This document shows, one piece after another, positions 1 to 64,000 of a stretch of 64,000 bases of DNA. Source of the DNA: Longispora fulva (GTDB lineage Bacteria; Actinomycetota; Actinomycetes; Mycobacteriales; Micromonosporaceae). Position numbers and translations under genes: made by a program. The stretch is from assembly GCF_015751905.1 (NCBI RefSeq), contig NZ_JADOUF010000001.1, forward strand, positions 7,316,001-7,380,000, in the 5' to 3' direction. Numbering within the stretch: position 1 is the stretch's first letter; each line of letters starts with the position of its first letter. Below the pieces are notes generated by a model, which did no database searches, was not told where the DNA came from, and saw only the letters and a list, made by a program, of their open reading frames with translations.

Positions 1-1113
1 GAACCGGGCCAACCCGTCGGCGACCAGCGCCCGGACCAGCGGATCACCGGTCCGCCCCGCGCTCCCCGGCCCGGTGCAGTTGATCACGGTCCGGCCGGGC
101 AGCGTCCGCCCGTCCGTCAGCGCCACGCCGCTCGCCGTGGCCTGGGCGACCTGCCCGGCCGTCACCGTGAACTCGCCGGAGTCCAGCAGCCGCTCGACGG
201 CCGTCCCCACCACAGGGGCCATCCGGTGCCGGTGGATCTCCCAGTACCGCGCCACGTGCCGCAGGAAACGCGCCTGCTCCTCGTGGGTCAGCCCCCGCCA
301 CAGCGCGTCGACCCGGGGCCGGAGCGCGTCGACCACCGGCCGCCAGTCCTCCGCCGTCTCCATAGCCTCCCGGGCCATCCGGAGCAGCTTGCCGAGCGAC
401 TCGCCACCGGTCGGCAGGGAAAGAGGAGCCACCGCCAGGTCACCCGGCCGGGCGGTGTGCGCGCGCGGCAGCAGCCCGTGCCGGGACACCGCGTGCACGC
501 CGCCGTAGTGCCCGCGCCGGGCCAGCGACAACGCGACGTCCACGGCCGTCAGGCCGGTGCCGAGCAGGATCACCGGCTCCTCTGCGCGCACGGATTCCAG
601 CGCGCCGGCTGCCCACGGGTCGCGGACGTATCCGGGGGAGCCGACGGGCGCGCCGGGCGGGTCGGCGGTCGGGGAATGGCCCAGGGCGAGGGCGGTCCAG
701 TCGGTGGCCAGCCGGGTGCCGTCGGCCAGTTCGACGGAGCCGGGGGTGACCCGGACGGCGCGTTGGTGGATGACCCGCAGCCGGCCCGGGTGGGTGGCGG
801 CGGCGTGTTCGAGGGTGGCCTCCAGGTAACGGCCGTAGGCGCGGCGCGGCAGGAAGTCGTCCGGACCGCCCCGCAGTCGCTGCCAGGTGCACCACCGCAC
901 GAAGTCGTCGGGTACGTCCGCCAGCGCGCTCATCTTCCCCGCCCGCGAGTTGAGCAGGTGCCATGCGTCGTCCGTGTCGTACGCGACGCCCCGCCCGAGG
1001 CGGTCGCGGGGCTCGACGAGCTGGACCGCGCCGTCCCGGGTCCGGAGCAGGTGCGCGGCGACGATCGCGCCACTGCAGCCGCCGCCCACGACGGTCATCA
1101 CTCTTCGGCTCAT
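1..1113 (-). CDS. FAD/NAD(P)-binding oxidoreductase-like protein, 3' end outside window
   Basis: 371 codons are visible, reading leftward off the window, so the C-terminus is missing. The N-terminus is a dinucleotide-binding Rossmann fold: MSRRVMTVVGGGCSGAIVAA carries the GxGxxG-type turn at about residues 9-14. Downstream segments (RLGRGVAYDT, LLNSRAGKMS, a second nucleotide motif LLGTGLTAVD near residue 170) resemble the FAD-NAD(P)-binding family that includes E. coli YdhS. The ATG at 1113 has GGGAGG seven bases upstream; an in-frame ATG at 1098 is the alternative. Substrate is not identifiable. The gene is divergent from murQ. Confidence 0.8.
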   Translation of the reverse strand, partial: MSRRVMTVVGGGCSGAIVAAHLLRTRDGAVQLVEPRDRLGRGVAYDTDDAWHLLNSRAGKMSALADVPDDFVRWCTWQRLRGGPDDFLPRRAYGRYLEATLEHAAATHPGRLRVIHQRAVRVTPGSVELADGTRLATDWTALALGHSPTADPPGAPVGSPGYVRDPWAAGALESVRAEEPVILLGTGLTAVDVALSLARRGHYGGVHAVSRHGLLPRAHTARPGDLAVAPLSLPTGGESLGKLLRMAREAMETAEDWRPVVDALRPRVDALWRGLTHEEQARFLRHVARYWEIHRHRMAPVVGTAVERLLDSGEFTVTAGQVAQATASGVALTDGRTLPGRTVINCTGPGSAGRTGDPLVRALVADGLARF

Positions 1114-1214
1114 CCGGAAACCTCCCGCGCCGCTCTGCGTAGTCGCAGCCTAACTCCTATCTCTACTAATCCGATAGGAAAAGCTGGCTTGAGATTGTGC
1201 TGGACAATGACCTC

Positions 1215-2111
1215 ATGATCCGCGTGACAGCCCCGACCGAGGGCCGCAACCCGAGAACCCTGGACCTGGACCTGCTGTCGACCCGGGACCTGCTGGCCAC
1301 CCTCAACGCCGAGGACGCGACGGTGCCCGGGGCCGTGGCCGGCGTGCTCGACGCCCTGGCCGGGGTCGTCGACCGCGCCGTGGCGGCCCTGGCGGCCGGC
1401 GGGTCGGTGCACTACTTCGGCGCCGGCACCTCCGGCCGGCTCGGCTGCCTGGACGCCGCGGAGATCCCCCCGACGTACGGCGTCCCGGCGGGCTGGTTCC
1501 AGGCGCACCTCGCCGGCGGGCCCGGCGCGATGTGGCACGCCGTGGAGAACGCGGAGGACGACTTCGAGGCGGGCGAGGCCGAGGCGCTGGCCAGCGTCCA
1601 CCCCGGCGACGTGGTGATCGGGATCGCCGCGAGCGGCCGGACGCCGTACGTGCTGGGCGCGCTGGCGGCCAGTACCCCCGACTGTTTCACGGTGTTGATC
1701 TGCTCGAACCCGGCGGCGATCGCGCACGTCGACGTGCTCGTCGCCCCCGACACCGGCCCGGAGCCGGTCCTGGGCTCGACCCGGATGAAGGCCGCCACCG
1801 CCCAGAAGCTGATCCTGAACGCCTTCTCGACGGCCACCATGGTCCGCCTCGGCCGGGTCTACTCCAACCTGATGGTCGACCTGTCGGCCGCCAACGCGAA
1901 ACTGCGCGGCCGGCGCCTGAGCCTGCTGATGGAGGCGACGGGAGTGACCGAGGCCGTGGCGACCACCGCGCTCGCCGAGGCCGGCGACGAACTGAAGGTG
2001 GCCCTGGTCACACTGCTGGCCGGAGTGACGACAGTGCAGGCCAGAGCGGCTTTGATCACATCCGAGGATCAGGTCCGAAAGGCGCTTGTACTCCTTACAT
2101 CCGGGGCCTAG
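1215..2111 (+). CDS. murQ: N-acetylmuramic acid 6-phosphate etherase
   Basis: Cleaves the lactyl ether of MurNAc-6-phosphate to GlcNAc-6-phosphate and D-lactate in cell-wall recycling (cytosol). The SIS-domain signature GAGTSGRLGCLDAAEIPPTY is present with the catalytic Glu, followed by GIAASGRTPYVLGAL and GSTRMKAATAQKLILN, all family hallmarks. Starting at ATG 1215 gives 298 residues, the usual MurQ length; GTG 1197 would add six residues. No strong Shine-Dalgarno is visible for either start. An EamA transporter gene follows after 10 bases, probably co-transcribed. Confidence 0.93.
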   Translation: MIRVTAPTEGRNPRTLDLDLLSTRDLLATLNAEDATVPGAVAGVLDALAGVVDRAVAALAAGGSVHYFGAGTSGRLGCLDAAEIPPTYGVPAGWFQAHLAGGPGAMWHAVENAEDDFEAGEAEALASVHPGDVVIGIAASGRTPYVLGALAASTPDCFTVLICSNPAAIAHVDVLVAPDTGPEPVLGSTRMKAATAQKLILNAFSTATMVRLGRVYSNLMVDLSAANAKLRGRRLSLLMEATGVTEAVATTALAEAGDELKVALVTLLAGVTTVQARAALITSEDQVRKALVLLTSGA

Positions 2112-2121
2112 TGTCCGCACT

Positions 2122-3024
2122 ATGCAGCGTGGAAGTGTGTTTCGGCTCGCCGGTCTGGCCCTGATCTGGGGATCGAGCTTCCTGCTGATCGCCCTCGGGC
2201 TGCGCGGCTTCGCCCCGATCCAGATCGTGTTCGGCCGGCTGCTCTTCGGGGCGGGGGTGCTGCTGCTGTTCGTCCTGTTCACCCGGCGGAGCCTGCCGCG
2301 CGACCCGATGCTGTGGCTGCACCTGGGCGTCGTCTCCGTGATCGCCAACGTGGTGCCGTTCCTGCTGTTCGCTGTGGGCGAGACCGAGGTGTCCTCCGGC
2401 ATCGCCGGCGTGCTCAACGCGACGACCCCACTGTGGACACTCCTCGTCGGGTACGCCAGCGGCCACGACCGCCGGGTCACCGCGCTGCGGCTGGCCGGCG
2501 TCGTCCTCGGCTTCGTGGGCGTCCTGCTGATCTTCTCGCCGTGGCGCTCCGGCTCCGAGGCCGCGAGCTGGGGCGGCCTGGCCTGCCTGACCGCCGCGGC
2601 CCTGTACGGCGTCACCTTCATCTACATGGACAGGTTCATCGTCCGGCGCGGCGTCGAGTCCGTGGTCCTGTCGGCCTCCCAGCTGGCCGTCGGCACCCTG
2701 CTCACCCTCCCGCTGCTGCCCTTCCTCGGCGGCCTGCGCGCCCCGCACTGGCACTGGGCCCCGTTCCTGGCGGTCGCCACCCTGGGCGCGGTCGGCACCG
2801 GTGTCGCCTACGTCCTCAACTACCGCCTGGTCGCCGACGAGGGCCCCACCGCCTCCGTCGTGACCTACCTGCTCCCCGTCGTCGCGGTACTCCTGGGGTT
2901 CCTGTTGCTGGGGGAACCCCTGAGCCTGCAGGTGATCGGAGGCATGGCGATCGTGCTCATCGCCGTCTCCCTGGTCAGAAGGCCGACCGTTCCGGCCGTA
3001 CAAACGAGTACAAACAGGGCATAA
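2122..3024 (+). CDS. EamA/DMT-family transporter
   Basis: About 300 residues made of roughly ten hydrophobic segments, starting LAGLALIWGSSFLLIALGL, the N-terminal signature of the drug/metabolite transporter superfamily with two EamA halves. The second half begins near WGGLACLTAAALYGVTFIYM. ATG 2122 follows the murQ stop by 10 bases; a TTG at 2086 in the same frame would overlap murQ and precedes the first membrane segment by 12 odd residues, so I prefer the ATG. Substrate is unknown; export of a small metabolite is the family expectation. Confidence 0.88.
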   Translation: MQRGSVFRLAGLALIWGSSFLLIALGLRGFAPIQIVFGRLLFGAGVLLLFVLFTRRSLPRDPMLWLHLGVVSVIANVVPFLLFAVGETEVSSGIAGVLNATTPLWTLLVGYASGHDRRVTALRLAGVVLGFVGVLLIFSPWRSGSEAASWGGLACLTAAALYGVTFIYMDRFIVRRGVESVVLSASQLAVGTLLTLPLLPFLGGLRAPHWHWAPFLAVATLGAVGTGVAYVLNYRLVADEGPTASVVTYLLPVVAVLLGFLLLGEPLSLQVIGGMAIVLIAVSLVRRPTVPAVQTSTNRA

Positions 3025-3160
3025 CATATGGTTACACGCCGTGTCCGATGACACAGTGGGAACCAGATGCCCCTGCTCAAGCGTCCTACTACGTGTGACC
3101 ACTCGCGGCACCGTCACAGCCGCGAGTTACCTACGTCTCACGGCCAGATGCCTGGTCAAC

Positions 3161-3186
3161 GGAATGGTCAGGCGTCCTCGCTCGTT
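3161..3186 (+). promoter_or_regulatory. Candidate sigma-R/sigma-H type promoter of the sigma factor gene
   Basis: GGAAT at 3161-3165 and GTT at 3184-3186 are separated by exactly 18 bases, matching the GGAAT-N18-GTT consensus of the thiol-stress ECF sigma factors SigR (Streptomyces) and SigH (mycobacteria). A start site about eight bases downstream would give a leader of about 30 bases before the GTG at 3225. Assignment rests on motif match only. Confidence 0.5.
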
Positions 3187-3224
3187 ATGACAGTGACACG
3201 TCAAGCACGGGAGGTTCGGCGCGC

Positions 3225-4169
3225 GTGGAGAAGACTCGGGTTTTGCGAACGGCAGACGTGGCGGAAGAGCGTGACCTCGTCGGTGTCTACCTGCACGAGA
3301 TTTCGAAGACGCCGCTGCTCGCCGCAGCGCAGGAGGTCGACCTGGCCAAGGCCGTAGAGGCCGGGCTGTACGCCGACCGACTGCTCACGGAAGACAAGGC
3401 CCCCCAGGGCATCGCGGCCGACGAGCTCGCTGAGCTCGTGTCCGAGGGGCAGAAGGCGAAAGACCAGTTCATCAAGGCCAACCTGCGGCTCGTCGTCTCC
3501 ATCGCGCGGCGGTACGTGCGCAGTGGCATGCCGATGCTCGACCTGATCCAGGAGGGCAACACCGGCCTGGTCCGCGCCGTCGAGAAGTTCGACTACGTCA
3601 AGGGCTTCAAGTTCTCCACGTACGCGACGTGGTGGATCCGCCAGGCCATCAGCCGGGCCATCGCCCAGCAGGAGCGCACCGTCCGACTCCCCGTCCACCT
3701 CGTCGAGGACGTCAACCGGATGCGCAGCATGGCCCGCCAGCTCACCCGCGAGCTCGGCGGCGAGCCCGAGGTCGAGCAGCTCGCCAACGCCCTCGGCGTC
3801 CCCGTCGAGCGGGTCAACGAACTCAAGCGCTGGTCGCAGGACACGGTGTCCCTGGACACCCCGGTCGGCGACGACGGCGACACCAGCCTCGGCGACCTCG
3901 TCTCCGACTCCGACGCGCCCAGCCCCGAGGACATCGTCCTCGCCGGCCTCGAGCGCGAGCGGATCGACTCCATGATTGGCCACCTCGACGACCGCTCCGC
4001 CGGCATCGTCCGCGCGCGCTACGGCCTGGAGGACGGCCGGGAGCACTCCCTCACCGAGGTCGCGCAGCGGTTCTCGTTGTCGAGGGAGCGGATCCGGCAG
4101 CTGGAGATCCAGGCGCTCGGGCGGCTGCGCGAGCTGGCCCGCGCGGAGGGCATGTCGGTCGCGGCATAA
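3225..4169 (+). CDS. RNA polymerase sigma-70 family factor, SigB/HrdB-like (group 2)
   Basis: 314 residues with sigma regions in order: 1.2 (DLVGVYLHEISKTPLL), 2 (FIKANLRLVVSIARRYV, LDLIQEGNTGLVRAVEKFDY, KFSTYATWWIRQAISRAI), 3 (TVRLPVHLVEDVNRM) and 4 (SLTEVAQRFSLSRERIRQLE). There is no long acidic N-terminal region 1.1, and the length fits alternative principal-like factors (mycobacterial SigB, Streptomyces HrdD) rather than the housekeeping sigma. GTG 3225 has GGGAGG at 3209-3214. A perfect 14-bp hairpin follows the stop. The upstream GGAAT-N18-GTT site suggests oxidative-stress control. Confidence 0.92.
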   Translation: MEKTRVLRTADVAEERDLVGVYLHEISKTPLLAAAQEVDLAKAVEAGLYADRLLTEDKAPQGIAADELAELVSEGQKAKDQFIKANLRLVVSIARRYVRSGMPMLDLIQEGNTGLVRAVEKFDYVKGFKFSTYATWWIRQAISRAIAQQERTVRLPVHLVEDVNRMRSMARQLTRELGGEPEVEQLANALGVPVERVNELKRWSQDTVSLDTPVGDDGDTSLGDLVSDSDAPSPEDIVLAGLERERIDSMIGHLDDRSAGIVRARYGLEDGREHSLTEVAQRFSLSRERIRQLEIQALGRLRELARAEGMSVAA

Positions 4170-4182
4170 CAGGAAACGAGAC

Positions 4183-4214
4183 GACAGGGCCCCGGCATCA
4201 GCCGGGGCCCTGTC
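4183..4214. terminator. Intrinsic terminator between convergent genes
   Basis: A perfect 14-bp stem (4183-4196 with 4201-4214) closes a four-base ATCA loop. It lies between the sigma gene and the convergent membrane-protein gene and can serve both strands. Confidence 0.8.
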
Positions 4215-4226
4215 GCATGCCTGGGG

Positions 4227-4751
4227 CTAGCCCGGGTCGGCGGTGTCCCCGGACGGCGGGATGCCGTCGGCGGGCCCGGGGCGGCGGCTGAGTTCGACGG
4301 CCAGCGCCCAGAGACGCTCCCGGCCGGCCTCGATCACCGCCGGGTCGGGGTCCGGGTCGAGCGCCCTGCGCTCCTCGAGGAACGCGAGCGTGAACGCGGC
4401 CGCGGCGGCCCGGGACAGCAGGACGTGCTCCCCTCTGTGGAACCGGGCGGACAGCCGCATGGCGAGCATGATCAGTCCCAGGAAGAGGAGGAGCACCGCC
4501 ACGACGCCCGTCACGATGCCCGACGTGACCGAGCCGTCCGCGATCAGCCGGATGCCCACCACCAGAGCCGTGACGGCCAGCGCCGTCAGCACCAGGCCGA
4601 CCCGGAACATCCCCTTGATCGTCCGCCGTATCTCCGGATCGAGCGGGATCGGCGGTGCGGACCGGTCCCCCGACAGGGGGTGCAGGAACACGACGGCGGT
4701 GCCGTCGGCCCAGGCCTCGTACTCGAGCTTGCCCAGCTCACCGTCTGACAT
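4227..4751 (-). CDS. Hypothetical two-TM membrane protein
   Basis: 174 residues, no recognised family. Residues about 48-68 and 75-97 are strongly hydrophobic (VGLVLTALAVTALVVGI; GIVTGVVAVLLLFLGLIML), giving a hairpin with cytosolic soluble N- and C-terminal parts. The C-terminal part (TLAFLEERRALDPDPDPAVI) is charged. Isolated leftward gene with its start near divergent GNAT gene 4894. Confidence 0.65.
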   Translation of the reverse strand: MSDGELGKLEYEAWADGTAVVFLHPLSGDRSAPPIPLDPEIRRTIKGMFRVGLVLTALAVTALVVGIRLIADGSVTSGIVTGVVAVLLLFLGLIMLAMRLSARFHRGEHVLLSRAAAAAFTLAFLEERRALDPDPDPAVIEAGRERLWALAVELSRRPGPADGIPPSGDTADPG

Positions 4752-4893
4752 GCAACTCCCCCGACCGGCCCTGGTGCGACGTCGCGAAGACTAACCGCTG
4801 GGGGCCGTGCGCGGAGCCCCGTGCCCGGTTGGTCGGCCAGGTCGGGGCCGAATCCCGGTCGACCGGCCCTGCGGGGCTGGGTAGGGTGCCCGG

Positions 4894-5385
4894 ATGACGT
4901 CAGCACTGCGCCTTGTGGCGGTCACCCCGGACAACATCGACGCCGCCTGCGCGGTGGCGGTCCGGCCCGATCAGGACCGGTTCGTGGAGTCGGTCGCGCG
5001 CTCCCTCGCGGAGGCGTACGTGCACCCGGAGATGGCCTGGCCCCGGCTGATCCTCGACGGGGACCAGCCGGTCGGCTTCGTGATGGCCTTCCTCGACGTC
5101 CACTTCTCCGACACCGACCCGCCCGAGCTGCTCCGCTCCGGCCTCTGGCGGCTGAACATCGGGGCGGACCAGCAGGGCCGGGGGTACGGCCGGTTCGCCG
5201 TCGAGGCCGTGTGTGCCGAGATCCGCCGCCGGGGCGGAACCCGGGCGACTGTGACCTGGGCGCCCGGCGAGGGCGGCCCCGAGGGCTTCTACCTGGGACT
5301 GGGCTTCCGCCCCACCGGCGAACTCAGCGGCGACCAGGTCGTCGGCGAGCTGGACCTCACCGCAACGGCGCCGGTCGCCGCCTGA
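4894..5385 (+). CDS. GNAT-family N-acetyltransferase
   Basis: 163 residues. The acetyl-CoA binding loop is visible as QQGRGYGRFAVEAV (Q-x-x-G-x-G/A pattern), preceded by LWRLNIGADQQ (beta-4) and followed by GFYLGLGFRPTGE, the usual GNAT C-terminal strand. The N-terminal segment VRPDQDRFVESVARSLAEAY resembles polyamine (spermidine) acetyltransferase-like members, but substrate cannot be assigned. Convergent with the phosphotransferase-like gene downstream. Confidence 0.85.
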   Translation: MTSALRLVAVTPDNIDAACAVAVRPDQDRFVESVARSLAEAYVHPEMAWPRLILDGDQPVGFVMAFLDVHFSDTDPPELLRSGLWRLNIGADQQGRGYGRFAVEAVCAEIRRRGGTRATVTWAPGEGGPEGFYLGLGFRPTGELSGDQVVGELDLTATAPVAA

Positions 5386-5410
5386 CGGGACGAAGCCCGC
5401 TAGCGTCCCG
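5386..5410. terminator. Convergent terminator
   Basis: CGGGACG at 5386-5392 pairs with CGTCCCG at 5404-5410. It sits exactly between the two convergent genes and overlaps the stop of the leftward one. Confidence 0.55.
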
Positions 5411-6326
5411 GGTGCGGGTCGGCGGGGCGGACGAGGTCCTCGTAGCCGGGAGGCACCGGGATACCGGCCGACAGCATCCAGTGGATCCGGCTCGCGCCGG
5501 TCAGCGCCAGGGTCGTGCGGTAGCCCAGCAGGACCTCTCGCGGGTCGAGGCGACCGGCGGCACCGGTCAGGTACGCGTCGACCAGGGTGTCATCCATCGT
5601 GCTCAGGGCCAGGTGGGCGAGGTCCGCGCCGGCCGGGCCGGTGCCCAGGGTGCCCCAGTCCAGCACCACGGTGGCACCGCCGGCCGCGATCAGGTTGCCG
5701 GCGTGGAAGTCGCCGTGGCTGAGGACCCCGGGGACGCCGCGCAGCTCGGCGAGTAGGTCGTGCCGTCGGGCCCAGAGCGCGGCCAGCCAGGGGCGGGCGT
5801 CGACCCGGGTCCAGTCCAGGTCGCTGACCGCGATCCGCTGGGCGAGCTGGTGCCCGGCCAGCCACGGTACGGCCGGGACCGTGGCCGTGGCCTGCCACTC
5901 GCCCAGCCGGGCCGCGGCGAGCCGGGGGGACTCGGCAGGGCCGGTGACGTCCTGGAGGTAGACCACGTCGTCGAGGACGCCGTAGCAGGGCGGGGACGTC
6001 AGACCGGGGCCGGTGGGCAGGGCGGATACCGGGCCTCCGGTCAGCGCCGCCTGGTAGGCGAGGGGTTCGCGGCGCCAGTATGCCCAGTGTCGGGGGTCGG
6101 TGGCCGCCTCCGCGTGCCGGCCGGTGGTCACGGGCCGGAACTGCTTGCGGATCAGCGTGAAGGGTCGCTCCCGGCCGTTGACGGCGGCCCGGCCGACGAG
6201 CCGGGTGACCCCGGCGGTGGCCGCCCCGGAGCTGCCCGGGATCGGCTCGGCGGCACAGGACACGACGACGGCTGCCGGGCTGCCGACGGCGTCGGCCACG
6301 ACGGACGCGGGGATCAGGTCGGACAC
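5400..6326 (-). CDS. Aminoglycoside phosphotransferase (APH)-family protein
   Basis: 308 residues. The kinase-like catalytic loop LSHGDFHAGNLI (Brenner motif HxDxxxxN) and the metal-binding segment VLDWGTLGTGPAGADLAHL are intact, as in APH/choline-kinase-fold enzymes. The N-terminal lobe has RPFTLIRKQFRPV with the ATP-site Lys. Actinobacterial members of this family mostly have unknown small-molecule substrates; antibiotic resistance should not be assumed. The 160 bases upstream are unusually AT-rich (6401-6435) and probably contain its promoter. Confidence 0.82.
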   Translation of the reverse strand: MSDLIPASVVADAVGSPAAVVVSCAAEPIPGSSGAATAGVTRLVGRAAVNGRERPFTLIRKQFRPVTTGRHAEAATDPRHWAYWRREPLAYQAALTGGPVSALPTGPGLTSPPCYGVLDDVVYLQDVTGPAESPRLAAARLGEWQATATVPAVPWLAGHQLAQRIAVSDLDWTRVDARPWLAALWARRHDLLAELRGVPGVLSHGDFHAGNLIAAGGATVVLDWGTLGTGPAGADLAHLALSTMDDTLVDAYLTGAAGRLDPREVLLGYRTTLALTGASRIHWMLSAGIPVPPGYEDLVRPADPHPGR

Positions 6327-6443
6327 CGTCTGACCGTAGCCACCGACCAGCCACCCCGCACCCGGGATTCACCGCTGGAACCAGGATCAGTGACGCGCCG
6401 TAAAAAATAATGGTCTAAAAGGTTTTGATCTAAGGCGAAGTGG

Positions 6444-6483
6444 CCCGCTGAGGGCGGGGCTGGCAAGCGTCGTCCTCAGCGGG
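6444..6483 (-). terminator. Terminator of the first NlpC/P60 gene
   Basis: CCCGCTGAGG at 6444-6453 is the exact inverse of CCTCAGCGGG at 6474-6483, directly after the leftward stop at 6491. The loop is 20 bases, and a T-rich stretch follows further on in the leftward direction. Confidence 0.55.
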
Positions 6484-6490
6484 TCCTCAC

Positions 6491-7456
6491 TCAAGCGCGC
6501 ACGCGGCCGTAGCCGTAGAGGCCGCCGATCTGGTTGATGCTCGCCAGCTGGACGTTCTGGCCCGGCTGCGGGGCGTGGATCACCTGGTTGTTGCCCACGT
6601 AGAGCGCCACGTGGCCGAGGCCGTTGGAGAAGACCAGGTCGCCGGGCTGGAGGTCGGCGCGCTGGATGTGGGCCGTGGCGTCCCACTGCATGGCGGCGTT
6701 GTGCGGCAGGGAGACGCCGGCGACCTTCCAGGAGGCGAGGGTGAGGCCCGAGCAGTCGTAGCCGTTGGGGCCCTCGGCGGCGAAGATGTAGGGCTTGCCG
6801 ACCGCGCCGTATGCGAAGTCGACGGCCTTGCCCGCCGTGCCCGGCAGGTGGGGCGCCGGGAGGCCCGCTGAGCTACCCGAGCCCTGGCCGGCCTTCTGGC
6901 GCTGGTCCTGGAGCTTCTTCAGATCCTCCTGGATCTTCGCCTTCTGGGTGGCGAGCTCCTTCTCCTGGGCCGTCTGCTCGTTGAGGACGCCGTCGAGTTT
7001 GGTCTTCTCGCCGTCGTAGGCGGACTTGGCCTGGTTGTAAGCCGCGATTTCCTTCTGCTGCCCGTACGCGAACTGGTCGAGGACCGTCAGCTGTTCCATG
7101 AGCGCCGTCGGGTTCTGCGAGCTGAGCAGGGCGCTCATCGAGGACACGCTCTGGCCCTTGTACGCGGCGGCGGCCACCTGGCCGATCCGGCCCCGCGCGG
7201 CGTCCACTTTGTCCTGGGCCGGCTTGAGCTGGAGGTTCAGCTTGTCCACGGCCACCCGGGTCGCCTTGAGCTGCTCGTTCACCTTGTTGTAGGACTCGAT
7301 GACCTTCTCGAGCTCCTCGGACGCCTTGTCGATCTGGGCGTTGAGCTCCTGCGGGGTGGGCTCGGCCTGTGCTGGTGCCGCACCCAGGGTGGCGGCGACG
7401 GCGATGACGCAGCCGATGGCCAACACGCGGAGGGGTTTCCGGCTGACGGTGGTCAA
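6491..7456 (-). CDS. Secreted NlpC/P60 peptidoglycan endopeptidase
   Basis: 321 residues. A signal peptide ends around AAPAQA-EP (residue ~31). Residues about 35-190 are a long coiled coil (LEKVIESYNKVNEQLKATR, QEKELATQKAKIQEDLKKLQ). The C-terminal 110 residues are an NlpC/P60 (C40) domain with catalytic Cys in YDCSGL, His in GLGHVALYVG and the third polar residue at VIHAPQPG. This is the RipA/RipC layout: cleavage of peptide stems in the wall, activity restrained by the coiled coil. The start is TTG 7456 with AAAGGG about ten bases upstream. A paralogue lies immediately upstream. Confidence 0.9.
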   Translation of the reverse strand: MTTVSRKPLRVLAIGCVIAVAATLGAAPAQAEPTPQELNAQIDKASEELEKVIESYNKVNEQLKATRVAVDKLNLQLKPAQDKVDAARGRIGQVAAAAYKGQSVSSMSALLSSQNPTALMEQLTVLDQFAYGQQKEIAAYNQAKSAYDGEKTKLDGVLNEQTAQEKELATQKAKIQEDLKKLQDQRQKAGQGSGSSAGLPAPHLPGTAGKAVDFAYGAVGKPYIFAAEGPNGYDCSGLTLASWKVAGVSLPHNAAMQWDATAHIQRADLQPGDLVFSNGLGHVALYVGNNQVIHAPQPGQNVQLASINQIGGLYGYGRVRA

Positions 7457-7546
7457 CGCAGCACGACCCTTTCATAGGCGACAAGCCGCGCCCACGTTAC
7501 CCGCCTTGTTAAACGCATGCCACCTTCGGGAAATGCCTACTACGCA

Positions 7547-7587
7547 ATGAAAACAGCCCACCACCCAAGGTGATGAGCTGTTTTCAT
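7547..7587 (-). terminator. Terminator of the second NlpC/P60 gene
   Basis: ATGAAAACAGC at 7547-7557 pairs with GCTGTTTTCAT at 7577-7587, with a further imperfect extension inward. It sits just past the stop at 7600 of the leftward hydrolase and separates the two paralogous genes. Confidence 0.7.
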
Positions 7588-7599
7588 CGTATTGCGGGG

Positions 7600-8517
7600 T
7601 TACGCGCTGACGCGGCCAGCGCCGTCGTAGCCGCCCATGTCGTCGACGTTGGAGAGCTTCACCGACTCGCCCGGCTGGGGCGCGTGGATGACCTGGTTGT
7701 TGCCCACGTAGATGCCCACGTGGCCGAGGCCGTAGAAGAACACCAGGTCACCCGGCTGCAGTTCACCGCGGTCGATCCGGGTGGTGGCGGCCCACTGCGA
7801 GTTGGTCAGGTGTCCGCCGATGCCGACGCCCGCCGCGCCCCACGCGGCCATGGTCAGGCCGGAGCAGTCGTAGGAGCCGGGGCCCGCCGCGCCGAAGACG
7901 TACGGCTTGCCGAGCTGCGCGTAGGCGAACTGCACGGCGACGCCAGCCTTGCCGGAGACGTTCGGCGGCGGGGTGTTCGAGCCCGAGGAGCCCGAGCCCG
8001 AGGAGGTGGACCGGCTGGCCCGCTCGGCGGCGGCCGTGGCCTCCTGGCGCTCCTTGACGAGCGCGGCCGTCGCGGCCTCGACCATGGCCTTCTTCGCGGC
8101 CAGGGCTGTCTCCTGCTGGGTCTGCCCGGCGATCAGGGCGTCCAGGCGGGTCTTCTCGGCGTCGAGTTCGCCCCGGGCGCTGGCCATGTCCTGCACGCTC
8201 TCGGGCGCGGGACGGCTGGGGGCCGGAGTGGCGAACGGGGCCGGCTTGAGGGTGAAACCGAGCGGGTCGGCCGTCGCGGCCAGGGGCGCGAGCTTCGCGG
8301 CGACCGTGTCGGCGATCAGCCGGGTGCTGGCGAGTGCCGCGTGCACCTTGTCGTACTCACCGGAGATCTGGGCGACCTCGCGGGTGTTCTGGTCGATCGT
8401 GCTGTCGGCGCCGGGATCGGCGTGCGCAGCGGTCAATGGTCCGGCGACGGCCAGCACGGAGACGCCCACAACAGTGAGCGCGGCGCGCAGCAGCCCCGGC
8501 ACGGTATTCGGTGCCAA
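7600..8517 (-). CDS. Secreted NlpC/P60 peptidoglycan endopeptidase under a c-di-AMP riboswitch
   Basis: 305 residues. A signal peptide ends near LTAAHA-DP. A shorter, weaker coiled coil (DAEKTRLDALIAGQTQQETA) is followed by a Ser/Gly linker and a C40 domain: catalytic Cys in YDCSGLTMAAW, His in GLGHVGIYVGNNQ and VIHAPQPGES. The last 120 residues closely match the downstream paralogue while the N-terminal halves differ, so the pair probably arose by duplication and divergence of the regulatory half. The TTG start at 8517 follows the riboswitch, indicating c-di-AMP control of wall remodelling. Confidence 0.9.
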   Translation of the reverse strand: MAPNTVPGLLRAALTVVGVSVLAVAGPLTAAHADPGADSTIDQNTREVAQISGEYDKVHAALASTRLIADTVAAKLAPLAATADPLGFTLKPAPFATPAPSRPAPESVQDMASARGELDAEKTRLDALIAGQTQQETALAAKKAMVEAATAALVKERQEATAAAERASRSTSSGSGSSGSNTPPPNVSGKAGVAVQFAYAQLGKPYVFGAAGPGSYDCSGLTMAAWGAAGVGIGGHLTNSQWAATTRIDRGELQPGDLVFFYGLGHVGIYVGNNQVIHAPQPGESVKLSNVDDMGGYDGAGRVSA

Positions 8518-8529
8518 GGAGGACTCTCT

Positions 8530-8720
8530 TCCCTCGTCTGCCTACACGGGCAGCACACCGCCTACCGGGTTAGCTGACGGGTTCGGACGGGAAGAAATGT
8601 GCGCCCTACCGCGCACTGCGCGGATTCACCCCGGCGGAGGGAGTCGCACCCTCCGCGATGGTTCCCCGGCTCACCGGTCACGATGACTCGGCGGCCCGTC
8701 CGGCGCTCCCCATCAATGGG
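8530..8720 (-). promoter_or_regulatory. c-di-AMP riboswitch (ydaO/yuaA class)
   Basis: On the leftward strand the region contains, in order, GCCGGGGAACC (about 8671-8661), GGGTGAATCC, and the conserved block CCCGTCCGAACCCGTCAGC followed by TAACCCGGTAGGCG (about 8591-8559). These are the hallmark conserved blocks of the ydaO class, which in actinobacteria commonly precedes NlpC/P60 and Rpf genes and switches off expression when c-di-AMP is high. Boundaries are approximate. Confidence 0.88.
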
Positions 8721-8794
8721 TGGCTGACTCCCGGACCGGACTGACGCTACCGGGGATCCGGGGCATCGCAACCCTGAGTGACGAGCCAGACGAG

Positions 8795-8831
8795 GACCCT
8801 ACCCCGATGAACCGCAGCTCAGGGCAGGGTC
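8795..8831 (-). terminator. Terminator-like hairpin after the alpha/beta hydrolase
   Basis: GACCCT at 8795-8800 pairs with AGGGTC at 8826-8831, with additional G/C pairs inside. It follows the leftward stop at 8846 and lies upstream of the riboswitch leader. Confidence 0.45.
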
Positions 8832-8845
8832 TAGGCTCCGCGCGA

Positions 8846-9790
8846 CTACCCTACGTGCGCGTTCAGCCACTCCTGCAGGGTGTCGAAGTAGAGCTGGCGG
8901 GCCTCCTCCGCCGACAGGGCCAGGTCGTGCAGGCCGTCAGGAACCTCGATGAAGGTGACGTCCGGGCCGAGCGCGCGGGCGAACTCCGCGATGTGCTCCA
9001 CGTCGAGGACAGCGTCCATCCGGGTGGCGTCGTCGCTCCACTCCGGACTCTTGTAGCTCGCGGTGGACGCCGTCACGAGTACCGGGATGTCGATGTTGAG
9101 GCCCTTGCGGAGCCGGCGCTGGGCGTGCGTGATCGCGACGAGCCAGCCGAGCCGGGTCGGGATGCCCTCCAGCGGCTTCCACGCGGTGTCGAACCGCCAG
9201 CTGCCCTTGCGGTCGATGTGCAGGCTGTCGCCGTAGACCGTGCTCAGGCCGGCCGGCACCACCCGCATCGGCTGCCGGCGGCCCACCGGGGCCAGCACGA
9301 CGGGCGCGACCCTGCGCAGGAACCAGTTCGCGTTGAGGTCGAAGAACGGGCTGTTCAGGGTGAGCGCCGTGATGATGCCGGTGCCCTGCAGCTTGTGCGC
9401 CCACAGCGAGGTGGTCAGGCCGCCGGTGGAGTGCGCGTTGACGACCAGGATGTCGTGGCCGTCCTCCTCGCGGATGATCCGGGCGGCCTCGTCGAGCTCC
9501 GTGAAGTACTCCGACACGCTGTCCACCATCGACGGTGTCTGGCCGGGGCGGAGACTGCGCCCGCTGCGCCTCAGGTCGAGCGCATAGAAGGTGTAGCCGA
9601 GGCTGACGAAGAAGTCGGCCAGGTGGGTCTGGAAGAAGTAGTCGTTGTACCCGTGGACGTACAGCACGGCACGGGTCGACTGTCCGGCCCTGCGGCGCAC
9701 GAGAGTCGCCACCAGCTCGCCGTGCTCGTCGTCCGGCAGCGGCAGCGTGCGCGCCTCGTAGGCGTCGCCGAGGATGTCCTTGACCCACAT
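8846..9790 (-). CDS. Alpha/beta hydrolase (serine aminopeptidase/monoacylglycerol-lipase type)
   Basis: 314 residues from ATG 9790. Nucleophile elbow NAHSTGGLTTSLWA (H-x-S-x-G with Ser near residue 125), oxyanion region VLYVHGYNDYFFQ, YALDLRRSGRS and a catalytic His near VPDGLHDLALS fit the Hydrolase_4 (S33-like) group. Lipase, esterase or peptidase cannot be distinguished. It starts seven bases after the stop of the leftward YdjM-like gene, so the two are probably one operon; upstream in-frame start candidates would overlap that gene. Confidence 0.85.
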   Translation of the reverse strand: MWVKDILGDAYEARTLPLPDDEHGELVATLVRRRAGQSTRAVLYVHGYNDYFFQTHLADFFVSLGYTFYALDLRRSGRSLRPGQTPSMVDSVSEYFTELDEAARIIREEDGHDILVVNAHSTGGLTTSLWAHKLQGTGIITALTLNSPFFDLNANWFLRRVAPVVLAPVGRRQPMRVVPAGLSTVYGDSLHIDRKGSWRFDTAWKPLEGIPTRLGWLVAITHAQRRLRKGLNIDIPVLVTASTASYKSPEWSDDATRMDAVLDVEHIAEFARALGPDVTFIEVPDGLHDLALSAEEARQLYFDTLQEWLNAHVG

Positions 9791-9797
9791 GGGCACA

Positions 9798-10601
9798 TCA
9801 TCGCAGGTGGTCGAGGATGTCGGGCACCGCCAGCAGAATTCCGGCCAGTCCGGCCACAATCACAAAAAACGGGCGGAGGAAGCCCCGTTCGAAGCCCCCG
9901 TTCACCTGAACGGCCATAAAATTCGGTACGCCTATCTCCCGCCACACCCGACCGGCCAGGGGCAGCGGCCACAGCACCGGACAGCCGGCCCGGGTGATCA
10001 TGTCGCCGAGGGTGTGGATGACGCCGCCGAACGCGATCGCGAGCCCGAGCAGCGGATAGCCCCGGTCGGCGGGCAGCCACAACCACGCGCCGTACGCCGC
10101 GCCGGCCGACAGCAGGGTCACCACGATCCAGCCGCGCTCCTTGGCCCAGTCGGCGAGCAGGCCCCGGATCGCGAGCCCCAGGGTGAAGAACAGCAGCCCG
10201 ATCACGAAGGGTTTGCCCCAGTGCCCGGCGAGGAACGCGACCAGGCCGCCGAGGGCCACGTTGAACACCCAGGTGTGGGTGAGGGTCCGGTGGCCGTTCT
10301 TCCGTTTCGGGTCGTGTTTGGCCCGGGTAACCGTGTAGACGGCGAGGGCGAACTTCTCCACGCACTCGGCGAGGAACAGGGAGGCGACCCCGAAGGTGCG
10401 GGCCACGGTCGCCCCGCCCTTGTTCGCGGTGACCCGGCCCGAGCAGTCCAGGTCGGGCAGCAGGGCGGCCCCGGCGCAGACCGCCGCCCCGACGACCAGC
10501 TCGGCGGGGCGCTGGTGCAGACCCATCCACTCCCCGAGTGCCCACGAGCCCGCCAACCACGCGGCGGCTCCGGACATTGCGTGCGTCGGCCCCATCACCA
10601 T
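9798..10601 (-). CDS. Membrane-bound metal-dependent hydrolase, YdjM/LexA-regulated family type
   Basis: About 267 residues from the ATG at 10601 (MVMGPTHAMSG). Conserved His/Asp positions GPTHAMSG, ALLPDLD, NGHRTLTHTW and GGVIHTLGDMITRAGC match the YdjM family of multi-spanning putative metallohydrolases, and several membrane segments are evident (FVIGLLFFTLGLAIRGLL). A longer form from 10646 adds an unlikely basic N-terminus. It precedes the alpha/beta hydrolase by seven bases. Confidence 0.8.
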   Translation of the reverse strand: MVMGPTHAMSGAAAWLAGSWALGEWMGLHQRPAELVVGAAVCAGAALLPDLDCSGRVTANKGGATVARTFGVASLFLAECVEKFALAVYTVTRAKHDPKRKNGHRTLTHTWVFNVALGGLVAFLAGHWGKPFVIGLLFFTLGLAIRGLLADWAKERGWIVVTLLSAGAAYGAWLWLPADRGYPLLGLAIAFGGVIHTLGDMITRAGCPVLWPLPLAGRVWREIGVPNFMAVQVNGGFERGFLRPFFVIVAGLAGILLAVPDILDHLR

Positions 10602-10688
10602 GCCGCCGAGGGTCCCGGTTCGTGCCCGGGTGGGCGACCGCGACACGCGGCCGTGACCAGATTGTTGCCGGGGCCACGTTTGGAGCCG

Positions 10689-11366
10689 TCAGGCCGGGGT
10701 AACGAGCCTCGTCTGGTGGGTGCTCACGGCCGCGAAACCGTAGCGGTGCGCGGGATCCAGCCAGTCCAGCACGTGCCAGGGATCGAACCGAGCCCTTTCG
10801 GGGGTACCGGCCGGCACGTGCGCCGGCAGCCCCGACAGGTCGGTGTCCCGCAGCCGCCCCAGGCTCGCCGCGCCCACCTTGATCAGGGCCTCCTTGCGCA
10901 CCCACTGCCGGATGAACGCCGCGCGTGGGTCTCCAGCGTTCCTGACCGCCTCGAGTTCCCCGTCCGACAGCACCTTGGCCATCAGGCCGTCGTCGAGCTG
11001 CCGGCCGATCGCCTCCACGTCCACGCCCACCGGGGCCCACCCGGCGGCCGCCGCGACCGCGCCCCGGGTGTGCGACAGGCTCACGTGCACCTCGGGCCGG
11101 TCCTGCACGTACGGGCGGCCGTGGTCGGTGGCCCCGCAGCCCGCGCAGCGCTGCCGGAGCACCACGTCGCCGGCCGGCACGTCGAGCAGCGCCGCCACGC
11201 ACCGGCGGACCAGGACGTGCGCGGCCACGTAGTCGGCCCGGTCGACCTCGCGCCGGTACGCGCCGGCCCGGGCGAGCTCCGCGTCGGTCAGCAGCTCCCC
11301 GCCGCCGTGGGCGAGGACGCCGGCCGTGTCGTCGACCATGGCCAGGGTCGGTGGGGGCGTCGTCAC
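10689..11366 (-). CDS. 4'-phosphopantetheinyl transferase (Sfp type)
   Basis: 225 residues. Transfers phosphopantetheine from CoA to carrier-protein serines in fatty acid, polyketide or peptide assembly. The magnesium and CoA signatures are VGVDVEAIG (residues ~114-122) and WVRKEALIKVG (~154-164), with VSLSHTRGAVAAA upstream, exactly the Sfp arrangement. A Cys/His segment QRCAGCGATDHGRP is common in actinobacterial members. No synthase lies in the window, so it is probably a general activator. Confidence 0.88.
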   Translation of the reverse strand: MTTPPPTLAMVDDTAGVLAHGGGELLTDAELARAGAYRREVDRADYVAAHVLVRRCVAALLDVPAGDVVLRQRCAGCGATDHGRPYVQDRPEVHVSLSHTRGAVAAAAGWAPVGVDVEAIGRQLDDGLMAKVLSDGELEAVRNAGDPRAAFIRQWVRKEALIKVGAASLGRLRDTDLSGLPAHVPAGTPERARFDPWHVLDWLDPAHRYGFAAVSTHQTRLVTPA

Positions 11367-11402
11367 GCCGTGAAGGGTAGCCGCGGGTCGCCGGTACCCT
11401 GA

Positions 11403-11418
11403 ATAACAAGTCCGTTAT
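11403..11418. promoter_or_regulatory. Inverted repeat upstream of the permease operon
   Basis: ATAAC-aagtcc-GTTAT (11403-11418) is a perfect 5-bp inverted repeat in an AT-rich patch between the divergent phosphopantetheinyl transferase and permease genes. It is placed where a metal-responsive operator or the promoter would be; it is not a clear match to a Zur box. Confidence 0.3.
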
Positions 11419-11443
11419 AGGGGTTTAGAGGCTTCTCGGGTGG

Positions 11444-12469
11444 TTGTTCGACGAGTACCTTCACTCTGTGCAGACAGAGACCGCGCCCCGGGCCGCCGCG
11501 CCGCCGCGCGCGAAGAAGCGCTGGTCGGTGCGTTCCGTGGAGGTCCTGGCCGTCCTCCTCGTCGCGGCCATCGCGGCCCGGGGGCTGCTCGCGGGGGCGA
11601 TGGGCACGCCGCGGTTGCAGAGTTGGTCGACGGTGTTCATCTCGATCGTGATTCAGGCGATGCCGTTTGTGGCGTTGGGGACGTTGTTGTCGGCGGCGAT
11701 TGCGGTGTTCGTGCCGCCGGCGTTTTTCACGAGGGCTTTGCCGAAGAACAAGATGTTGGCCGTGCCGGCCGCTGGTATCGCTGGCGGCATCCTGCCGGGT
11801 TGTGAGTGTGCGTCGGTGCCGGTGGCCGGCGCGCTCGTCCGCCGAGGCGTCACCCCGGGGGCGGCGTTGGCGTTCCTGTTGTCCGCGCCGGCGATCAATC
11901 CGGTGGTGATGGTGTCGACGTATGTGGCCTTCCCTGGTCAACCGTCGATGGTGTTCGCCCGGTTCGGCGCGAGCCTGGGGGCTGCGGTGTTGATGGGCTG
12001 GTTGTGGCTGCGGGTCGGCCGCGATGACTGGCTGCGCCAGCCGAAACACCACGATCACGCCGGTAAGGGCAAGGTGATGGCGTTCGTGGCGGCGGCGCGG
12101 CACGACATGACCCAGGCTGGCGGGTACCTGGCGATCGGCGCGTTCGCCGCGGCGACGCTGAACGTGACCGTGCCGCCGTCGTGGCTGCGGGCTGTCGCGG
12201 ACAATCCGGTGCTGGCTGTGCTCGCGCTGGCCGTGTTGGCTGTGGTGTTGTCGATCTGTTCGGAGGCTGACGCGTTCGTGGCGGCGTCGTTGACCCAGTT
12301 CTCGCTCACGGCGCGGTTGGTGTTCCTGGTCGTGGGCCCGATGGTCGATCTGAAACTGTTCGCCATGCAGGTCGGGGCGTTCGGCCGGCGGTTCGCGCTG
12401 CGGTTCGCACCCACCACCTTCGTCATCGCCGTACTCGTCGCCGTCGGAACAGGAGCGCTGCTGTGGTGA
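11444..12469 (+). CDS. Permease, DUF318/ArsP_1 family (putative metal-related permease)
   Basis: 341 residues, about eight membrane segments. GGILPGCECASVPVAGALVRRGVTPG contains the family's conserved Cys pair, matched by CSEADAFVAASL in the second half, as in DUF318/PF03773 permeases. The loop PKHHDHAGKGK is His-rich. It overlaps the TIGR03943 gene downstream, its standard partner. TTG 11444 is the longest start; GTG 11468 is possible and neither has a well-spaced Shine-Dalgarno. Confidence 0.8.
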   Translation: MFDEYLHSVQTETAPRAAAPPRAKKRWSVRSVEVLAVLLVAAIAARGLLAGAMGTPRLQSWSTVFISIVIQAMPFVALGTLLSAAIAVFVPPAFFTRALPKNKMLAVPAAGIAGGILPGCECASVPVAGALVRRGVTPGAALAFLLSAPAINPVVMVSTYVAFPGQPSMVFARFGASLGAAVLMGWLWLRVGRDDWLRQPKHHDHAGKGKVMAFVAAARHDMTQAGGYLAIGAFAAATLNVTVPPSWLRAVADNPVLAVLALAVLAVVLSICSEADAFVAASLTQFSLTARLVFLVVGPMVDLKLFAMQVGAFGRRFALRFAPTTFVIAVLVAVGTGALLW

Positions 12470-13209
12470 GACAGGCCACCCGGTCGGTGATCTTGCTGCT
12501 GGTCGGCGGCGCGATCCTCAAGACCACGGTCAGCGGGAACTACGTCCGCTACGTCAAGGAGGGCATGTGGCCGCTGCTGTACCTGGCCGGCGGCGCGATG
12601 GTCGCCATCGCCGTCCTCGGGATCGCCGGCCTGTTCCGCAAGACCGCCCACCAGGGCCATGACCACGAGGGCCATGACCACGACGGGCACGAGCACGAGC
12701 ACGGCGGCCGGTTTGACGCCGCGTGGCTGCTCATGGTCCCGATGCTCGCCGTGCTGCTGCTCGCCCCGCCCGCCCTCGGCGGATTCTCCGCCAACCGGAC
12801 CGGCTCCGCCCTGGGCACCGCCCCCGCCAACGCCGACTACCCGCCACTACCCGCCGGCGACCCGGTCCGCCTATCCGTCCTGGACTACGCCAGCCGCTCC
12901 GTGTTCGACGGAGGCCGCACCCTCAGCGACCGGACCGTGAAACTCTCCGGGTTCGTGATGACCGGCCCCGACAACCGGATGTACCTGGCCAGGATGCGGA
13001 TCACCTGCTGCGCCGCCGACGCCCGCCCCGTCAAGATCGGGCTCAGTGGGGCTCTGCCTGACGGGCTGGCCCCGGACAGCTGGATCGAGGTCGTCGGCAG
13101 GTACGACCCGCGGACCGACGTGGACGAGGTGAGCGCGGAGAAGGTCCCGTACCTCACCGTGGCCACGGCCACCCCGATCCCGGCCCCGAAGAAGGCCTAC
13201 GAGTCCTGA
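12463..13209 (+). CDS. TIGR03943-family permease partner with His-rich loop
   Basis: 248 residues. Three or four N-terminal membrane segments are interrupted near residue 65 by a metal-binding run, HQGHDHEGHDHDGHEHEHGG, then a periplasmic domain containing MRITCCAADARPVKIGL. This is the TIGR03943 partner (compare B. subtilis YcgQ/YcgR) always found beside DUF318 permeases. AGGAG lies before GTG 12463/12466, overlapping the permease stop, so translation is coupled. The His loop suggests zinc or another transition metal; transport itself is inference. Confidence 0.8.
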   Translation: MVRQATRSVILLLVGGAILKTTVSGNYVRYVKEGMWPLLYLAGGAMVAIAVLGIAGLFRKTAHQGHDHEGHDHDGHEHEHGGRFDAAWLLMVPMLAVLLLAPPALGGFSANRTGSALGTAPANADYPPLPAGDPVRLSVLDYASRSVFDGGRTLSDRTVKLSGFVMTGPDNRMYLARMRITCCAADARPVKIGLSGALPDGLAPDSWIEVVGRYDPRTDVDEVSAEKVPYLTVATATPIPAPKKAYES

Positions 13210-13217
13210 CAGGTCGG

Positions 13218-13242
13218 CCCGGGACCGGCGTGTGGTCCCGGG
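13218..13242. terminator. Convergent terminator
   Basis: CCCGGGACC at 13218-13226 pairs perfectly with GGTCCCGGG at 13234-13242. It lies between convergent genes. Confidence 0.65.
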
Positions 13243-13257
13243 GCGGCGACGTACCCG

Positions 13258-13557
13258 TCAAGCGGTCCGGCTGTTCGGGGCGCGGAACGGGTCGTGCTCG
13301 GTGAGCAGCTTGTCGAGGCGCGCCTGGTCCACCCGACTGACCACCTCGGTCGTCTCCTGCTTGTCCCGGACGCACTTGGCCAGCGTGAAAGACGCCGTGA
13401 CCACGTAGAGCAGCCCGAGGGCGAGGAACGACCGGATCCACGGACCCACCGGCAGCAGGGCCACGGCGATGGCCATCGCGGCGAGCGATACCCCGAACGA
13501 GATGATCGACTGGACGTAGAACGCTGCGGTGTTCTTGGCCTGCAAGGGGGTGTTCAT
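13258..13557 (-). CDS. YiaA/YiaB-family two-helix inner-membrane protein
   Basis: 99 residues. AAFYVQSIISFGVSLAAMAIA and FLALGLLYVVTASFTLAKCVRDKQE reproduce the YiaA/B two-helix domain (two TM helices, then the conserved TLAK-VRD motif). The acidic C-tail is soluble. Function of the family is unknown. Confidence 0.8.
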   Translation of the reverse strand: MNTPLQAKNTAAFYVQSIISFGVSLAAMAIAVALLPVGPWIRSFLALGLLYVVTASFTLAKCVRDKQETTEVVSRVDQARLDKLLTEHDPFRAPNSRTA

Positions 13558-13605
13558 TGCATTAGTCTCGGGTGTTCTGGCAGGTCAGGGCATGAGTACA
13601 GGTAC

Positions 13606-14568
13606 TCAACCCGCGTTGATGAGTTCCTCGGCCGGCTGGCGCATCGCCGGGGTGCCCGGCCGGGGCGTGACCCGCTCGGAGACCCGCAGGTACGGCAGGT
13701 TGGTCAGCGGCTGGCCCTGGTAGAAACGGATCATCATGTCGGCGACCTCGGCACTGCGCTCGAGGAAGCTCAGGTGGTCGGCGTCAGCCACCGTCGTGAA
13801 CCAGGCGTCCGTGCAGGTGGTCGCGACGACCCGACATCTCTCCGGGGTGGTGAACGGGTCGTGCTCCCCGGTGGACACCAGAGTCGGGACCCCCGGCGGG
13901 ATGCTGGTGTCCATCGACTCGTGCAGCAGCAGCCGGCTCGTGTTGGCCCAGCACTTCTCCACCTCGTCGTCCGTGATCGACGCGAACCGGCTCTGCAACA
14001 GCCGGTTGATCGCCGCGTGCCGACGCACCTTCACGTCCGGGTCCTGGGACATCATCAGGGCGACCGACTCGGCGGCGAACTGCGCCATCTGCCCCGCCTG
14101 CACGAGTTCGAGCATGTGCCCGAGGCGGACCCGGAGGTCGTCCGGGAGGCAGCTCATCGCCCCCAGCAGGATCAGCCGGTGCAGCCGGTGCGGGTGGAAC
14201 TGCGCGAACCGGTAGACGATGGAGGTGCCGTAGGACCCGCCGAAGAGGTTCACCCGGTCGAGGCCCAGCTCGTCGAGTACCCGCAGCAGGGTCGCGGTGA
14301 GGAAACTCCCGTCGTAGGAGTCGGGCAGCGTGTCGGAGTCGCCCCAGCCGGGCAGGTCCACGGTCACCACGTCGGCGACCGGGAGGATCGCGCTGGCGAG
14401 TGGACCCCAGGTCTCCTTGCGCTGGAACGCGCCGCCGACCAGGACCACGGGCGCGAGCTGCGGGGTCGGTGACGCGGCGATCTGGGAGGTGAACCGGAAG
14501 CCCCCCCAGTGGTGCTCGACGACGCTGATCTGTTTCGCGGGAACCCCGGGGGCGAGGTTGGTGGACAT
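13606..14568 (-). CDS. Alpha/beta-fold hydrolase
   Basis: 320 residues from ATG 14568 (MSTNLAPG); a start at 14616 adds 16 residues but has no ribosome-binding site. VVLVGGAFQRKETWGPLA precedes the oxyanion region, VVTVDLPGWGDSD is the next strand, the nucleophile is Ser in LFGGSYGTSIVYRFA, and catalytic Asp/His candidates are STGEHDPFTT and VADADHLSFLE. Substrate unknown. A monocistronic leftward gene. Confidence 0.83.
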   Translation of the reverse strand: MSTNLAPGVPAKQISVVEHHWGGFRFTSQIAASPTPQLAPVVLVGGAFQRKETWGPLASAILPVADVVTVDLPGWGDSDTLPDSYDGSFLTATLLRVLDELGLDRVNLFGGSYGTSIVYRFAQFHPHRLHRLILLGAMSCLPDDLRVRLGHMLELVQAGQMAQFAAESVALMMSQDPDVKVRRHAAINRLLQSRFASITDDEVEKCWANTSRLLLHESMDTSIPPGVPTLVSTGEHDPFTTPERCRVVATTCTDAWFTTVADADHLSFLERSAEVADMMIRFYQGQPLTNLPYLRVSERVTPRPGTPAMRQPAEELINAG

Positions 14569-14616
14569 GAGCAGCTCTGCTTTCCGCCCCGCCACTGTGT
14601 CGGCGGTGGAGGGCAT

Positions 14617-14959
14617 GACGAAGCAGACGGCTGGGGGGACCGCAGCCGTCGCGGAGAGTTCGTGAACGCCGAGACCCTACCCGACGAGTGTGTCGAAACT
14701 CGACATATGCGGGAATACTAGCGTGTCTTGGGTGATGTGCGCATCTTGGGACGTTGAGGGGTCACGCGGGGGCGGTGGGGAGCCCCGGTCGGGCTCGGCG
14801 ATCTGGTCGCGGACCGCGGCGGCCGCCTGGATCCGGGGCGGGCGGGCAGGATACGCGCGGAACCACGCGATCGACGGCCTTGACCGTCAACCGGACACCC
14901 GCGACATGGTGGTCGGAAAGATGGCACACCGGGTCGAAGGCTTCCCTGAACGAGAGGGT
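14617..14959. other. Intergenic region without a gene
   Basis: No convincing coding frame on either strand. The one notable element is TGTCGA-aac-TCGACA at 14691-14705, a perfect 6-bp inverted repeat about 125 bases upstream of the leftward hydrolase, beside AT-richer DNA (ATATGCGGGAATACTAGC) that may hold a promoter or operator. The rest is GC-rich and featureless. Confidence 0.4.
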
Positions 14960-15031
14960 GCGCCTGGTAGGGATCGAACCTACGACCAACCGCTTAGAAG
15001 GCGGATGCTCTATCCACTGAGCTACAGGCGC
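14960..15031 (-). tRNA. tRNA-Arg (anticodon TCT)
   Basis: The leftward strand folds into a cloverleaf: acceptor GCGCCTG/CAGGCGC, D-arm GCTC...GAGC, anticodon loop CTTCTAA with anticodon TCT, T-arm GTAGG-TTCGATC-CCTAC. CCA is not encoded. It is intact and no partial copy is seen at the prophage's right end, so it is not the integration site. Confidence 0.95.
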
Positions 15032-15122
15032 GTCGAACAGAGGTTACCGCCTGGGAGGGAGGGTCAGAAACCGGTCTGCTCGGTTGATTGCTGAAGGGCG
15101 AAACGCCGGATAGGTTCGCCGT

Positions 15123-15632
15123 GTGCAGGTGACCCACACCACATTTCTGCCCCTCCTGCGGCGAGCGAAGGATCCTGGCGACGTCGTCGCGGACGACTTC
15201 GGCGCGGGGCTCGTCGTCGCGTACACCTTTGGGCCGCCCTATGGTGAACGTGCTGTGACCTGGGAAGATGTTGATCAATTAGGGCTGACGCACTGTCGGT
15301 TGCGCACCGAGGCGGCCGACAATCTCGCCCGCAGACTCGACCGGCTCCGGGTGCACGGCTCCTCGCCGGCCTTCATGCTCTCCTTCGATGGCCTCGAGTC
15401 CAGCCTGCTCGCCGCCGACCACGGAATCTGGGACCGGCTCGCCGAGTCGGTGACCGGGGAGCTGACCGTCGGGGTGCCCGCCCGGGATGTGGTGGTCGTG
15501 ACGGGCACGGGCTCGCCGTCCGGGCTGGACAAGGCGCGGCGTACCGTCGACCGGGTGTTCTTCGCCGGCGACGAGAACCTGCTCAGTCCAGACCTGCTCG
15601 TCCGCCGGCCCGGAGGCTGGGAGCCGCTCTAG
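15123..15632 (+). CDS. DUF1444 (YtpQ)-like protein
   Basis: 169 residues. The order of short motifs - LVVAYTFGPPYGERAVTWED, AADNLARRL, MLSFDGLESSLLAADHGIWD, VGVPARDVVVVTGTGS - follows the DUF1444 family (YtpQ of Bacillus), whose function is unknown. GTG 15123 is the only plausible start. It is abutted without a gap by the ADP-ribosylglycohydrolase gene, so the two are an operon. Confidence 0.65.
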   Translation: MQVTHTTFLPLLRRAKDPGDVVADDFGAGLVVAYTFGPPYGERAVTWEDVDQLGLTHCRLRTEAADNLARRLDRLRVHGSSPAFMLSFDGLESSLLAADHGIWDRLAESVTGELTVGVPARDVVVVTGTGSPSGLDKARRTVDRVFFAGDENLLSPDLLVRRPGGWEPL

Positions 15633-16628
15633 GTGAATGATCTCGTGACCGCCGCCCGGGCGACCCTGCTGGGCGGCGCGCTCGGCGACGCGCTGGGCGA
15701 GCCGGTGGAGTTCCTGTCCCGGGCCGCGATGCCCGCCGACCTGCGCCCCGGGCCGCACATCTCCGACGACACCCAGATGACGCTGTTCACGGCGGAGGGG
15801 CTGATCAGGGCCCGGCTGGGCGGCCTTCCCCGGACAGGGGAGCTGTTCGCCGCGTACCGGCGCTGGCTGCTGACCCAGGATCGCGAGTTCTTCGACGCCG
15901 CCGACGGCTGGCTGCTCGGCCAGCGGGACCTGTGGGCCCAGCGCGCGCCCGGGCTGACCTGCCTGTCCGCGCTCCGGCGTGCCGAGCCGGGCACGGTCGA
16001 GGAGCCCCGGAACAACAGTAAGGGCTGCGGCGGGGTGATGCGCGCCGCGCCGGCCGGGTTCCTCGCCGACCCCGAGACCGCCTACCAGGTCGGATGCGAC
16101 TCGGCGGCTCTCACCCACGGCCACCCGTCCGGGTGGGTCGCGGCCGGGGCGCTGGCCATGGCCGTGCATCTCACCGCCGTCGCGGGCCTGTCGCTCGGGG
16201 CCGCGTTGCCCCTGGTCACAGAACGGGTCGCGGCGACACCCGGGGGTGAGGAGGTGCTCGCGGCCCTGCTGTCGGCCATCCGGGCCGCTGAGGACACACC
16301 CGCTGATTTCCGGGTACTCGCGGGGCTCGGTGAAGGCTGGGTCGCCGAGGAGACCCTGGCCATCGCCGTGTACTCGGCCCTGTCGCACCCCGCCGACGCC
16401 CGCGCGGCGCTCCTGCTCGCCGTGGCCCACGACGGGGACTCGGACTCGACCGGGGCGGTCGCCGGCAACCTGCTGGGGGCCTCCGGCGCGGCCCTCCCGG
16501 CGGACTGGCTCGCCGGGCTCGAACTCGCCGACGTGATCGGCCGGGTCGCCGAGGACCTGGTGGCGGCGCTGCACGGCTCGCCGCAGGGCCTGATCGTGCG
16601 CTATCCGAGTTATCCACAGGCCGGGTAG
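15633..16628 (+). CDS. ADP-ribosylglycohydrolase family protein; 3' end lies in the prophage attachment site
   Basis: 331 residues. The DraG/ARH-type signatures are LLGGALGDALGEPVE, ISDDTQMTLF (dinuclear-metal Asp residues) and DGDSDSTGAVAGNLLGA (C-terminal metal ligands). Removes ADP-ribose from proteins or small molecules; target unknown. The last codons read SYPQAG-stop: SYPQ and the first two bases of the Ala codon lie in the 14-bp attL core, and the rest of that codon, Gly and the stop come from phage DNA. In the uninfected chromosome the frame would continue about 47 codons, to a TGA overlapping the ssb ATG. Confidence 0.88.
   Translation: MNDLVTAARATLLGGALGDALGEPVEFLSRAAMPADLRPGPHISDDTQMTLFTAEGLIRARLGGLPRTGELFAAYRRWLLTQDREFFDAADGWLLGQRDLWAQRAPGLTCLSALRRAEPGTVEEPRNNSKGCGGVMRAAPAGFLADPETAYQVGCDSAALTHGHPSGWVAAGALAMAVHLTAVAGLSLGAALPLVTERVAATPGGEEVLAALLSAIRAAEDTPADFRVLAGLGEGWVAEETLAIAVYSALSHPADARAALLLAVAHDGDSDSTGAVAGNLLGASGAALPADWLAGLELADVIGRVAEDLVAALHGSPQGLIVRYPSYPQAG
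16608..16621. repeat. attL core candidate, contains DnaA box
   Basis: AGTTATCCACAGGC is identical to 56979-56992. The core includes TTATCCACA (16610-16618), the perfect DnaA box; a second perfect box lies at 16629-16637 on the phage side. It overlaps the 3' end of the ADP-ribosylglycohydrolase gene and lies 130 bases from the integrase start. Confidence 0.65.
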
Positions 16629-16649
16629 TTATCCACACAACCACGCACT

Positions 16650-16692
16650 ACTAGATCTAGTGATGATCTAGAGCATCTGTACTAGATGTAGT
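16650..16692. promoter_or_regulatory. Paired 12-bp sites upstream of integrase
   Basis: ACTAGATCTAGT (16650-16661, a perfect palindrome) and ACTAGATGTAGT (16681-16692, one change) lie 31 bp apart, three helical turns, with a third partial copy GATCTAG between. The position between the att core and int fits integrase arm-type sites or operators controlling int. Confidence 0.5.
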
Positions 16693-16737
16693 GTGAGGTG
16701 GGTGGTTATCCAACTGAATAGGGAAGCGGGGGCCAGG

Positions 16738-17886
16738 ATGGCGCGGGAGTATGTCACCCGGAGGGCAGTACCAGTGATCTACTCCATCCCCCTCGCCGAG
16801 GCGATCGACGAGTACACGTCGTCGAGCTTGTTCTCTCGACTGGCGGCATCGACTCGGCGGCACCGCCGGTACACCCTGTCGCGGTTGCTGGCTGTTGCGG
16901 CGAACATCAACTCGACTGACTTGTCGGTTCGTCACGTTGATCTGTGTTTGCAGGATCTCGAACAGGGCGACGCGCATCTCGGCGGGCGGCGAAAGGGTAA
17001 GTCGCAGCGCAGCCTCAACAGCGACCGCGCGTCGCTGGGCATGTTCATCGAGTGGATGCGGTCGTCTCGGTCGTATGTGTCGCCAAGCTTCAATCCGGTC
17101 GCCGAGTTGAAATACTCGAAGAAGACAACCGCGCGCAAGATGCTTCAAATTCCCGCCGTCCGCCTGCCCGAGGTGTTCGCCGCCGCTGGGGCTCGGCACC
17201 CGGTCGAGCGGATGGCGTGCGCCCTGGGTTCCTACCTGGGTTGCCGGCCCGCTGAGGCTGCGATGCTCCGGATCGAGAGCGTCGATTTCGCGCGGCTGGA
17301 GGTTGAGCTACTCGTCGAGAAGACTCACCAGCGGTTGACGATGCCGATGTGTGTCGAGCTGCGCGACGAGCTGGTCGACTACTTCCAGTGGTACAAGCGG
17401 GCGATGGGCGTGACAAAGCTGTCGCCGGGCTGGTACCTGCTGCCGGCGCGGCTGACCCTCGGGTCGCCTCAGATGCCCCGTGGGCTGCGTGGAGTGCCGG
17501 GCGCTACCAAGATGACTCCCGGATGGCCGGTCGACCCTGCTGCGCCGCTAGGGCGGGCTGGGATCGGTAAGGCGGTCAAGGCCGCCGCCCGCGCGGTCGG
17601 CTACTCGGGGTCTGAACTGGATTGGGTGGGCGGGCACACGTTGCGCCGGTCGGCGGCGCGGGCATTGTATGAGCGGCTGCGCGACCACGGCCGCGACGAC
17701 GCGCTCGTGATGGTGCAAACCCTGCTCGGGCACGCCCAGATCTCAACCACGATGGCGTACATCGGCGTCGACACCCAGAAGGACCGCTTGCGCGGGCTGC
17801 TGGCTGGCCAGCGGATGTACGACGCCCCCGTCGCGGCCAAGGGCGCCGACGTGGTGGACCTGGACACCTGGCGGCGCGCGGCCTAG
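16738..17886 (+). CDS. int: Tyrosine recombinase / phage integrase
   Basis: 382 residues from ATG 16738 (GGGGGCC before it); GTG 16693 would add 15. An N-terminal SAM-like core-binding domain (residues ~15-110) is followed by the catalytic domain with Arg in GCRPAEAAMLRIES, HTLRRSAARALY (His-x-x-Arg), and LLGHAQISTTMAYIGVD (His and nucleophile Tyr). All catalytic residues are present. It lies next to attL, reads inward, and ends at a strong hairpin, as is usual for a phage integrase. Confidence 0.95.
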   Translation: MAREYVTRRAVPVIYSIPLAEAIDEYTSSSLFSRLAASTRRHRRYTLSRLLAVAANINSTDLSVRHVDLCLQDLEQGDAHLGGRRKGKSQRSLNSDRASLGMFIEWMRSSRSYVSPSFNPVAELKYSKKTTARKMLQIPAVRLPEVFAAAGARHPVERMACALGSYLGCRPAEAAMLRIESVDFARLEVELLVEKTHQRLTMPMCVELRDELVDYFQWYKRAMGVTKLSPGWYLLPARLTLGSPQMPRGLRGVPGATKMTPGWPVDPAAPLGRAGIGKAVKAAARAVGYSGSELDWVGGHTLRRSAARALYERLRDHGRDDALVMVQTLLGHAQISTTMAYIGVDTQKDRLRGLLAGQRMYDAPVAAKGADVVDLDTWRRAA

Positions 17887-17900
17887 GTAGACCTGACGAA

Positions 17901-17935
17901 GCGGCCCCGGATGACTGGAATTCACCCGGGGCCGC
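17901..17935. terminator. Terminator between int and the leftward immunity genes
   Basis: GCGGCCCCGG at 17901-17910 pairs perfectly with CCGGGGCCGC at 17926-17935. It lies between convergent genes. Confidence 0.75.
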
Positions 17936-17942
17936 GCTCAGG

Positions 17943-18440
17943 TTACGACACGGCCAGGGGGACGCCAAACCTTGCGGCTAATAGATGCTCTTCAGCCCTC
18001 ACGCGGCCCCCGCGGTCGCGTCGAGCCTCAATGGTCAGTGCGTCGAGGGTGCGGCGCTCCCGGAGAGTGAGCGTGTCCACCCGCGCCCGCACGGTGGACG
18101 GCAGCACGCCGAGCACCTGCCCCGCCGCTTCGATGCCGCCGCCACCCGCGACGAGCGCGACCGCCAATTCGGCGAGCGGGATGAGCCGCGCCGAGGCGAG
18201 CCGCGCGGTCGCTGTGGCCAGATCCGAGACCGCAGCGCCGGCCAGCTCGGCGCGCGCCTGCGCGTGCGTCAGGGTGTCGACGAACGTCACTGAGTCGCAC
18301 TCGGCCGGCATCAGGTACACACCCTCACTCGGCGCGTAGCGCGCCCGGTGGGCCGAGAGTCCCGGCACCCACAGGATGTGACGGCGGTGCGCACCAGCGA
18401 CGCGCATCGGGTCGTAGTGGTCGTGACTGAAAAGCTCCAT
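17943..18440 (-). CDS. Phage protein controlled by an SOS box; candidate antirepressor or lysogeny modulator
   Basis: 165 residues, no recognised family. ATG 18440 (MELFSHDHYDPMRVAG) has GGAGG about nine bases upstream. Residues about 100-150 (AELAVALVAGGGGIEAAGQV, LGVLPSTVRARVDTLTLRER) look like a winged or sigma-type helix-turn-helix. A perfect LexA box lies 53 bases upstream, and an inverted repeat shared with the repressor promoter lies just beyond. An SOS-induced small gene next to the repressor is the classic position of an antirepressor (Tum/Ant logic), but this is inference from context. Confidence 0.6.
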   Translation of the reverse strand: MELFSHDHYDPMRVAGAHRRHILWVPGLSAHRARYAPSEGVYLMPAECDSVTFVDTLTHAQARAELAGAAVSDLATATARLASARLIPLAELAVALVAGGGGIEAAGQVLGVLPSTVRARVDTLTLRERRTLDALTIEARRDRGGRVRAEEHLLAARFGVPLAVS

Positions 18441-18493
18441 TTCCTGATCCTCCGTCCCCGGAGCAGCGCAAACACACCACCCCGGCCGATCGC

Positions 18494-18509
18494 TCGAACA
18501 AGCGTTCGA
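18494..18509. promoter_or_regulatory. LexA (SOS) box
   Basis: TCGAACAAGCGTTCGA matches the actinobacterial SOS consensus TCGAAC-N4-GTTCGA at every defined position. It lies 53 bases before the ATG of the leftward gene 17943-18440. Confidence 0.85.
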
Positions 18510-18514
18510 ACGAA

Positions 18515-18534
18515 GGTCCCGAGCATACGGGACC
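18515..18534. promoter_or_regulatory. Candidate phage operator 1
   Basis: GGTCCCG-agcata-CGGGACC is a perfect 7-bp inverted repeat. Read leftward it contains CCGTATGCTCGGG, matching CCGTATGTACGGG at 19505-19517 in 11 of 13 positions. It is adjacent to the SOS box. Confidence 0.5.
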
Positions 18535-18669
18535 GCCCCCAGCTTGGCGAAGATTCGCAGGAACGACCCACCCGCCACGGTCGTTGCACACGCAATCTTC
18601 ACGACGGGCAGAAGATCAACCCGTTCGGCTGAGGGCGGTACATGTTCACATGCTCGACAAACGGACGCA

Positions 18670-19470
18670 CTATGGTTTACCGAGTCGGTCCAGTATGGAT
18701 CGGACGTTATCGGGCGCCTTGGGTGCTGGTGTCCCGTACGTGAGTGACAGCGCCGCGCGCACCGCCGCCCGGATCGCCTCGCGGCTCGGCTCGGGCAGCT
18801 CGTCGACCTCGGGCGGTAGCCGCCGGGCCCACTCCGATTGCGGACCCTCGTACACGGGAAAGCCCAGACTTGCCGCCGTGGCGAGGACGACCTCACGGGG
18901 TGCCACGTCGAGTGCGCGGGCGAGGCCCTTGATCGTGGCGACCCGGGGAAACTCCGAGTTCTCGCCCTTGGCGAGTCGGTGCACTGTCGTCGGCGAGTTG
19001 ACCCCGACCTCGCGGGCGATCTCGGCGAGCGTCCGCCCGGCTCTGAGGGTGGCGATCAGCGCCGCGAGCGTCGGCGGCGGGTGCGCGCCGTAGGGCGGGG
19101 GGGTCGGTTCATACCGTGCGACGCCCAGCCCGACCGCGACAAGCTCCCAGGTCAGATCGAGGATGGCGCCGAGCAGCGCGTCGGGTATCTCGTCGACCTC
19201 GGGCGGCAACTCTGCGGCGAGTGTGCGCCAGGGCGTCTCGGTGAGCCCCATGTCGATGCCGACCCCCTGCGCCGTGGCGCGCACCGCGCCGAGCTGGGTG
19301 ACGCCGAGCGCGTCGGCGAGCGCCCGAATGGTGGCCGGTAGCGGGAACTCAGTGTTCTCGCCGTCGCGGAGCTTGCGCAGCCCCTTCACGTCGCCGCCGA
19401 GCGTCGCCGTCAGTGCCTCCGGGGAGTGGCGCTGTTGATACTCGGCGATCAGCTCGGCCAGGGTCAGCAT
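18670..19470 (-). CDS. Probable immunity repressor with two tandem XRE-type modules
   Basis: 266 residues made of two copies of one ~110-residue module. Copy 1 (residues 1-~110): LAELIAEYQ, KGLRKLRDGENTEFP, ATIRALADALGV, LPPEVDEIPDA. Copy 2 (~132-~250): LAALIATLRAGRTLAEIARE, TVHRLAKGENSEFP, ATIKGLARALDV, LPPEVDELPEP. Each has a helix-turn-helix followed by a shared acidic motif, so one chain can imitate a dimer. Position and leftward orientation opposite the early operon fit the lysogeny repressor. A tiny upstream frame (ATG CTG ACC TGG...) ends overlapping the start codon and may couple translation. Confidence 0.75.
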   Translation of the reverse strand: MLTLAELIAEYQQRHSPEALTATLGGDVKGLRKLRDGENTEFPLPATIRALADALGVTQLGAVRATAQGVGIDMGLTETPWRTLAAELPPEVDEIPDALLGAILDLTWELVAVGLGVARYEPTPPPYGAHPPPTLAALIATLRAGRTLAEIAREVGVNSPTTVHRLAKGENSEFPRVATIKGLARALDVAPREVVLATAASLGFPVYEGPQSEWARRLPPEVDELPEPSREAIRAAVRAALSLTYGTPAPKAPDNVRSILDRLGKP

Positions 19471-19504
19471 TCATGCGCCCAGGTCAGCATGGGTCTGTGT
19501 CCTT

Positions 19505-19517
19505 CCGTATGTACGGG
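19505..19517. promoter_or_regulatory. Candidate phage operator 2 at the repressor promoter
   Basis: CCGTATGTACGGG lies 35 bases upstream of the repressor ATG and contains the inverted pair CCGTA/TACGG. It shares 11 of 13 bases with operator 1. Confidence 0.5.
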
Positions 19518-19631
19518 TCGCTCTCCCGCACCGCTCTTTCTACACCGCCGCCCCTAGTCCACAGTGAGCCGCGTCTCGAACGGCCACACTAAGCCTTTCA
19601 GTTTGAATCGCTGGCAGGTGATCTTAAAGTG

Positions 19632-19660
19632 TTGACGGTCCTGGGGTCCGAACGTAGGTT
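19632..19660 (+). promoter_or_regulatory. Candidate early rightward promoter
   Basis: TTGACG (19632-19637) and TAGGTT (19655-19660) are 17 bases apart, a good housekeeping-sigma match. It faces the early operon starting at 19868 and leaves a leader of about 200 bases. Confidence 0.5.
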
Positions 19661-19715
19661 CGAGGAAGCCGCCAGGGCGCCTGACCTTTGAGAACTCCAC
19701 AGCGTCGCAACACCA

Positions 19716-19777
19716 GCCCGCCTCGCCAGCGGGCCGCCCTCGCCCGACTTCAGGTCGGCAGCCCGGTCGCGCCGGGC
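19716..19777 (+). promoter_or_regulatory. Three consecutive hairpins in the early leader
   Basis: Three stem-loops follow one another: GCCCGC/GCGGGC (19716-19734), CCGAC/GTCGG (19744-19758), GCCCGG/CCGGGC (19761-19777). They sit between the candidate promoter and the first early gene. Attenuation, antitermination or a small RNA are all possible. The remaining DNA from 19471 to 19867 shows no credible gene. Confidence 0.4.
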
Positions 19778-19867
19778 CGAGGCGCGCGAAGCGGCGGGCG
19801 AGTTGAACCGTGTCCGCCGTTTTCAATCTAAACCTGATCGTTACAACTTCAAAGTGGAGGGGCTCAC

Positions 19868-20101
19868 GTGATCGAGCTACTCACCGACACTCGCCGCGAG
19901 GTGCTCGCCACCATCGCCGGGTACACCCGGTCGCACGGGTACCCGCCGAGCCTGCGCGAGGTCGCAGCCTCGACCGGCCTGTCGACGACGACCACCGACT
20001 ACCACCTCCGGCGCCTGGCCAACGGCGGATACGTCCGCCGTGACTACGGCCGGTCCCGGTCGCTGGTGCTCACCGACCTCGGTTCGGCGGTGGCGCTGTG
20101 A
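19868..20101 (+). CDS. LexA-type DNA-binding domain protein, no protease domain
   Basis: 77 residues that align only with the N-terminal winged helix of LexA: TRREVLATIAGYTRSHGYPP, SLREVAASTGLS, TTDYHLRRLANGGYVRRDYG. The C-terminal Ser/Lys self-cleavage domain is absent, so it cannot be inactivated by RecA. GGAGGGG precedes GTG 19868. First gene of the early operon; the next gene overlaps by GTGA. Probably a transcriptional regulator of early genes, possibly acting on LexA-like sites. Confidence 0.8.
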   Translation: MIELLTDTRREVLATIAGYTRSHGYPPSLREVAASTGLSTTTTDYHLRRLANGGYVRRDYGRSRSLVLTDLGSAVAL

Positions 20102-20421
20102 CCGACTACCGACTCAAGCCCGAGCCCGTCGCGCTCGACGACCTGGCCGCGACGGTCGAGGCGTACCGCAAGTTCCGGGCCGAGGCCGACCGCTGGGCCG
20201 ACGCCGCCGCCGAGCTGCGGCGCGTGATCGAGGCCCGGCTCGCCGACTCCGATGTCGGCACCGTCGCCGGCCGCCCGGTTGTGCGCCACACGAGCTACGT
20301 CGAGCGCCGGGTCGACATGGCCAAGCTGCGGCTACTGAGTCCGGCGGCACTGGTCGAGCAGTGCACCAACGTCACCGAACGCCGCCGGTTCTCCCTCGTC
20401 GAGGGCGAGGCGATCGAGTGA
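20098..20421 (+). CDS. Small phage early protein preceding the RecB-like nuclease
   Basis: 107 residues, no enzyme motif. The first half is helical and charged (VEAYRKFRAEADRWADAAAE), the second half is VGTVAGRPVVRHTSYVERRV, MAKLRLLSPAALVE. This type of protein recurs next to phage recombination nucleases, suggesting a role in that module, but function is unknown. It overlaps both neighbours by 4 bases (GTGA), showing translational coupling. Confidence 0.7.
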   Translation: MTDYRLKPEPVALDDLAATVEAYRKFRAEADRWADAAAELRRVIEARLADSDVGTVAGRPVVRHTSYVERRVDMAKLRLLSPAALVEQCTNVTERRRFSLVEGEAIE

Positions 20422-21149
20422 GCCTGTTCTCCCCACCTGCCGGGGCCGACCCGCTCGGCTCGACGATCCAGGGGGTTGTGCGTGCCGCCTCCGCCGGGGC
20501 ACCCCGGTCGCGGCAACGCCGCATCGGCCCGAGCAGCGCCGGGCACCCGTGCGCGCGCCGGGTCGGGTACGAGCTGGCGGGCACCGAACATGTGAACGCC
20601 GGCTCGGACCCCTGGCCCGCGATCGTCGGCACCGCCGTACACGCCTGGCTCGCCGACGCGTTCGCCCGGCACAACCGCGAGCTTGACCGTGAGCGCTGGC
20701 TGATCGAGCAGCGCGTCGCCGTCACCCCGACCATGAGCGGCACCGTCGATCTGTTCGACACCCAGACGGGCACCGTGATCGATCACAAGGTGTTGGGCGC
20801 CGACTCGCTCAAGTCCATCAAGCGCGACGGGCCGGGCGACCAGTACCGCACACAGATCCACCTGTACGCCTACGGGCTGGCCCGCGCCGGGCACGAGGTG
20901 CGCCGGGTCGCCCTGGCCTGCTACCCCCGGTCCGGGTGGCTCGACGGACTGCACGTGTGGAGCGAGCCGTACGACGACGCACTCGCCGCCGACGCGCTCG
21001 CCCGCCTGGCCGGGGTCGCCGAGCTGTCCCGGCTGCTTGACCCCGCGAGCCTCCCGGCTGAACCCGGGCCGACGTGCACATGGTGCCCGTTCTGGCGTCC
21101 CGGCAGCACGCCGGACGCGACCGGATGCCCCGGAGCATCCGCACCGTAG
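20418..21149 (+). CDS. RecB/Cas4-like PD-(D/E)XK exonuclease with probable Fe-S cluster
   Basis: 243 residues. Nuclease motifs: His in VGTAVHAWLADAF, Asp in GTVDLFDTQTG, and DHKVLG (D-x-K, residues ~116-121), then QYRTQIHLYAYGLA. One Cys in HPCARRVGYEL plus three in the tail GPTCTWCPFW...TGCPG form the 1+3 cysteine pattern of the 4Fe-4S Cas4/AddB nucleases. Probably resects dsDNA for phage recombination. GTG 20418 overlaps the previous stop. Confidence 0.8.
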   Translation: MSLFSPPAGADPLGSTIQGVVRAASAGAPRSRQRRIGPSSAGHPCARRVGYELAGTEHVNAGSDPWPAIVGTAVHAWLADAFARHNRELDRERWLIEQRVAVTPTMSGTVDLFDTQTGTVIDHKVLGADSLKSIKRDGPGDQYRTQIHLYAYGLARAGHEVRRVALACYPRSGWLDGLHVWSEPYDDALAADALARLAGVAELSRLLDPASLPAEPGPTCTWCPFWRPGSTPDATGCPGASAP

Positions 21150-21212
21150 CCCACCGCCCGACCGTCCATTCGGGGCGGAACAACTGAACAACAACTCAAT
21201 AGGGGAAACACC

Positions 21213-21749
21213 ATGTCTTTCGCTGCACCCGCCGCCAGCGGCGGCGACAAGCTCGCCGAGCGCGACGTACTCGGCCACCTGCTGATCGTGCGCCCGGTCG
21301 AGTACGTCGAGCAGATCACCACCGCTTTCGGGGACAAGGACGCCGTGCGCGTGTCCGTCGTCGACCTGGACGCCACCGACCCGGACACCGGGCAGCCCGG
21401 CCACCGGTTCGACGACGTGCTCTGGTTCGGCGGGCGCCTGGTCGGCAGCCTCAAGCGCCAGCTTGGCGACACGATCCTCGGGCGCATGGCTCAGGGGACC
21501 CTCAAGCCCGGCGCCACCGGCAAGCCGCCCTACGAGCTGTCCGACGCCACCTCAGACCCGTCCGCGGTCGCCCGCGCCGAGGCGTGGATCGCGGCGAACC
21601 CCCGGTTCACCGCACCCGCCAGCACCAGCCCGGCACCGGCCCCGGCGGCGAGCGCCGCACCGGCCCCGGCCGCCGTGCCCGAGGCGCTGCTCGCCCAGCT
21701 CGGCCCGGGGCAGCGGGCGCTGTACGAGAAGCTCGCCGCCCAGGGCTAG
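21213..21749 (+). CDS. Conserved phage protein, possible single-strand-binding function
   Basis: 178 residues, no definite family. The N-terminal 100 residues mix beta-strands (GHLLIVRPVEYVEQI, DAVRVSVVDLD, DVLWFGGRLVGSLKRQL) in an OB-like pattern; residues ~130-150 are an Ala/Pro linker, ending in LAQLGPGQRALYEKLAAQG. The position next to the RecB-like nuclease suggests an accessory DNA-binding role; that is inference. The ATG is 1213 bases into this 20 kb block at 21213, preceded by AGGGG. Confidence 0.6.
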   Translation: MSFAAPAASGGDKLAERDVLGHLLIVRPVEYVEQITTAFGDKDAVRVSVVDLDATDPDTGQPGHRFDDVLWFGGRLVGSLKRQLGDTILGRMAQGTLKPGATGKPPYELSDATSDPSAVARAEAWIAANPRFTAPASTSPAPAPAASAAPAPAAVPEALLAQLGPGQRALYEKLAAQG

Positions 21750-21751
21750 CC

Positions 21752-22732
21752 GTGCCGCTGCATCACGTGAGCCTGTTCGCGGGCGTCGGCGGGTTCGATC
21801 TCGCCGCCGCCCGCGCGGGGCTGACCCCGGCGCTCGCTGTGGAGATCGACCCCGCCGCCCGGGGCGTGCTCGCCGACCGGCTGCCGTCCCTTCCCTTGCT
21901 GTCCGACGTGCGTGAGGTATCCGCCCGTGACCTGGCAACAGCCGTCCCTGATCCCGCCGACTGCTTTCTCACCGCCGGGTGGCCCTGCCAAGACCTGTCC
22001 ACCGCAGGCAACCGCGCCGGACTCGACGGCGAGCGGTCCGGACTGTTCTTCGAGCTGCTGCGCATCCTCGACGGGCTGCGCCCCGGCTGGTTCCTGCTGG
22101 AGAACGTCCCCGGGCTGCTCACCAGCAACGCCGGGCGGGACATGGGCACCGTCGTCGGGTCGCTGGCCGACCTCGGGTACCGCCTGGCCTGGCGGGTACT
22201 CGACGCTCAAGGTTTCGGAGTTCCCCAGCGACGCCGCCGCCTGTACTTTCTCGGCCATCGCGGCGCGGGAGATCCCGCCGCAGTACTACTTGAGCCCGAA
22301 AGCGGCGGCGGGCGCGCTGCGCCGTATCGACCGCCGGGGCCGCCGACTGCCGCCGGACCTGCGCGACGCGCTGGCCCTGCTCGCAGCGACACCGAACCCG
22401 TGATCGTCGGCCCCTTGCAGACCAGCCGCAGCCCGCGCGGTCACGGAACGGCCGGAGTCAATGACCAGTACGTGTTAGCCGGTCACGTGCGCGTGGCCGG
22501 TCCCGCCGCCGTCCGCCGCCTGGTGCCCGTCGAGTACGAGCGCCTACAGGGCTTCCCGGACGGATGGACCGCCACCAGCTACGGCAACCCCCAGGGGGAC
22601 GTGCCGCGCTTCACCCAGCTCGGCAACGCCGCGCCCGTGCCCGTCGCCGAGTGGATCACGCGGCGGCTGGTCGCACACCACAACTCAACAACAGGAAGGA
22701 GTGACCCGCCTTGTTCGACCGCGAAGAGGTAG
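21752..22732 (+). CDS. C5-cytosine DNA methyltransferase
   Basis: 326 residues with the ordered m5C motifs: I (SLFAGVGGFDLAAARAG), IV (TAGWPCQDLSTAG, catalytic Cys), VI (LLENVPGLL), VIII (GVPQRRRRLYFLG), IX/X (RRLVPVEYERLQGFPDGW; FTQLGNAAPVPVAEWI). The target recognition region (~200-260) is short and low complexity. No restriction enzyme is adjacent, so it is a solitary methyltransferase, as often seen in phage replication modules where it protects DNA from host restriction. It overlaps the primase-helicase start by 22 bases. Confidence 0.93.
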   Translation: MPLHHVSLFAGVGGFDLAAARAGLTPALAVEIDPAARGVLADRLPSLPLLSDVREVSARDLATAVPDPADCFLTAGWPCQDLSTAGNRAGLDGERSGLFFELLRILDGLRPGWFLLENVPGLLTSNAGRDMGTVVGSLADLGYRLAWRVLDAQGFGVPQRRRRLYFLGHRGAGDPAAVLLEPESGGGRAAPYRPPGPPTAAGPARRAGPARSDTEPVIVGPLQTSRSPRGHGTAGVNDQYVLAGHVRVAGPAAVRRLVPVEYERLQGFPDGWTATSYGNPQGDVPRFTQLGNAAPVPVAEWITRRLVAHHNSTTGRSDPPCSTAKR

Positions 22733-25344
22733 AGAACTGGCTCGCGCTGCTACACGGCGACTCCCCGGGGCTGGTGCACCTCTGCGGCACCGACGCATGG
22801 GCCGGACGCACCTTCACCCCCGACCGGCTCGCCGACGCCGCCGACTACGCCGCCCAGCTCGACGCCGAGGGCCGCGCCGGAATCTACGTCCGGATGACCA
22901 CCGTCACCCGCGCCCCGAACCGGGGCGAGCGCGGTGGGGCGAACCTGTCGGCCAGCCTGCCGGCGCTGTGGGCCGACCTGGATATCGCCGGCCCCGGCCA
23001 CAAGGTGGCGCCCGGGTCGCTGCCGCTGCCGCCGACCGAGACCGCCGCCCGCCAGATCATCACCACATCAGGACTCCCCGACCCGACACTGTGGATTCAC
23101 TCCGGCGGCGGGCTGTACCCGATCTGGTACCTCAGCGCGGCGCACGTCATCGACGGCGACCTCGACGAGCTGGGCGCGCTGTCCGCCAAGTGGCAACACA
23201 TCATCGGGGCTGCCGCTGCCCGCCTCGGCTGGCATTACGGCACCGGGGTCGGGGACCTCGCCCGGGTGCTGCGCGTGCCGGGCACCGTCAACCGCAAGAC
23301 GAACGACCCGCGCCCGTGCCGGATCGTCGAGGCCGAGGGCAGCGCGTTCACCCTCGCCGAGCTGCTCGACGCTGCCGCCGCGATCGAGCTGCCCGCCCCG
23401 GTCGCGGTCGCCGTCGCCCCCACCGCGCCCCGCGCCCGCGACCTCGCCTCGCGGTTCCGGGCACCGGGCGGCGGGCTCGGCCCGTTCGACGCGCTCGCCG
23501 AACACGCCACGTGGGGCGACATCCTCAGCCCGCTCGGCTGGTCCCTTGTGGGACACGAGCGCGACGGCGCCGAGCTGTGGCGCCGGCCCGACGCCACCTC
23601 GGCATACTCCGCCCGCGCCAACCACGCCGGCACCCCGACGCTCGTCGTTCACAGCGACGCCGCCGGGCTCCCGTCCGGCCCGGGGCAGCGCCTCACGATG
23701 GGCCGAGTCTGGGCGCACCTGCACCACCGGGGTGACGAGCAGGCCGCAGCCCGCGACCTGGCCGCCGCCGCTGCCGGTACCGCCGGGGCGTCGGCCGCCG
23801 CGCTCTCGCTGCCGGGCACGGTCCTCGCCGCTGTCCGGGGCACCCGGGGCGCTCGTATCCCGGCACCCCGTGCCAGCCCCGAGCAGCCAACCCCGAGGGC
23901 GGCCCCCTCGACCGAAGCGGCACCCGCCGCGCCGGTCGAGCGCCGCCTCGCCCTAGTCGACGGCACCGCCGCCCGCGCCCTACCTGCGCCGGACCCCGAG
24001 CCGGTCGCGTCCGGGGCGCTGCCCGTCAGCTTCACCGACGACGGAAACGCCCTCCTGCTCGCCGACACCATCGGGGCCACCACCCGGTACGTGCCCGAGC
24101 GCGGCAAGTGGTTGGTGTGGGATGGCGGGCGCTGGGCGTGGGACGACGCCGGGACGGTCATCGAGCGCGCCCGGGTCATGGTCCGGGCGCTGCCCGCAGA
24201 CGACGACGCCGCCCGCAAGCACCGCACGCGGTCGCTGTCGAGGGCGGGTATCGACGCGATGATCGCCCTTGCCCGCACTGACCGGCGGCTCGTCGCCCCG
24301 GCGGCGCTGCTCGACGGCGACCCGTTCGCGCTGTGCACCCCGGGCGGGGTGGTCGACCTGCGCACCGGAAACACGCGGCCCGCCAACCCGGCCGAGCTGC
24401 ACACCCGGTCCACGCTGGTCACCGCCGATGCCGGGCACCCGGTCGAGCGTTGGTCGCGGTTCCTCGCCGACACGTTCGGGGACGACCCGGACCTCGCCGG
24501 GTACGTACAACGCATGGTCGGGTACGCCGCGACGGGCCGCGTGGCCTATCACGTGCTGCCGTTCCTGTTCGGTGCGGGCGGCAACGGAAAGTCGGTGTTC
24601 CTCGACGTGGTGCGCCGGCTGCTCGGCGACTACGCCGGGTCGGCCCCGGCTAACTTCCTGATGGCCGGCGCCCAGCAGCACGAAACCGAGGTCGCCCGCC
24701 TCGCGGGGCTGCGGTTCGTGATCTGCTCCGAGGTCAACCAATCCGACCGGTTCGACGAGGCGCGCATCAAGCTGCTTACTGGCGGCGACGCCCTGACGGC
24801 CCGGTTCCTGCACCGTGATCACTTCACGTTCGAGCCGTCGCACACCCTGTTTCTGATGGGCAACCACCAGCCGAGCGTGCGGTCGGGCGGCGTGAGCTTC
24901 TGGCGCCGGTTGCGGCTCATCCCGTTCACGAAGGTCGTGCCCGAGGAACGCCGCGAGGAAGGTCTCGCCGACCGCCTGGTCGACACCGAGGGGCCCGGCA
25001 TCCTCGCGTGGATCGTCGCCGGGGCAGTCGACGCCCTCGCCGGGGGGCTGCGCGACCCCGACAGCGTGAAGGCCGCCACCGACGACTACGCCGCCGAAGA
25101 GGACTCGCTCGCCCGGTTCGTGGACGACCGGTTGCACATCGGGGGCGGCGACCTGGTGCGCACCGCCACCGCCGAGGTCCGCCAGGCGTACGAAGCCTGG
25201 TGCGCCGAGGAGGGTGAGCGCGCCATCTCGTCGCAGATGTTCGGCCGCGAGCTGCGGTCGCGCTACGGGGTGACCGTCGCCCGGTCGCACGGTCGGCGCT
25301 TCTACACCGCCGTCACGCTGCTCGACGGGGTGCCCGATGCGTAG
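22711..25344 (+). CDS. Phage primase-polymerase / SF3 (D5-like) helicase
   Basis: 877 residues. The N-terminal third is a bifunctional primase/polymerase-like domain (LPALWADLDIAGPGHK, LWIHSGGGLYPIWYL, VLRVPGTVNRK). After an Ala/Pro linker (~390-420) come D5_N and the SF3 ATPase: Walker A FLFGAGGNGKSVFLDVV, Walker B-type FVICSEVNQ, motif C THTLFLMGNHQPSV-like segment, and a C-terminal winged-helix part. Initiates and drives phage replication. TTG 22711 has AAGGAG upstream. A repeat array lies immediately downstream. Confidence 0.9.
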   Translation: MFDREEVENWLALLHGDSPGLVHLCGTDAWAGRTFTPDRLADAADYAAQLDAEGRAGIYVRMTTVTRAPNRGERGGANLSASLPALWADLDIAGPGHKVAPGSLPLPPTETAARQIITTSGLPDPTLWIHSGGGLYPIWYLSAAHVIDGDLDELGALSAKWQHIIGAAAARLGWHYGTGVGDLARVLRVPGTVNRKTNDPRPCRIVEAEGSAFTLAELLDAAAAIELPAPVAVAVAPTAPRARDLASRFRAPGGGLGPFDALAEHATWGDILSPLGWSLVGHERDGAELWRRPDATSAYSARANHAGTPTLVVHSDAAGLPSGPGQRLTMGRVWAHLHHRGDEQAAARDLAAAAAGTAGASAAALSLPGTVLAAVRGTRGARIPAPRASPEQPTPRAAPSTEAAPAAPVERRLALVDGTAARALPAPDPEPVASGALPVSFTDDGNALLLADTIGATTRYVPERGKWLVWDGGRWAWDDAGTVIERARVMVRALPADDDAARKHRTRSLSRAGIDAMIALARTDRRLVAPAALLDGDPFALCTPGGVVDLRTGNTRPANPAELHTRSTLVTADAGHPVERWSRFLADTFGDDPDLAGYVQRMVGYAATGRVAYHVLPFLFGAGGNGKSVFLDVVRRLLGDYAGSAPANFLMAGAQQHETEVARLAGLRFVICSEVNQSDRFDEARIKLLTGGDALTARFLHRDHFTFEPSHTLFLMGNHQPSVRSGGVSFWRRLRLIPFTKVVPEERREEGLADRLVDTEGPGILAWIVAGAVDALAGGLRDPDSVKAATDDYAAEEDSLARFVDDRLHIGGGDLVRTATAEVRQAYEAWCAEEGERAISSQMFGRELRSRYGVTVARSHGRRFYTAVTLLDGVPDA

Positions 25345-25599
25345 CCCGGATGCGGCACCGGAACGGGCACCCGAACGGGCACCCGGGCCGCACGGCACCG
25401 GGACAGGCCGCCGCCGGGTGCCCGATACCCCCTCGCGGGTGCCCGTCTGGTGCCCGATTTTCGAGGCGACGGGCACCCGCCTTTCCCCAGCTCATCCATA
25501 GCGGGTGCCCGATGGTGCCTGAGTTTCAGCGGTATTGGTTCTCACACGCACACATAAGAGAGAACAACCCCCGCCGCGACCGTCACCATCGGGCACCCC
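25328..25599. repeat. Nine-copy CGGGYRCCCG repeat array, candidate replication origin
   Basis: CGGGCACCCG or its complement CGGGTGCCCG (some lacking an end base) occurs at 25328, 25364, 25376, 25415, 25436, 25449, 25470, 25502 and 25590, in both orientations. Between the last two is the least GC-rich stretch of the area (about 25523-25566). It directly follows the primase-helicase gene, where phage and plasmid origins often lie. No convincing gene occupies 25345-25617. Confidence 0.55.
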
Positions 25600-25617
25600 C
25601 GACCCACGGGGTTCGCC

Positions 25618-26142
25618 ATGTCCGATCACATGATCACCACCCAGGTACTACCCGGCCCGTGCCGCCGCTGCCGCTCCCTGGTCCTCACCGGGGTCGCCGA
25701 GGGCGTGCCCGTCAACGCCGACGCGCAGCCCCTCGACCGCGACGGGGTGTTCGCCGCCCTGCTCGGCGGGCGCTCGACCTACGTGCTCCAGCGCGGCGAG
25801 CTGGTGCGCCTCGACGCCACCCGTGCCGGGCTCACCGGCCCGGTAGTGGCGGATCACCGATGCGGGGAACCGCTCCCGGCCCCGCCGCCCGCACCGCCGC
25901 CGAGGGCTGCCCCTCCGGCCGCGGTTCCGTACATCTCCCGCAACGCGAACCGGGTACGCGAGCACCTGCTCGCCCACGGCCCGGACCTCACCACCGGGGT
26001 CGCGGTCCGGCTGGGGCTGTCCGTCGAGACCGCCGAGAACTTGCTACGCCGCCTGGTCGCCGCCGGGCAGGCCGAGCGCATCGCGGGCGTGATCCCCGCT
26101 CCATGGCGCGCTGTCGCCGCCGAACTCATCCCGCCGTACTAA
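25618..26142 (+). CDS. Phage protein with Cys motif and C-terminal winged helix
   Basis: 174 residues. CRRCRSLVLTG near residue 15 and DHRCGEPL near 80 may share a metal. After an Ala/Pro linker, residues ~105-165 (NANRVREHLLAHGPDLTTG, VAVRLGLSVETAENLLRRLV) are a typical helix-turn-helix. Probably a transcription or origin-binding factor; it lies directly after the repeat array. ATG 25618 lacks a strong Shine-Dalgarno. Confidence 0.6.
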   Translation: MSDHMITTQVLPGPCRRCRSLVLTGVAEGVPVNADAQPLDRDGVFAALLGGRSTYVLQRGELVRLDATRAGLTGPVVADHRCGEPLPAPPPAPPPRAAPPAAVPYISRNANRVREHLLAHGPDLTTGVAVRLGLSVETAENLLRRLVAAGQAERIAGVIPAPWRAVAAELIPPY

Positions 26143-26155
26143 GGAGGCACACCCC

Positions 26156-26593
26156 TTGTCCGAACTCATTGCCTCGTTCTACGCCTACGGCGACCCCGCC
26201 CCGCAAGGCAGCCTCAAGCACGTCGGCGGCGGGCGCCTGGTCGACTCGTCGCGCCGACTCCGGCCGTGGCGCCAGCTCGTCACCGCCGCCGCCCGCGAGG
26301 CGCTGCGGGTGTCCGGGCAGACCGAGCCCCACCTCGGGCCGGTGCAAGTCCTGGCCGTGCTCACGGTGCCCAAGCCCAAGAGCGCCCCCAAGCGCATCCA
26401 GACATGGCCGAGCAAGCGCCCCGACGTCGACAAGCTCGCCCGCGCCATCCTCGACGCCCTCACCGACGCCGGGGTGTGGCACGACGACGCCCAGGTCGTC
26501 GAGTTGACGGCCGTGAAGGTCTACCCCGACGAGCACCCGCTCGCGCTGCCGACGACCGGCGCCTACATCCAGATTTGGAGCGTGACCGAGTGA
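26156..26593 (+). CDS. RusA-family Holliday junction resolvase
   Basis: 145 residues. RPDVDKLARAILDALTDAG, VWHDDAQVVEL and TAVK are the RusA active-site signature (conserved Asp residues near 85, 95 and 109), after the typical N-terminal FYAYGDPAPQGSLKH. Cuts four-way junctions produced in phage recombination and replication. TTG 26156 has AAGGAGG upstream. Overlaps the next gene by GTGA. Confidence 0.9.
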   Translation: MSELIASFYAYGDPAPQGSLKHVGGGRLVDSSRRLRPWRQLVTAAAREALRVSGQTEPHLGPVQVLAVLTVPKPKSAPKRIQTWPSKRPDVDKLARAILDALTDAGVWHDDAQVVELTAVKVYPDEHPLALPTTGAYIQIWSVTE

Positions 26594-27270
26594 AGACCCT
26601 CCCCGCCGTACTGTGCTGCTCGCCGCGCTGCGCCCGCACCGAGGACAAGGCGGCGCTTGACCCGCGCCCGGCCGCCCCGGGCTACGTGCTGTGCTGGACG
26701 TGCCGCGACCGCGCCGAGGAATACCTCACCAGCCTCGCCCGGCTGTACCTGGACTGTGAGGCCGCGATGATCCGGGCGACGGGGCTGCACGACAAGGTGT
26801 CGGGCACGTCGTCGCCGGGGCTGCCGCTCAACCTGGTCGCCGCCGAGGCCCGGTCGCGGATCGTCGCGGTGCTCGCGGAGTGGGCCGGCATGGTGGTCGA
26901 CGAGCGGGGGGTCGACGCACCGAAGCGGGAAGCGGGCGCCCTGGTCGACTTCCTGCTCGGTCAACTCCGGTGGCTGGGCGCGCACCCGGCCGCCGGGGAC
27001 CTGTGCGACGAGCTGGCCGACCTGGTGCACGCCGCCGACCGCGCGGCCTATCCCAGCCCGCCCCGGCGGACCCAGCTCGGGCGGCGATGCCTGTTCACCG
27101 AGTGCGGCGGCGTGCTGGTCGGGGTGGTGCACGTCGACCGCCCGGAACGGTCCCGCATCGAGTGCGACCTCGACCCGGCCGCGCACCGCTGGGCACGTGA
27201 TCAGTGGATGGCGGTACGCCGCGCCGCGAAGGTCACCCCCGTCGCCCGCCCGGTCGGGATGGCGGCGTGA
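26590..27270 (+). CDS. Phage protein with N-terminal zinc-ribbon-like motif
   Basis: 226 residues. Cys residues near the start (VLCCSPRCARTE and YVLCWTCRDRAEE) suggest a zinc site; the middle is helical (AEARSRIVAVLAEWAGMVV) and a further Cys pair LFTECGG/IECDLD lies near residue 185. No family recognised. The GTG start overlaps the RusA stop and its stop overlaps the next GTG, so this is a tight operon. Confidence 0.65.
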   Translation: MKTLPAVLCCSPRCARTEDKAALDPRPAAPGYVLCWTCRDRAEEYLTSLARLYLDCEAAMIRATGLHDKVSGTSSPGLPLNLVAAEARSRIVAVLAEWAGMVVDERGVDAPKREAGALVDFLLGQLRWLGAHPAAGDLCDELADLVHAADRAAYPSPPRRTQLGRRCLFTECGGVLVGVVHVDRPERSRIECDLDPAAHRWARDQWMAVRRAAKVTPVARPVGMAA

Positions 27271-27452
27271 GCCGGGTCGCGGCGCTGACCGCCGCCGACG
27301 TCTCCGCGTTGTCCGGCCGCCCGCTGGGCACGATCTACCGCCTCGCGTCCGAGCAGCGCTGGCGGCGTCACCGCGAGGCGGGCAAGGTGTTCTACCTGCT
27401 AGAAGACGTCGAACACCTGCTCGTAACGACCCCCACAGCCAAGATCCATTGA
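27267..27452 (+). CDS. Small helix-turn-helix protein, excisionase-like
   Basis: 61 residues: VAALTAADVSALSGRPLGTI, YRLASEQRWRRHREAGKVFY, LLEDVEHLL. This is the MerR/excisionase winged-helix layout (HTH, basic wing, then a Val-Glu helix). Candidate Xis or regulator; GTG 27267 overlaps the previous stop and the gene ends the early operon ahead of a terminator. Confidence 0.65.
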   Translation: MSRVAALTAADVSALSGRPLGTIYRLASEQRWRRHREAGKVFYLLEDVEHLLVTTPTAKIH

Positions 27453-27508
27453 CCAGCTGACCTGGACCGAAGAGGATAGGTACCAGGTTGGTGCACTGCA
27501 CCCCAGAG

Positions 27509-27540
27509 AGCCCCGGAGCCCAGCAGGGCCCGGGGCTTTC
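27509..27540 (+). terminator. Early operon terminator
   Basis: AGCCCCGG (27509-27516) pairs with CCGGGGCT (27530-27537), followed by TTTC. The sequence resembles the terminator at 35916-35948. Confidence 0.8.
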
Positions 27541-27625
27541 GCATGCCGTCGCCCCGCCCGGCCGCACCGGGCAACACACAGCGCTTACCGCCTAGGCCGT
27601 CAGAGACGGCGGGAGGCGGGGCGAC

Positions 27626-29038
27626 ATGGCGAACGTTCGCAGCACCAGCCGCACACCTGACGGACAGCCCGCGCACCCGGTCACCGTGGTCGCCGAGCTG
27701 GTCACCGCCTCCCCGAACCTCGCCGGGTACCTCCCCGACGGGGCGATCGTGCACCGCGCCCAGGTCGACGCCGACCCGGCGGGCCGCTGGTCGCTCGACC
27801 TCACCCCGAACAGCCTGATCACCCCGGCGGGCACCCACTACGCGCTCACGGAGTACACCACCACCGGCACCTACCGGCACACGATCGTGGTGCCGACCGG
27901 CGGACCTCACGAGCTGCGCGACGTGCTCGCCGTGCCCCCGCCCCCGCCAGCGCCCCTCGTGCCCATCGGCGGGGGCGGGGCAGTGACCAGCGTGGACGAC
28001 CGAACCGGGGCGGTCAGCCTGGCCGACCGGTACGCGCCCCTCGCGCACACCCACACCGGGTACGCTGCGACCGGACACGTTCACGACGAGCGGTACGCCC
28101 AGCTCGGGCACGCGCACCCCGGCTACGCCGACGCCGCGCACACCCACGACAGTCGGTACGCGGCCCTCGCCCACGATCACCCCGGCTACGCCCCGACGTC
28201 CCACCTGCACGACGAGCGGTACGCGCCCCTCGCGCACGACCACGACACCCGCTACGACGCGCGGTACGCCGCACTCGGGCACGCTCACGCCGGGTACGCC
28301 GTCGCCGGGCACCTGCACGACGACCGGTACCCGCTGCTCGACCACACCCACCCCGGCTACGCGCTCGCCGCCCACGACCACGACACCCGGTACGACGCGC
28401 GATACGCCCAGCTCGGGCACACCCACGCCGGGTACGCCGCCGCCGCGCACACCCACGACGCCGCCGCCCTGGTGTCCGGGGTACTCGACCCGGCCCGGTT
28501 GCCGCTGGTCAGCCTCGCACAGCGCCCGATCCCGGGCCGCTGGTCGATCGTCCCGCCCGTCGGGCCGGTCACCGCGTCGATGACGCTGACGCTCGGCGAG
28601 CTGTTCCTCGTGCCGTTCCTGGTGCACCCTGGCAGCATCGCCGATCAGTTCTCGGTGGACGTGTCGCCCAGCGCGGTTGGCGCGTCGATCCGTTTCCTGA
28701 TCTACGGCGCGACCGCCGCAGGGCAGCCCGCCGCCCAGCTCGCCGACCTCGGGCTCGCCGACGCGAGCAGCACCGGGGCGAAACTGTGGGCGCCGTCCGG
28801 CGGTACGTACACGTTCACCGCTCCGGCCTACTGGTTCGGGCTGCTCGCCCAGGGCGCCGCCCCGGGTGTCCGGGCCGCCTCGACCTGGCACCCGCTGGTG
28901 GCCAGCGACGTAGCCCCGTCGGGCACCGGCACCGCCAGCGCCTACGGGCAAGCCGGAGTCGGCACCACGCCACCCCCGAACTTCACCGGCACCGCCCCGC
29001 GGTCCGCCCCGCGCGTCGCCGTGCGGTGGGCCCCGTGA
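27626..29038 (+). CDS. Tail-fibre-like protein with 13 His-x-His motifs
   Basis: 470 residues. A head domain (1-~120), a Pro/Gly linker and TSVDDRTGAVSLADRYAPLA lead into residues ~140-282: repeats of the form AHTHTGYAATGHVHDERYAQ. Thirteen HxH motifs are spaced with GYA and RYA, a pattern known from fibres such as T4 gp37 where HxH triplets bind iron in a trimer. The C-terminal ~180 residues look like a beta-rich tip. ATG 27626 has GGGAGG. Unusually, it lies between the replication and packaging modules rather than with the tail genes. Confidence 0.75.
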   Translation: MANVRSTSRTPDGQPAHPVTVVAELVTASPNLAGYLPDGAIVHRAQVDADPAGRWSLDLTPNSLITPAGTHYALTEYTTTGTYRHTIVVPTGGPHELRDVLAVPPPPPAPLVPIGGGGAVTSVDDRTGAVSLADRYAPLAHTHTGYAATGHVHDERYAQLGHAHPGYADAAHTHDSRYAALAHDHPGYAPTSHLHDERYAPLAHDHDTRYDARYAALGHAHAGYAVAGHLHDDRYPLLDHTHPGYALAAHDHDTRYDARYAQLGHTHAGYAAAAHTHDAAALVSGVLDPARLPLVSLAQRPIPGRWSIVPPVGPVTASMTLTLGELFLVPFLVHPGSIADQFSVDVSPSAVGASIRFLIYGATAAGQPAAQLADLGLADASSTGAKLWAPSGGTYTFTAPAYWFGLLAQGAAPGVRAASTWHPLVASDVAPSGTGTASAYGQAGVGTTPPPNFTGTAPRSAPRVAVRWAP

Positions 29039-29349
29039 CCGGGCGTTGGGCAGGCTCTACCCGGGCCCAGCAGCTACCGCCGGACTGGCCGCGCCGCCGC
29101 GCCCGCGTGCTCGTCCGCGACGGGTACCGCTGCACCACGATCACCGAGTACGACGAGCGCTGTACCGAACCGGCCGACGAGGTTGACCACATCAGGCGCG
29201 GGTCGGACCACAGCCTTTCAAACCTCGCCTCAATCTGCTCGTGGCACCACGCCAAGAAGAGCGCGCGCGAGGGCGCGACCGCCGCGCGGTTCGCTCGACC
29301 ATCCCGCTACCGCCCCGCCGAGCCACACCCCGGAGAGACCAGACCATGA
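29035..29349 (+). CDS. HNH endonuclease
   Basis: 104 residues. RVLVRDGYRCTT, ADEVDHIRRGSDHSLSNLAS and CSWHHAKKSAREG carry the H-N-H residues and Cys ligands. In cos-type siphophages an HNH protein is encoded beside the terminase and stimulates genome cutting; this one is separated from terS by a leftward cassette. Overlaps the fibre gene by GTGA. Confidence 0.88.
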   Translation: MTGRWAGSTRAQQLPPDWPRRRARVLVRDGYRCTTITEYDERCTEPADEVDHIRRGSDHSLSNLASICSWHHAKKSAREGATAARFARPSRYRPAEPHPGETRP

Positions 29350-29552
29350 GCGACACCGTCACCGTGAAGATCCTGCGCCGGGTCGGGCAGCACCAGCGCG
29401 GCGCGATCGTCGAGTATGACCGTGCGTCGGCCGAGTTCCTGATCGCCCGCGAGGTCGCCGAGCAGCTCGACGAGCAGCCCGCCCGAGCCAAGCGCCAGCC
29501 CGCCCGGACGCGCACCGCCACCGAGCCGACCGTCACAGAGGGTGGGGAGTGA
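29346..29552 (+). CDS. Small phage protein of unknown function
   Basis: 68 residues, start ATG overlapping the HNH stop (ATGA). It starts TVTVKILRRVGQHQRGAIVE and has a basic Arg/Lys/Pro tail. The first half resembles short beta-rich phage structural or packaging-associated proteins; no family can be named. Confidence 0.55.
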   Translation: MSDTVTVKILRRVGQHQRGAIVEYDRASAEFLIAREVAEQLDEQPARAKRQPARTRTATEPTVTEGGE

Positions 29553-29625
29553 CCCCCTCGACCTCGAAAAGGTCCATCGGACAGTCATAGCTTCCCAGCG
29601 GCTGTACGGGTTTCCAGGCGTGACG

Positions 29626-29886
29626 CTAGACGCGCCGTGACCGGCGCTTCCCTACGCGCGATAGTCCGGTCGTGAGAGCCCTCGGCACCGTACCTTCATC
29701 AAGCACCGGCTTCGAGGTCACCTCGGCGCTGGTGTGCCGCAGGAAGGCCCGCAAGGCTGGTAGCCCGTGCTGGTCGCACAGGTACTGCGCAGTGCGCAGG
29801 TAAGCGCGGTGCCGCAGGTAGCTGAAGAGACCTACGATCGCGGAGGTCGAGAGGCCAGCCAGCAGGAGGAAGCCAACACTTGGCAT
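29626..29886 (-). CDS. Small membrane protein in a leftward accessory cassette
   Basis: 86 residues from ATG 29886 (GAAGGG ten bases upstream). One N-terminal membrane segment (VGFLLLAGLSTSAIVGLFSY), then a basic cytosolic tail (RHRAYLRTAQYLCDQHGLP). The opposite orientation to the surrounding late genes and lower GC content mark it as a moron-type gene. Superinfection exclusion or immunity would be typical roles, but nothing in the sequence proves one. Confidence 0.5.
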   Translation of the reverse strand: MPSVGFLLLAGLSTSAIVGLFSYLRHRAYLRTAQYLCDQHGLPALRAFLRHTSAEVTSKPVLDEGTVPRALTTGLSRVGKRRSRRV

Positions 29887-30023
29887 GGAAGAACAACCCT
29901 TCGGGGTCGTTCCCGGTAGCCAGATCCGGGCGCTGCGGCGGGCAAACCAATCTCTTGCTGGTCGCACACTCACCTTGATGCAGACGGGCTCCAATATTCA
30001 GCCTCGAACGCTACCAGCTAGCC

Positions 30024-30599
30024 TCACCGCTTCGCGCGCCAGGTCTCAGCTGGTGGGTGGAAGGTTTGCCTTGCGACGCTATACCGCGTGGTAGGCGATT
30101 CGTCAGCGAATGCGGCTTTCAGGTCCTCAAGGTCTTCCGGTGGACAGTTCACCAGATTGACGGCCCATCTCATCCACATAAGATCCAATTTGGCTTGACC
30201 GTGCGGACAACCAGTCGCAACCCAGTGCATCGGCGGCCCGTCTGGATTCATCGACAAGGGCCAGTTGAGGAACCCGTATGAAGTACTTCGTCTCGTGTAG
30301 GCCAGAAAGATAAATCGAGAGCCGCCATCGTGGTCATCCCGGAGTGGAAGCCGGTACACCCCTGCCAGCTCGCACCCTCGTACTGGGCACCGGATGGCTA
30401 CCTCCCACATCTTGTTTGAGACGGGTAGCGGGGCGTCATGCAGCCACTGCGCTGCCGCATAGGCGCGTTCCCAGTAGTGCTCGCGTTCGGCGTCGGTGTC
30501 GCCCCAGATCGAATGGTCGCGCTCGCCCACCTCATGCATGGTTCTCAGAATGCCCGATCCGCGTGTGCACTTGCGAATGTCGCTGAACCTTGCCCGCAC
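30024..30599 (-). CDS. Accessory protein of unknown function in the leftward cassette
   Basis: Up to 191 residues; an internal start at 30539 (MHEVGERDHSIWGD) giving 171 is as likely. Paired Cys (IRCPVRGCELAGVYRLPL) and a later CPHG and NCPPED suggest a metal site; aromatic-rich beta segments (RFIFLAYTRRSTSYGFLNWP) follow. No family recognised. The region has noticeably lower GC and rarer codons than its neighbours, indicating recent acquisition between the HNH and terminase genes. Confidence 0.6.
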   Translation of the reverse strand: MRARFSDIRKCTRGSGILRTMHEVGERDHSIWGDTDAEREHYWERAYAAAQWLHDAPLPVSNKMWEVAIRCPVRGCELAGVYRLPLRDDHDGGSRFIFLAYTRRSTSYGFLNWPLSMNPDGPPMHWVATGCPHGQAKLDLMWMRWAVNLVNCPPEDLEDLKAAFADESPTTRYSVARQTFHPPAETWRAKR

Positions 30600-30619
30600 A
30601 TGACCGTTGGGGGTGAGCG

Positions 30620-31045
30620 ATGCCCGCCACCCGTGGCCCAGTGCCCAAGCGTTCCGACCAGCGCCGCCGTCGTAACGCTGGCGAGCCGGTCACCAGCATC
30701 ACCCCGGCGGCCGAGCCGGTTGACGCCCCGCCGCTGGGTTTCCCGGCGCACGAGCTGGCCGCCGACTGGTACTCGTCCCTCGCCGAGTCCGGCCAGTCGC
30801 AGTACTTCGAGCCGTCCGACTGGCAGGCGGCCCGGCTGCTCGCCTACGACCTGACCCGCCATCTCAACTCGGGGCGGGTGTCCGCGCAGATGCTCGCCGC
30901 GGTCTGGTCGGCGATGGGTGACCTCCTGACCACCGAGGCCGCCCGGCGGCGTGTGCGCATGGAGATCGAGCGCGACCAGGGCGACGAGGACCTCGCGGGG
31001 GTGACGGCGCTTGATGAGTACCGCCGTGCACTCGGCGCCGGCTGA
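30620..31045 (+). CDS. Terminase small subunit
   Basis: 141 residues. The N-terminal RGPVPKRSDQRRRRN is the usual start of actinophage small terminases; helices EPSDWQAARLLAYDLTRHLN and AQMLAAVWSAMGDLLTTEAA follow, ending in acidic ERDQGDEDLAG. It recognises the packaging site and delivers it to the large subunit, whose gene overlaps its 3' end. Confidence 0.85.
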   Translation: MPATRGPVPKRSDQRRRRNAGEPVTSITPAAEPVDAPPLGFPAHELAADWYSSLAESGQSQYFEPSDWQAARLLAYDLTRHLNSGRVSAQMLAAVWSAMGDLLTTEAARRRVRMEIERDQGDEDLAGVTALDEYRRALGAG

Positions 31046-32669
31046 CCCGCCGCGCGTCGAGCCTGTCAGGATCGGCCCCGTTGGGCTGCCGCGCTGGTCG
31101 CTGGGCTGGGACATGCTCGCCTGGTCGGCCCGCTACCTGCTCCAGCCGGACGGGCCCGACGCCGGTCGCCCGTGGCGCTTCACCCCGGAACAGGCCCGTT
31201 TCCTGGTCTGGTTCTACGCGATCGACGAGCGCGGCAAGTTCACGAACCGGTACGCCGTGTATCGCCGCCTCAAGGGCGCCGGGAAAGATCCCCTCGCCTC
31301 GGCAGTGTCCAGCCTGGAATTCGTCGGCCCGTGCCGGTTCGGCGGGTGGCGCGCGGACGGCACTCCGATCGTGGTCCCGCACCCCGCGCCGTGGGTGCAG
31401 ATCGCCGCCGTGTCCCGGGATCAGACCCGTAACACCATGACCCTGTTCGGGCCGATGCTGTCGCGTAAGGCGATCGAAGAGTTCGGCATCGACCTCGGCA
31501 AAGAGATCATCCACAGCCGCCGGGGCGGGCGTATCGAGGCCGTGACCAGCTCGCCCCGCGCGCTGGAAGGTGGCCGCGCGACCCTGGTCATCAAGAACGA
31601 AAACCACCACTGGATCGGGTCGAACTCTGGGCACGAGATGTCCGAGGTCATCGCCCGAAACGCCGCTAAGTCCAGGGACGGGGCGTCCAGGGCGCTCGCC
31701 ATCACCAACGCGCATGAGCCCGGCGAGGACAGCGACGCCGAGCGCGACTACGACGCGTGGTTGTCGATCCAGGCTGGTCGCAGCATCGCCGATGGGCTGT
31801 TGTACGACTCGATCGAGGCGCCGCCCGACACCGACCTCGCCGACCCTGCCTCGCTGCGGGCCGGGCTGATCGCGGCCCGGGGCGACTCGATCTGGTTGGA
31901 CGTCGACCGCCTGGTCGCCGAGATCCAGGACCCGCGCACGCCGCCGAGCATGTCGCGCCGCTTCTACCTCAACCAGGTCGTTTCGGCCCCCGATGGGTGG
32001 TTGACCGCGCCGGAGTGGGACGCGTGCGCCGACCCGGGCCGCGTGGTCGAGGACGGCGAGACGGTCGTCATGTTCTTCGACGGCTCCAAGTCCAACGACG
32101 CGAGCGGCCTGGTCGGCTGCTGCGTGTCGGACGGGCATACGTTCGTCATCGACGCGTGGGAGAAGCCCGCCGGCCCCGCTGGCGAGGGCTGGGAAGTCAA
32201 CCGCGACGCCGTGAATCTGGCCGTGCGTAAGGCTTTCGGCCGCTGGGACGTCGTCGCCTTCTACTGCGACGTGCGCGAGTTCGAGCAGCACGTCGACCTC
32301 TGGCGCGACGAGTACGGCGACCGGCTGCTCATCCAGGCCACCACCGGCCAGCGGGCGCACGCGACCGCCTGGGACATGCGCACCCGAGTGCGGGAGTTCA
32401 CCGCCGCCGCCGAGCGCACCCTCGTCGACCTGGCCGACCGGGCCCTGTCCCACGACGGCGACCCCCGGCTACGCCGGCACGCCCTCAACGCCCGCCGCCG
32501 GCCGAACCGGTACGGGGTGGGGCTGGGCAAGGAATCCCGAAATTCCGACCGCAAGGTCGATCTCATCGTCTGCGCCGTCGGCGCCCGCCAGGCCCGCCGC
32601 GACCTGATCGCTTCCGGGGCGCTGCTCAAGCGCCGCAGCAACCGAACCGGCCGTGTCTGGTCGTTCTGA
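31014..32669 (+). CDS. Terminase large subunit
   Basis: 551 residues from ATG 31014 (TTG 31011 adjacent). The ATPase P-loop is the actinophage variant RRLKGAGKDPLASAV; the Walker B equivalent is VIKNENHHW. The nuclease domain has acidic residues in VMFFDGSKSNDASGLVG, YCDVREFEQHV and DRKVDLIVCAVGA. Powers DNA packaging and cuts the concatemer. It overlaps terS by 32 bases. Confidence 0.93.
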   Translation: MSTAVHSAPADPPRVEPVRIGPVGLPRWSLGWDMLAWSARYLLQPDGPDAGRPWRFTPEQARFLVWFYAIDERGKFTNRYAVYRRLKGAGKDPLASAVSSLEFVGPCRFGGWRADGTPIVVPHPAPWVQIAAVSRDQTRNTMTLFGPMLSRKAIEEFGIDLGKEIIHSRRGGRIEAVTSSPRALEGGRATLVIKNENHHWIGSNSGHEMSEVIARNAAKSRDGASRALAITNAHEPGEDSDAERDYDAWLSIQAGRSIADGLLYDSIEAPPDTDLADPASLRAGLIAARGDSIWLDVDRLVAEIQDPRTPPSMSRRFYLNQVVSAPDGWLTAPEWDACADPGRVVEDGETVVMFFDGSKSNDASGLVGCCVSDGHTFVIDAWEKPAGPAGEGWEVNRDAVNLAVRKAFGRWDVVAFYCDVREFEQHVDLWRDEYGDRLLIQATTGQRAHATAWDMRTRVREFTAAAERTLVDLADRALSHDGDPRLRRHALNARRRPNRYGVGLGKESRNSDRKVDLIVCAVGARQARRDLIASGALLKRRSNRTGRVWSF

Positions 32670-32684
32670 CCCGAGGGGGTGACT

Positions 32685-34073
32685 GTGCCCCTGGTCCCCG
32701 CCCTCGACCCGGCCGCAGTAGTCGAGCTGGCCGCCGAGCTGCTGCCGCGGTTTCGCACCGAGCGCCAGCGCCTCGACCGGATCGACAAGTACATGCGCGG
32801 CCAGCACGCCGGCCCGTACACGCCCAAGTCTGCGTCGAAGGAGTACAAGCTACTCGCCGAGCGCGCCCGGACGAACCTGCTCCCGCTGGTCGTGTCGGGC
32901 GTGGCTCAGGCGTTGTACGTGTCGAACTTCCAGCGCAGCGACGGCACCCCGGGCCGGGGCTGGGCGCACTGGCAGGCCAACCGCATGGACGCGCGACAGA
33001 CCGCGATCCACCGGGCGGCGCTGACCTACGGCACGGCCTACGTCCTGGTGCTGCCGGGCGTCGACCCGCTGACCAAGGTGTCGATGCCCGTCATCCGGGG
33101 CGTGTCCCCGCGCCGCATGATCGCCGCGTGGGACGACCCGGCCGACGACGACTGGCCGCGCTACGTGCTGCGCGTCGACCCCGCCCCGGGCGGCGGGTGG
33201 GCGCTGCGCCTGTACGACGCCACCCACGTCTACTACCTCAGCGCCGACCGGGGCGACGGCATCACGTTCGTGCGGGCCGAGTGGCACGGCGCGGGCGTGT
33301 GCCCCGTGATCGCGTTCCGGGCGCTGCCGGACCTTGAGGGCAGGGTGCTCGGCGAGGTCGAGCCGCTGATCGACTCTCAGGACCGGCTGAATCAAACCAT
33401 CTTCGACCTGTTGGTTAGCCAGTCGTTCGGGTCGTTCGCCATCCGTTACGTGACCGGCATGGCCCCCGAGGTCGACGCGGACGGCAAGCCCCGGCCCCTG
33501 GCCGTGGACGCCCGCCGCCTGCTGATGGCAGCCGACCCCGACACCCGGTTCGGGCAGCTCGACGGCGCGAACCTCTCGCCCCTGCTGGAGTCGGCGGACG
33601 CGTCGATGCGGCACATGGCCGTCATCTCCCAGACCCCCGCCTCAGACCTGCTCGGCCAGCTCGCCAACCTCAGCGCCGAGGCGCTCGCCGCAGCGCGCGA
33701 CGGCCAGACGCGTAAGCGCACCGAGTACGAGACCGGGTTCGGCGAGAACTGGGAACAGGTGCTACAGCTCGCCTCCGCCGTCGCGGGCGACGAGGAGGGC
33801 GCGCGCGAAACGGCGGCCGAGGTCCGTTGGCGCGATATGGAGGCCCGTTCCCTGTCGCAGATTGTCGACGCGCTCGGCAAGGCCGCGACGATGCTCGGCA
33901 TTCCGCCGGAGGCTCTCTGGTCGCGGATTCCGGGCGTGACTCAGACCGAGGTCAACGAGTGGAAGGCGCTGCGCCGCGACTCCGACCCCCTCGCTGCCCT
34001 GGCCGACACCCTCGACCGGCAGGCCCGGCCGACCGGAACGGCGGGGGCACACGATGGCGGCGAGGCTGGCTGA
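32685..34073 (+). CDS. Portal protein (SPP1 gp6-like)
   Basis: 462 residues. RIDKYMRGQHAGPYTPKSAS, LLPLVVSGVAQALYVSNFQR, and EVEPLIDSQDRLNQTIFDLL followed by SQSFGSFAIRYVTG are characteristic of the SPP1-type portal family. Forms the ring at the capsid vertex. GAGGGGG at 32673-32679 favours GTG 32685; a GTG at 32679 overlaps that site. It overlaps the MuF-like gene by 20 bases. Confidence 0.9.
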   Translation: MPLVPALDPAAVVELAAELLPRFRTERQRLDRIDKYMRGQHAGPYTPKSASKEYKLLAERARTNLLPLVVSGVAQALYVSNFQRSDGTPGRGWAHWQANRMDARQTAIHRAALTYGTAYVLVLPGVDPLTKVSMPVIRGVSPRRMIAAWDDPADDDWPRYVLRVDPAPGGGWALRLYDATHVYYLSADRGDGITFVRAEWHGAGVCPVIAFRALPDLEGRVLGEVEPLIDSQDRLNQTIFDLLVSQSFGSFAIRYVTGMAPEVDADGKPRPLAVDARRLLMAADPDTRFGQLDGANLSPLLESADASMRHMAVISQTPASDLLGQLANLSAEALAAARDGQTRKRTEYETGFGENWEQVLQLASAVAGDEEGARETAAEVRWRDMEARSLSQIVDALGKAATMLGIPPEALWSRIPGVTQTEVNEWKALRRDSDPLAALADTLDRQARPTGTAGAHDGGEAG

Positions 34074-35685
34074 CCGTACCGCGCTCACCGAGCAGCACCG
34101 CCGCGCCCAGCTCGGCGTGCGTGCTCGGTTCGCCGCCGAGTTCCTCGACCTGTGGCCGGTGCTCGACCCGTTCCGGATCGCCGCGACCGCGCCGCGCTGG
34201 CTGCGCCTCGCGGTTCCGCTCGTGCACACCCACCGCGCCCGCTCGGCCGAGCTGTCGACGCGCTACGTCGGCGAGTACCGGCGCCTCGCACTACCCCGGG
34301 CGCTCGGTCCCGCCCCAGTTCCGGCCCCGGTTCCGGTGAGTTCCGACGCTGTTCGGACCTCGCTTCTCGTCACCGGCCCGGCCACGATCCGCCGCCGGAC
34401 CCGTGACGGGCTGACGGTGGCCGAGGCCGCGCGGGTCGCCTCCGTTCGCGCGGTCGGCGCGGCGTCGCGGCACGTGCTCGACGGCGGGCGCGACCTGGTG
34501 CGCGAGACGGTCAAGGCCGACCGGCTGGCGCTGGGCTGGGCGCGTGTCTCTGACGGCTCACCCTGCGCGTTCTGCGCGATGCTGCTGAGTCGCGGCCCGG
34601 TGTACAAGTCGGCGCACGGGGCCACCGTTGCCGAGGACGGCGAGGCGTACCACGACGGGTGCGCCTGCCAGGTGGTGCCGGTCTACTCCCTCGACGACCC
34701 CTGGCCCGGCAACGGGCGGGAGTACGAGAAGCTCTGGCAGGACGTCGCCGCAGGCTCGCGCGACCCGCTGAACGCGTTCCGCCAGGCCCTCAAGGACCGC
34801 AACACCGCCGGGCCCGCGCCGGAACCGGGCGAGCAGCTGGTCGACGCAACCGCGCCGGAACCCGACCGGGAACCCGCCGACACCGAGCCGGACGCGCCCG
34901 CAACCGGTCAGCTCGACGACGCCGCCCTCACGGAACTCGACGACGACGCGCTCGCCGACGAGTTCGCCCGGTGGAGCTCGACGGCGGAACCCGACGAGGC
35001 GTACCTCGAACGCGTCCTCACCGAGATGGACCGCCGCGAGGCCGACCCGGAACCCGACCCGGACCCGCTCGACGGCGTGCCCCTCGACGAGCTGCTCGAC
35101 TCCGAACTCGTCGACCTGTACGACGAACACGCGGGCAACCCGGCCGTGGTCGCCCGGATCGAGGCCGAACTCGCCCACCGCGACGCCGACCGCGAGGCCG
35201 GCGACCCGTGGCTCGACTACGACCACCACGACCCCGAGCAGCACCTCGACGCGCTGCTCGCCAAGGGCTGGGACTACAAGGACGCCTACGCCGAGGCGTA
35301 CAACCTCGACCCGGCCGACCTCGACCGCCAGGAACGCGCCGCCGCCGTCGACGCCCAGCGCATCACGGGCGAGACCCGCGAGCAGACCGTACGGCGGCTG
35401 TACGACGAGTGGGTCGCGCTCCAGTACATCGAGGCCGAGAACCACACCCGGGGGCACCTGCTGTCCCGCGCGGGCGAGGCCGCCGGCATCGACCCCCTGT
35501 CGCTGTTCTCGGGCACCACCGCCAGGGCCCGGAAGTACGCTTCCGAGGACCTGCAACGCTTCTGGGCCGAGCAGGCGCCCCGGCAGACGCTCACGGAGTT
35601 TCGGGCCGCGCTGCTCAACCGTGACGCCGATGTCGTCGCCGCCGCCCGGACCCGGATGCAGGGCAACGGAAGGGACTTCCTGTGA
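34054..35685 (+). CDS. MuF-like minor capsid protein (VG15-type) with acidic repeats
   Basis: 543 residues. The N-terminal half is the phage MuF/VG15 head protein: LGWARVSDGSPCAFCAMLLS, RGPVYKSAHGATV and DGCACQVVPVY carry its conserved Cys/His. Residues ~265-400 are extremely acidic repeats (LDDAALTELDDDALADEFAR; LDGVPLDELLDSELVDLYDE), then a C-terminal domain that is not recognised. The acidic part may act in scaffolding or as ejected cargo, which is inference. Confidence 0.8.
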   Translation: MAARLADRTALTEQHRRAQLGVRARFAAEFLDLWPVLDPFRIAATAPRWLRLAVPLVHTHRARSAELSTRYVGEYRRLALPRALGPAPVPAPVPVSSDAVRTSLLVTGPATIRRRTRDGLTVAEAARVASVRAVGAASRHVLDGGRDLVRETVKADRLALGWARVSDGSPCAFCAMLLSRGPVYKSAHGATVAEDGEAYHDGCACQVVPVYSLDDPWPGNGREYEKLWQDVAAGSRDPLNAFRQALKDRNTAGPAPEPGEQLVDATAPEPDREPADTEPDAPATGQLDDAALTELDDDALADEFARWSSTAEPDEAYLERVLTEMDRREADPEPDPDPLDGVPLDELLDSELVDLYDEHAGNPAVVARIEAELAHRDADREAGDPWLDYDHHDPEQHLDALLAKGWDYKDAYAEAYNLDPADLDRQERAAAVDAQRITGETREQTVRRLYDEWVALQYIEAENHTRGHLLSRAGEAAGIDPLSLFSGTTARARKYASEDLQRFWAEQAPRQTLTEFRAALLNRDADVVAAARTRMQGNGRDFL

Positions 35686-35900
35686 CCAGCCCCGAACCGG
35701 CCCCGTCCGGCCCGACGCGCGTCGAGCTGCTCGCCGCCCTGCGCGCCGGCCGTTTCGCGGGGCGTCGGGGGCTGGGCCTGAACAAGTGCCCGTACAACCC
35801 GGCTGGCGACGGGCGCGACCGCATCGTCGCCCGCCGCTGGGTCGGCGCCTACCTCGCCGAGCATCCCCACGACCCGGGCGTCGTCGACTACGACGCCTGA
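35682..35900 (+). CDS. Rmf/CrpP-fold small protein
   Basis: 72 residues. GRFAGRRGLGLNKCPYNPAG, then RIVARRWVGAYLAEH, follow the Rmf/CrpP pattern (basic Ala/Gly helix, N-P/C-P-Y turn, Trp-x-Gly helix), seen in ribosome modulation factor and in many phage proteins of unknown role. It overlaps the preceding stop by GTGA and ends before a terminator. Confidence 0.55.
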   Translation: MTSPEPAPSGPTRVELLAALRAGRFAGRRGLGLNKCPYNPAGDGRDRIVARRWVGAYLAEHPHDPGVVDYDA

Positions 35901-35915
35901 CCCCAGCGCCACCAG

Positions 35916-35948
35916 CCCCCGGAGCCCCAGCGGCCCGGGGGTTTCTTT
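35916..35948 (+). terminator. Intrinsic terminator before the capsid genes
   Basis: CCCCCGG (35916-35922) pairs with CCGGGGG (35935-35941), followed by TTTCTTT. The whole block is similar to 27509-27540. Confidence 0.8.
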
Positions 35949-35980
35949 ATGCCCACACACAGCCCCAGGAGGGCAACACC

Positions 35981-36475
35981 GTGTCTGATGACCCGACCGG
36001 CCAGGAGCCGACCAGCACCCCCACCGACCCGGCGCCGACCGGCACCGCGCCGCCGTGGGAGCGCGACGGTACCCCGTTCGACGCCGACCGCGCCTGGTCG
36101 CTGATCGAGGGACTCCGCACCGACCTCGCCAAGGCCAAGGCCACCCCGCCACCGGCCGCGCAGCCCGCCCCGGCCGCCGCGCCGGACCCCTCCGGAGAGG
36201 TCGCCGAGCTGCGCGCCGAGCTGCTCCGCGAGCGCCTCGCCCGCCGGCACGGACTCGACGACGACCTCGCCGCGCTGCTCGGTTCGGGCACCGAGGCCGA
36301 GATCTCCGCCCGCGCGGAGCTGCTCGCTGCGCGCCTCGCCGGGGCGACCCCCACCGCGCCACCGGTCGCCCGCCGCCCGGTCGCCGCCCTGCACGCCGGG
36401 GCCGACCCGACCGCGCCGCCGGAGGAGACCGACCCGGCCAAGCTCGCCGGCCAGGTCCGCCGGTCGCGTTTCTAA
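35981..36475 (+). CDS. Capsid scaffolding protein
   Basis: 164 residues. A disordered Pro/Thr-rich N-terminus, helices around RAWSLIEGLRTDLAKAKA, VAELRAELLRERLARRHGLD and ARAELLAARLAG, and a charged tail fit phage scaffold proteins, as does the position directly before the coat gene. AGGAGGG precedes GTG 35981. Confidence 0.75.
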   Translation: MSDDPTGQEPTSTPTDPAPTGTAPPWERDGTPFDADRAWSLIEGLRTDLAKAKATPPPAAQPAPAAAPDPSGEVAELRAELLRERLARRHGLDDDLAALLGSGTEAEISARAELLAARLAGATPTAPPVARRPVAALHAGADPTAPPEETDPAKLAGQVRRSRF

Positions 36476-36550
36476 CCCCCGCTTTCCCGTTCGGCCCCAC
36501 CGCCACGGCGGCCGACCGGCCACCCCTCGACCCTCTGGAGGTACCCCGCC

Positions 36551-37459
36551 GTGGCTCACACCTTCCTCAAGCCCTCCGTCATCGCCAAGACTGCGTTGGG
36601 CCTGCTTCAGCGTGAGATCGTGCTGCCCGCGCTCGTGTGGCGTGACGCCGCGCCCGACTTCACGGGCGCGTTCAACGACACGGTGTCGCTGCGCGTTCCG
36701 GCGCGTGCCAAGGCCCGCCGGCTGGCGCTGCGCGACCGGACCAACCCGATCGTCACTGACGACCTGACCGAGACCAAGGTCGACGTCAGCCTCGACACGC
36801 ACGTCTACCACGCCGCGAGCGTCACCGATGAAGAGCTGTCCCTCGACATCAGCTCGTTCGGCGAGCAGATCCTCGCCCCCCAGGTGCGCGCCATCGCCGA
36901 GGACATCGAGGATCAGGTCGCCGCCGAGATGACCGGCGCCACCTACGCGACGTCCCTGGTGCTCGACGCGAACAAGCCCGAGAACACGCTCGTGGACGCC
37001 CGCGCCGCGCTGAACAAGCAGAACGTGCCCATGTCCGAGCGGTTCGTCGTGGTCGGCACCGACATGGAGTCGCTGTTCCTCAAGGCCGACGCCCTCAAGC
37101 GCGTCAACGAGTCTGGCTCTGACTCGGTGCTCACCGAGGCCAAGCTCGGACGCCTGCGAGGCTTCGACATCTACGTGTCCAACGCGCTCCCGGCGGGCGT
37201 CGGGTTCGCCTTCCACCGCTCCGCCTACGTGCTGTCGATGCGCGCCCCGGCCGTCCCCGACGGTGCCACCTTCGGACAGTCGGAGTCCTACGCGTCGATG
37301 GCGATGCGCTGGCTCCGCGACTACGACGCCGCGTACCTGCGCGACCGCTCCGTCGTGTCCGTGTTCACCGGTACCAACGTGGTCGCCGACGGGCCGGACG
37401 GCCCCGACGCCGGCACGGCGCCCGACTTCGTGCGCGCGGTCAAGCTCACGCTTGTGTAG
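36551..37459 (+). CDS. Major capsid protein (P22 coat-like)
   Basis: 302 residues. LQREIVLPALVWRDAAPDFT, VSLRVPARAKARRL, VTDEELSLDISSFGEQILAP and VVVGTDMESLFLKADALKRV are typical of the P22-coat-type HK97-fold family in actinophages. Shine-Dalgarno TGGAGG precedes GTG 36551. Confidence 0.88.
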   Translation: MAHTFLKPSVIAKTALGLLQREIVLPALVWRDAAPDFTGAFNDTVSLRVPARAKARRLALRDRTNPIVTDDLTETKVDVSLDTHVYHAASVTDEELSLDISSFGEQILAPQVRAIAEDIEDQVAAEMTGATYATSLVLDANKPENTLVDARAALNKQNVPMSERFVVVGTDMESLFLKADALKRVNESGSDSVLTEAKLGRLRGFDIYVSNALPAGVGFAFHRSAYVLSMRAPAVPDGATFGQSESYASMAMRWLRDYDAAYLRDRSVVSVFTGTNVVADGPDGPDAGTAPDFVRAVKLTLV

Positions 37460-37470
37460 GGGGCGCCCTG

Positions 37471-37938
37471 ATGCTGCCCCCGCTCGCCGAGCTGCCCGCC
37501 GTCGAGGCCCGCCTCGCCCGCACCCTGACCGGCCCGCAGCGCGCCCGCGCCCTGGCGCTGCTCGACGACGTGTCCGCCGAGATCCGCCACACCACCGGCC
37601 GCGCGTGGGTCGGCCCCGGCGGGGGACTCGACCCGGCGCGGCCCGACGTGCTGGGGGTGGTCGCCGCCGCCGCGACCGTCCGCGCGCTGACCAACCCCCA
37701 GGGGCTCAGCGCCGAGACGGTCGGGGAGTACTCCCGCCGGTTCGCCCGCGACGAGCCGGGCGGCGGGGTGTATCTCACCGAACCTGAGCGGCGCATGCTG
37801 CTCGCCGCCGTCAACGTCACGGGTTCGCTCGTGTCCGTGCCGACCGTCCGCGACGTGGACGTGTCCGACTCGACCCTGTGGAAGGGCGACGGGTACGGCG
37901 GCGACCTGCTGGCGTGGGAGAGCTGGGCCGACTGGTGA
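37471..37938 (+). CDS. Head-tail connector (gp6/adaptor type)
   Basis: 155 residues, mostly helical at the N-terminus (ALALLDDVSAEIRHTTGRAW; GVVAAAATVRALTNPQGLS) with a small beta C-terminus, in the slot after the capsid gene where adaptor proteins are encoded. Overlaps the next gene by GTGA. Confidence 0.75.
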   Translation: MLPPLAELPAVEARLARTLTGPQRARALALLDDVSAEIRHTTGRAWVGPGGGLDPARPDVLGVVAAAATVRALTNPQGLSAETVGEYSRRFARDEPGGGVYLTEPERRMLLAAVNVTGSLVSVPTVRDVDVSDSTLWKGDGYGGDLLAWESWADW

Positions 37939-38255
37939 TCCTCCCGCACACCCTCACCGTCCATTACTCCGAGGCGTCGCTCGACCCGGACGGCAACCCG
38001 GTCCGCCGGCCCGGCCCGGTCGGGGTCGACGTGGCCGCGTTCGTGCAGCCGCACCGCACCCGCGAGGCCGGCGACGGGCCAGGCAGCGACGAGCAGCTCG
38101 TCGCCTACCTCGACGGCGACGCCGCCCAGCTCGACGCGTGGTCGGCCGCGGTTTCTGATGGCGTCCGGTTCGAGCTGCTCGGCCCGGCCCAACGCCACGG
38201 CTCACCTGACCAGACCGTCGCCTACTGGCGGGTGATCCTGCGCCGAGCGAGGTGA
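37935..38255 (+). CDS. Head-tail joining/stopper protein
   Basis: 106 residues, beta-rich (HTLTVHYSEASLDPDGN; YWRVILRRAR). Size and order after the adaptor fit the head-closure stopper; assigned chiefly from position. Confidence 0.6.
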   Translation: MILPHTLTVHYSEASLDPDGNPVRRPGPVGVDVAAFVQPHRTREAGDGPGSDEQLVAYLDGDAAQLDAWSAAVSDGVRFELLGPAQRHGSPDQTVAYWRVILRRAR

Positions 38256-38259
38256 CCTG

Positions 38260-38565
38260 ATGCCCCAGCCCCGCAAGGGCATCGAGCGCCGCCTCGCCCG
38301 CCTCCCGGTCGTCAAGGCCGAGGTTCGTGCCGTCGCCGAGCAGGTGCTCGCCGCCGCGAAAGCCCGCGCCGCCGAGCACTCCGACGACGGGACGTTCGCC
38401 GAGTCCCTCTACATCGGCAAAGGCAAGACCGACCTACGCGTCGAGTCCGACGACCCCGCCGCGCAATCCAAAGAGTTCGGGCACCTACAGAAGAAGTCCC
38501 GCCGCCCGGTGCCGGGCATGCACGCCCTCGGCGGCGCTGCCGCAGACGTCGCCGGGGGTGCCTGA
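38260..38565 (+). CDS. Neck/tail-completion protein (DUF5403/gp10-like)
   Basis: 101 residues: KAEVRAVAEQVLAAAKARAA is one helix, then VESDDPAAQSKEFGHLQKKS, the pattern in HK97-gp10-like and DUF5403 neck proteins. Overlaps the next gene by TGATG. Confidence 0.65.
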   Translation: MPQPRKGIERRLARLPVVKAEVRAVAEQVLAAAKARAAEHSDDGTFAESLYIGKGKTDLRVESDDPAAQSKEFGHLQKKSRRPVPGMHALGGAAADVAGGA

Positions 38566-38969
38566 TGCTCCCCGACGCCGAGCGCCTCGCCCTCGCGTAC
38601 CTGCGCGCCCGCCCCGCCCTGGCGGGGATTCGCTTCGGTACCGAGCGCCCCGTCGACCTCGCCGAGCGCGTGCCCCTGGTCGTCATCGAGCGCATCGGCG
38701 GCGTCTCCAGCGCGCCGAGCTGGCGCGGCGGGGCCCTGTCCGACCGGCCCGCGATCCACCTACAGGCATGGCACGGCCCGCACCGCGCCCACGCCCGGAC
38801 CCTGCTGCTCGCCGTGCTGCACGAGCTGGCCCTCGCCCGGGGCGTCGTGCTCCCCGAGGGCGTCATCGTCCGCGCCGCCGTGCTCGCCGGCCCCACCGCC
38901 GTGCCCGACCCCGGCGCTCCCGAGCACCTGCACCGGCACACCGCGACCGTGCAGCTCACCACCCGATAA
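38565..38969 (+). CDS. Tail terminator-like protein
   Basis: 134 residues: LALAYLRARPALAGIRFGTE, VPLVVIERIGGVSS, AIHLQAWHGPHRAHARTLLL. This alpha/beta layout and position before the major tail protein fit the tail terminator. Fold-level assignment only. Confidence 0.65.
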   Translation: MLPDAERLALAYLRARPALAGIRFGTERPVDLAERVPLVVIERIGGVSSAPSWRGGALSDRPAIHLQAWHGPHRAHARTLLLAVLHELALARGVVLPEGVIVRAAVLAGPTAVPDPGAPEHLHRHTATVQLTTR

Positions 38970-39019
38970 GCCCCTCACCGCCGCGCCGCCTGGCGCTTCC
39001 CTCGAAGGAGGTCGCGCCG

Positions 39020-39571
39020 ATGGCGCTTTCTGACGACGCCCTGATCATCCCCGGAATCGGCTACGTGTACGACGCACCCGCCGGCACCGCCAAGCCCGCC
39101 AGCCTCACCAACCCCGCCGCTCCGTGGGCCGACACCGGCCACACGTCCGAGGACGGGCTCAAGATCTCCTTTGAGATCAGCAAGACCAAGCGCAAGACGT
39201 GGCGCGCGCGGGCCGGCGTGCGGGTGTCGGTCGACGAGATCTCGCTCAAGCTCGGGTGGACCGCGCTTCAGCTCGACAACGCCTCGCTGTCGATGTACTT
39301 CGGCGGCGGCGACATCAGCGCGCCCGGCGCGTTCGGTGTGCTCAAGTCCCCGGTCCCGGTAGAGCGGGCCCTGTTCATCCGGCTCGTGGACGGTTCGAAG
39401 GAAGCCGACATCTACGTCGCCAAGGTTGCCATCTCCGCCGCCGGAGAGGTCACCGCCAGCCCCGGGGACTTCGCCGGGTTCGAGCTGGAGGCCGAGGTAC
39501 TCGACCACGCCGCCGCCGCGCACCTGATGCAGTGGCTCGCCCCGAACCTCGGCACCCCCGCCGGGGGCTAG
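39020..39571 (+). CDS. Major tail (tube) protein
   Basis: 183 residues. TSEDGLKISFEISKTKRKTW and LALFIRLVDGS-type beta segments (VERALFIRLVDGSKEADIYV) are the usual actinophage tube-protein signature. AAGGAGG at 39005-39011 sets ATG 39020. A strong hairpin follows. Confidence 0.85.
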   Translation: MALSDDALIIPGIGYVYDAPAGTAKPASLTNPAAPWADTGHTSEDGLKISFEISKTKRKTWRARAGVRVSVDEISLKLGWTALQLDNASLSMYFGGGDISAPGAFGVLKSPVPVERALFIRLVDGSKEADIYVAKVAISAAGEVTASPGDFAGFELEAEVLDHAAAAHLMQWLAPNLGTPAGG

Positions 39572-39582
39572 CCACCCAGTCA

Positions 39583-39622
39583 CCCCGGGGCGGACGCCGC
39601 CGCAGACCCGCCCGCCCCGGGG
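39583..39622 (+). terminator. Hairpin after the major tail gene, possible partial terminator
   Basis: CCCCGGGGCGG (39583-39593) is the exact inverse of CCGCCCCGGGG (39612-39622). It may reduce readthrough so that tube protein is made in excess over downstream tail proteins. Confidence 0.65.
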
Positions 39623-39665
39623 CACCCCTTTCGGTCTGCGCACAACTTCATAGGGAAGGTCTGCG

Positions 39666-40079
39666 ATGAACGTTGACGCTCTGGCAGCCGAGGCGACCCG
39701 CGCCCCGGGCGACCCGCTGCTCGTGCGCACCATGCACGGGCGGGTGTGGCGGTTCGGACAGCTCGACATCCGCCCGGCGGCGCTGCGCCGGTATGCGACC
39801 CTGGCCGACCGCCTCGCCGGCCGCGCCGACCACCAGATCGCCGCCACCGAGGCGATCGAGGTCTCAGCGGTCGCCGAAGACATGCTCCGCTCGGCGCTGC
39901 CCACGGCCGACCGCGAGGCGTTCGACACCGCCCCGTTCTCCGGCACCGAGATCGGCGCCATGATCGCCGACTACTTCGGGGCGCTGGGCGTGGGCCCGGG
40001 GGAATCTGTGGCCTCGCGCGCCTCCTCGTCGAGCACGCGGGGCCGGTCGAGGCGGACCTCGCGCCGGTCGCGGCGCTAG
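39666..40079 (+). CDS. Tail assembly chaperone, short form (gpG-like)
   Basis: 137 residues. The N-terminal ~112 residues (FGQLDIRPAALRRYATLADR, AEDMLRSALPTADREAF, EIGAMIADYFGALG) are the chaperone. After the slippery site the zero frame gives a Ser/Arg-only tail, typical of the non-frameshifted product. Confidence 0.85.
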   Translation: MNVDALAAEATRAPGDPLLVRTMHGRVWRFGQLDIRPAALRRYATLADRLAGRADHQIAATEAIEVSAVAEDMLRSALPTADREAFDTAPFSGTEIGAMIADYFGALGVGPGESVASRASSSSTRGRSRRTSRRSRR

Positions 40080-40378
40080 GCGACCTGTGGACCGGGCGCC
40101 TGACGCTGCGCCGCCTGGCGGTGCTCGTATCGGCGCTAGGGCCGACGTCGCGCCTGGCGGTCGCGCTCCGCGGTTCCGAACATGACGGCTGGGGGCTGGC
40201 CGAGCACCTGCTCGCCTCCCTGGTCGACGCCACCCAGGCCACCACGCACGCCGTGATCCAGGTCAACTCCCGCAAGCGCGTCCGCCCGCCGGCCCCGTTG
40301 CCGCGCCCTGGTGCTCGCCCCACCCGCCGCGTTGTTCGGGTGGCTGATCTGCCCGGGGCCCGCCCCGTGTTCACCTGA
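39666..40378 (+). CDS. Tail assembly chaperone, -1 frameshift form (gpGT-like)
   Basis: A -1 shift at CCCGGGG (39995-40001, zero-frame codons CCG GGG) joins the first 112 codons to the overlapping frame that ends at 40378, giving about 237 residues. The extension (GLARLLVEHAGPVEADLAPV, LTLRRLAVLVSALGPTSRLA) is well ordered and lies just before the tape measure gene, as in lambda G/GT. Confidence 0.85.
39995..40001 (+). promoter_or_regulatory. Slippery site for programmed -1 frameshift
   Basis: C CCG GGG fits X-XXY-YYZ: both tRNAs can re-pair after slipping by one base. It lies where the two chaperone frames must join. Confidence 0.8.
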
Positions 40379-40417
40379 TCGGGCCGCCGGCCCCCGGACC
40401 GTTCGGGGGTGGCATAG

Positions 40418-43267
40418 GTGGCTCAGGGCCCCGGTGGTGTCGAGGCAAGCCGCGTGTTCGTGCGCGTGCTGCCCAACGTGGCGGACTTCGCCAAGTCCCT
40501 TGACCGCTACCTCAAGCGGGTCGAGGCCCGCACGGTGCTGCGGATTCGCACCGAGATCGACGGCGAGCAGCTCGTCGCCCAGGTCCGCGACGCCGCCCGC
40601 CGCGCCCAGGCCGTCACGATCGACGTGCCGACCAGCGTGCACACGGCCGGCATGGTCGGGGAGGTCCGCCGCGCCGCCGCCGTCGCCGAACGCTCGACGT
40701 CGATCGACGTGCCGGTCACCGCCGACACCCGCCGCCTGTCCGCCGCCCTCGCCGGGCTGGGGGCGCTGGCCGGCAAGGGCCGGGGCGCGCTCGGGTTCCT
40801 CGCCCAGGGGTCGAAGCTGGCCGTGGGCGCTGCCGCGCTGGCCGGGATGGTCACCCAGGCTGTGCACCTGGTCGCGGCCCTCGCCCCGGCCGCCGGGGCG
40901 CTCGGCGCGATTCCCGCCCTCGCCGTTACGGGCGCCGCCGCGCTGGTCACGCTCAAGCTCGCTTTCTCCGGCGTCGGCGACGCCCTGGCCGGTGACCCCG
41001 AGGCGCTCGCCAAGCTGGCGCCCAGCGCGCGGGCGTTCGTCGGCGAGCTGCTGCGCGCCCGCCCGGCGCTTGACGCCCTCAAGGCCGGAGTGCAGCAAGC
41101 CGTATTCGGGCCGCTGTCGGTTGAGGTCCAAGGGCTGGTGCGGACCTGGTTGCCGCTGCTGTCGCGGCACCTGGCCAGCATCGGCGGCGAGTTCGGGCTC
41201 GTCTTCGGCCAGTTCGCCAAGGGTGCGCAGACGCCCGAGTTCATCCGGGGCATCGTCGCCGCCCTGGACGCCGCGACCGTCGGCGTTCACGGCTGGGGCG
41301 CCGCCGCCATCCCGATCATGCAGGCCGTCGGCAACATCGTCGGCGCGTTTGCTCCCGCGATCGGCCGGGTCGGGTCCGGGCTCGCCGACGCCGCCCGCCA
41401 GGCCGCCGAGTTCGTCAATGCCGCCGCCGAGTCGGGCAAGCTCGCCGAGTTCGTCGGCCAGGTCGGCGCCACGCTGCGCCAGATCGGCGGGATTCTCCTT
41501 CAGGTCGGCGGCATCCTCGGCGCCGTGTTCTCCGCCGCGCAGGCATCCGGCGGCGGGCTGCTGAACAACCTTGAGCAGATCCTCACCGCCGTCAATCAGT
41601 TCTTGTCGGCCGGCGCCGGTCAAACCGCACTGATCGACTTCTTTGCCTCGGCGTCGGGGATCATCCGGACCCTGCTGCCGATCGTCACCACGCTCGCCGC
41701 CGGGTTCGGGTCGGTGCTCGCCCCGGCCCTGCTCAAGGTCGCCGGGCTGCTCGGCCCCGGGCTCCAGGCCGCCGCGTCGGCCATCGTCGGCATCGTCAAG
41801 TCCCTAGTGGACTCCGGCGCGCTCGACGCCCTGGCGTCCGGGCTGTCCGACGGGCTGGCCGCCCTCGGCCCCGCCTTGATCCCCCTTGCTGGCGCGCTGG
41901 GGTCGATCGTGCGGGCCGCCGCCCCCCTGCTCCCGCTGGTCGGCAAGATCGCCGCCGTGCTGGCCGGGGTGCTGGGCAGCGCCCTTCAGAGCCTAGAACC
42001 TCTGGTCACGGCCGTAGTCGACGCCCTGTCGGAATCCGGTTTGGCCGACGTCCTGGCCGAGATCGGCGCCGAGCTGGGCCCCCTGATTGCCGCCCTGGTC
42101 GCCGACCTGATGCCGACCGTGCGGGCGCTGCTCCCGCTGCTGGGTCCCCTGCTGATGGCCGCCGGCAAGATCATCGTCATGGTGCTTGCGGCGGCGACGT
42201 CGCTGCTGACGCTGCTTCGGCCCCTGCACGAGTTCATGGCCGCGAAAGTCCTGGTGCCGGTCGTCGAGGCGCTGGCCAAGGGGCTTGTGTGGCTGGCCGG
42301 CGCCGCCGACAAGGGCGCTCAGGGCTGGCGCCTGCTGACAGCGTGGCTCCAGGATCTTGACTGGTCGCTCGTCTGGGACGCCATCGTCACGGGCGGCAAG
42401 GCCGCGCTGTCGTGGCTGCTCGCGCTACCGGGGCGGGCACTCGCCGCCCTGGCCGGGCTGCCCTCGCAGTTGGCTGGGTGGGCGCTGGGGCTGTTCGTCG
42501 ACTTCTCGTTGTGGGTCGCCGACGGCATCGCCTCGGTGCTGGTGTGGTGGTCGTCGCTGCCGGGCCGGGCCCTCGCCGCGGTTTCCTCGCTGCGCGACCG
42601 CGCGGCGGCGTTCCTGGCCGAGGTGTGGGTACGGGCGAACGCCGCCGTGTCCGCCGGAGTCGACCAGGCCGTCGCGTTCGTCCGGTCGCTGCCGGGCCGC
42701 GCCGCCGACGCCCTGTCGTCGCTGGGCTCGCGGGTGCTCGGTGTGTTCTCCGGCGCCGGTTCGTGGCTGGTCAACGCCGGACGCGACATCATCGCCGGCC
42801 TGATCAACGGCATCAATTCCATGGTGGAGCGGCTCAAGTCCAGGCTTCGCGCCATCACTGACCTGCTGCCCGACTGGAAGGGCCCGGCCGCCGTAGACCG
42901 GCGCATCCTGGCCCCGTCCGGGCGGCTGATCATGGCCGGTCTCATCGACGGCATCACCGGGCAGGTCCCGGCACTGCGGTCGGAACTGGCCGGCATCACC
43001 GCAGACATCGGCCGCGACTTCACCCTCGGGGTCAACGCCGCCGGCCCCTCGCTGGCGCTGCCCGAGCTGCCGGCGCCCCGCCCCGCCTACGGGCTGGGCA
43101 CCGCCGGACCGGTCACGCCGATCGAGCCCACGGTCAACGTCGTCGCCGAGGTCCGCATCGGCGACGGGCCGGTCATCGACGCCGTAGAGACCGCCGTCCG
43201 CCGGGCGCCGGAACGGTTCGCCTCCCACGTCCGCGCTGGCGAGCGTGGCCTACAGCGGCGGGGGTAG
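40418..43267 (+). CDS. Tape measure protein
   Basis: 949 residues, the longest phage product. Ala/Leu/Gly-rich helices and hydrophobic blocks (AALAGMVTQAVHLVAALAPA; LLPIVTTLAAGFGSVLAPAL; LPLLGPLLMAAGKIIVMVLA) with repeated SLPGRALAA/LPSQLAGWA elements around 640-800 are typical. Sets tail length and forms the DNA channel. At about 0.15 nm per residue, the length predicts a tail near 140 nm (inference). Confidence 0.92.
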   Translation: MAQGPGGVEASRVFVRVLPNVADFAKSLDRYLKRVEARTVLRIRTEIDGEQLVAQVRDAARRAQAVTIDVPTSVHTAGMVGEVRRAAAVAERSTSIDVPVTADTRRLSAALAGLGALAGKGRGALGFLAQGSKLAVGAAALAGMVTQAVHLVAALAPAAGALGAIPALAVTGAAALVTLKLAFSGVGDALAGDPEALAKLAPSARAFVGELLRARPALDALKAGVQQAVFGPLSVEVQGLVRTWLPLLSRHLASIGGEFGLVFGQFAKGAQTPEFIRGIVAALDAATVGVHGWGAAAIPIMQAVGNIVGAFAPAIGRVGSGLADAARQAAEFVNAAAESGKLAEFVGQVGATLRQIGGILLQVGGILGAVFSAAQASGGGLLNNLEQILTAVNQFLSAGAGQTALIDFFASASGIIRTLLPIVTTLAAGFGSVLAPALLKVAGLLGPGLQAAASAIVGIVKSLVDSGALDALASGLSDGLAALGPALIPLAGALGSIVRAAAPLLPLVGKIAAVLAGVLGSALQSLEPLVTAVVDALSESGLADVLAEIGAELGPLIAALVADLMPTVRALLPLLGPLLMAAGKIIVMVLAAATSLLTLLRPLHEFMAAKVLVPVVEALAKGLVWLAGAADKGAQGWRLLTAWLQDLDWSLVWDAIVTGGKAALSWLLALPGRALAALAGLPSQLAGWALGLFVDFSLWVADGIASVLVWWSSLPGRALAAVSSLRDRAAAFLAEVWVRANAAVSAGVDQAVAFVRSLPGRAADALSSLGSRVLGVFSGAGSWLVNAGRDIIAGLINGINSMVERLKSRLRAITDLLPDWKGPAAVDRRILAPSGRLIMAGLIDGITGQVPALRSELAGITADIGRDFTLGVNAAGPSLALPELPAPRPAYGLGTAGPVTPIEPTVNVVAEVRIGDGPVIDAVETAVRRAPERFASHVRAGERGLQRRG

Positions 43268-43270
43268 CTC

Positions 43271-44140
43271 GTGACGGTATACCTGGGCAACGTCGGCGCG
43301 CTCGTCGCGCTGCCGGACCCCGACCCCGGCGTCGGTGCCACCCTCGCCCGCCCCCGCCAGGAACACGCCACCCTCGGCGGGGGCCGCACCGTCGACTACG
43401 CGGGGCCGGGCCGGCGCACGTACACGATGGCGTGGGAACGGCTCACGCCCGCCGAGTACGCCGTCTTGGAAGCGTTCCACACAGGCGGGTGGGGGCCCGG
43501 CCCGTTCCTGCTGCTGCCCACCGCCGCCGGCTGGAACTACCTCACCCCGCAGCAAGCCAGCGCGACCGACGTACTCGCCACCACCGACGGGTTCGGCGGA
43601 CCGGCCGTCATGGCGTCGAGCACCGCCTACGCCGCAACGGGCCGGCGGTCACTGGCCTGGTCACTGCCCGCCAACCCGACCGCTGATCACGTGCTCGCAC
43701 TGACCGTGCAGCACAACCTACCCGGGCTGCCCGTCATCCCCGGCGTGCCGCTCACCTGGACCGCGCAGGTCCGCGCCGCCGCCCCGATCACGGTGACCCT
43801 GATCGCGGAATTCGGCGACGCCGACGACCACACCTTGCCGGGCACCGCGACCAGCACCCCCGTCACCGCCGGCCCGGGGTGGCAGACGCTCACCCTGACC
43901 GCCACCCCGCCGACCGGCGCGGCGCTGACCTACCCCGGCGTGAACGTCGCGCCCGGATCGGTGACCGCGCCCACGGTGCTGTACGTCGATGCGCTGCGCG
44001 TCGACCTCGGCCCCACCGCCCCCGGATGGCTTCCGGGGCGCGGGGTGCCGCTGGTGTCGCTGGTCGAGCTGACCTGTTCCTACCCGTGGGCTGACGAGCT
44101 GTCAGCCGCCGCGACGTTCCTGGAGGTCGGTGCAGGATGA
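43271..44140 (+). CDS. Distal tail / minor tail protein
   Basis: 289 residues. The N-terminus (LGNVGALVALPDPDPGVGAT) and RTYTMAWERLTPAEYAVLEA are typical of Dit-like actinophage minor tail proteins; residues ~115-240 form a carbohydrate-binding-like beta sandwich (WTAQVRAAAPITVTLIAEFG, GWQTLTLTATPP). Overlaps the next gene by ATGA. Confidence 0.75.
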   Translation: MTVYLGNVGALVALPDPDPGVGATLARPRQEHATLGGGRTVDYAGPGRRTYTMAWERLTPAEYAVLEAFHTGGWGPGPFLLLPTAAGWNYLTPQQASATDVLATTDGFGGPAVMASSTAYAATGRRSLAWSLPANPTADHVLALTVQHNLPGLPVIPGVPLTWTAQVRAAAPITVTLIAEFGDADDHTLPGTATSTPVTAGPGWQTLTLTATPPTGAALTYPGVNVAPGSVTAPTVLYVDALRVDLGPTAPGWLPGRGVPLVSLVELTCSYPWADELSAAATFLEVGAG

Positions 44141-46431
44141 TCCCCACAACGCCCGACCTGGCCGACGCTATCGACTCGCCGGAGCGGCAGCCCTACGTCA
44201 CGGTGTCCGCCGACTGGACCGTACCGGGCACCAGCGACGACCTCACCGGGCACATCGGCGCCGTCACCATCGAGCGCACCCTCGCCGGGGAGCTACCCGA
44301 CGAGGTGAGCCTCGTGGAGGGCAGCGCGGCGGCGTCCCTGTCGGTGGAGCTGGTGACCGGCGACCCGTTCGACGCCACCCGACACGCCGCCTGGTGGTTC
44401 TCGCCCACCGCCCCACACGCACCCCTTGCCGGCATGACCCGCCTCGCGCGCAACGTCACCGCCGACGTCGGGATGCTCACGGACGCCGGGCCGCAAGCGG
44501 TGCGCCGGTTCACCGGCACCACCCGGGCCCTGACCGTGGACTCCGCAGCGCGTACCGCCCGCCTCGACGCGCTGGACTACCGGGAGTACTTCCGCCAGGC
44601 GACTACCCCGCTCGCCGTTGACGAGAACTCCGGACTTAACGCGACGTGGCTGGTCGGGCGCACCTGCTGGCAGGCGTCGCGGATGGCGTACCGCTCCGGG
44701 CAAAGAGTGGCCCGGTTCGACGCCGCCCCGACCAACTACTCAGACGCCTACGTACCGATGTGGGGCAGCGCTACGGCGTTCTTCGTCAACTCCCCGTTTG
44801 CGATCGCAGAGGCGTCCGGGCTGCGCGCCGACCCCACCGTCGGGCAGGTGGCCCAACCGCCGACGTTCGTGCCGGGGCCGTTCGTCCTGGCCGCTGACGC
44901 CCGCCCCGGCACCGACTGGCGTGCCGTGAACGTGTTCATGCCGTTCATCGAGTACGGCACCGACCCGGCGGGCACCAACAAGCAGGACTACATGACCGTC
45001 ACGGTGAGGGTCCGGCGCGTGGCGGGGGTCGCGGTTTCCGGGTACAACATGCGGGCCGGGCTCACGATGCAGATCGACGGCGTGCCCAACGCTCCCCGGG
45101 GTGACATCGCCCTCGGGGTCGCCGACGATCACCGCCTCGCCGTGCGCTACCGCTACAACCCGTCCGGCCCGATCGGCGGGGCCGGCACGGTCTACGTCGA
45201 CACGTTCGGGCCGACGGTGCCCGATGACGGCGCCTGGCACTACGTCGGGGTGAGCGTGCACCTGATCGCCGGCCGCGCCGGGTTCAACCTCGACGGGGCC
45301 ACCAGCACCGGCACGTTTACCCCGCCGGGCCGCCGGATGAACCTGTCCGCACAGTTTCGCTCCTACATGCCGTGCGCCGAGCTGATGGTGTGGAACAGCG
45401 AACAGACCGGTTGGCCAAGCTGGCAACCGACATTCATCCCTACCGCCTACCTGGGCGCGTCGGCGCTGGATCTCGTCGGCATCCCCGACGGCACCCCGCG
45501 CGAGGCGTGGGCGCTGCTCAAGGAGATCGCCGCCGCCGAACAAGCGACCGTGCTGCTCGACGAGGGCGGCGTGTTCCGCTACCGCACCCGTACCGCCGCC
45601 GTGCCGGTCGAGGCGCGGACCCTGACCGCCGAGCAGTCCCTCTTGTCGCTGACGACCCGCGAGGACATCGACCGGGTGCGCAACGTCGTCAACGTCCGCC
45701 ACCGGCCCGCCGCCCGCTCGACGGTGCGTCAATCGCTGTACGAGTCTCGGGAACCGGTGAAGCTCGACCCGCTGGCCACCGTCACCCTGTGGGTGCCGCT
45801 GGCAGCCCCCGCCTACTCCGTTGACCAGCAGTCCTACGGCGTATCGGGCACCACGATCGCAACCCGGCTCACGGTCAGCACCGCCGCCGACGGGTCGTCG
45901 TGGTCGGTGTCCTCCGACGTGTACCTCACCGTCGACTGGGAGCCGACCCGCGCCCGACTGACGATCCGCAACACCACGGGCGGCACGCGGTACGTGGCCA
46001 ACAACGGCAACGTTCCCACCATCATGATCGCTGGGCGGGCGCTGGCTCTGGGCCCCGAGATCTCGGCAACCGCCACCGCCGATGCGTCCCGGTACGTCTA
46101 CGGCGACCAGCCGCTCACCGTGCCCGCCTCGCCGTGGGTGCAGAGCACCGCCGTCGCCCAGCGCCTGGCCGACCTGCTCGTCGCCGACCTCGCCGAACCG
46201 CGTGCCCACATCACCGGACTCGACATCATCGGCGACCCCCGGCTACAGCTCGGCGACCGGGTGCGCATCCGCGACCGCGACGGCCTGGACCTCGACGGCT
46301 GGTACCTCATCACCGCCATCACCGACCGGATCGGCACATCCGGCTACACGCAGACCATCAGCGCCCGTCACGACGCCTCGGCGCTGGCCTGGGACGTCGG
46401 CGCCTGGGACACCTACGCATGGGGGGACTGA
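44137..46431 (+). CDS. Tail-tip/baseplate protein (Tal-like) with a lectin-like insertion
   Basis: 764 residues. The ends (GHIGAVTIERTLAGELPDEV; DLLVADLAEPRAHITGLDII followed by GDPRLQLGDRVRIRDRDGL) are the hub fold of tail-tip proteins. Residues ~250-440 contain a concanavalin/LamG-like module (AWHYVGVSVHLIAGRAGFNL; FRSYMPCAELMVWNSEQTGW), a plausible receptor-binding part. Confidence 0.8.
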   Translation: MIPTTPDLADAIDSPERQPYVTVSADWTVPGTSDDLTGHIGAVTIERTLAGELPDEVSLVEGSAAASLSVELVTGDPFDATRHAAWWFSPTAPHAPLAGMTRLARNVTADVGMLTDAGPQAVRRFTGTTRALTVDSAARTARLDALDYREYFRQATTPLAVDENSGLNATWLVGRTCWQASRMAYRSGQRVARFDAAPTNYSDAYVPMWGSATAFFVNSPFAIAEASGLRADPTVGQVAQPPTFVPGPFVLAADARPGTDWRAVNVFMPFIEYGTDPAGTNKQDYMTVTVRVRRVAGVAVSGYNMRAGLTMQIDGVPNAPRGDIALGVADDHRLAVRYRYNPSGPIGGAGTVYVDTFGPTVPDDGAWHYVGVSVHLIAGRAGFNLDGATSTGTFTPPGRRMNLSAQFRSYMPCAELMVWNSEQTGWPSWQPTFIPTAYLGASALDLVGIPDGTPREAWALLKEIAAAEQATVLLDEGGVFRYRTRTAAVPVEARTLTAEQSLLSLTTREDIDRVRNVVNVRHRPAARSTVRQSLYESREPVKLDPLATVTLWVPLAAPAYSVDQQSYGVSGTTIATRLTVSTAADGSSWSVSSDVYLTVDWEPTRARLTIRNTTGGTRYVANNGNVPTIMIAGRALALGPEISATATADASRYVYGDQPLTVPASPWVQSTAVAQRLADLLVADLAEPRAHITGLDIIGDPRLQLGDRVRIRDRDGLDLDGWYLITAITDRIGTSGYTQTISARHDASALAWDVGAWDTYAWGD

Positions 46432-46916
46432 TGCCCACTTTCGAAACTCAGCAACCGGGCGGGCGCGCACGCGCCTCGTTCATCAACTCCATCACCGACG
46501 AGGTAACGGCACTTCGAGCCCTCCACAATCCCGGCTGGTCGACCTTCACGCCGGCCCTGACCGCCGCGACCACCGCCCCGAACCTCGGCAGCACCGGCAG
46601 CGCGGTCGGGCGCTGGTGGTGGCACGGAGCGTTCGTGTTCACCGAGATCGCGCTCACCTTTGGCGGCACGGGCGTCGCCGCCGGCAGCGGCGCCTACCGG
46701 CTGTCCCTGCCGACCCCGCCGAACCCGGCCGACCGCGCGATCGGCTCCCTCTACCTCGCACACCCGGGGACCTCCGCCGTTCAGGCCGGCGTGTGCCGCG
46801 TTAACGGCGGCGTGCTGGAACTGATCGGCCCGACCGCGCTGGTGACGCACGCCGCGCCGTGGACGTGGGCGGCGGGTGACTCGATCACCGCCTCGATCGC
46901 CTACAACCCGGCCTGA
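46431..46916 (+). CDS. Minor tail protein
   Basis: 161 residues, start overlapping the previous stop (TGATG). VGRWWWHGAFVFTEIALTFG and GAYRLSLPTPPNPADRAIGS are common in small actinophage tail-tip proteins. Last gene before a terminator. Role beyond that unknown. Confidence 0.7.
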   Translation: MPTFETQQPGGRARASFINSITDEVTALRALHNPGWSTFTPALTAATTAPNLGSTGSAVGRWWWHGAFVFTEIALTFGGTGVAAGSGAYRLSLPTPPNPADRAIGSLYLAHPGTSAVQAGVCRVNGGVLELIGPTALVTHAAPWTWAAGDSITASIAYNPA

Positions 46917-46937
46917 TCGCCCGCCCTGCACAAAAAG

Positions 46938-46969
46938 GGCCCGGCACCCACGGGGGAAGGTGCCGGACC
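46938..46969 (+). terminator. Terminator after the tail operon
   Basis: GGCCCGGCACC (46938-46948) pairs with GGTGCCGGACC (46959-46969) with one mismatch and a 10-base loop. Confidence 0.65.
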
Positions 46970-47046
46970 GACATCGACGGTACCCCCGGCCGCGACGCCG
47001 TGTCGCGTGCGTTTCCTCACTCACAACTGAATATGGAGCACCAACG

Positions 47047-47805
47047 TTGGCCACGATCGCCACCACCACCATGCAGAAGTTCGCCCGTGACTGGGAGAGC
47101 GCCATCGAGTCGGCCGAGTTCTCCGGCATCGTCGGCGACCGCGCCCACGCCCGCAGCGGCGGCTACCACATCAGCCGGGAGGATCAGCCCGGCTCGAACT
47201 ACAGCGTTCAGCTTCCCGAGGACAAGCTCGGCGATTCCCGCTGGGCGAGCGCCGTAGACATGTCCATGAACGCCGCCGACATGGCGCTCGTGACGGGCCG
47301 GCTGCTCGCCAGCGCGAAGGACCCGAACGACTCCCGACTCGACTTCACGCGGGAGTTCTACGGCACGACCAACGGCCACGACGTGACCGGCTGGGACACC
47401 TACTACAACCGGCCGTCGAGTTCGGACTCGTCGCACCTGTGGCACGTACACGTGTCGTTCCTGCGCAAGCACGCCGACAACCCCGCCGCCATGTCCGCCG
47501 TGCTGTCGGTCATCACCGGCCAGCCCGCCCCGGGCGGCAGCACCCCGACCCCCCAGCCGGGCTACCCGGCGTGGCCGGGCCGAGAGTTCGTCTACACCCC
47601 GGGACGGCCGCAGATGAACGGCGGCGACGTGCGTACCTGGCAGCAGCGCATGAGCGCCCGGGGCTGGAGCATCGGGGTCGACGGCTGGTACGGGCCGCAG
47701 TCCGCGAACGTCGCCCGACAGTTCCAGCAGGAAAAGGGACTGGTCACCGACGGCATCGTCGGCCCGCAGACCTGGGCGGCGGCGTGGACCGCCCCGATCA
47801 CGTGA
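47047..47805 (+). CDS. Endolysin: M15-like peptidase plus peptidoglycan-binding domain
   Basis: 252 residues from TTG 47047 (GGAGC upstream). Residues ~20-155: RSGGYHISREDQPGSNYSVQ, SRWASAVDMSMNAADM and LWHVHVSF carry the His/Asp zinc ligands of M15-like peptidases. Residues ~185-250: RTWQQRMSARGWSIGVDGWY, SANVARQFQQEKGL, DGIVGPQTWAA is a PG_binding_1 domain. No signal peptide, so it depends on the holin. Overlaps the serine hydrolase gene by GTGA. Confidence 0.85.
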   Translation: MATIATTTMQKFARDWESAIESAEFSGIVGDRAHARSGGYHISREDQPGSNYSVQLPEDKLGDSRWASAVDMSMNAADMALVTGRLLASAKDPNDSRLDFTREFYGTTNGHDVTGWDTYYNRPSSSDSSHLWHVHVSFLRKHADNPAAMSAVLSVITGQPAPGGSTPTPQPGYPAWPGREFVYTPGRPQMNGGDVRTWQQRMSARGWSIGVDGWYGPQSANVARQFQQEKGLVTDGIVGPQTWAAAWTAPIT

Positions 47806-48755
47806 CCGAACCCGGCACGCGTCGGCGGCGCCGGGCGCGCGGGCCGCTGGCCGCGACGCTCGCCGGGCTGCTCGGGGTGGTGGTGCTCGGCGCGGCGACG
47901 TTCGCCGCCCGGGTGCCGCCTCCCCCGCCGGCCGCCTCCCTGATCCTGTACCCGCCGACGGCGGCCCCCTCGACCAGCCCGCCGCCGTGCACGACCGAGG
48001 GCGGCTGGCCGTGCGAGTGGGCGCCGCGGTTTCACGCCGCCGCCGAGCTGGTCGCCCGCAGTCCCGGAACCCTGGGCCTGATGCTCGTCGACCGGGCAAC
48101 CGGGGCCCGGTTCACCGCCGGGGCGACCGGCGAGCGGATCTGGACCGGCTCGACCATCAAGCTCGCCCTGACCGTCTACGCGCTCGACGCCGCCCGCACC
48201 GGAAGCCAGCCCCTCACCCCGGACGGGCGCGGCGACCTGGCCGCCATGCTCCACACGAGCGACGACGCCGCAGCCTCGCGCACCTGGCAGCGCTACGGCG
48301 CGACCGCGATGCTCGCCACGTTCCGCGACACGTACGGCATGGCCGGGCTCACGATGTCCGGCGCTAATGGCGACTGGGGCGCGCTCACCGCCACCCCGGG
48401 CGACCTCGCCGCGCTCATGTCCTACGCCCTCGACCACACCCACCCCGACGATCGCGCCTGGATCGTCGCCGCCATGCGCGACGTCGGCGACGTCCAGCAC
48501 TGGGGCATGTGGTCCGCAGGGCCGGGCTCGGGCGTCAAAAACGGATGGCTGGAAAACCCCTACGGCGGCGCGTCGCACTGGTGCGTGTCCACCGTCGGGT
48601 TCACCGGGGACGGCGAGCGCTACGTCATCGCGGCCATGTACCAGATGTCCGAGGGCCGCGACTCCCTCGACCTGGGCGCGCGCACCCTCAGCGACCTCGC
48701 CGCCGTGCTGTTCGCCCACCCGACGCCCGCCCCGGTCGCCCCTCGACCCACCTAG
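47802..48755 (+). CDS. Membrane-anchored serine hydrolase (beta-lactamase/PBP fold), homologous to a host lipoprotein
   Basis: 317 residues. A TM segment (LAATLAGLLGVVVLGAATFA) and Pro-rich linker are followed by a beta-lactamase-like domain: WTGSTIKLALTVYALD (S-x-x-K), SDDAAASRTW (second motif) and GVKNGWLENPYGG (KTG-like). CTTEGGWPCEWAPRF, ATFRDTYGMAGLTM, and DVQHWGMWSAGPGSG match CEPHGWDCSWAPKF, FRDTYGMKGLTF and DIQHWGVWAVG of the host gene 62559-63500. It lies between endolysin and holin genes, so a lysis or wall-modifying role is likely. Confidence 0.85.
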   Translation: MTEPGTRRRRRARGPLAATLAGLLGVVVLGAATFAARVPPPPPAASLILYPPTAAPSTSPPPCTTEGGWPCEWAPRFHAAAELVARSPGTLGLMLVDRATGARFTAGATGERIWTGSTIKLALTVYALDAARTGSQPLTPDGRGDLAAMLHTSDDAAASRTWQRYGATAMLATFRDTYGMAGLTMSGANGDWGALTATPGDLAALMSYALDHTHPDDRAWIVAAMRDVGDVQHWGMWSAGPGSGVKNGWLENPYGGASHWCVSTVGFTGDGERYVIAAMYQMSEGRDSLDLGARTLSDLAAVLFAHPTPAPVAPRPT

Positions 48756-48769
48756 GAGGAATCCCGCCC

Positions 48770-49066
48770 GTGCGCGCCGCCGACCTCGTGCTCGCCCTAC
48801 TCGGCACGGGCGTCGTGTCCAGCATCGTCGGCGCGCTACTCGGCCGCCGCGCCCGCGACGCCGAGGTCGCCAAGCTCTACGCGGAGCGCGACGTACTGCG
48901 CGCTCAAGCGGCGCACGCCATCACCGAGGCCGCCGCCGCTGTCGCCGACGAGCTACGAACCGAGCTGGCCCGCCTGTCCGACGAGCTGGCCGACGCCCGT
49001 ACCGAGATCGCGCGACTCCGCGCGGTTATCGACACCCTCACCAGCAAGGAGAACCCGACACCGTGA
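48770..49066 (+). CDS. Membrane-anchored coiled-coil protein in the lysis module
   Basis: 98 residues: one N-terminal membrane segment (DLVLALLGTGVVSSIVGALL) then a long coiled coil (AVADELRTELARLSDELADA). The layout resembles spanin-like or holin-regulatory proteins. GGAGGA precedes GTG 48770; the stop overlaps the holin start. Confidence 0.65.
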   Translation: MRAADLVLALLGTGVVSSIVGALLGRRARDAEVAKLYAERDVLRAQAAHAITEAAAAVADELRTELARLSDELADARTEIARLRAVIDTLTSKENPTP

Positions 49067-49305
49067 ACCCGACCCTGACCCCGACCGCGCTCGGCGCGGC
49101 AATCTCCGTGACCGTCAAGGCCGTACTACTGGCCCTGGTGGCGCTGCGCGTGCTGCCCCTCGACGACGCGCAGGTCGCCGCGCTCGTCCTGGCCGTCGCC
49201 GCGCTCGCCGATCTCGGCGTGTACCTCGGCGTAGTCCGGCCGCGCGTCACTCCGATCGCCAACCCCAAGGATGCCGACGGCACGCCGCTCGTCCGCGCCG
49301 AGTAG
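49063..49305 (+). CDS. Putative holin
   Basis: 80 residues, two hydrophobic helices (LGAAISVTVKAVLLALVALR; VAALVLAVAALADLGVYLGV) and a short charged tail, as in actinophage holins. Last gene of the lysis operon, followed by a strong terminator. Confidence 0.75.
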   Translation: MNPTLTPTALGAAISVTVKAVLLALVALRVLPLDDAQVAALVLAVAALADLGVYLGVVRPRVTPIANPKDADGTPLVRAE

Positions 49306-49315
49306 CCCACACCGC

Positions 49316-49361
49316 AGCGCCCTCGCCTTCCGCCACGTGCGGGGGGCGGGGGCGCTTTTTT
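49316..49361 (+). terminator. Strong late-operon terminator
   Basis: AGCGCCC (49316-49322) pairs with GGGCGCT (49350-49356), extended inward, followed by six T. Confidence 0.85.
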
Positions 49362-49371
49362 GCGTTCCGGG

Positions 49372-49575
49372 CTAGTCCGCAGCAATCCCGTTCGCGCGGA
49401 GAATCCGGCGCACCTGCTCGCGGGCGTAGCCGGAGTCGGCAGCGAGTTCGCCGACCTTGGCCCCGTCGAGTTTCGCCTCGACGATCGCCTTATGTAGCGC
49501 GGGTTTCGCGGCCTTCATCACCTCGGCAGCCTCGCGCACGGCGCGCCGCTTCGGGGTGTCTGTCTGCTCGATCAT
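49372..49575 (-). CDS. Small helix-turn-helix regulator
   Basis: 67 residues: AAKPALHKAIVEAKLDGAKV, then GELAADSGYAREQVRRILRA is a clear HTH like that of resolvases and small repressors. It faces three palindromic operators and the divergent gene 49702, so it is probably an autoregulated repressor. Confidence 0.7.
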   Translation of the reverse strand: MIEQTDTPKRRAVREAAEVMKAAKPALHKAIVEAKLDGAKVGELAADSGYAREQVRRILRANGIAAD

Positions 49576-49603
49576 GACCCCATCGTGTCACACATCTGGA
49601 GGC

Positions 49604-49675
49604 CACACCATGTGGCGACACGGCTTGACTCGACGCCACATGATGTGGCCTACTTGTGTTGCCACACGATGTGGC
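49604..49675. promoter_or_regulatory. Three palindromic operators GCCACA-N3-TGTGGC
   Basis: GCCACACCATGTGGC (49604-49618), GCCACATGATGTGGC (49635-49649) and GCCACACGATGTGGC (49661-49675) differ only in the spacer. Starts are 31 and 26 bp apart. TTGACT, a good -35 element, lies at 49625-49630, so the second site occupies the promoter spacer of the rightward gene. Confidence 0.8.
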
Positions 49676-49701
49676 ATCAAGTCAGGGATGGGGGAACGGC
49701 A

Positions 49702-50421
49702 ATGGAGATCGAGAACGCCACCGTCAAGGGACACGACATGACCGCCGGCATGGTGTGCACTTACTTCGGGCGCGGTAAGCAGCCCGCCGAGACCGGCGTC
49801 GTGGTCCGGGTCGTCAAGCCCGGCACTCGGTACCTGGTGATCGACGGCAATGACAACGTGCTCGACGAGTTCGGCCCGGCGGTCAAGTTCTGGGCCTACG
49901 GTGACGACTTCATGCCGCGCGCCGCGTACCGACGCGTCCAGGACAGCAAGCGTGTCGAGTTCGTTTCGCTCGCCGCCGAGCTGCCTACCTCCGCTGACGA
50001 GTCGGTCGAGTTCAGCCACTGCGCGCACTGCTCGGCGCTCATCTCCCGCCGCGCCGACCGGCCCGGCCGCCGCTGGGGACACGCCGCCTCTGACGGTTGG
50101 TGGTTCCCGTGCGGCGACGGCTCCAGTCGCAAGGCCACCCCCCACGACACCCGGCCCGCGCCCCTCCTGCACGCCTCGCCGCACACCCCGACCACTAGCG
50201 ACGCCGACGAGCAGCCGCTCACCGTGACGGCCGGCGACCTCACCGCCGGGGACTGGGCGAACCTCGGGCACGACAACGCGCCGCTCTGGGTGTTCATCAC
50301 CGACCCGCCGACCCTCGACCTTCACGACGTGCAGGTCATCGGCCTCGCGCGGGGACACCGGCCGCTGTCGATGATCCTCGCCCCCTCCTGCCCGGTCGAG
50401 ATCCGCCGCCCCATCCGGTAA
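49702..50421 (+). CDS. Phage accessory protein under operator control
   Basis: 239 residues from ATG 49702; earlier in-frame starts run through the operators. FSHCAHCSALISRRADRPG and WWFPCGDG suggest a zinc site near residues 110-140. The N-terminus (GMVCTYFGRGKQPAETGVVV) and C-terminus (VTAGDLTAGDWANLG) are beta-rich. Function unknown; tight control by the operators is implied by position. Confidence 0.65.
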   Translation: MEIENATVKGHDMTAGMVCTYFGRGKQPAETGVVVRVVKPGTRYLVIDGNDNVLDEFGPAVKFWAYGDDFMPRAAYRRVQDSKRVEFVSLAAELPTSADESVEFSHCAHCSALISRRADRPGRRWGHAASDGWWFPCGDGSSRKATPHDTRPAPLLHASPHTPTTSDADEQPLTVTAGDLTAGDWANLGHDNAPLWVFITDPPTLDLHDVQVIGLARGHRPLSMILAPSCPVEIRRPIR

Positions 50422-50497
50422 CCCGCCGCCGGGGCGCGCGACCAGCCGCCCCGGCACCTTCCTCGCCCCGCCGATCGATCCGACTGGAGACCCCGCG

Positions 50498-51082
50498 ATG
50501 ACTGCCTCGACCGCCGCCGCCTCGACCCGCTCGCTCTCTGTCCTGCGCTGGGTCTCCCTGATCGCCGCCGCTGCGCTGGGTCTGTGGGGCGAGTACACCC
50601 TCGCCGTCGCGGTCGGCTGGCACCCCGTCGCCGCCGTCGCCTACCCGATCGCCCTCGACGCGTACCTCTGGGCCGCGCTCGCCGCCGGCCGCCGCCGCGA
50701 TCTCGGGTGGGCGCTCGGGCTGGCCATCGTGTCGCAGCAGGCCGCACACGTCGCCCCGATGCTGCCGCACGGCGCACAGATCGCCGTAGCCGCCCTGGTC
50801 GCCGCCGTGCCACCGATCATCGTTTGGCGCGTGCACGTGATGTTCACCCCCGAGCCGCAGCCCGAACCGGAGCCCGAGCCCGTCGCGCCGCCGACGCCCG
50901 CCGAGATCCTGCGCGCCCTGGTCGCCGAGCTGCCCCCGAAAGGCAAGCGCACCGCCGAACAGACCGCCGCCGTACTGACGCGCATCCGCGCCGAGCTGCC
51001 CAGCCTGAGCGAAACCCGCATCGCCGACGCCCTCGGCGTGTCCGACAGCTATGTACGCCGCATCGCCCGAGCCGCCTTGTAG
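50498..51082 (+). CDS. Membrane protein with C-terminal helix-turn-helix
   Basis: 194 residues. About four membrane segments in residues 15-105 (WVSLIAAAALGLWGEYTLAV; AYPIALDAYLWAALAAG; AALVAAVPPIIVWRVHV), a Pro/Glu linker, then TRIRAELPSLSETRIADALG, VSDSYVRRIARAAL as an HTH. It resembles the spread/DUF2637-type proteins of actinomycete conjugative plasmids and elements. Downstream genes are convergent. Confidence 0.65.
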   Translation: MTASTAAASTRSLSVLRWVSLIAAAALGLWGEYTLAVAVGWHPVAAVAYPIALDAYLWAALAAGRRRDLGWALGLAIVSQQAAHVAPMLPHGAQIAVAALVAAVPPIIVWRVHVMFTPEPQPEPEPEPVAPPTPAEILRALVAELPPKGKRTAEQTAAVLTRIRAELPSLSETRIADALGVSDSYVRRIARAAL

Positions 51083-51090
51083 CGCGCGCC

Positions 51091-51639
51091 CTAGCCGGTC
51101 TTCAGCGTGTGCCCCATGTACGGCTGGGTCGCACGCTGAAAGCAGGCGCCGGAAACCCGGCTGGCGATCGTGCGAACGTGTTGGAAGCCCTTGCCCATGT
51201 AGTACGCGTGAAGCCGTGGGTTTGTTGTCCAAGCATCCAGCCGTAGCCAGGTAAGCCCAGCGTCGTAAGCCTGGCCGCTGGCCCACGCGAGCATTTCGGT
51301 CCCGAGGCCTGTGCCAGCTCGTCGGCGGGGAACCATCATTTTCGCCACGTACAGCGCGTCTGCCGGGTCATCCTCTGGGTACCAGAGTGCCTCGGGGTCG
51401 CGGTCGGGTTTCCAGAGGTCATCGAGATCGACGTATCCGGTGAGCGTCAGGGTTGCTGCCGCATCGTCACCGTCCCAGACCATCCATGTCTGACCGGATT
51501 GGACGGTTGCGGCAATCGCCGAGCGGGGCAGGGGGATGGACCACTGGTCCTCGCCTCTGGCCTTGAGCCAGGCGACGCGCTCGCGGCGCCACGACATGAT
51601 GATGTCGACATCCGCAAGGGTGGCCCTGGTGACGATCAC
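51091..51639 (-). CDS. GNAT-family acetyltransferase
   Basis: 182 residues. MMVPRRRAGTGLGTEMLAWA holds the acetyl-CoA loop (RRAGTGLG) and LRLDAWTTNPRLHAYYMGKG with FQHVRT the C-terminal strand. The N-terminus (SWRRERVAWLKARGEDQWSI) is typical of actinobacterial members encoded with GntR regulators. Overlaps the regulator stop by 4 bases. Confidence 0.85.
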   Translation of the reverse strand: MIVTRATLADVDIIMSWRRERVAWLKARGEDQWSIPLPRSAIAATVQSGQTWMVWDGDDAAATLTLTGYVDLDDLWKPDRDPEALWYPEDDPADALYVAKMMVPRRRAGTGLGTEMLAWASGQAYDAGLTWLRLDAWTTNPRLHAYYMGKGFQHVRTIASRVSGACFQRATQPYMGHTLKTG

Positions 51640-52436
51640 TCGGCACTCTCGCGGTTCATGAACACGGTTGGGTCACCGAGCGTGTAGACCACGCGGTTTG
51701 CGTCTCCCCGGAACACGATCCGGGTGACCCGAATCGGCCTACCGTCGGGGAGGTAGCCGGTTCGGTGGTACTCCATGATCGGCGTGCCTGCTGGCAGTTC
51801 GAGCCGGCGTACCTCGTCGGGTGTAGGCATCCGGGTCAGCAACTCGTCACGGTAGGCCGGTTGCGGGTAACCCTTCTCGGCGAGCAAGCGAGTTGTGCCC
51901 TGCGGGATGTCGCTGGGGCTCATCAGCTCGGGTACCTCGTCGGCAAGCCACTTCGGATAGTAGGTGTCCTGCGTCGATGTGGGCTCGCCGTTGACGAAGC
52001 GGAGACAGCAGCGGACGACGGCCGAGCTGGCGTCTGCCACGTCAAGGCGCTCGGCGAGTTCAGCGGGCAGCGCCTCAATCGTCAGGTGGAACGTCTGGGT
52101 TGGTTCCCGCCCCTGTTGCTGGACCTCTGTCATGTACGCGTCAGTCTCCGCGACCAGCCCGTCAACCTGTTCGACGCGGGAAGCGTGGTAGGTCAGGGTC
52201 ACCCGATCGCGCACCACCATCCCACCGTTGCGGCCGGGAACGATCACGATCAACCCCTCGTTGACCAACAGCGCCACCGCCAGTCGGACCGTGTTCCGCG
52301 ACACCGAGTAACTGTCGACGAGCTGTGGCTCGGTGGGCAGCTTGTCGCCCGGTCGAAGCGCACCCCGTGAGATTTGGTCGCGCAGCTCGGCCGCGATCTT
52401 GCGATACAGAGAGGTCACGGGCACATCCTTCGACAT
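51636..52436 (-). CDS. GntR-family (HutC/UTRA) transcriptional regulator
   Basis: 266 residues. Winged helix at 1-75 (LYRKIAAELRDQISRGALRP; YSVSRNTVRLAVALLVNEGL) and a UTRA ligand domain (AERLDVADASSAVVRCCLRF; GTPIMEYHRTGYLPDGRPIR). ATG 52436 has no Shine-Dalgarno and follows TAGATT (read leftward, 52455-52450) by about a dozen bases, so the mRNA may be leaderless. An inverted-repeat operator overlaps the start. Similar regulators (KorSA type) control pSAM2-like integrative elements. Confidence 0.85.
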   Translation of the reverse strand: MSKDVPVTSLYRKIAAELRDQISRGALRPGDKLPTEPQLVDSYSVSRNTVRLAVALLVNEGLIVIVPGRNGGMVVRDRVTLTYHASRVEQVDGLVAETDAYMTEVQQQGREPTQTFHLTIEALPAELAERLDVADASSAVVRCCLRFVNGEPTSTQDTYYPKWLADEVPELMSPSDIPQGTTRLLAEKGYPQPAYRDELLTRMPTPDEVRRLELPAGTPIMEYHRTGYLPDGRPIRVTRIVFRGDANRVVYTLGDPTVFMNRESAE

Positions 52437-52502
52437 AGGTACCAACCAAATCTAGCCCAGTCCTTGACTATGATCGGCACCACATTAATGATTGGTACCT
52501 AT
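52435..52502. promoter_or_regulatory. Divergent promoter region with two inverted GntR operators
   Basis: ATAGGTACCAA (52435-52445) and TTGGTACCTAT (52492-52502) are exact inverses 46 bp apart. Between them, TTGACT (52464-52469) and TAATGAT (from 52486) form a rightward promoter; the second operator starts at its -10 region, the first covers the regulator start. Confidence 0.75.
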
Positions 52503-52555
52503 CCAACGTCACGTTTGGTCGGCTTGCGGAAACGATCAGCTACGGAGGGCAAGGC

Positions 52556-52789
52556 ATGGTCATCGGCGACATGGGGGAGGCCGCGCGGGCGATGGAAAAG
52601 GTCAACCGCGCACTAGCTATGGCAAAAGTCCTGGCCGCATCGGTCGATAGGGCGCAAGCAGTCCTGCACCTTAGCTCCGAAGTGTCCAACTCGGGGCTGT
52701 CGACCCTGCTTGACCACGCGATCGAGGACGCGGGGGACATCACGCGGTTTCTTCGCGCCGAGCCGTACGCAAGCGTTCCCGGCGCCTAG
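52556..52789 (+). CDS. Small helical protein, first gene of the GntR-controlled operon
   Basis: 77 residues, two long helices (ARAMEKVNRALAMAKVLAAS; TLLDHAIEDAGDITRFLRAE), no recognised family. GGAGGG precedes ATG 52556. Expression probably depends on the GntR operator immediately upstream. Confidence 0.6.
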   Translation: MVIGDMGEAARAMEKVNRALAMAKVLAASVDRAQAVLHLSSEVSNSGLSTLLDHAIEDAGDITRFLRAEPYASVPGA

Positions 52790-52862
52790 CACCCAACCGA
52801 AGCGGGCGACAGGTTGGCTGCCGCGCGCCCGCTCCGGCCAAACGAGCGACAGGAAAGGACCC

Positions 52863-53516
52863 ATGATGGATCACGCAATGCGTCACTCACGCTCTGTGTA
52901 CCACGAACCACCTTCTACCGCTACCGGGCTCGGGGTTGCCGACGCCCGCGACATCCTGGGCGAGCACGTGCTCGACCCGCGTTCGCGAGCATGCCGCGCG
53001 TGTGGAACGCCGGGACCGTGTCCGGCCGCCGACGCCGCTATCGCCGTGCTCGCGCGTCTCGGCGTCCGCCTTCCTGGCATGGGCAAGCTGGCACCGGTTG
53101 ACGGGCCGACGGTGGTGCTGCCCACGGTGCCGCCGCCCCGGTGCTTGGTCGCGCCCGAGCGGCCCAAGGGGCTGCCCAGCCACCACGCTGCCCCCGCACC
53201 GTCCCCGGCGCCGCCGGGTGTCGACCCGCTTGATTGGGCGCTCGCGTCGCGTCTCCTGTGGGACCACCGCGCCGACGAGTCAGGGGTGTGTCGTGCGTGC
53301 GGCACGTCGTACTGGTGCAGTGCTCGCCGGCTGGTCGAGCGGGTCATCAACGGACGCCGCCCGTCCCCGCAGCCCCGCCCCGAGCCGGCCGACAGGTTGC
53401 GACTGTCGGCACCGGGGTCGAGGCCGCGCCGCGTGCCTGGCGAGGCTGGCCGTGCCTACTTCGCGCCGCCGCCGTACTGGGGCGCGCGCGGTTGGTTCGG
53501 GGAGGCTGCGGCATGA
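52863..53516 (+). CDS. Protein with two Cys-x-x-Cys motifs
   Basis: 217 residues from ATG 52863 (or 52866), AGGAAAGGA upstream. Two repeats share ILGEHVLDPRSRACRACGTP and LLWDHRADESGVCRACGTSY, each continuing with another Cys (GPCPAAD; WCSARR): a C-x2-C-x(4-5)-C knuckle probably binding zinc. Pro-rich linkers separate them. Function unknown; such proteins accompany regulators in actinomycete mobile elements. Confidence 0.6.
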   Translation: MMDHAMRHSRSVYHEPPSTATGLGVADARDILGEHVLDPRSRACRACGTPGPCPAADAAIAVLARLGVRLPGMGKLAPVDGPTVVLPTVPPPRCLVAPERPKGLPSHHAAPAPSPAPPGVDPLDWALASRLLWDHRADESGVCRACGTSYWCSARRLVERVINGRRPSPQPRPEPADRLRLSAPGSRPRRVPGEAGRAYFAPPPYWGARGWFGEAAA

Positions 53517-53878
53517 CGGTCAACGGGCGCACGCTGCCGCTGGCCGTGCCGCAGGGGACAGCGTTAGGGACGCTCGCCACCCGGTACGACGACAGCGCGA
53601 GAAAGAGCATGATCCCGGGCGGGTACCGCATCGAGTGCGACGGGCACCACTGGCTGTGGCTGATGCCGGGAGTCGGCTACAAGATCAGCCACGACGGGCA
53701 CGCGTGGATGGTCGAGGGCGGCGAGTGGGGGCTCGTGCGCCTCACCTGTGACGGCGGACCCGTTACCGTGCTTCCCACCTCGTACCGCGAGCAGCCCCTC
53801 GATCCTCGCGAAACCTACGTCGTGGTGCCCGACTTCGAGATGTGGGCGACCTGGGAACTGTTCAGGTGGCGCGGATGA
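53513..53878 (+). CDS. Hypothetical beta-rich protein
   Basis: 121 residues, start overlapping the previous stop (ATGA). Contains aromatic-rich strands (GHHWLWLMPGVGYKISHDGH; AWMVEGGEWGLVRLTCDGG). No family recognised. Overlaps the next gene by ATGA, so co-translated. Confidence 0.55.
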   Translation: MTVNGRTLPLAVPQGTALGTLATRYDDSARKSMIPGGYRIECDGHHWLWLMPGVGYKISHDGHAWMVEGGEWGLVRLTCDGGPVTVLPTSYREQPLDPRETYVVVPDFEMWATWELFRWRG

Positions 53879-54228
53879 CCAGCGCCCGCGACCAGCCACC
53901 CCCGCCCGATCCGATCCGGCCGCCGCGCCCGTTCGCGCTGCGCCGCTGGTCTGACCCCACCGGAGTCAGCGGCACGGGCGTCGTCGCGCACGGCGTGGTG
54001 TGGTTCGACGGCCGGGTCGAGCTGCGCTGGATCGGCACCACAACCGGGGTCACGAGTAGCTGCTCGTACGACTCGATTGACGACGTGCTGCGCGTGCACG
54101 GGCACGGCGGACGCACCGAGGTCGCATGGCTGCCCGAGCCGTCGCCGAAACGCTGGTGTGGCAACCCGTGCCCCACCCACCCGAGCGACGACGCCAGCGT
54201 GAGCGCTGCACGTTTGACTCTGACCTGA
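53875..54228 (+). CDS. Conserved actinobacterial hypothetical protein
   Basis: 117 residues. VSGTGVVAHGVVWFDGRVEL, RWIGTTTG and VLRVHGHGGRTEVAWL form a pattern (GxGVVA-x-G...DG...RW...HGHGG) repeatedly seen in short actinobacterial proteins of unknown function. Last gene before a strong terminator. Confidence 0.6.
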   Translation: MTSARDQPPPPDPIRPPRPFALRRWSDPTGVSGTGVVAHGVVWFDGRVELRWIGTTTGVTSSCSYDSIDDVLRVHGHGGRTEVAWLPEPSPKRWCGNPCPTHPSDDASVSAARLTLT

Positions 54229-54322
54229 TCCACTCAACTCGCGGCGGCTCCTGGGATCGGGCCGCCGCCGCGCCCCGACCGCTGGCGGTGCCACTCACAC
54301 GCCGCCGGCCGTGCGGGGCAAC

Positions 54323-54363
54323 GCCGGGGCCCGCTCGTTTCCCAACAAGCGGCGGGCCCCGGC
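54323..54363 (+). terminator. Terminator isolating the RiPP cluster
   Basis: GCCGGGGCCCGC (54323-54334) is perfectly inverse to GCGGGCCCCGGC (54352-54363). It separates the GntR operon from the graspetide genes. Confidence 0.75.
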
Positions 54364-54394
54364 ACCTCGACCCGACACAACCGGGAGGCACGAC

Positions 54395-54484
54395 GTGACG
54401 CTCGATGTGACACCACGCGGGAGGGGCCCGCCGACCTGCGCGCGGTTGAACCGGCACCAGCAGATCCATAGCGAGCGCACCTAG
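54395..54484 (+). CDS. Possible 29-residue small ORF
   Basis: GTG 54395 has GGGAGG seven bases upstream and encodes VTLDVTPRGRGPPTCARLNR plus nine residues before a stop. Only the ribosome-binding site supports it. The rest of 54229-54557 has no other gene; a weak promoter (TTGAAC 54446-54451, TAGCGA 54469-54474) and an inverted repeat GTCGT/ACGAC near 54492-54507 lie before the precursor gene. Confidence 0.2.
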   Translation: MTLDVTPRGRGPPTCARLNRHQQIHSERT

Positions 54485-54557
54485 TCGAAAGTCGTCGATT
54501 TACGACACAGTGAATACGCGCCGCACCTGTGGCGCACCTCGTGAAGGAGGCCCGTTC

Positions 54558-54821
54558 ATGTACCCCCCAATGTTCGGCCCGGCGCAGCCGGACCCCCTGA
54601 TGCCGGCATCCCGCCTGTTCCCCCGGGCGCTGCCAATCGTGCCCGGCAACGACGAGCAGCCCACTGACGCCCGTCCCTTCGTGCTGCGGGGCACGGTGCC
54701 CGGCATCGTCACGGCAAAGCACCGCACACCGGCCACGCTGAAGAAGCACAGCAACCCGACCAGCCTCGACGGCCCCAAGGCTGGCACCAAGAACGACGAG
54801 TACACGACCCCCGACGACTGA
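54558..54821 (+). CDS. Graspetide precursor peptide (ATP-grasp target RiPP)
   Basis: 87 residues, AAGGAGG upstream of ATG 54558. The leader (1-~50) is Pro-rich and contains DARPFVLRGTVPG. The C-terminal ~35 residues have the crosslinking composition: Thr/Ser at 52, 57, 60, 65, 68, 69, then Asp71-Gly72, then Asp80, Glu81, Asp86, Asp87. Hydroxyls before a central DG and acids after it are what a hairpin of omega-ester bonds needs; the DG is a natural aspartimide site. The stop overlaps the ligase start (TGATG). Confidence 0.85.
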   Translation: MYPPMFGPAQPDPLMPASRLFPRALPIVPGNDEQPTDARPFVLRGTVPGIVTAKHRTPATLKKHSNPTSLDGPKAGTKNDEYTTPDD

Positions 54822-55774
54822 TGACCATCCTTATCATCAGCGCGCGCGGCGACTGGTCGGCTGAAGTTGTGGCCGATCAGCTCGCCGCGCGCGGCGTCGA
54901 CTGCATCCGCATCGATCCGGGGGAGTTCCCCCGCGATGCGCGCCTCGCCGCCCGCCTGGGCGCGGGGTGGTCGGGGACGTTCACCGGGAACGGCGGCCCC
55001 CGGCTCGCGCTGGAGGACGTCACGGCCGTGTACTACCGCCGCCCGAGTGACTTCACCATGCCCGACGGCATGTCCGGCCCCGAGCTGGGATTCGCCCGCT
55101 CACAGGCCCGGGTCGGCGTCGGTGGTGTCCTGGCCTCGCTGCCGGTCAAGTGGATCAACCACCCCGGGGCACTGGCTGATGTCGAGTACAAGCCGCGCCA
55201 ACTCGCCGCCGCCGCCGACGTCGGGTTCATCGTCCCTCCGACGCTGATCACCAACGACGCCGCCGCTGTCCGCGAGTTCGCCGAGGCGACGGGCGATCTG
55301 GTGGTCAAGCCGCTCGCCGACCCCATCGTCGCCGAGGCCGGCGACTACACCCCCGTATGGACCCGGCGCGTCACCGCCGCCGACCTGGTCGACCTCGCCG
55401 GGGTGGAGACCACCGCCCACCTGTTCCAAGCATGGGTGCCCAAAGCCTTCGAGGTCCGCCTCACCGTCGTCGGCCGCCGGCTGTTCCCCGCCGCCATCCA
55501 CGCCGGTTCCGACGCCGCTCGGGTGGACTGGCGGGCCGACTACGACTCGCTGACGTACGAGACGATCGCCTGCCCCGCGCCCGTCGTAGCCTCGGTGGCG
55601 AGGTTTCAACAGCGGTTCGGCCTGATCTACGGCGCGTATGACTTCGTCGTCACGCCTGATGCCCGCTGGGTGTTTCTGGAGTGCAACGGCGGCGGCCAGT
55701 TTGGCTGGCTCACCGAGGAACTTGACCTACCCATACCGGCGGCCATCGCCGACGAACTCACGGAGGCACCATGA
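54821..55774 (+). CDS. ATP-grasp ribosomal peptide maturase (graspetide ligase)
   Basis: 317 residues. VYYRRPSDF, WINHPGALADVEYKPRQLAA, DLVVKPLADP (ATP-binding Lys), FQAWVPKAFEVRLTVVGRRL, VDWRADYDSLTYE and DARWVFLECNGGGQFGWLTE (metal-binding Glu/Asn) match the MvdD/TgmB-type maturases, specifically the actinobacterial SAV_5884-type group. It uses ATP to activate Asp/Glu side chains of the precursor and join them to Thr/Ser. Overlaps both neighbours. Confidence 0.92.
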   Translation: MTILIISARGDWSAEVVADQLAARGVDCIRIDPGEFPRDARLAARLGAGWSGTFTGNGGPRLALEDVTAVYYRRPSDFTMPDGMSGPELGFARSQARVGVGGVLASLPVKWINHPGALADVEYKPRQLAAAADVGFIVPPTLITNDAAAVREFAEATGDLVVKPLADPIVAEAGDYTPVWTRRVTAADLVDLAGVETTAHLFQAWVPKAFEVRLTVVGRRLFPAAIHAGSDAARVDWRADYDSLTYETIACPAPVVASVARFQQRFGLIYGAYDFVVTPDARWVFLECNGGGQFGWLTEELDLPIPAAIADELTEAP

Positions 55775-56877
55775 CCGACTGGCACGCCCAAGCCCGCGCC
55801 CTCGCCGCCCGGCTGACGGCTGACGGCGCGCTCACTGACCCGGCCTGGCGGGCAGCGATCGAGGCGACCCCACGCCACCGGTTCGTGCCCGAGGTCCCCG
55901 TCGAGGACGCATACACCGACGACGCCCTCGTCACCCAGACCCGGCCCGGCGACCTCGGCGGCGGCGCGTTCATCGAGATCCCGACATCCTCGGCCAGCGC
56001 ACCCGAGGCCGTCGCGGTGATGCTCGAAAACCTCAACATCACCGACGGGGCCCGGGTGCTGGAGATCGGGACCGGCACCGGATACAACGCCGCCCTACTG
56101 TGTCACCGCCTCGGCCCCGACCGGGTGTACTCCGTCGACCTGGACCCGGCGCTAGTGGACCGCGCGCGCGATGTGCTGGCCGACCTCGACTATCACCCGA
56201 CGCTGAAGGCCGCCGACGGATACGCCGGGCTCCCCAGCGCGGCACCGTTCGACGCCATCCTCGCCACCTGCTCAGTAACCCAGATCCCCCCGGCCTGGAT
56301 CACTCAACTCGCCCCCGGCGGGCGCATCGTCGCGCCCCTACACGGCGGAACCGACGCCGCGCTCATGGTCCTCACCAAAACCGCCCCCGACGAAGTAGTC
56401 GGGCACTTCGACCCACACCGCATGTCGTTCATGCCCCTACGCCCCCGCCTCGACGACCCGCTCGCCGGGCCTCGCGCCAGCACCCACGGCCGGATGCCCC
56501 ACTACGGCACCACCACCCTCGACCCGGAACGCCTGACCAACCCCGACGACGAACTCGCCTTGTTCCTCCACCTGCACATCCCGGGACTGTCCATCGGCAC
56601 CACAGAGGGCGGACCCACCGGCAAGGCAGTCACCATCTCCGACGCCGCATCACTCGCCGAGGTCCCGCTCATCCCCGCCGGCCCCGGCCGCTGGACCGCG
56701 CTACAACGGGGCCCCGCCCGACTCTGGGACACCGTCGAGCACGCCGCCGCCCTCTGGGACACCCTCGGCCGCCCCGGACGCGACCGCCTCGGCATCACCG
56801 CCCTCGACGACCCCGACCGCCAATACATCTGGCTCGACGACCCCGACGGGCCCTACTCCTGGCCCATGCCGCTGTAG
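55771..56877 (+). CDS. PIMT-type methyltransferase of the graspetide cluster
   Basis: 368 residues. The PIMT core is intact: RHRFVPE, IPTSSASAPEAVAVMLENLN, SAM motif I RVLEIGTGTGYNAALLCH, and post-motif ILATCSVTQIPPAWITQLAP. It has a C-terminal extension of ~150 residues absent from repair PIMTs and typical of methyltransferases paired with ATP-grasp maturases. In fuscimiditide-type graspetides such an enzyme methylates an Asp, which then closes to aspartimide; Asp71-Gly72 of the precursor is the likely target here. ATGA overlap with the ligase. Confidence 0.9.
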   Translation: MTDWHAQARALAARLTADGALTDPAWRAAIEATPRHRFVPEVPVEDAYTDDALVTQTRPGDLGGGAFIEIPTSSASAPEAVAVMLENLNITDGARVLEIGTGTGYNAALLCHRLGPDRVYSVDLDPALVDRARDVLADLDYHPTLKAADGYAGLPSAAPFDAILATCSVTQIPPAWITQLAPGGRIVAPLHGGTDAALMVLTKTAPDEVVGHFDPHRMSFMPLRPRLDDPLAGPRASTHGRMPHYGTTTLDPERLTNPDDELALFLHLHIPGLSIGTTEGGPTGKAVTISDAASLAEVPLIPAGPGRWTALQRGPARLWDTVEHAAALWDTLGRPGRDRLGITALDDPDRQYIWLDDPDGPYSWPMPL

Positions 56878-57130
56878 CTGGATGTCGCGGCCCCTGAAGG
56901 CACAAGCCCGAGGGGGTCGCGCTGGTCATCCGTGCTGTTCACTTTGAATCTCCCATGATACGGTTCAAACTGAACAGAAGTTATCCACAGGCTGTTCACA
57001 ACGTCAGCCAATCCCGCGCTCTGGTCTCTGTTTCCCCAGCTCAACCGGAAGTGTTGGTTATCCACAGGGCCGGGTTCCGGCCGGTGGATTCTTGGCACGC
57101 TTCCCTCACATCCATCGAGAGGGAAATCTG
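56878..57130. other. Right phage-host junction, no gene
   Basis: This stretch holds the attR core, two perfect DnaA boxes (56981-56989 and 57058-57066) and AT-richer DNA (ATGATACGGTTCAAACTGAA near 56956). Nothing coding is seen on its own. Joined to the left host side it would extend the ADP-ribosylglycohydrolase frame. Confidence 0.5.
56979..56992. repeat. attR core candidate, contains DnaA box
   Basis: AGTTATCCACAGGC is identical to 16608-16621. It lies 101 bases past the last phage gene and 138 bases before the host ssb-like gene. Confidence 0.65.
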
Positions 57131-57598
57131 ATGTTCGACACGTATGTCACCATCGTCGGCAATGTTCTCAGCGCGCCGGAGAGCCGGCGGACCGTCCGGA
57201 CCGGCACGGCGGTCACCAACTTCAAGGTCGCGTCCACCGCCCGGCGCTTCGACCGCGCGACCGAGACCTGGGTCGACGGGGACTCGCTGCGGGTCAAGGT
57301 CGCCTGCTGGCGACGGCTCGGCGAGCACGTGGCCACCTCGGTCGTCCAGGGCGATCCTGTGATCGTGACCGGCCGGCTGTCGACTCGGGAGTATGAGACG
57401 GAGGGCGGCGAGAAGCGGATCTCCTACGAGCTCGAGGCCGTGGCCGTGGGGCACGACCTGGCCAGGGGGACCGGGCGGTTCGCGCGGTGGCGGCCGGCGG
57501 TGACGGAGATGGTGGAGGACGGCTCGGAGGACGAGTTCGTGGGCGGGGAGGCCACGGAGGCGCTGGAGGAGGAGTTGGGGGAGCTGGTGGGGGTCTGA
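57131..57598 (+). CDS. Single-stranded DNA-binding protein, SsbB-like paralogue
   Basis: 155 residues. OB fold: YVTIVGNVLSAPESRRTVRT, FKVASTARRFDRATETWVDG, LRVKVACWRRLGEHVATSVV, GDPVIVTGRLSTREYE. EAVAVGHDLARGTGRFARW is typical of the second actinobacterial SSB. The tail is acidic but lacks the classical DDDIPF-type tip, as in Streptomyces SsbB. ATG 57131 has GAGAGGG; a TTG at 57092 gives a longer but unlikely N-terminus. Confidence 0.88.
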   Translation: MFDTYVTIVGNVLSAPESRRTVRTGTAVTNFKVASTARRFDRATETWVDGDSLRVKVACWRRLGEHVATSVVQGDPVIVTGRLSTREYETEGGEKRISYELEAVAVGHDLARGTGRFARWRPAVTEMVEDGSEDEFVGGEATEALEEELGELVGV

Positions 57599-57787
57599 GC
57601 CGAGGGGCCGACCGGTCGCCACAGGCTGGTTGGTCCGCACGACCTGGTTCGGGCGCCCTGGTCCGCCACCCGGTCCGGCCGCGACAGGCCGGGCCGGTGG
57701 CGACTCGGGCCACGGCTGCCCGCCAGGCTTGTCATCCACCGGGTCACGGGCGCGGGGCCGGGCTCGGCGGGTCGTTAGGCTCGGGGC

Positions 57788-58777
57788 ATGCGCCTCTCCC
57801 TCGCCGCCGCCAACGCCACCGGCCTCGTCGCCGGCGTCCTCCTCGACCGGCTGCTCGGCGACCCGCGCCGCCTGCACCCGGTCGCGGGCTTCGGCCAGGC
57901 GGCCGCGGCGTTGGAGCGCCGCACCTACGCGCCGAGCCGCGCCGCCGGTGCCCGGCACGTCGCGATCGCCCTCGGGGTGCCGGTCGCCGCCGCCGCGGTC
58001 GCGCAGTTCGCGACGCGAAAGCATCCGGTCGCCCGGGCCGCGCTCACGGCCGTGACGACCTGGGCGGTGCTGGGGGGTACGAGCCTGCGCCGCGAGGCCG
58101 TCACCCTGGCCGACGCGTTGGCGGTGGGCGACGTGCCGGCCGCGCGCGCGACGTTGCCGAGCCTGTGCGGCCGGGACCCGTCCGGGCTGGGGCCGGCCGA
58201 GTTGGCCAGGGCCACGGTCGAGTCGGTCGCCGAGAACACCTCGGACGCCGTCGTGGCCCCCCTGTGCTGGGGGGCTGTTGCCGGGCTCCCGGGGCTGGTG
58301 GGGTACCGCGCGGCCAACACCCTCGACGCGATGATCGGCCACCGGTCCGCCCGGTACGAGCGGTTCGGCTGGGCCGCCGCGCGGCTCGACGACGTGGCCA
58401 ACCTGGTCCCCGCGCGCCTCGCCGCCGGGCTCACGGTGCTGGTGGCCGGCCGGGGGCACCGGGGGCCGGCGCTGCGTGCCTGGCTGCGGGACGGGGGCAA
58501 GCATCCCAGCCCGAACGCCGGCCAGGTGGAGGCCGCCGCGGCCGGAGCGCTCGGGTTGCGGCTCGGCGGACGCAACGACTACGCCGGTCGGGTGGAGGTC
58601 CGCCCGACCCTCGGGGACGGTGCGCCGCCCGCCGGCCGGGACATCTACCGGGCCGCCCGGCTGTCGGCGGCGATCGGCACCGCCGCCCTCGTCGCCACGG
58701 CCGGGCACGCCCTGGCGGCCCCGGCCCGCCGCGCGGCGCTGTCCTGGCTTCGCACCCGCCGCCGGACCGCGTCATGA
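57788..58777 (+). CDS. cobD: Adenosylcobinamide-phosphate synthase (CobD/CbiB)
   Basis: 329 residues, membrane protein of cobalamin synthesis attaching aminopropanol phosphate to cobyric acid. LLDRLLGDPRRLHPVAGFGQ, ATVESVAENTSDAVVAPLCW, NTLDAMIGHRSARYERFGWA and GKHPSPNAGQVEAAAAGALG are the conserved blocks. Followed 43 bases later by cobQ, the preceding pathway step. Confidence 0.93.
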   Translation: MRLSLAAANATGLVAGVLLDRLLGDPRRLHPVAGFGQAAAALERRTYAPSRAAGARHVAIALGVPVAAAAVAQFATRKHPVARAALTAVTTWAVLGGTSLRREAVTLADALAVGDVPAARATLPSLCGRDPSGLGPAELARATVESVAENTSDAVVAPLCWGAVAGLPGLVGYRAANTLDAMIGHRSARYERFGWAAARLDDVANLVPARLAAGLTVLVAGRGHRGPALRAWLRDGGKHPSPNAGQVEAAAAGALGLRLGGRNDYAGRVEVRPTLGDGAPPAGRDIYRAARLSAAIGTAALVATAGHALAAPARRAALSWLRTRRRTAS

Positions 58778-58820
58778 CCGGCGCCTGCCGGGCTGACCGG
58801 GCTCTGGGCGGGGTGGCGGC

Positions 58821-60299
58821 GTGAAGGGGGCGTTGCTGGTCGCGGGGACGACCTCCGATGCCGGGAAGAGCATCCTGACCGCCGGCATCTGTCGTTGGCT
58901 GGCCAGGCAGGGCGTGTCGGTCGCGCCGTTCAAGGCGCAGAACATGTCCAACAACTCCGCGGTCACCCCGGACGGCGGGGAGATCGGTCGGGCCCAGGCG
59001 TTGCAGGCCGCGGCGTGCGGGCTGGAGGCGAGCGTTCGGTTCAACCCCGTGCTGCTCAAGCCGGGCAGCGACCACAGTAGCCAGGTCGTGGTGCTCGGCC
59101 AGCCGTACGGGCACGTGGACGCCTCGAACTACCGGCAGCTCAAGGGGCAACTGTCCGGCATGGTGTTCGACACCCTCGCGGAACTGCGCGCCGACCACGA
59201 CGTCGTGATCTGCGAGGGGGCCGGCAGCCCGGCGGAGATCAACCTGCGGGCCGGGGACTTCGTGAACATGGGCCTCGCCCGGGCCGCCGACCTGCCGACC
59301 ATCGTGGTGGGCGACATCGACCGGGGCGGGGTGTTCGCCGCGCTGTACGGCACCCTGGCTCTCCTCGACGCCGCCGACCAGGCCCTGATCCGGGGCTTCG
59401 TGATCAACAAGTTCCGGGGCGCGCGGTCGTTGCTGGAACCGGGGCTGGAGATGCTGCGGGAGCGTACCGACCGGCCGGTGCTCGGGGTGCTGCCGTTCAG
59501 CCCGGACCTGTGGCTCGACGGCGAGGACTCGCTGTCCTACCGCGATGGTGCGGTCCTGGGCCGGCCGCGTCCGCCGGCGGGGGCCGAGGGCCTGACCGTG
59601 GCGGTGGTGCGCCTGCCCCGGATCTCGAACGCGACCGACGCGGAGGCGCTGGCCGCCGAGCCCGGGGTGACGGTCCGGCTGACGTCCAACCCGGCGGAGG
59701 TGGCCGCCGCTGACCTGGCGGTACTGCCCGGCAGCAAGGCGACCGTGGCCGACCTGGCGTGGCTGCGCGAGTTCGGGCTGGACCGGGTGCTCGTGGAGCG
59801 GGTCCGGGCGGGGCGGCCGGTGTTCGGGATCTGCGGCGGGTACCAGATGATGTCCCGCACCATCCACGACGACGTCGAGAGCCGGGCCGGAGACGTGCCC
59901 GGGCTCGGGTTGCTGCCGGTCGACGTCACGTTCGCGGCGGCCAAGACGCTGAGCCGGCCGGTCGGGGAGGCCCTGGGGAGTCCGGTGACCGGGTACGAGA
60001 TCCACCACGGCCAGGCTGTGGTCGACGGGTCGGCGGCTCCGCTGATCACGATCCCGGGCGGCGGGGAGGGCGTACTCGCCTGGCCGGTCGCGGGGACGCA
60101 CTGGCACGGATTGTTGGAGAACGACGCGTTTCGGCGGGCGTTCCTCGTGGAGGTCGCTGGGCAGGCCGGGCGGGATTTCACGCCGGCGCCGGACACCGAC
60201 TTCGCCGGGTTGCGGTCGCGGCAGCTCGATCTGTTGGGTGATCTGGTCGCTGAGTATCTGGATGGCGATCTGCTTTCGGCGATCATTGAGGGTCGTTGA
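58821..60299 (+). CDS. cobQ: Cobyric acid synthase
   Basis: 492 residues. Amidates four carboxylates of adenosyl-cobyrinic a,c-diamide using glutamine and ATP. Dethiobiotin-synthetase-like N-terminal half: [48 protein letters not shown]. Class I amidotransferase half: [14 protein letters not shown] (catalytic Cys) and [13 protein letters not shown] (His). A 27-bp perfect hairpin follows the stop. Confidence 0.95.
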
Positions 60300-60326
60300 T
60301 CGTTCGTTGTGGTTGCCGGGGTGGGG

Positions 60327-60392
60327 GTCCGTGGCGGGTTCGGTTGAAGAGAGAAGGGCCTTTGACTCTCTTCAACCGAACCCGCCACGGAC
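60327..60392. terminator. 27-bp perfect inverted repeat after cobQ
   Basis: 60327-60353 is exactly complementary to 60366-60392, with a 12-base loop AAGGGCCTTTGA. A stem this long is unusual for a terminator but lies right after cobQ. Confidence 0.75.
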
Positions 60393-60459
60393 AGCGGTCG
60401 CTTTTCGGTTCACCGTTGTGCCGGGGTAACGCGGAGTACTGGCGGGTGGGGGTTTGGGC

Positions 60460-61026
60460 GTGGATGAGTTCGAGTTGGGGGAGTTTGCTGGGCGGGTGCT
60501 CGTGGCCGAGCCTCGGTTGGGGACGGTGCGGGTGGTGGCCGTGGACGGGCCGTCGGGGGCCGGGAAGACGACGTTCGCGGAGCGGCTCGCGGGGGCAGTG
60601 CGGGCGCGGGGCGGGCGGGTTGTCGTAGTGCACCTCGATGATTTGCTCGATGGGTGGGATGATTTGTCCACCATGTGGCCGCGGGTTGAGGCCTGGCTGC
60701 TCGGGCCGTTGCGGGCCGGGAGTGTGGCGCGGTTTCGGGCGTATGACTGGCGTGTCGGGGGTTTCAGCGGGGTGTGGCGTGAGGCCCGTCCTGAGGAGGT
60801 CCTGGTGCTCGAAGGGGTGTCGTCCGCGCGTGCGGTCGTTCGGCCCGAGTTGGTGGCCAGCGTTTTCCTCGATGCGCCGGCCGAGGTGCGGTTGGCCAGG
60901 GTGCTCGACCGCGACGGCGAGGAGTTGCGGGAACCGCTCCTGCGGTGGGCGGAGGCTGAGCGGGCGCACTTCGCGGCGGACGGGACCCGGGACGCGGCGA
61001 GCGTGCGCCTCGAGTCGGCGACCTGA
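60460..61026 (+). CDS. P-loop kinase, uridine-kinase-like
   Basis: 188 residues. Walker A is VVAVDGPSGAGKTTFAERLA; VVHLDDLLDGWDDLSTMWPR is the substrate-binding acidic motif of uridine-kinase-like proteins, and LVLEGVSSARAVVRPELVAS the following strand. Substrate uncertain. GTG 60460 has GGGGG upstream; TTG 60454 is possible. Confidence 0.75.
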   Translation: MDEFELGEFAGRVLVAEPRLGTVRVVAVDGPSGAGKTTFAERLAGAVRARGGRVVVVHLDDLLDGWDDLSTMWPRVEAWLLGPLRAGSVARFRAYDWRVGGFSGVWREARPEEVLVLEGVSSARAVVRPELVASVFLDAPAEVRLARVLDRDGEELREPLLRWAEAERAHFAADGTRDAASVRLESAT

Positions 61027-61028
61027 CC

Positions 61029-61050
61029 CCTCCGGGCCGCCGGTCGGAGG
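61029..61050 (+). terminator. Short hairpin after the kinase gene
   Basis: CCTCCG (61029-61034) pairs with CGGAGG (61045-61050). Weak but correctly placed. Confidence 0.35.
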
Positions 61051-61111
61051 TCGCCGTAACAAATGATGGTCTTGATCTGCGGGTCGGGAGGGCGGCGAAT
61101 AGGATTCGGGC

Positions 61112-62455
61112 ATGACCGACGCCCTCCGCGCCGCAGTGCAGCGGCACCTTCCCCAGGCCCGGGTCGACCTCGAGGCCCTCGCGCGCATCCCCAGCATCGC
61201 GTTCCCCGGATTCGACCACAGCCACGTCCAGGCCTCCGCAGAGAAGGTCGTGGAGCTGTGCCGCTCCGTGGGCATCACCGATGTCCGGATCGTGAGCGCG
61301 GGGGAGGGGCAGCCGGCCGTCATCGCCAAGATCCCGGCCCCCGAGGGCGCGCCGACGGTCCTGCTCTACGCGCACCACGACGTCCAGCCGGAGGGTGACA
61401 TCGAGGCCTGGCACACGCCGCCGTTCGAGCCGACCGAGGTCGACGGCCGGCTGTACGGGCGGGGCTGCGCCGACGACAAGGCCGGCATCGTCGCGCACCT
61501 GACGGCGATCCGCGCGTTCGACGGCCGGCCTCCGGTCGGGGTGACCCTGTTCATCGAGGGCGAGGAGGAGTTCGGGTCGGCGTCGCTGCCGGATCTGCTC
61601 GCGGAGTACAAGGAGGATCTGCGCAGCGATGTGATCGTGATCGCCGACTCCACGAGCTGGGAGATCGGCACCCCGGCGCTGACGACGTCCCTGCGCGGCC
61701 TGGTGGACTGCTACATCGAGGTGAGCACCCTCGACCACGCCGTGCACAGCGGCATGTGGGGCGGCGTGGTCCCGGACGCGCTGACGGCGCTGAGCAAGCT
61801 GCTCGCGACCCTGCACGACGCCGATGGCAGCGTCGCGGTGAAGGGCCTGCACGACGCCGGCCCGACCCCGGTGGACTACCCGCACGACCGGTTCCGGACC
61901 GAGTCCGGCGTCCTGGACGGCGTGCAGCTCATCGGGCGGGGTTCCATCACCGAGCGGCTGTGGCACCAGCCGGCGATCGCCGTCACCGGCATCGACTGCC
62001 CGAGCGTGCGCAACGCGTCGAACACGCTGGTGCCGAGCGTGCGGGCGAAGGTCAGCATGCGGCTCGCCCCCGGCCAGGACGTCGACGCGGCGATGGATCT
62101 CCTCGTCGCGCACCTGGAGTCGCACGCGCCGTGGGGCGCGCACGTCGCCGTCACCCGGGGCGAGAAGGGCGAGCCGTGCGTGGTCGGCACGGACGGTCCG
62201 GCGTACGAGGCCGCCCGGGCGGCGCACAGCGAGGCCTGGGACGGCGCGGAGTGCGTGAACCTGGGCGTGGGCGGGTCGATTCCGTTCATCGCGGAGTTCC
62301 AGGAGGCGTTCCCGGCCGCCGAGGTGCTGGTGACCGGCGTGGAGGACCCCGACGCGCGGGCGCACGGGCCCAACGAGAGCCTGCACCTGGGGGAGTTCGC
62401 CAAGGTGTGCCTCGCGGAGACGCTGCTGCTGGCGCGGCTCGGGGAACAGGCCTGA
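61112..62455 (+). CDS. M20-family dipeptidase
   Basis: 447 residues. VLLYAHHDVQPEGDIEAWHT (zinc His/Asp), RLYGRGCADDKAGIVAHLTA, LFIEGEEEFGSASLPDLLAE (catalytic Glu), DSTSWEIGTPALTTSLRGL and the dimerisation domain are standard for M20/M25/M40 dipeptidases (PepV/CNDP type). Cytosolic hydrolysis of small peptides; exact substrate unknown. Confidence 0.92.
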   Translation: MTDALRAAVQRHLPQARVDLEALARIPSIAFPGFDHSHVQASAEKVVELCRSVGITDVRIVSAGEGQPAVIAKIPAPEGAPTVLLYAHHDVQPEGDIEAWHTPPFEPTEVDGRLYGRGCADDKAGIVAHLTAIRAFDGRPPVGVTLFIEGEEEFGSASLPDLLAEYKEDLRSDVIVIADSTSWEIGTPALTTSLRGLVDCYIEVSTLDHAVHSGMWGGVVPDALTALSKLLATLHDADGSVAVKGLHDAGPTPVDYPHDRFRTESGVLDGVQLIGRGSITERLWHQPAIAVTGIDCPSVRNASNTLVPSVRAKVSMRLAPGQDVDAAMDLLVAHLESHAPWGAHVAVTRGEKGEPCVVGTDGPAYEAARAAHSEAWDGAECVNLGVGGSIPFIAEFQEAFPAAEVLVTGVEDPDARAHGPNESLHLGEFAKVCLAETLLLARLGEQA

Positions 62456-62558
62456 GGCAGATCAACCCCATTTTTTGGATTACGGTGGGGACCGACCCGG
62501 GTTCCGGCGGTCCCCCCGCTGGAAAGCACTCCTCGCCCCCCGAACCGGAGTAGCCGTC

Positions 62559-63500
62559 ATGCCTTCCGCCCGCCCGCTCGCCCGGTCGCTGCTGTGTGCC
62601 GTGACGGCGACCCTGGCCCTCGCCGGCTGCTCCTCGGCGCCCGCCGCCGCCCCGCCCCCGACCCGGGCCGCGTCCCCGGCCGGCACCCCGACGCCGCCCC
62701 CGGCCCCCGCCCCGACCACCCCGGCCTGTGAGCCGCACGGCTGGGACTGCTCCTGGGCGCCGAAGTTCGCCGCCGTCGAGGCCAGGGTCAAGGCCAGCCC
62801 CGGCCAGCTCGGGGTCGAGGTCCGCGACCGGCAGTCCGGGGCGGTGTGGAAGGCCGGCGCGACGGACAAGACCACCTGGACCGGTTCGACGATCAAGCTG
62901 GCGATGGTGACCAGCGTGTTCGAGCGGGCCAGGGCCGGCAAGGTGACCCTGGCGGCCGCCGACCGCAAGGACATCGCCGACATGCTCGCGTGGTCGTCCG
63001 ACGACGCCGCCGACCGGATCTGGAAGAAGTTCGGCCGGGACTCGATGGTGCCGGGGTTCCGGGACACGTACGGGATGAAGGGGCTGACCTTCGTCGCCGG
63101 CTTCGACCGGTACTGGGGCTTCATGAAGTGCGGCCCCGATGACCTGGCCAACCTGATGGCGTACGTGCTGGGCACGCTGAACGGCGAGGACCGCGCCTAC
63201 ATCGTGGACGCCATGCGGCACGTGCAGGACATCCAGCACTGGGGCGTGTGGGCGGTGGGCGCGACCCAGGGGGCGGGCACCAAGAACGGCTGGTCGCAGG
63301 AGAAGGACGGCGGGGTGGAGCACTGGGTGACCAGCACGGTGGGCTTCGCCGGCCCGGCCGAGCGCTACGTCGTCACGGTGATGTACTCGATGCCCGCCGG
63401 CCAGGACTCCCTCGCCCTCGGCGTGCACACGGTCAGCGACATCCCGGCAGCCCTGTTCGGCCTGAACACGCCGGCTCCCGTTGTGGTCCGCCCGTCCTGA
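62559..63500 (+). CDS. Lipoprotein serine hydrolase (beta-lactamase/PBP fold), host paralogue of the phage gene
   Basis: 313 residues from ATG 62559. Lipobox LALAGCSS gives a lipid-anchored extracytoplasmic protein; a Pro/Ala linker follows. Catalytic motifs: WTGSTIKLAMVTSV (S-x-x-K), SSDDAADRIW, GTKNGWSQEKDG (KTG-like). It aligns along its full mature length with phage gene 47802-48755. Substrate (peptidoglycan, ester or beta-lactam) unknown. Confidence 0.85.
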   Translation: MPSARPLARSLLCAVTATLALAGCSSAPAAAPPPTRAASPAGTPTPPPAPAPTTPACEPHGWDCSWAPKFAAVEARVKASPGQLGVEVRDRQSGAVWKAGATDKTTWTGSTIKLAMVTSVFERARAGKVTLAAADRKDIADMLAWSSDDAADRIWKKFGRDSMVPGFRDTYGMKGLTFVAGFDRYWGFMKCGPDDLANLMAYVLGTLNGEDRAYIVDAMRHVQDIQHWGVWAVGATQGAGTKNGWSQEKDGGVEHWVTSTVGFAGPAERYVVTVMYSMPAGQDSLALGVHTVSDIPAALFGLNTPAPVVVRPS

Positions 63501-63510
63501 GCGCTCCGGC

Positions 63511-63533
63511 GCGGGGGCGCTCCGCACCCCCGC
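63511..63533. terminator. Convergent terminator
   Basis: GCGGGGG (63511-63517) pairs with CCCCCGC (63527-63533), between two convergent genes. Confidence 0.6.
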
Positions 63534-63540
63534 GTCTCGC

Positions 63541-64000
63541 CTACCCCGCGGCGGCCGTCCCCAGTGGTCCGCGCAGATCCGCGGCCACCAGCGACCACAC
63601 CTCCAGGTCGACCCGGCCTCCGTGCACATACCCGGCGTTGCGCAGCAGGCCCTCGTAGGTGAATCCGGCCTTCTCCGCGACCCGGCGGGAGGCCAGGTTG
63701 CCGGGGGCGATCCGCAGCTCGACCCGGTGGAAGCCGTGTTCGAGCACGAGCGACACGGACACCGCGTCGAGGGCCTCGCAGGCGATGCCCTGGCCCCGGA
63801 CCTCCGGGGACATCGCGTAGGTCACCTGGGTGACCTGTGCGGCCCAGTCGGTGCGCTTGGCCCACAGGCAGCCGACGAGCCGGTCGTCGTCGCGCCGGAC
63901 GACGGCGTAGTGGTCGCCGTCGCCGCTGTCGCGCCGGTCGGCGGCCAGGTAGGTGCACCACTGCTGGGCGTCGTTCTCGGTGAACGGTTCGGGGAAGGGC
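63541..64000 (-). CDS. GNAT acetyltransferase (RimJ/RimL type), 5' end outside window
   Basis: The frame is open from the window edge to a stop at 63541, about 152 residues visible. DHYAVVRRDDDRLVGCLWAK, VTYAMSPEVRGQGIACEALD (acetyl-CoA loop RGQGIA), RVELRIAPGNLASRRVAEKA and GFTYEGLLRNAGYVHGGRVD are the RimJ/RimL-type order. Substrate unknown. Confidence 0.85.
   Translation of the reverse strand, partial: PFPEPFTENDAQQWCTYLAADRRDSGDGDHYAVVRRDDDRLVGCLWAKRTDWAAQVTQVTYAMSPEVRGQGIACEALDAVSVSLVLEHGFHRVELRIAPGNLASRRVAEKAGFTYEGLLRNAGYVHGGRVDLEVWSLVAADLRGPLGTAAAG

Follow-up and report, generated by a model that had tools for sequence, protein, structure and literature searches.

Graspimiditides such as fuscimiditide (ThfABM), amycolimiditide (AmdABM), albusimiditide and the product of SsfABM are encoded by three genes and are chemically well studied. 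In these systems, a precursor with an RPF leader motif is accompanied by a TIGR04187-type ligase and by a PIMT homologue bearing a C-terminal domain and a WXXXGXP motif, and the precursor combines Thr donors, an Asp-Gly loop and C-terminal Asp acceptors. The fuscimiditide precursor ThfA is recognised through RPFG in its leader (PMC13003496), and the characterised graspimiditides contain Thr-Asp esters around a loop in which a methylated Asp is followed by Gly (PMC13001092). No biological role of graspimiditides was found in the portions of the literature searched. Small RiPP clusters are known as phage cargo from Streptomyces prophages that carry class I lanthipeptide clusters, and a survey of actinobacterial prophages reported putative small clusters in 13 of 2112; in the portions of its text that were available, lanthipeptides and type III PKS were named and graspetides were not (PMC10023795). 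The words phage, plasmid and mobile do not occur in a graspetide phylogenomics paper (PMC8939145), and no report of phage-borne graspetides was found in the main texts of the open papers searched.

The whole stretch of DNA analysed here, a 64-kb window (G000:C1:7316001-7380000), contained a Longispora prophage of about 40.5 kb, which enclosed three genes at 54558-56877. Judged by its gene content, this locus is a cluster for a group-13 graspetide (graspimiditide), a class whose chemistry is known, and it is very probable that its three prophage genes together produce a small cross-linked peptide. The genes, all on the forward strand, encode a precursor peptide of 87 aa (54558..54821), an ATP-grasp graspetide synthetase of 317 aa (the ligase, 54821..55774) and a PIMT-like methyltransferase of 368 aa (55771..56877); stop and start codons overlapped between neighbours, confirming the tight arrangement described in the initial annotation. 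The ligase scored 362 bits against TIGR04187 (cut-off 350) and also matched PF21068, and its solved structural relatives (5IG9, 7M4S, 5IG8, 7MGV and 7DRM) were graspetide synthetases and their kin, so that its earlier assignment as a graspetide maturase was upheld. The best model for the methyltransferase was TIGR04188, at 302 bits under the curated cut-off of 380. This protein matched PF01135, carried an extra C-terminal domain and had the WXXXGXP motif as W329-DTL-G-R-P335, with W329 invariant in 19 homologues. Its AlphaFold model (pLDDT 90) had a two-domain PIMT fold and was best matched in the PDB, over the full length, by the T. maritima PIMT 1DL5, the protein to which RiPP-associated PIMTs were compared in a review (PMC13001092); the best match in a library of predicted viral structures covered only about 200 columns. 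The description as a PIMT homologue with a C-terminal extension was thus borne out by the PF01135 match, the motif and the full-length structural alignment. Curated profiles had been proposed as a check on the cluster, and the outcome was mixed: the ligase passed, while the methyltransferase stayed below its threshold and the precursor had no NCBIfam or Pfam match in the profile search. The single missing precursor match is not decisive, since group-13 precursors are of several types, distinguished by leader and core (PMC13001092). In its methyltransferase score and its unmatched precursor, the cluster differed from the characterised graspimiditides, as it did in its prophage slot and its new core sequence. 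No transporter or protease adjoined the triplet, in agreement with the initial annotation.

Precursor homologues were encoded directly 5' of the two closest ligases outside Longispora, in Actinocatenispora comari (L021; 53% identity) and in the Micromonosporaceae genome G339 (56%). The elements DPLMP, RP(F/Y)VLRG, (K/R)HRTPAT, Asp-Gly and a terminal TPDD were kept across these homologues. The leader motif RPFV occupied precursor residues 39-42 (54672-54683) and the Asp-Gly residues 71-72 (54768-54773), with Thr before it and Asp/Glu after it. From these conserved features, the ThfA motif and the chemistry of the characterised graspimiditides, we infer that T57, T60 and T68 are donors, that D80, E81, D86 and D87 are acceptors and that D71 is the aspartimide site. 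By analogy with the characterised family, the ligase would bind the RPF(V) leader motif, phosphorylate the side chains of the Asp/Glu acceptors close to the C-terminal end of the core and join the phosphorylated acids to the Thr hydroxyls; the predicted donor-acceptor pairing would give nested omega-esters and a stem-loop. The methyltransferase would methylate D71 of the loop, leading to an aspartimide or to the isoAsp formed by its hydrolysis, and the leader would be cut off by a host protease.

Phage structural and replication genes were assigned by PHROGs profiles from 16.7 to 43.3 kb of the window. On the forward strand, they comprised a tyrosine integrase (16693..17886; phrog_216/phrog_1, PF00589), a phage DNA primase/polymerase-helicase (22711..25344; phrog_2478, E 1e-190), a terminase large subunit (31011..32669; phrog_9), a portal protein (32679..34073; phrog_104), a major head protein (36551..37459; phrog_283) and a tail tape-measure protein (40418..43267; phrog_305). 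An XRE-type HTH protein, the probable phage repressor, was encoded on the reverse strand (18670..19470; PF13560/PF01381). A second prophage of the same chromosome (P2, 7798954-7839389) was homologous to that of the window (P1) at 16609-27576 (98.6%), 47022-51039 (94%) and 52885-57068 (97%), with a sharp stop at both ends. The sequence TTATCCACAGG had exactly three matches in the window, all on the forward strand and every one at the prophage ends: the attL core (16610..16620), next to the start of P2 homology at 16609; the attR core (57058..57068), where P2 homology stops; and a further copy by the right end (56981..56991), a possible integrase arm site. The prophage ends were placed at 16609/16610 and 57068 because the P2 homology stopped there and the repeat was present. 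A tRNA-Arg at 14957-15031 was rejected as the attachment site on account of the homology boundary and the TTATCCACAGG copies at 16610 and 57058. The attachment core includes a DnaA-box-like sequence, TTATCCACA, and similar sequences end all four prophages of the sister set described below. The two flanking genes, one on the left at 15123-15632 and an SSB-like one on the right at 57092-57598, were separated by 41.5 kb here and by 39.2 kb in Longispora albida. Eleven further genomes of the family had these genes at a spacing of only 1.1-2.5 kb and contained no cluster in the gap, showing that the cluster lies inside the insertion. Its initial placement within the prophage, last before attR, therefore agreed with the phage genes, the limits of P2 homology and the repeats, and the triplet was absent from the phage-free locus of these 11 relatives. 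Separately, the prophage gene at 47439-48755 was weakly Beta-lactamase2-like (PF13354, below cut-off), and a host gene outside the prophage (62475-63500) was about 50% identical to it.

When 355 genomes of the family were searched, close homologues of the window integrase (64-98%) were found only in two Longispora genomes, with two copies each: P1 and P2 in this genome, and P3 and P4 in L. albida (G001). The triplet stood at the right end of all four prophages. P1 and P3 were inserted at the SSB site, and P2 and P4 at another site, adjoining a gene starting MSAEDLEKYETEMELQLYREYRD. The adjacent regulatory genes were GNAT plus GntR in P1 and P4 and XRE plus DUF397 in P2 and P3. The backbones of P1 and P3 were 67-81% identical (terminase 76%, portal 81%, integrase 79%), whereas their ligases shared just 44% identity. 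In the ligase tree, P1 and P2 grouped with G339 and Actinocatenispora (0.936), and P3 and P4 with the chromosomal locus of this genome (0.997). Because the backbones were alike while the ligases were divergent and belonged to different clades, cassettes of two clades have entered a fixed cargo slot. Over about 2.3 kb, the P1 and P2 triplets differed at only 4 positions, compared with 18% divergence of the DNA at 52885-53500, and these near-identical triplets adjoined different regulators. Taken from these alignments and the tree, graspimiditide cassettes were exchanged between phages in a fixed right-end slot. Alternatively, the prophages of each site may have been inherited from a common ancestor and the cassettes alone replaced, which leaves the argument for a slot unchanged. 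P3 and P4 were 87% identical in the ligase and 83% in the precursor, against 62% in the integrase and 46-49% in the tail genes. The ligase dN/dS between them was 0.14-0.21; by sequence comparison, the phage-borne ligase and precursor of L. albida are under purifying selection. Unlike the lanthipeptide clusters of Streptomyces prophages, this cargo is of the graspetide class, occurs without exception throughout one phage lineage and is exchanged among its members.

The initial annotation had proposed a survey of other phages for the same triplet; besides the sister prophages, the triplet was found in prophages of the genome G280 and in Streptomyces phage-plasmids. Profiles identified a terminase and a portal ahead of the triplet in two prophage regions of G280, one of which also held capsid-like, tape-measure-like and lysis-like genes when the sequences were read by eye. 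The Streptomyces zaomyceticus plasmid NZ_CP107934 (125 kb) carried an integrase, the triplet, a portal and an annotated major capsid protein, and a 126-kb contig (NZ_FNSY01000003 / IMG/VR 2671180089) had a homologous portal beside the triplet. The Streptomyces clusters associated with XRE-DUF397 on plasmids or phage-plasmids resemble the Longispora ones in the triplet, in the upstream XRE-DUF397 pair and in residing on a mobile element that encodes an integrase, a portal and a major capsid protein. However, their carrier is a plasmid-like phage of 125 kb, their ligase is about 50% identical and their precursor is of another type. Only contigs with hallmark genes were counted as phage-borne; membership in IMG/VR was rejected as proof of phage carriage, as phrog_9 was present in 1 and an above-cut-off portal in 2 of ten ligase contigs. 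Six ligase loci were found in G280, among them two pairs that were nearly identical (97% over 2.5 kb; C1 2088118 / 4206677 and 435300 / 4393283), indicating recent spread within that genome.

Ligases were present in 48 Micromonosporaceae genomes, at about 71 loci. Seven of these loci were preceded on the same strand by a phrog_9 terminase no more than 35 kb away, compared with about 0.75 co-locations expected in either direction (P = 1e-5, which overstates the significance because the seven include sister prophages and are not independent). The other 64 had no same-strand upstream terminase within 35 kb. Most group-13 clusters are chromosomal, and phage carriage is recurrent but not the rule. 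This genome held a third cluster, locus B (G000:855743), in a chromosomal context; its interpretation as a prophage remnant was unsupported, as a homologous integrase was lacking and the part of the flanks inspected showed no recognisable phage genes. The G339 ligase (66% identical) was likewise rejected as prophage-borne, since it sits among transposase-like genes with no recognisable prophage. Among isolated phage genomes, no close relative was found, only two distant ATP-grasp matches (33% and 28%). In Leptospira phage LE1 (KF114876; L184 3886-4960), which has a ParB gene, a 37-aa ORF rich in Thr and acidic residues was located just 5' of an ATP-grasp gene, possibly another class of phage-borne graspetide. 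On an unverified faecal phage scaffold (MT835913; L185 2700-3942), an ATP-grasp gene was preceded by an ORF in which acid-rich segments recur, resembling a multi-core graspetide precursor.

Upstream of the cassette, a GNAT acetyltransferase-like protein (51091..51639; PF00583, weak) and a GntR/UTRA regulator (51636..52445; PF00392, PF07702) were encoded on the reverse strand. The former was 88% identical in P4 and had a DUF397-type protein in its place in P2; the latter was 75% identical in P4, and its position in P2 and P3 was taken by an XRE-type regulator. Two small conserved ORFs with no Pfam match followed on the forward strand, at 53513..53878 (MTVNGRTLP...) and 53875..54228 (MTSARDQ...RPFALRRW...). 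Both also stood before the chromosomal graspetide cluster of this genome, where the first lay in a region of 73% nucleotide similarity (G000:853927-855240), and homologues of the second were found directly upstream of Kribbella graspetide clusters. The RPFALRR near the start of the second protein resembles the precursor leader RPFVLRG, but this likeness may be coincidence, as the Kribbella homologues have RRFVLRR. Between the upstream genes and the triplet, RNA folding revealed a terminator-like GC-rich hairpin on the forward strand (54323..54363; z = -5.1), as stable as which were 0 of 200 shuffles. The claim that the triplet stands behind its own terminator was thus sustained as to the hairpin, but the T run looked for there was absent. 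No promoter-like site was found near the triplet. The hairpin and the adjacent regulator (GntR in P1, XRE-DUF397 in the sister) probably allow expression from the quiescent prophage.

Together, we consider it likely that the triplet makes up a graspimiditide cassette which a lineage of temperate Longispora phages carries in its right-end slot as lysogenic cargo, with the chemistry and expression proposed above and with a benefit to its carrier. Lysogenic-conversion cargo, as first suggested, is the best reading of the cassette from the genomic comparisons. The repeated keeping and swapping of the gene set suggests that the peptide pays for the virus or the host, and we propose that phages retain and trade the cassette on account of an advantage that the peptide gives the lysogen or the prophage, most likely when competing against bacteria nearby. 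Competition is a leading guess, against which signalling and protease inhibition are the rivals.

The peptide might instead signal to, or regulate, the prophage, co-resident prophages or host development through the adjacent XRE-DUF397 or GntR proteins, in analogy to phage communication peptides, which we regard as unlikely. Such regulators adjoined the cassette in all four sister prophages, related prophages share a host in both species, and DUF397-DUF5753 pairs have been reported beside group 11 and 13 graspetides (PMC13097080). However, the near-identical triplets of P1 and P2 adjoin different, unrelated regulators, making the neighbouring regulator an improbable dedicated receptor of the peptide, and no exporter or importer was found beside the cassette. 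About equally unlikely is that the peptide serves the phage itself, through superinfection exclusion, competition with co-resident prophages or a lysis-lysogeny signal; the slot in Longispora phages was never empty while its clades were swapped. If this were true, graspimiditides would gain a function in phage biology.

Somewhat less probable is a product that remains intracellular and acts as an inhibitor of a protease or another enzyme in the manner of microviridins, for example blunting the defence of the host or of a competing phage. An aspartimide is an electrophile, and no transporter lies beside the triplet. Microviridins, the best-known graspetides, are described as serine-protease inhibitors in the portions of two papers that were available (PMC13039773, PMC9826346), but the graspimiditide stem-loop is unlike the microviridin cage, and the portions of the literature searched contained no report of a graspimiditide target or of inhibition. 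It is less likely again that the cassette is a neutral passenger gained by recombination. Group-13 clusters are mostly chromosomal, phages acquire host DNA, and the close P1 and P2 copies could stem from recent recombination; against this, the cassette was carried by each of the four sister prophages and by further types of phage, was swapped for its own kind rather than lost, and was under purifying selection in ligase and precursor between P3 and P4. A chromosomal graspetide cluster merely abutting a prophage with its right boundary further to the left, for which the third, chromosomal copy in this genome could speak, is highly improbable, given that P2 homology spans the triplet and ends with the att-like repeat at 57068 and that the flanks are adjacent and lack the cluster in 11 relatives.

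The chemistry of this cluster is already known. The keeping and exchange of the cargo in several phage types point to selection for the peptide lying with the mobile element and the lysogen, and carriage by phages makes the role of graspimiditides testable in lysogens.
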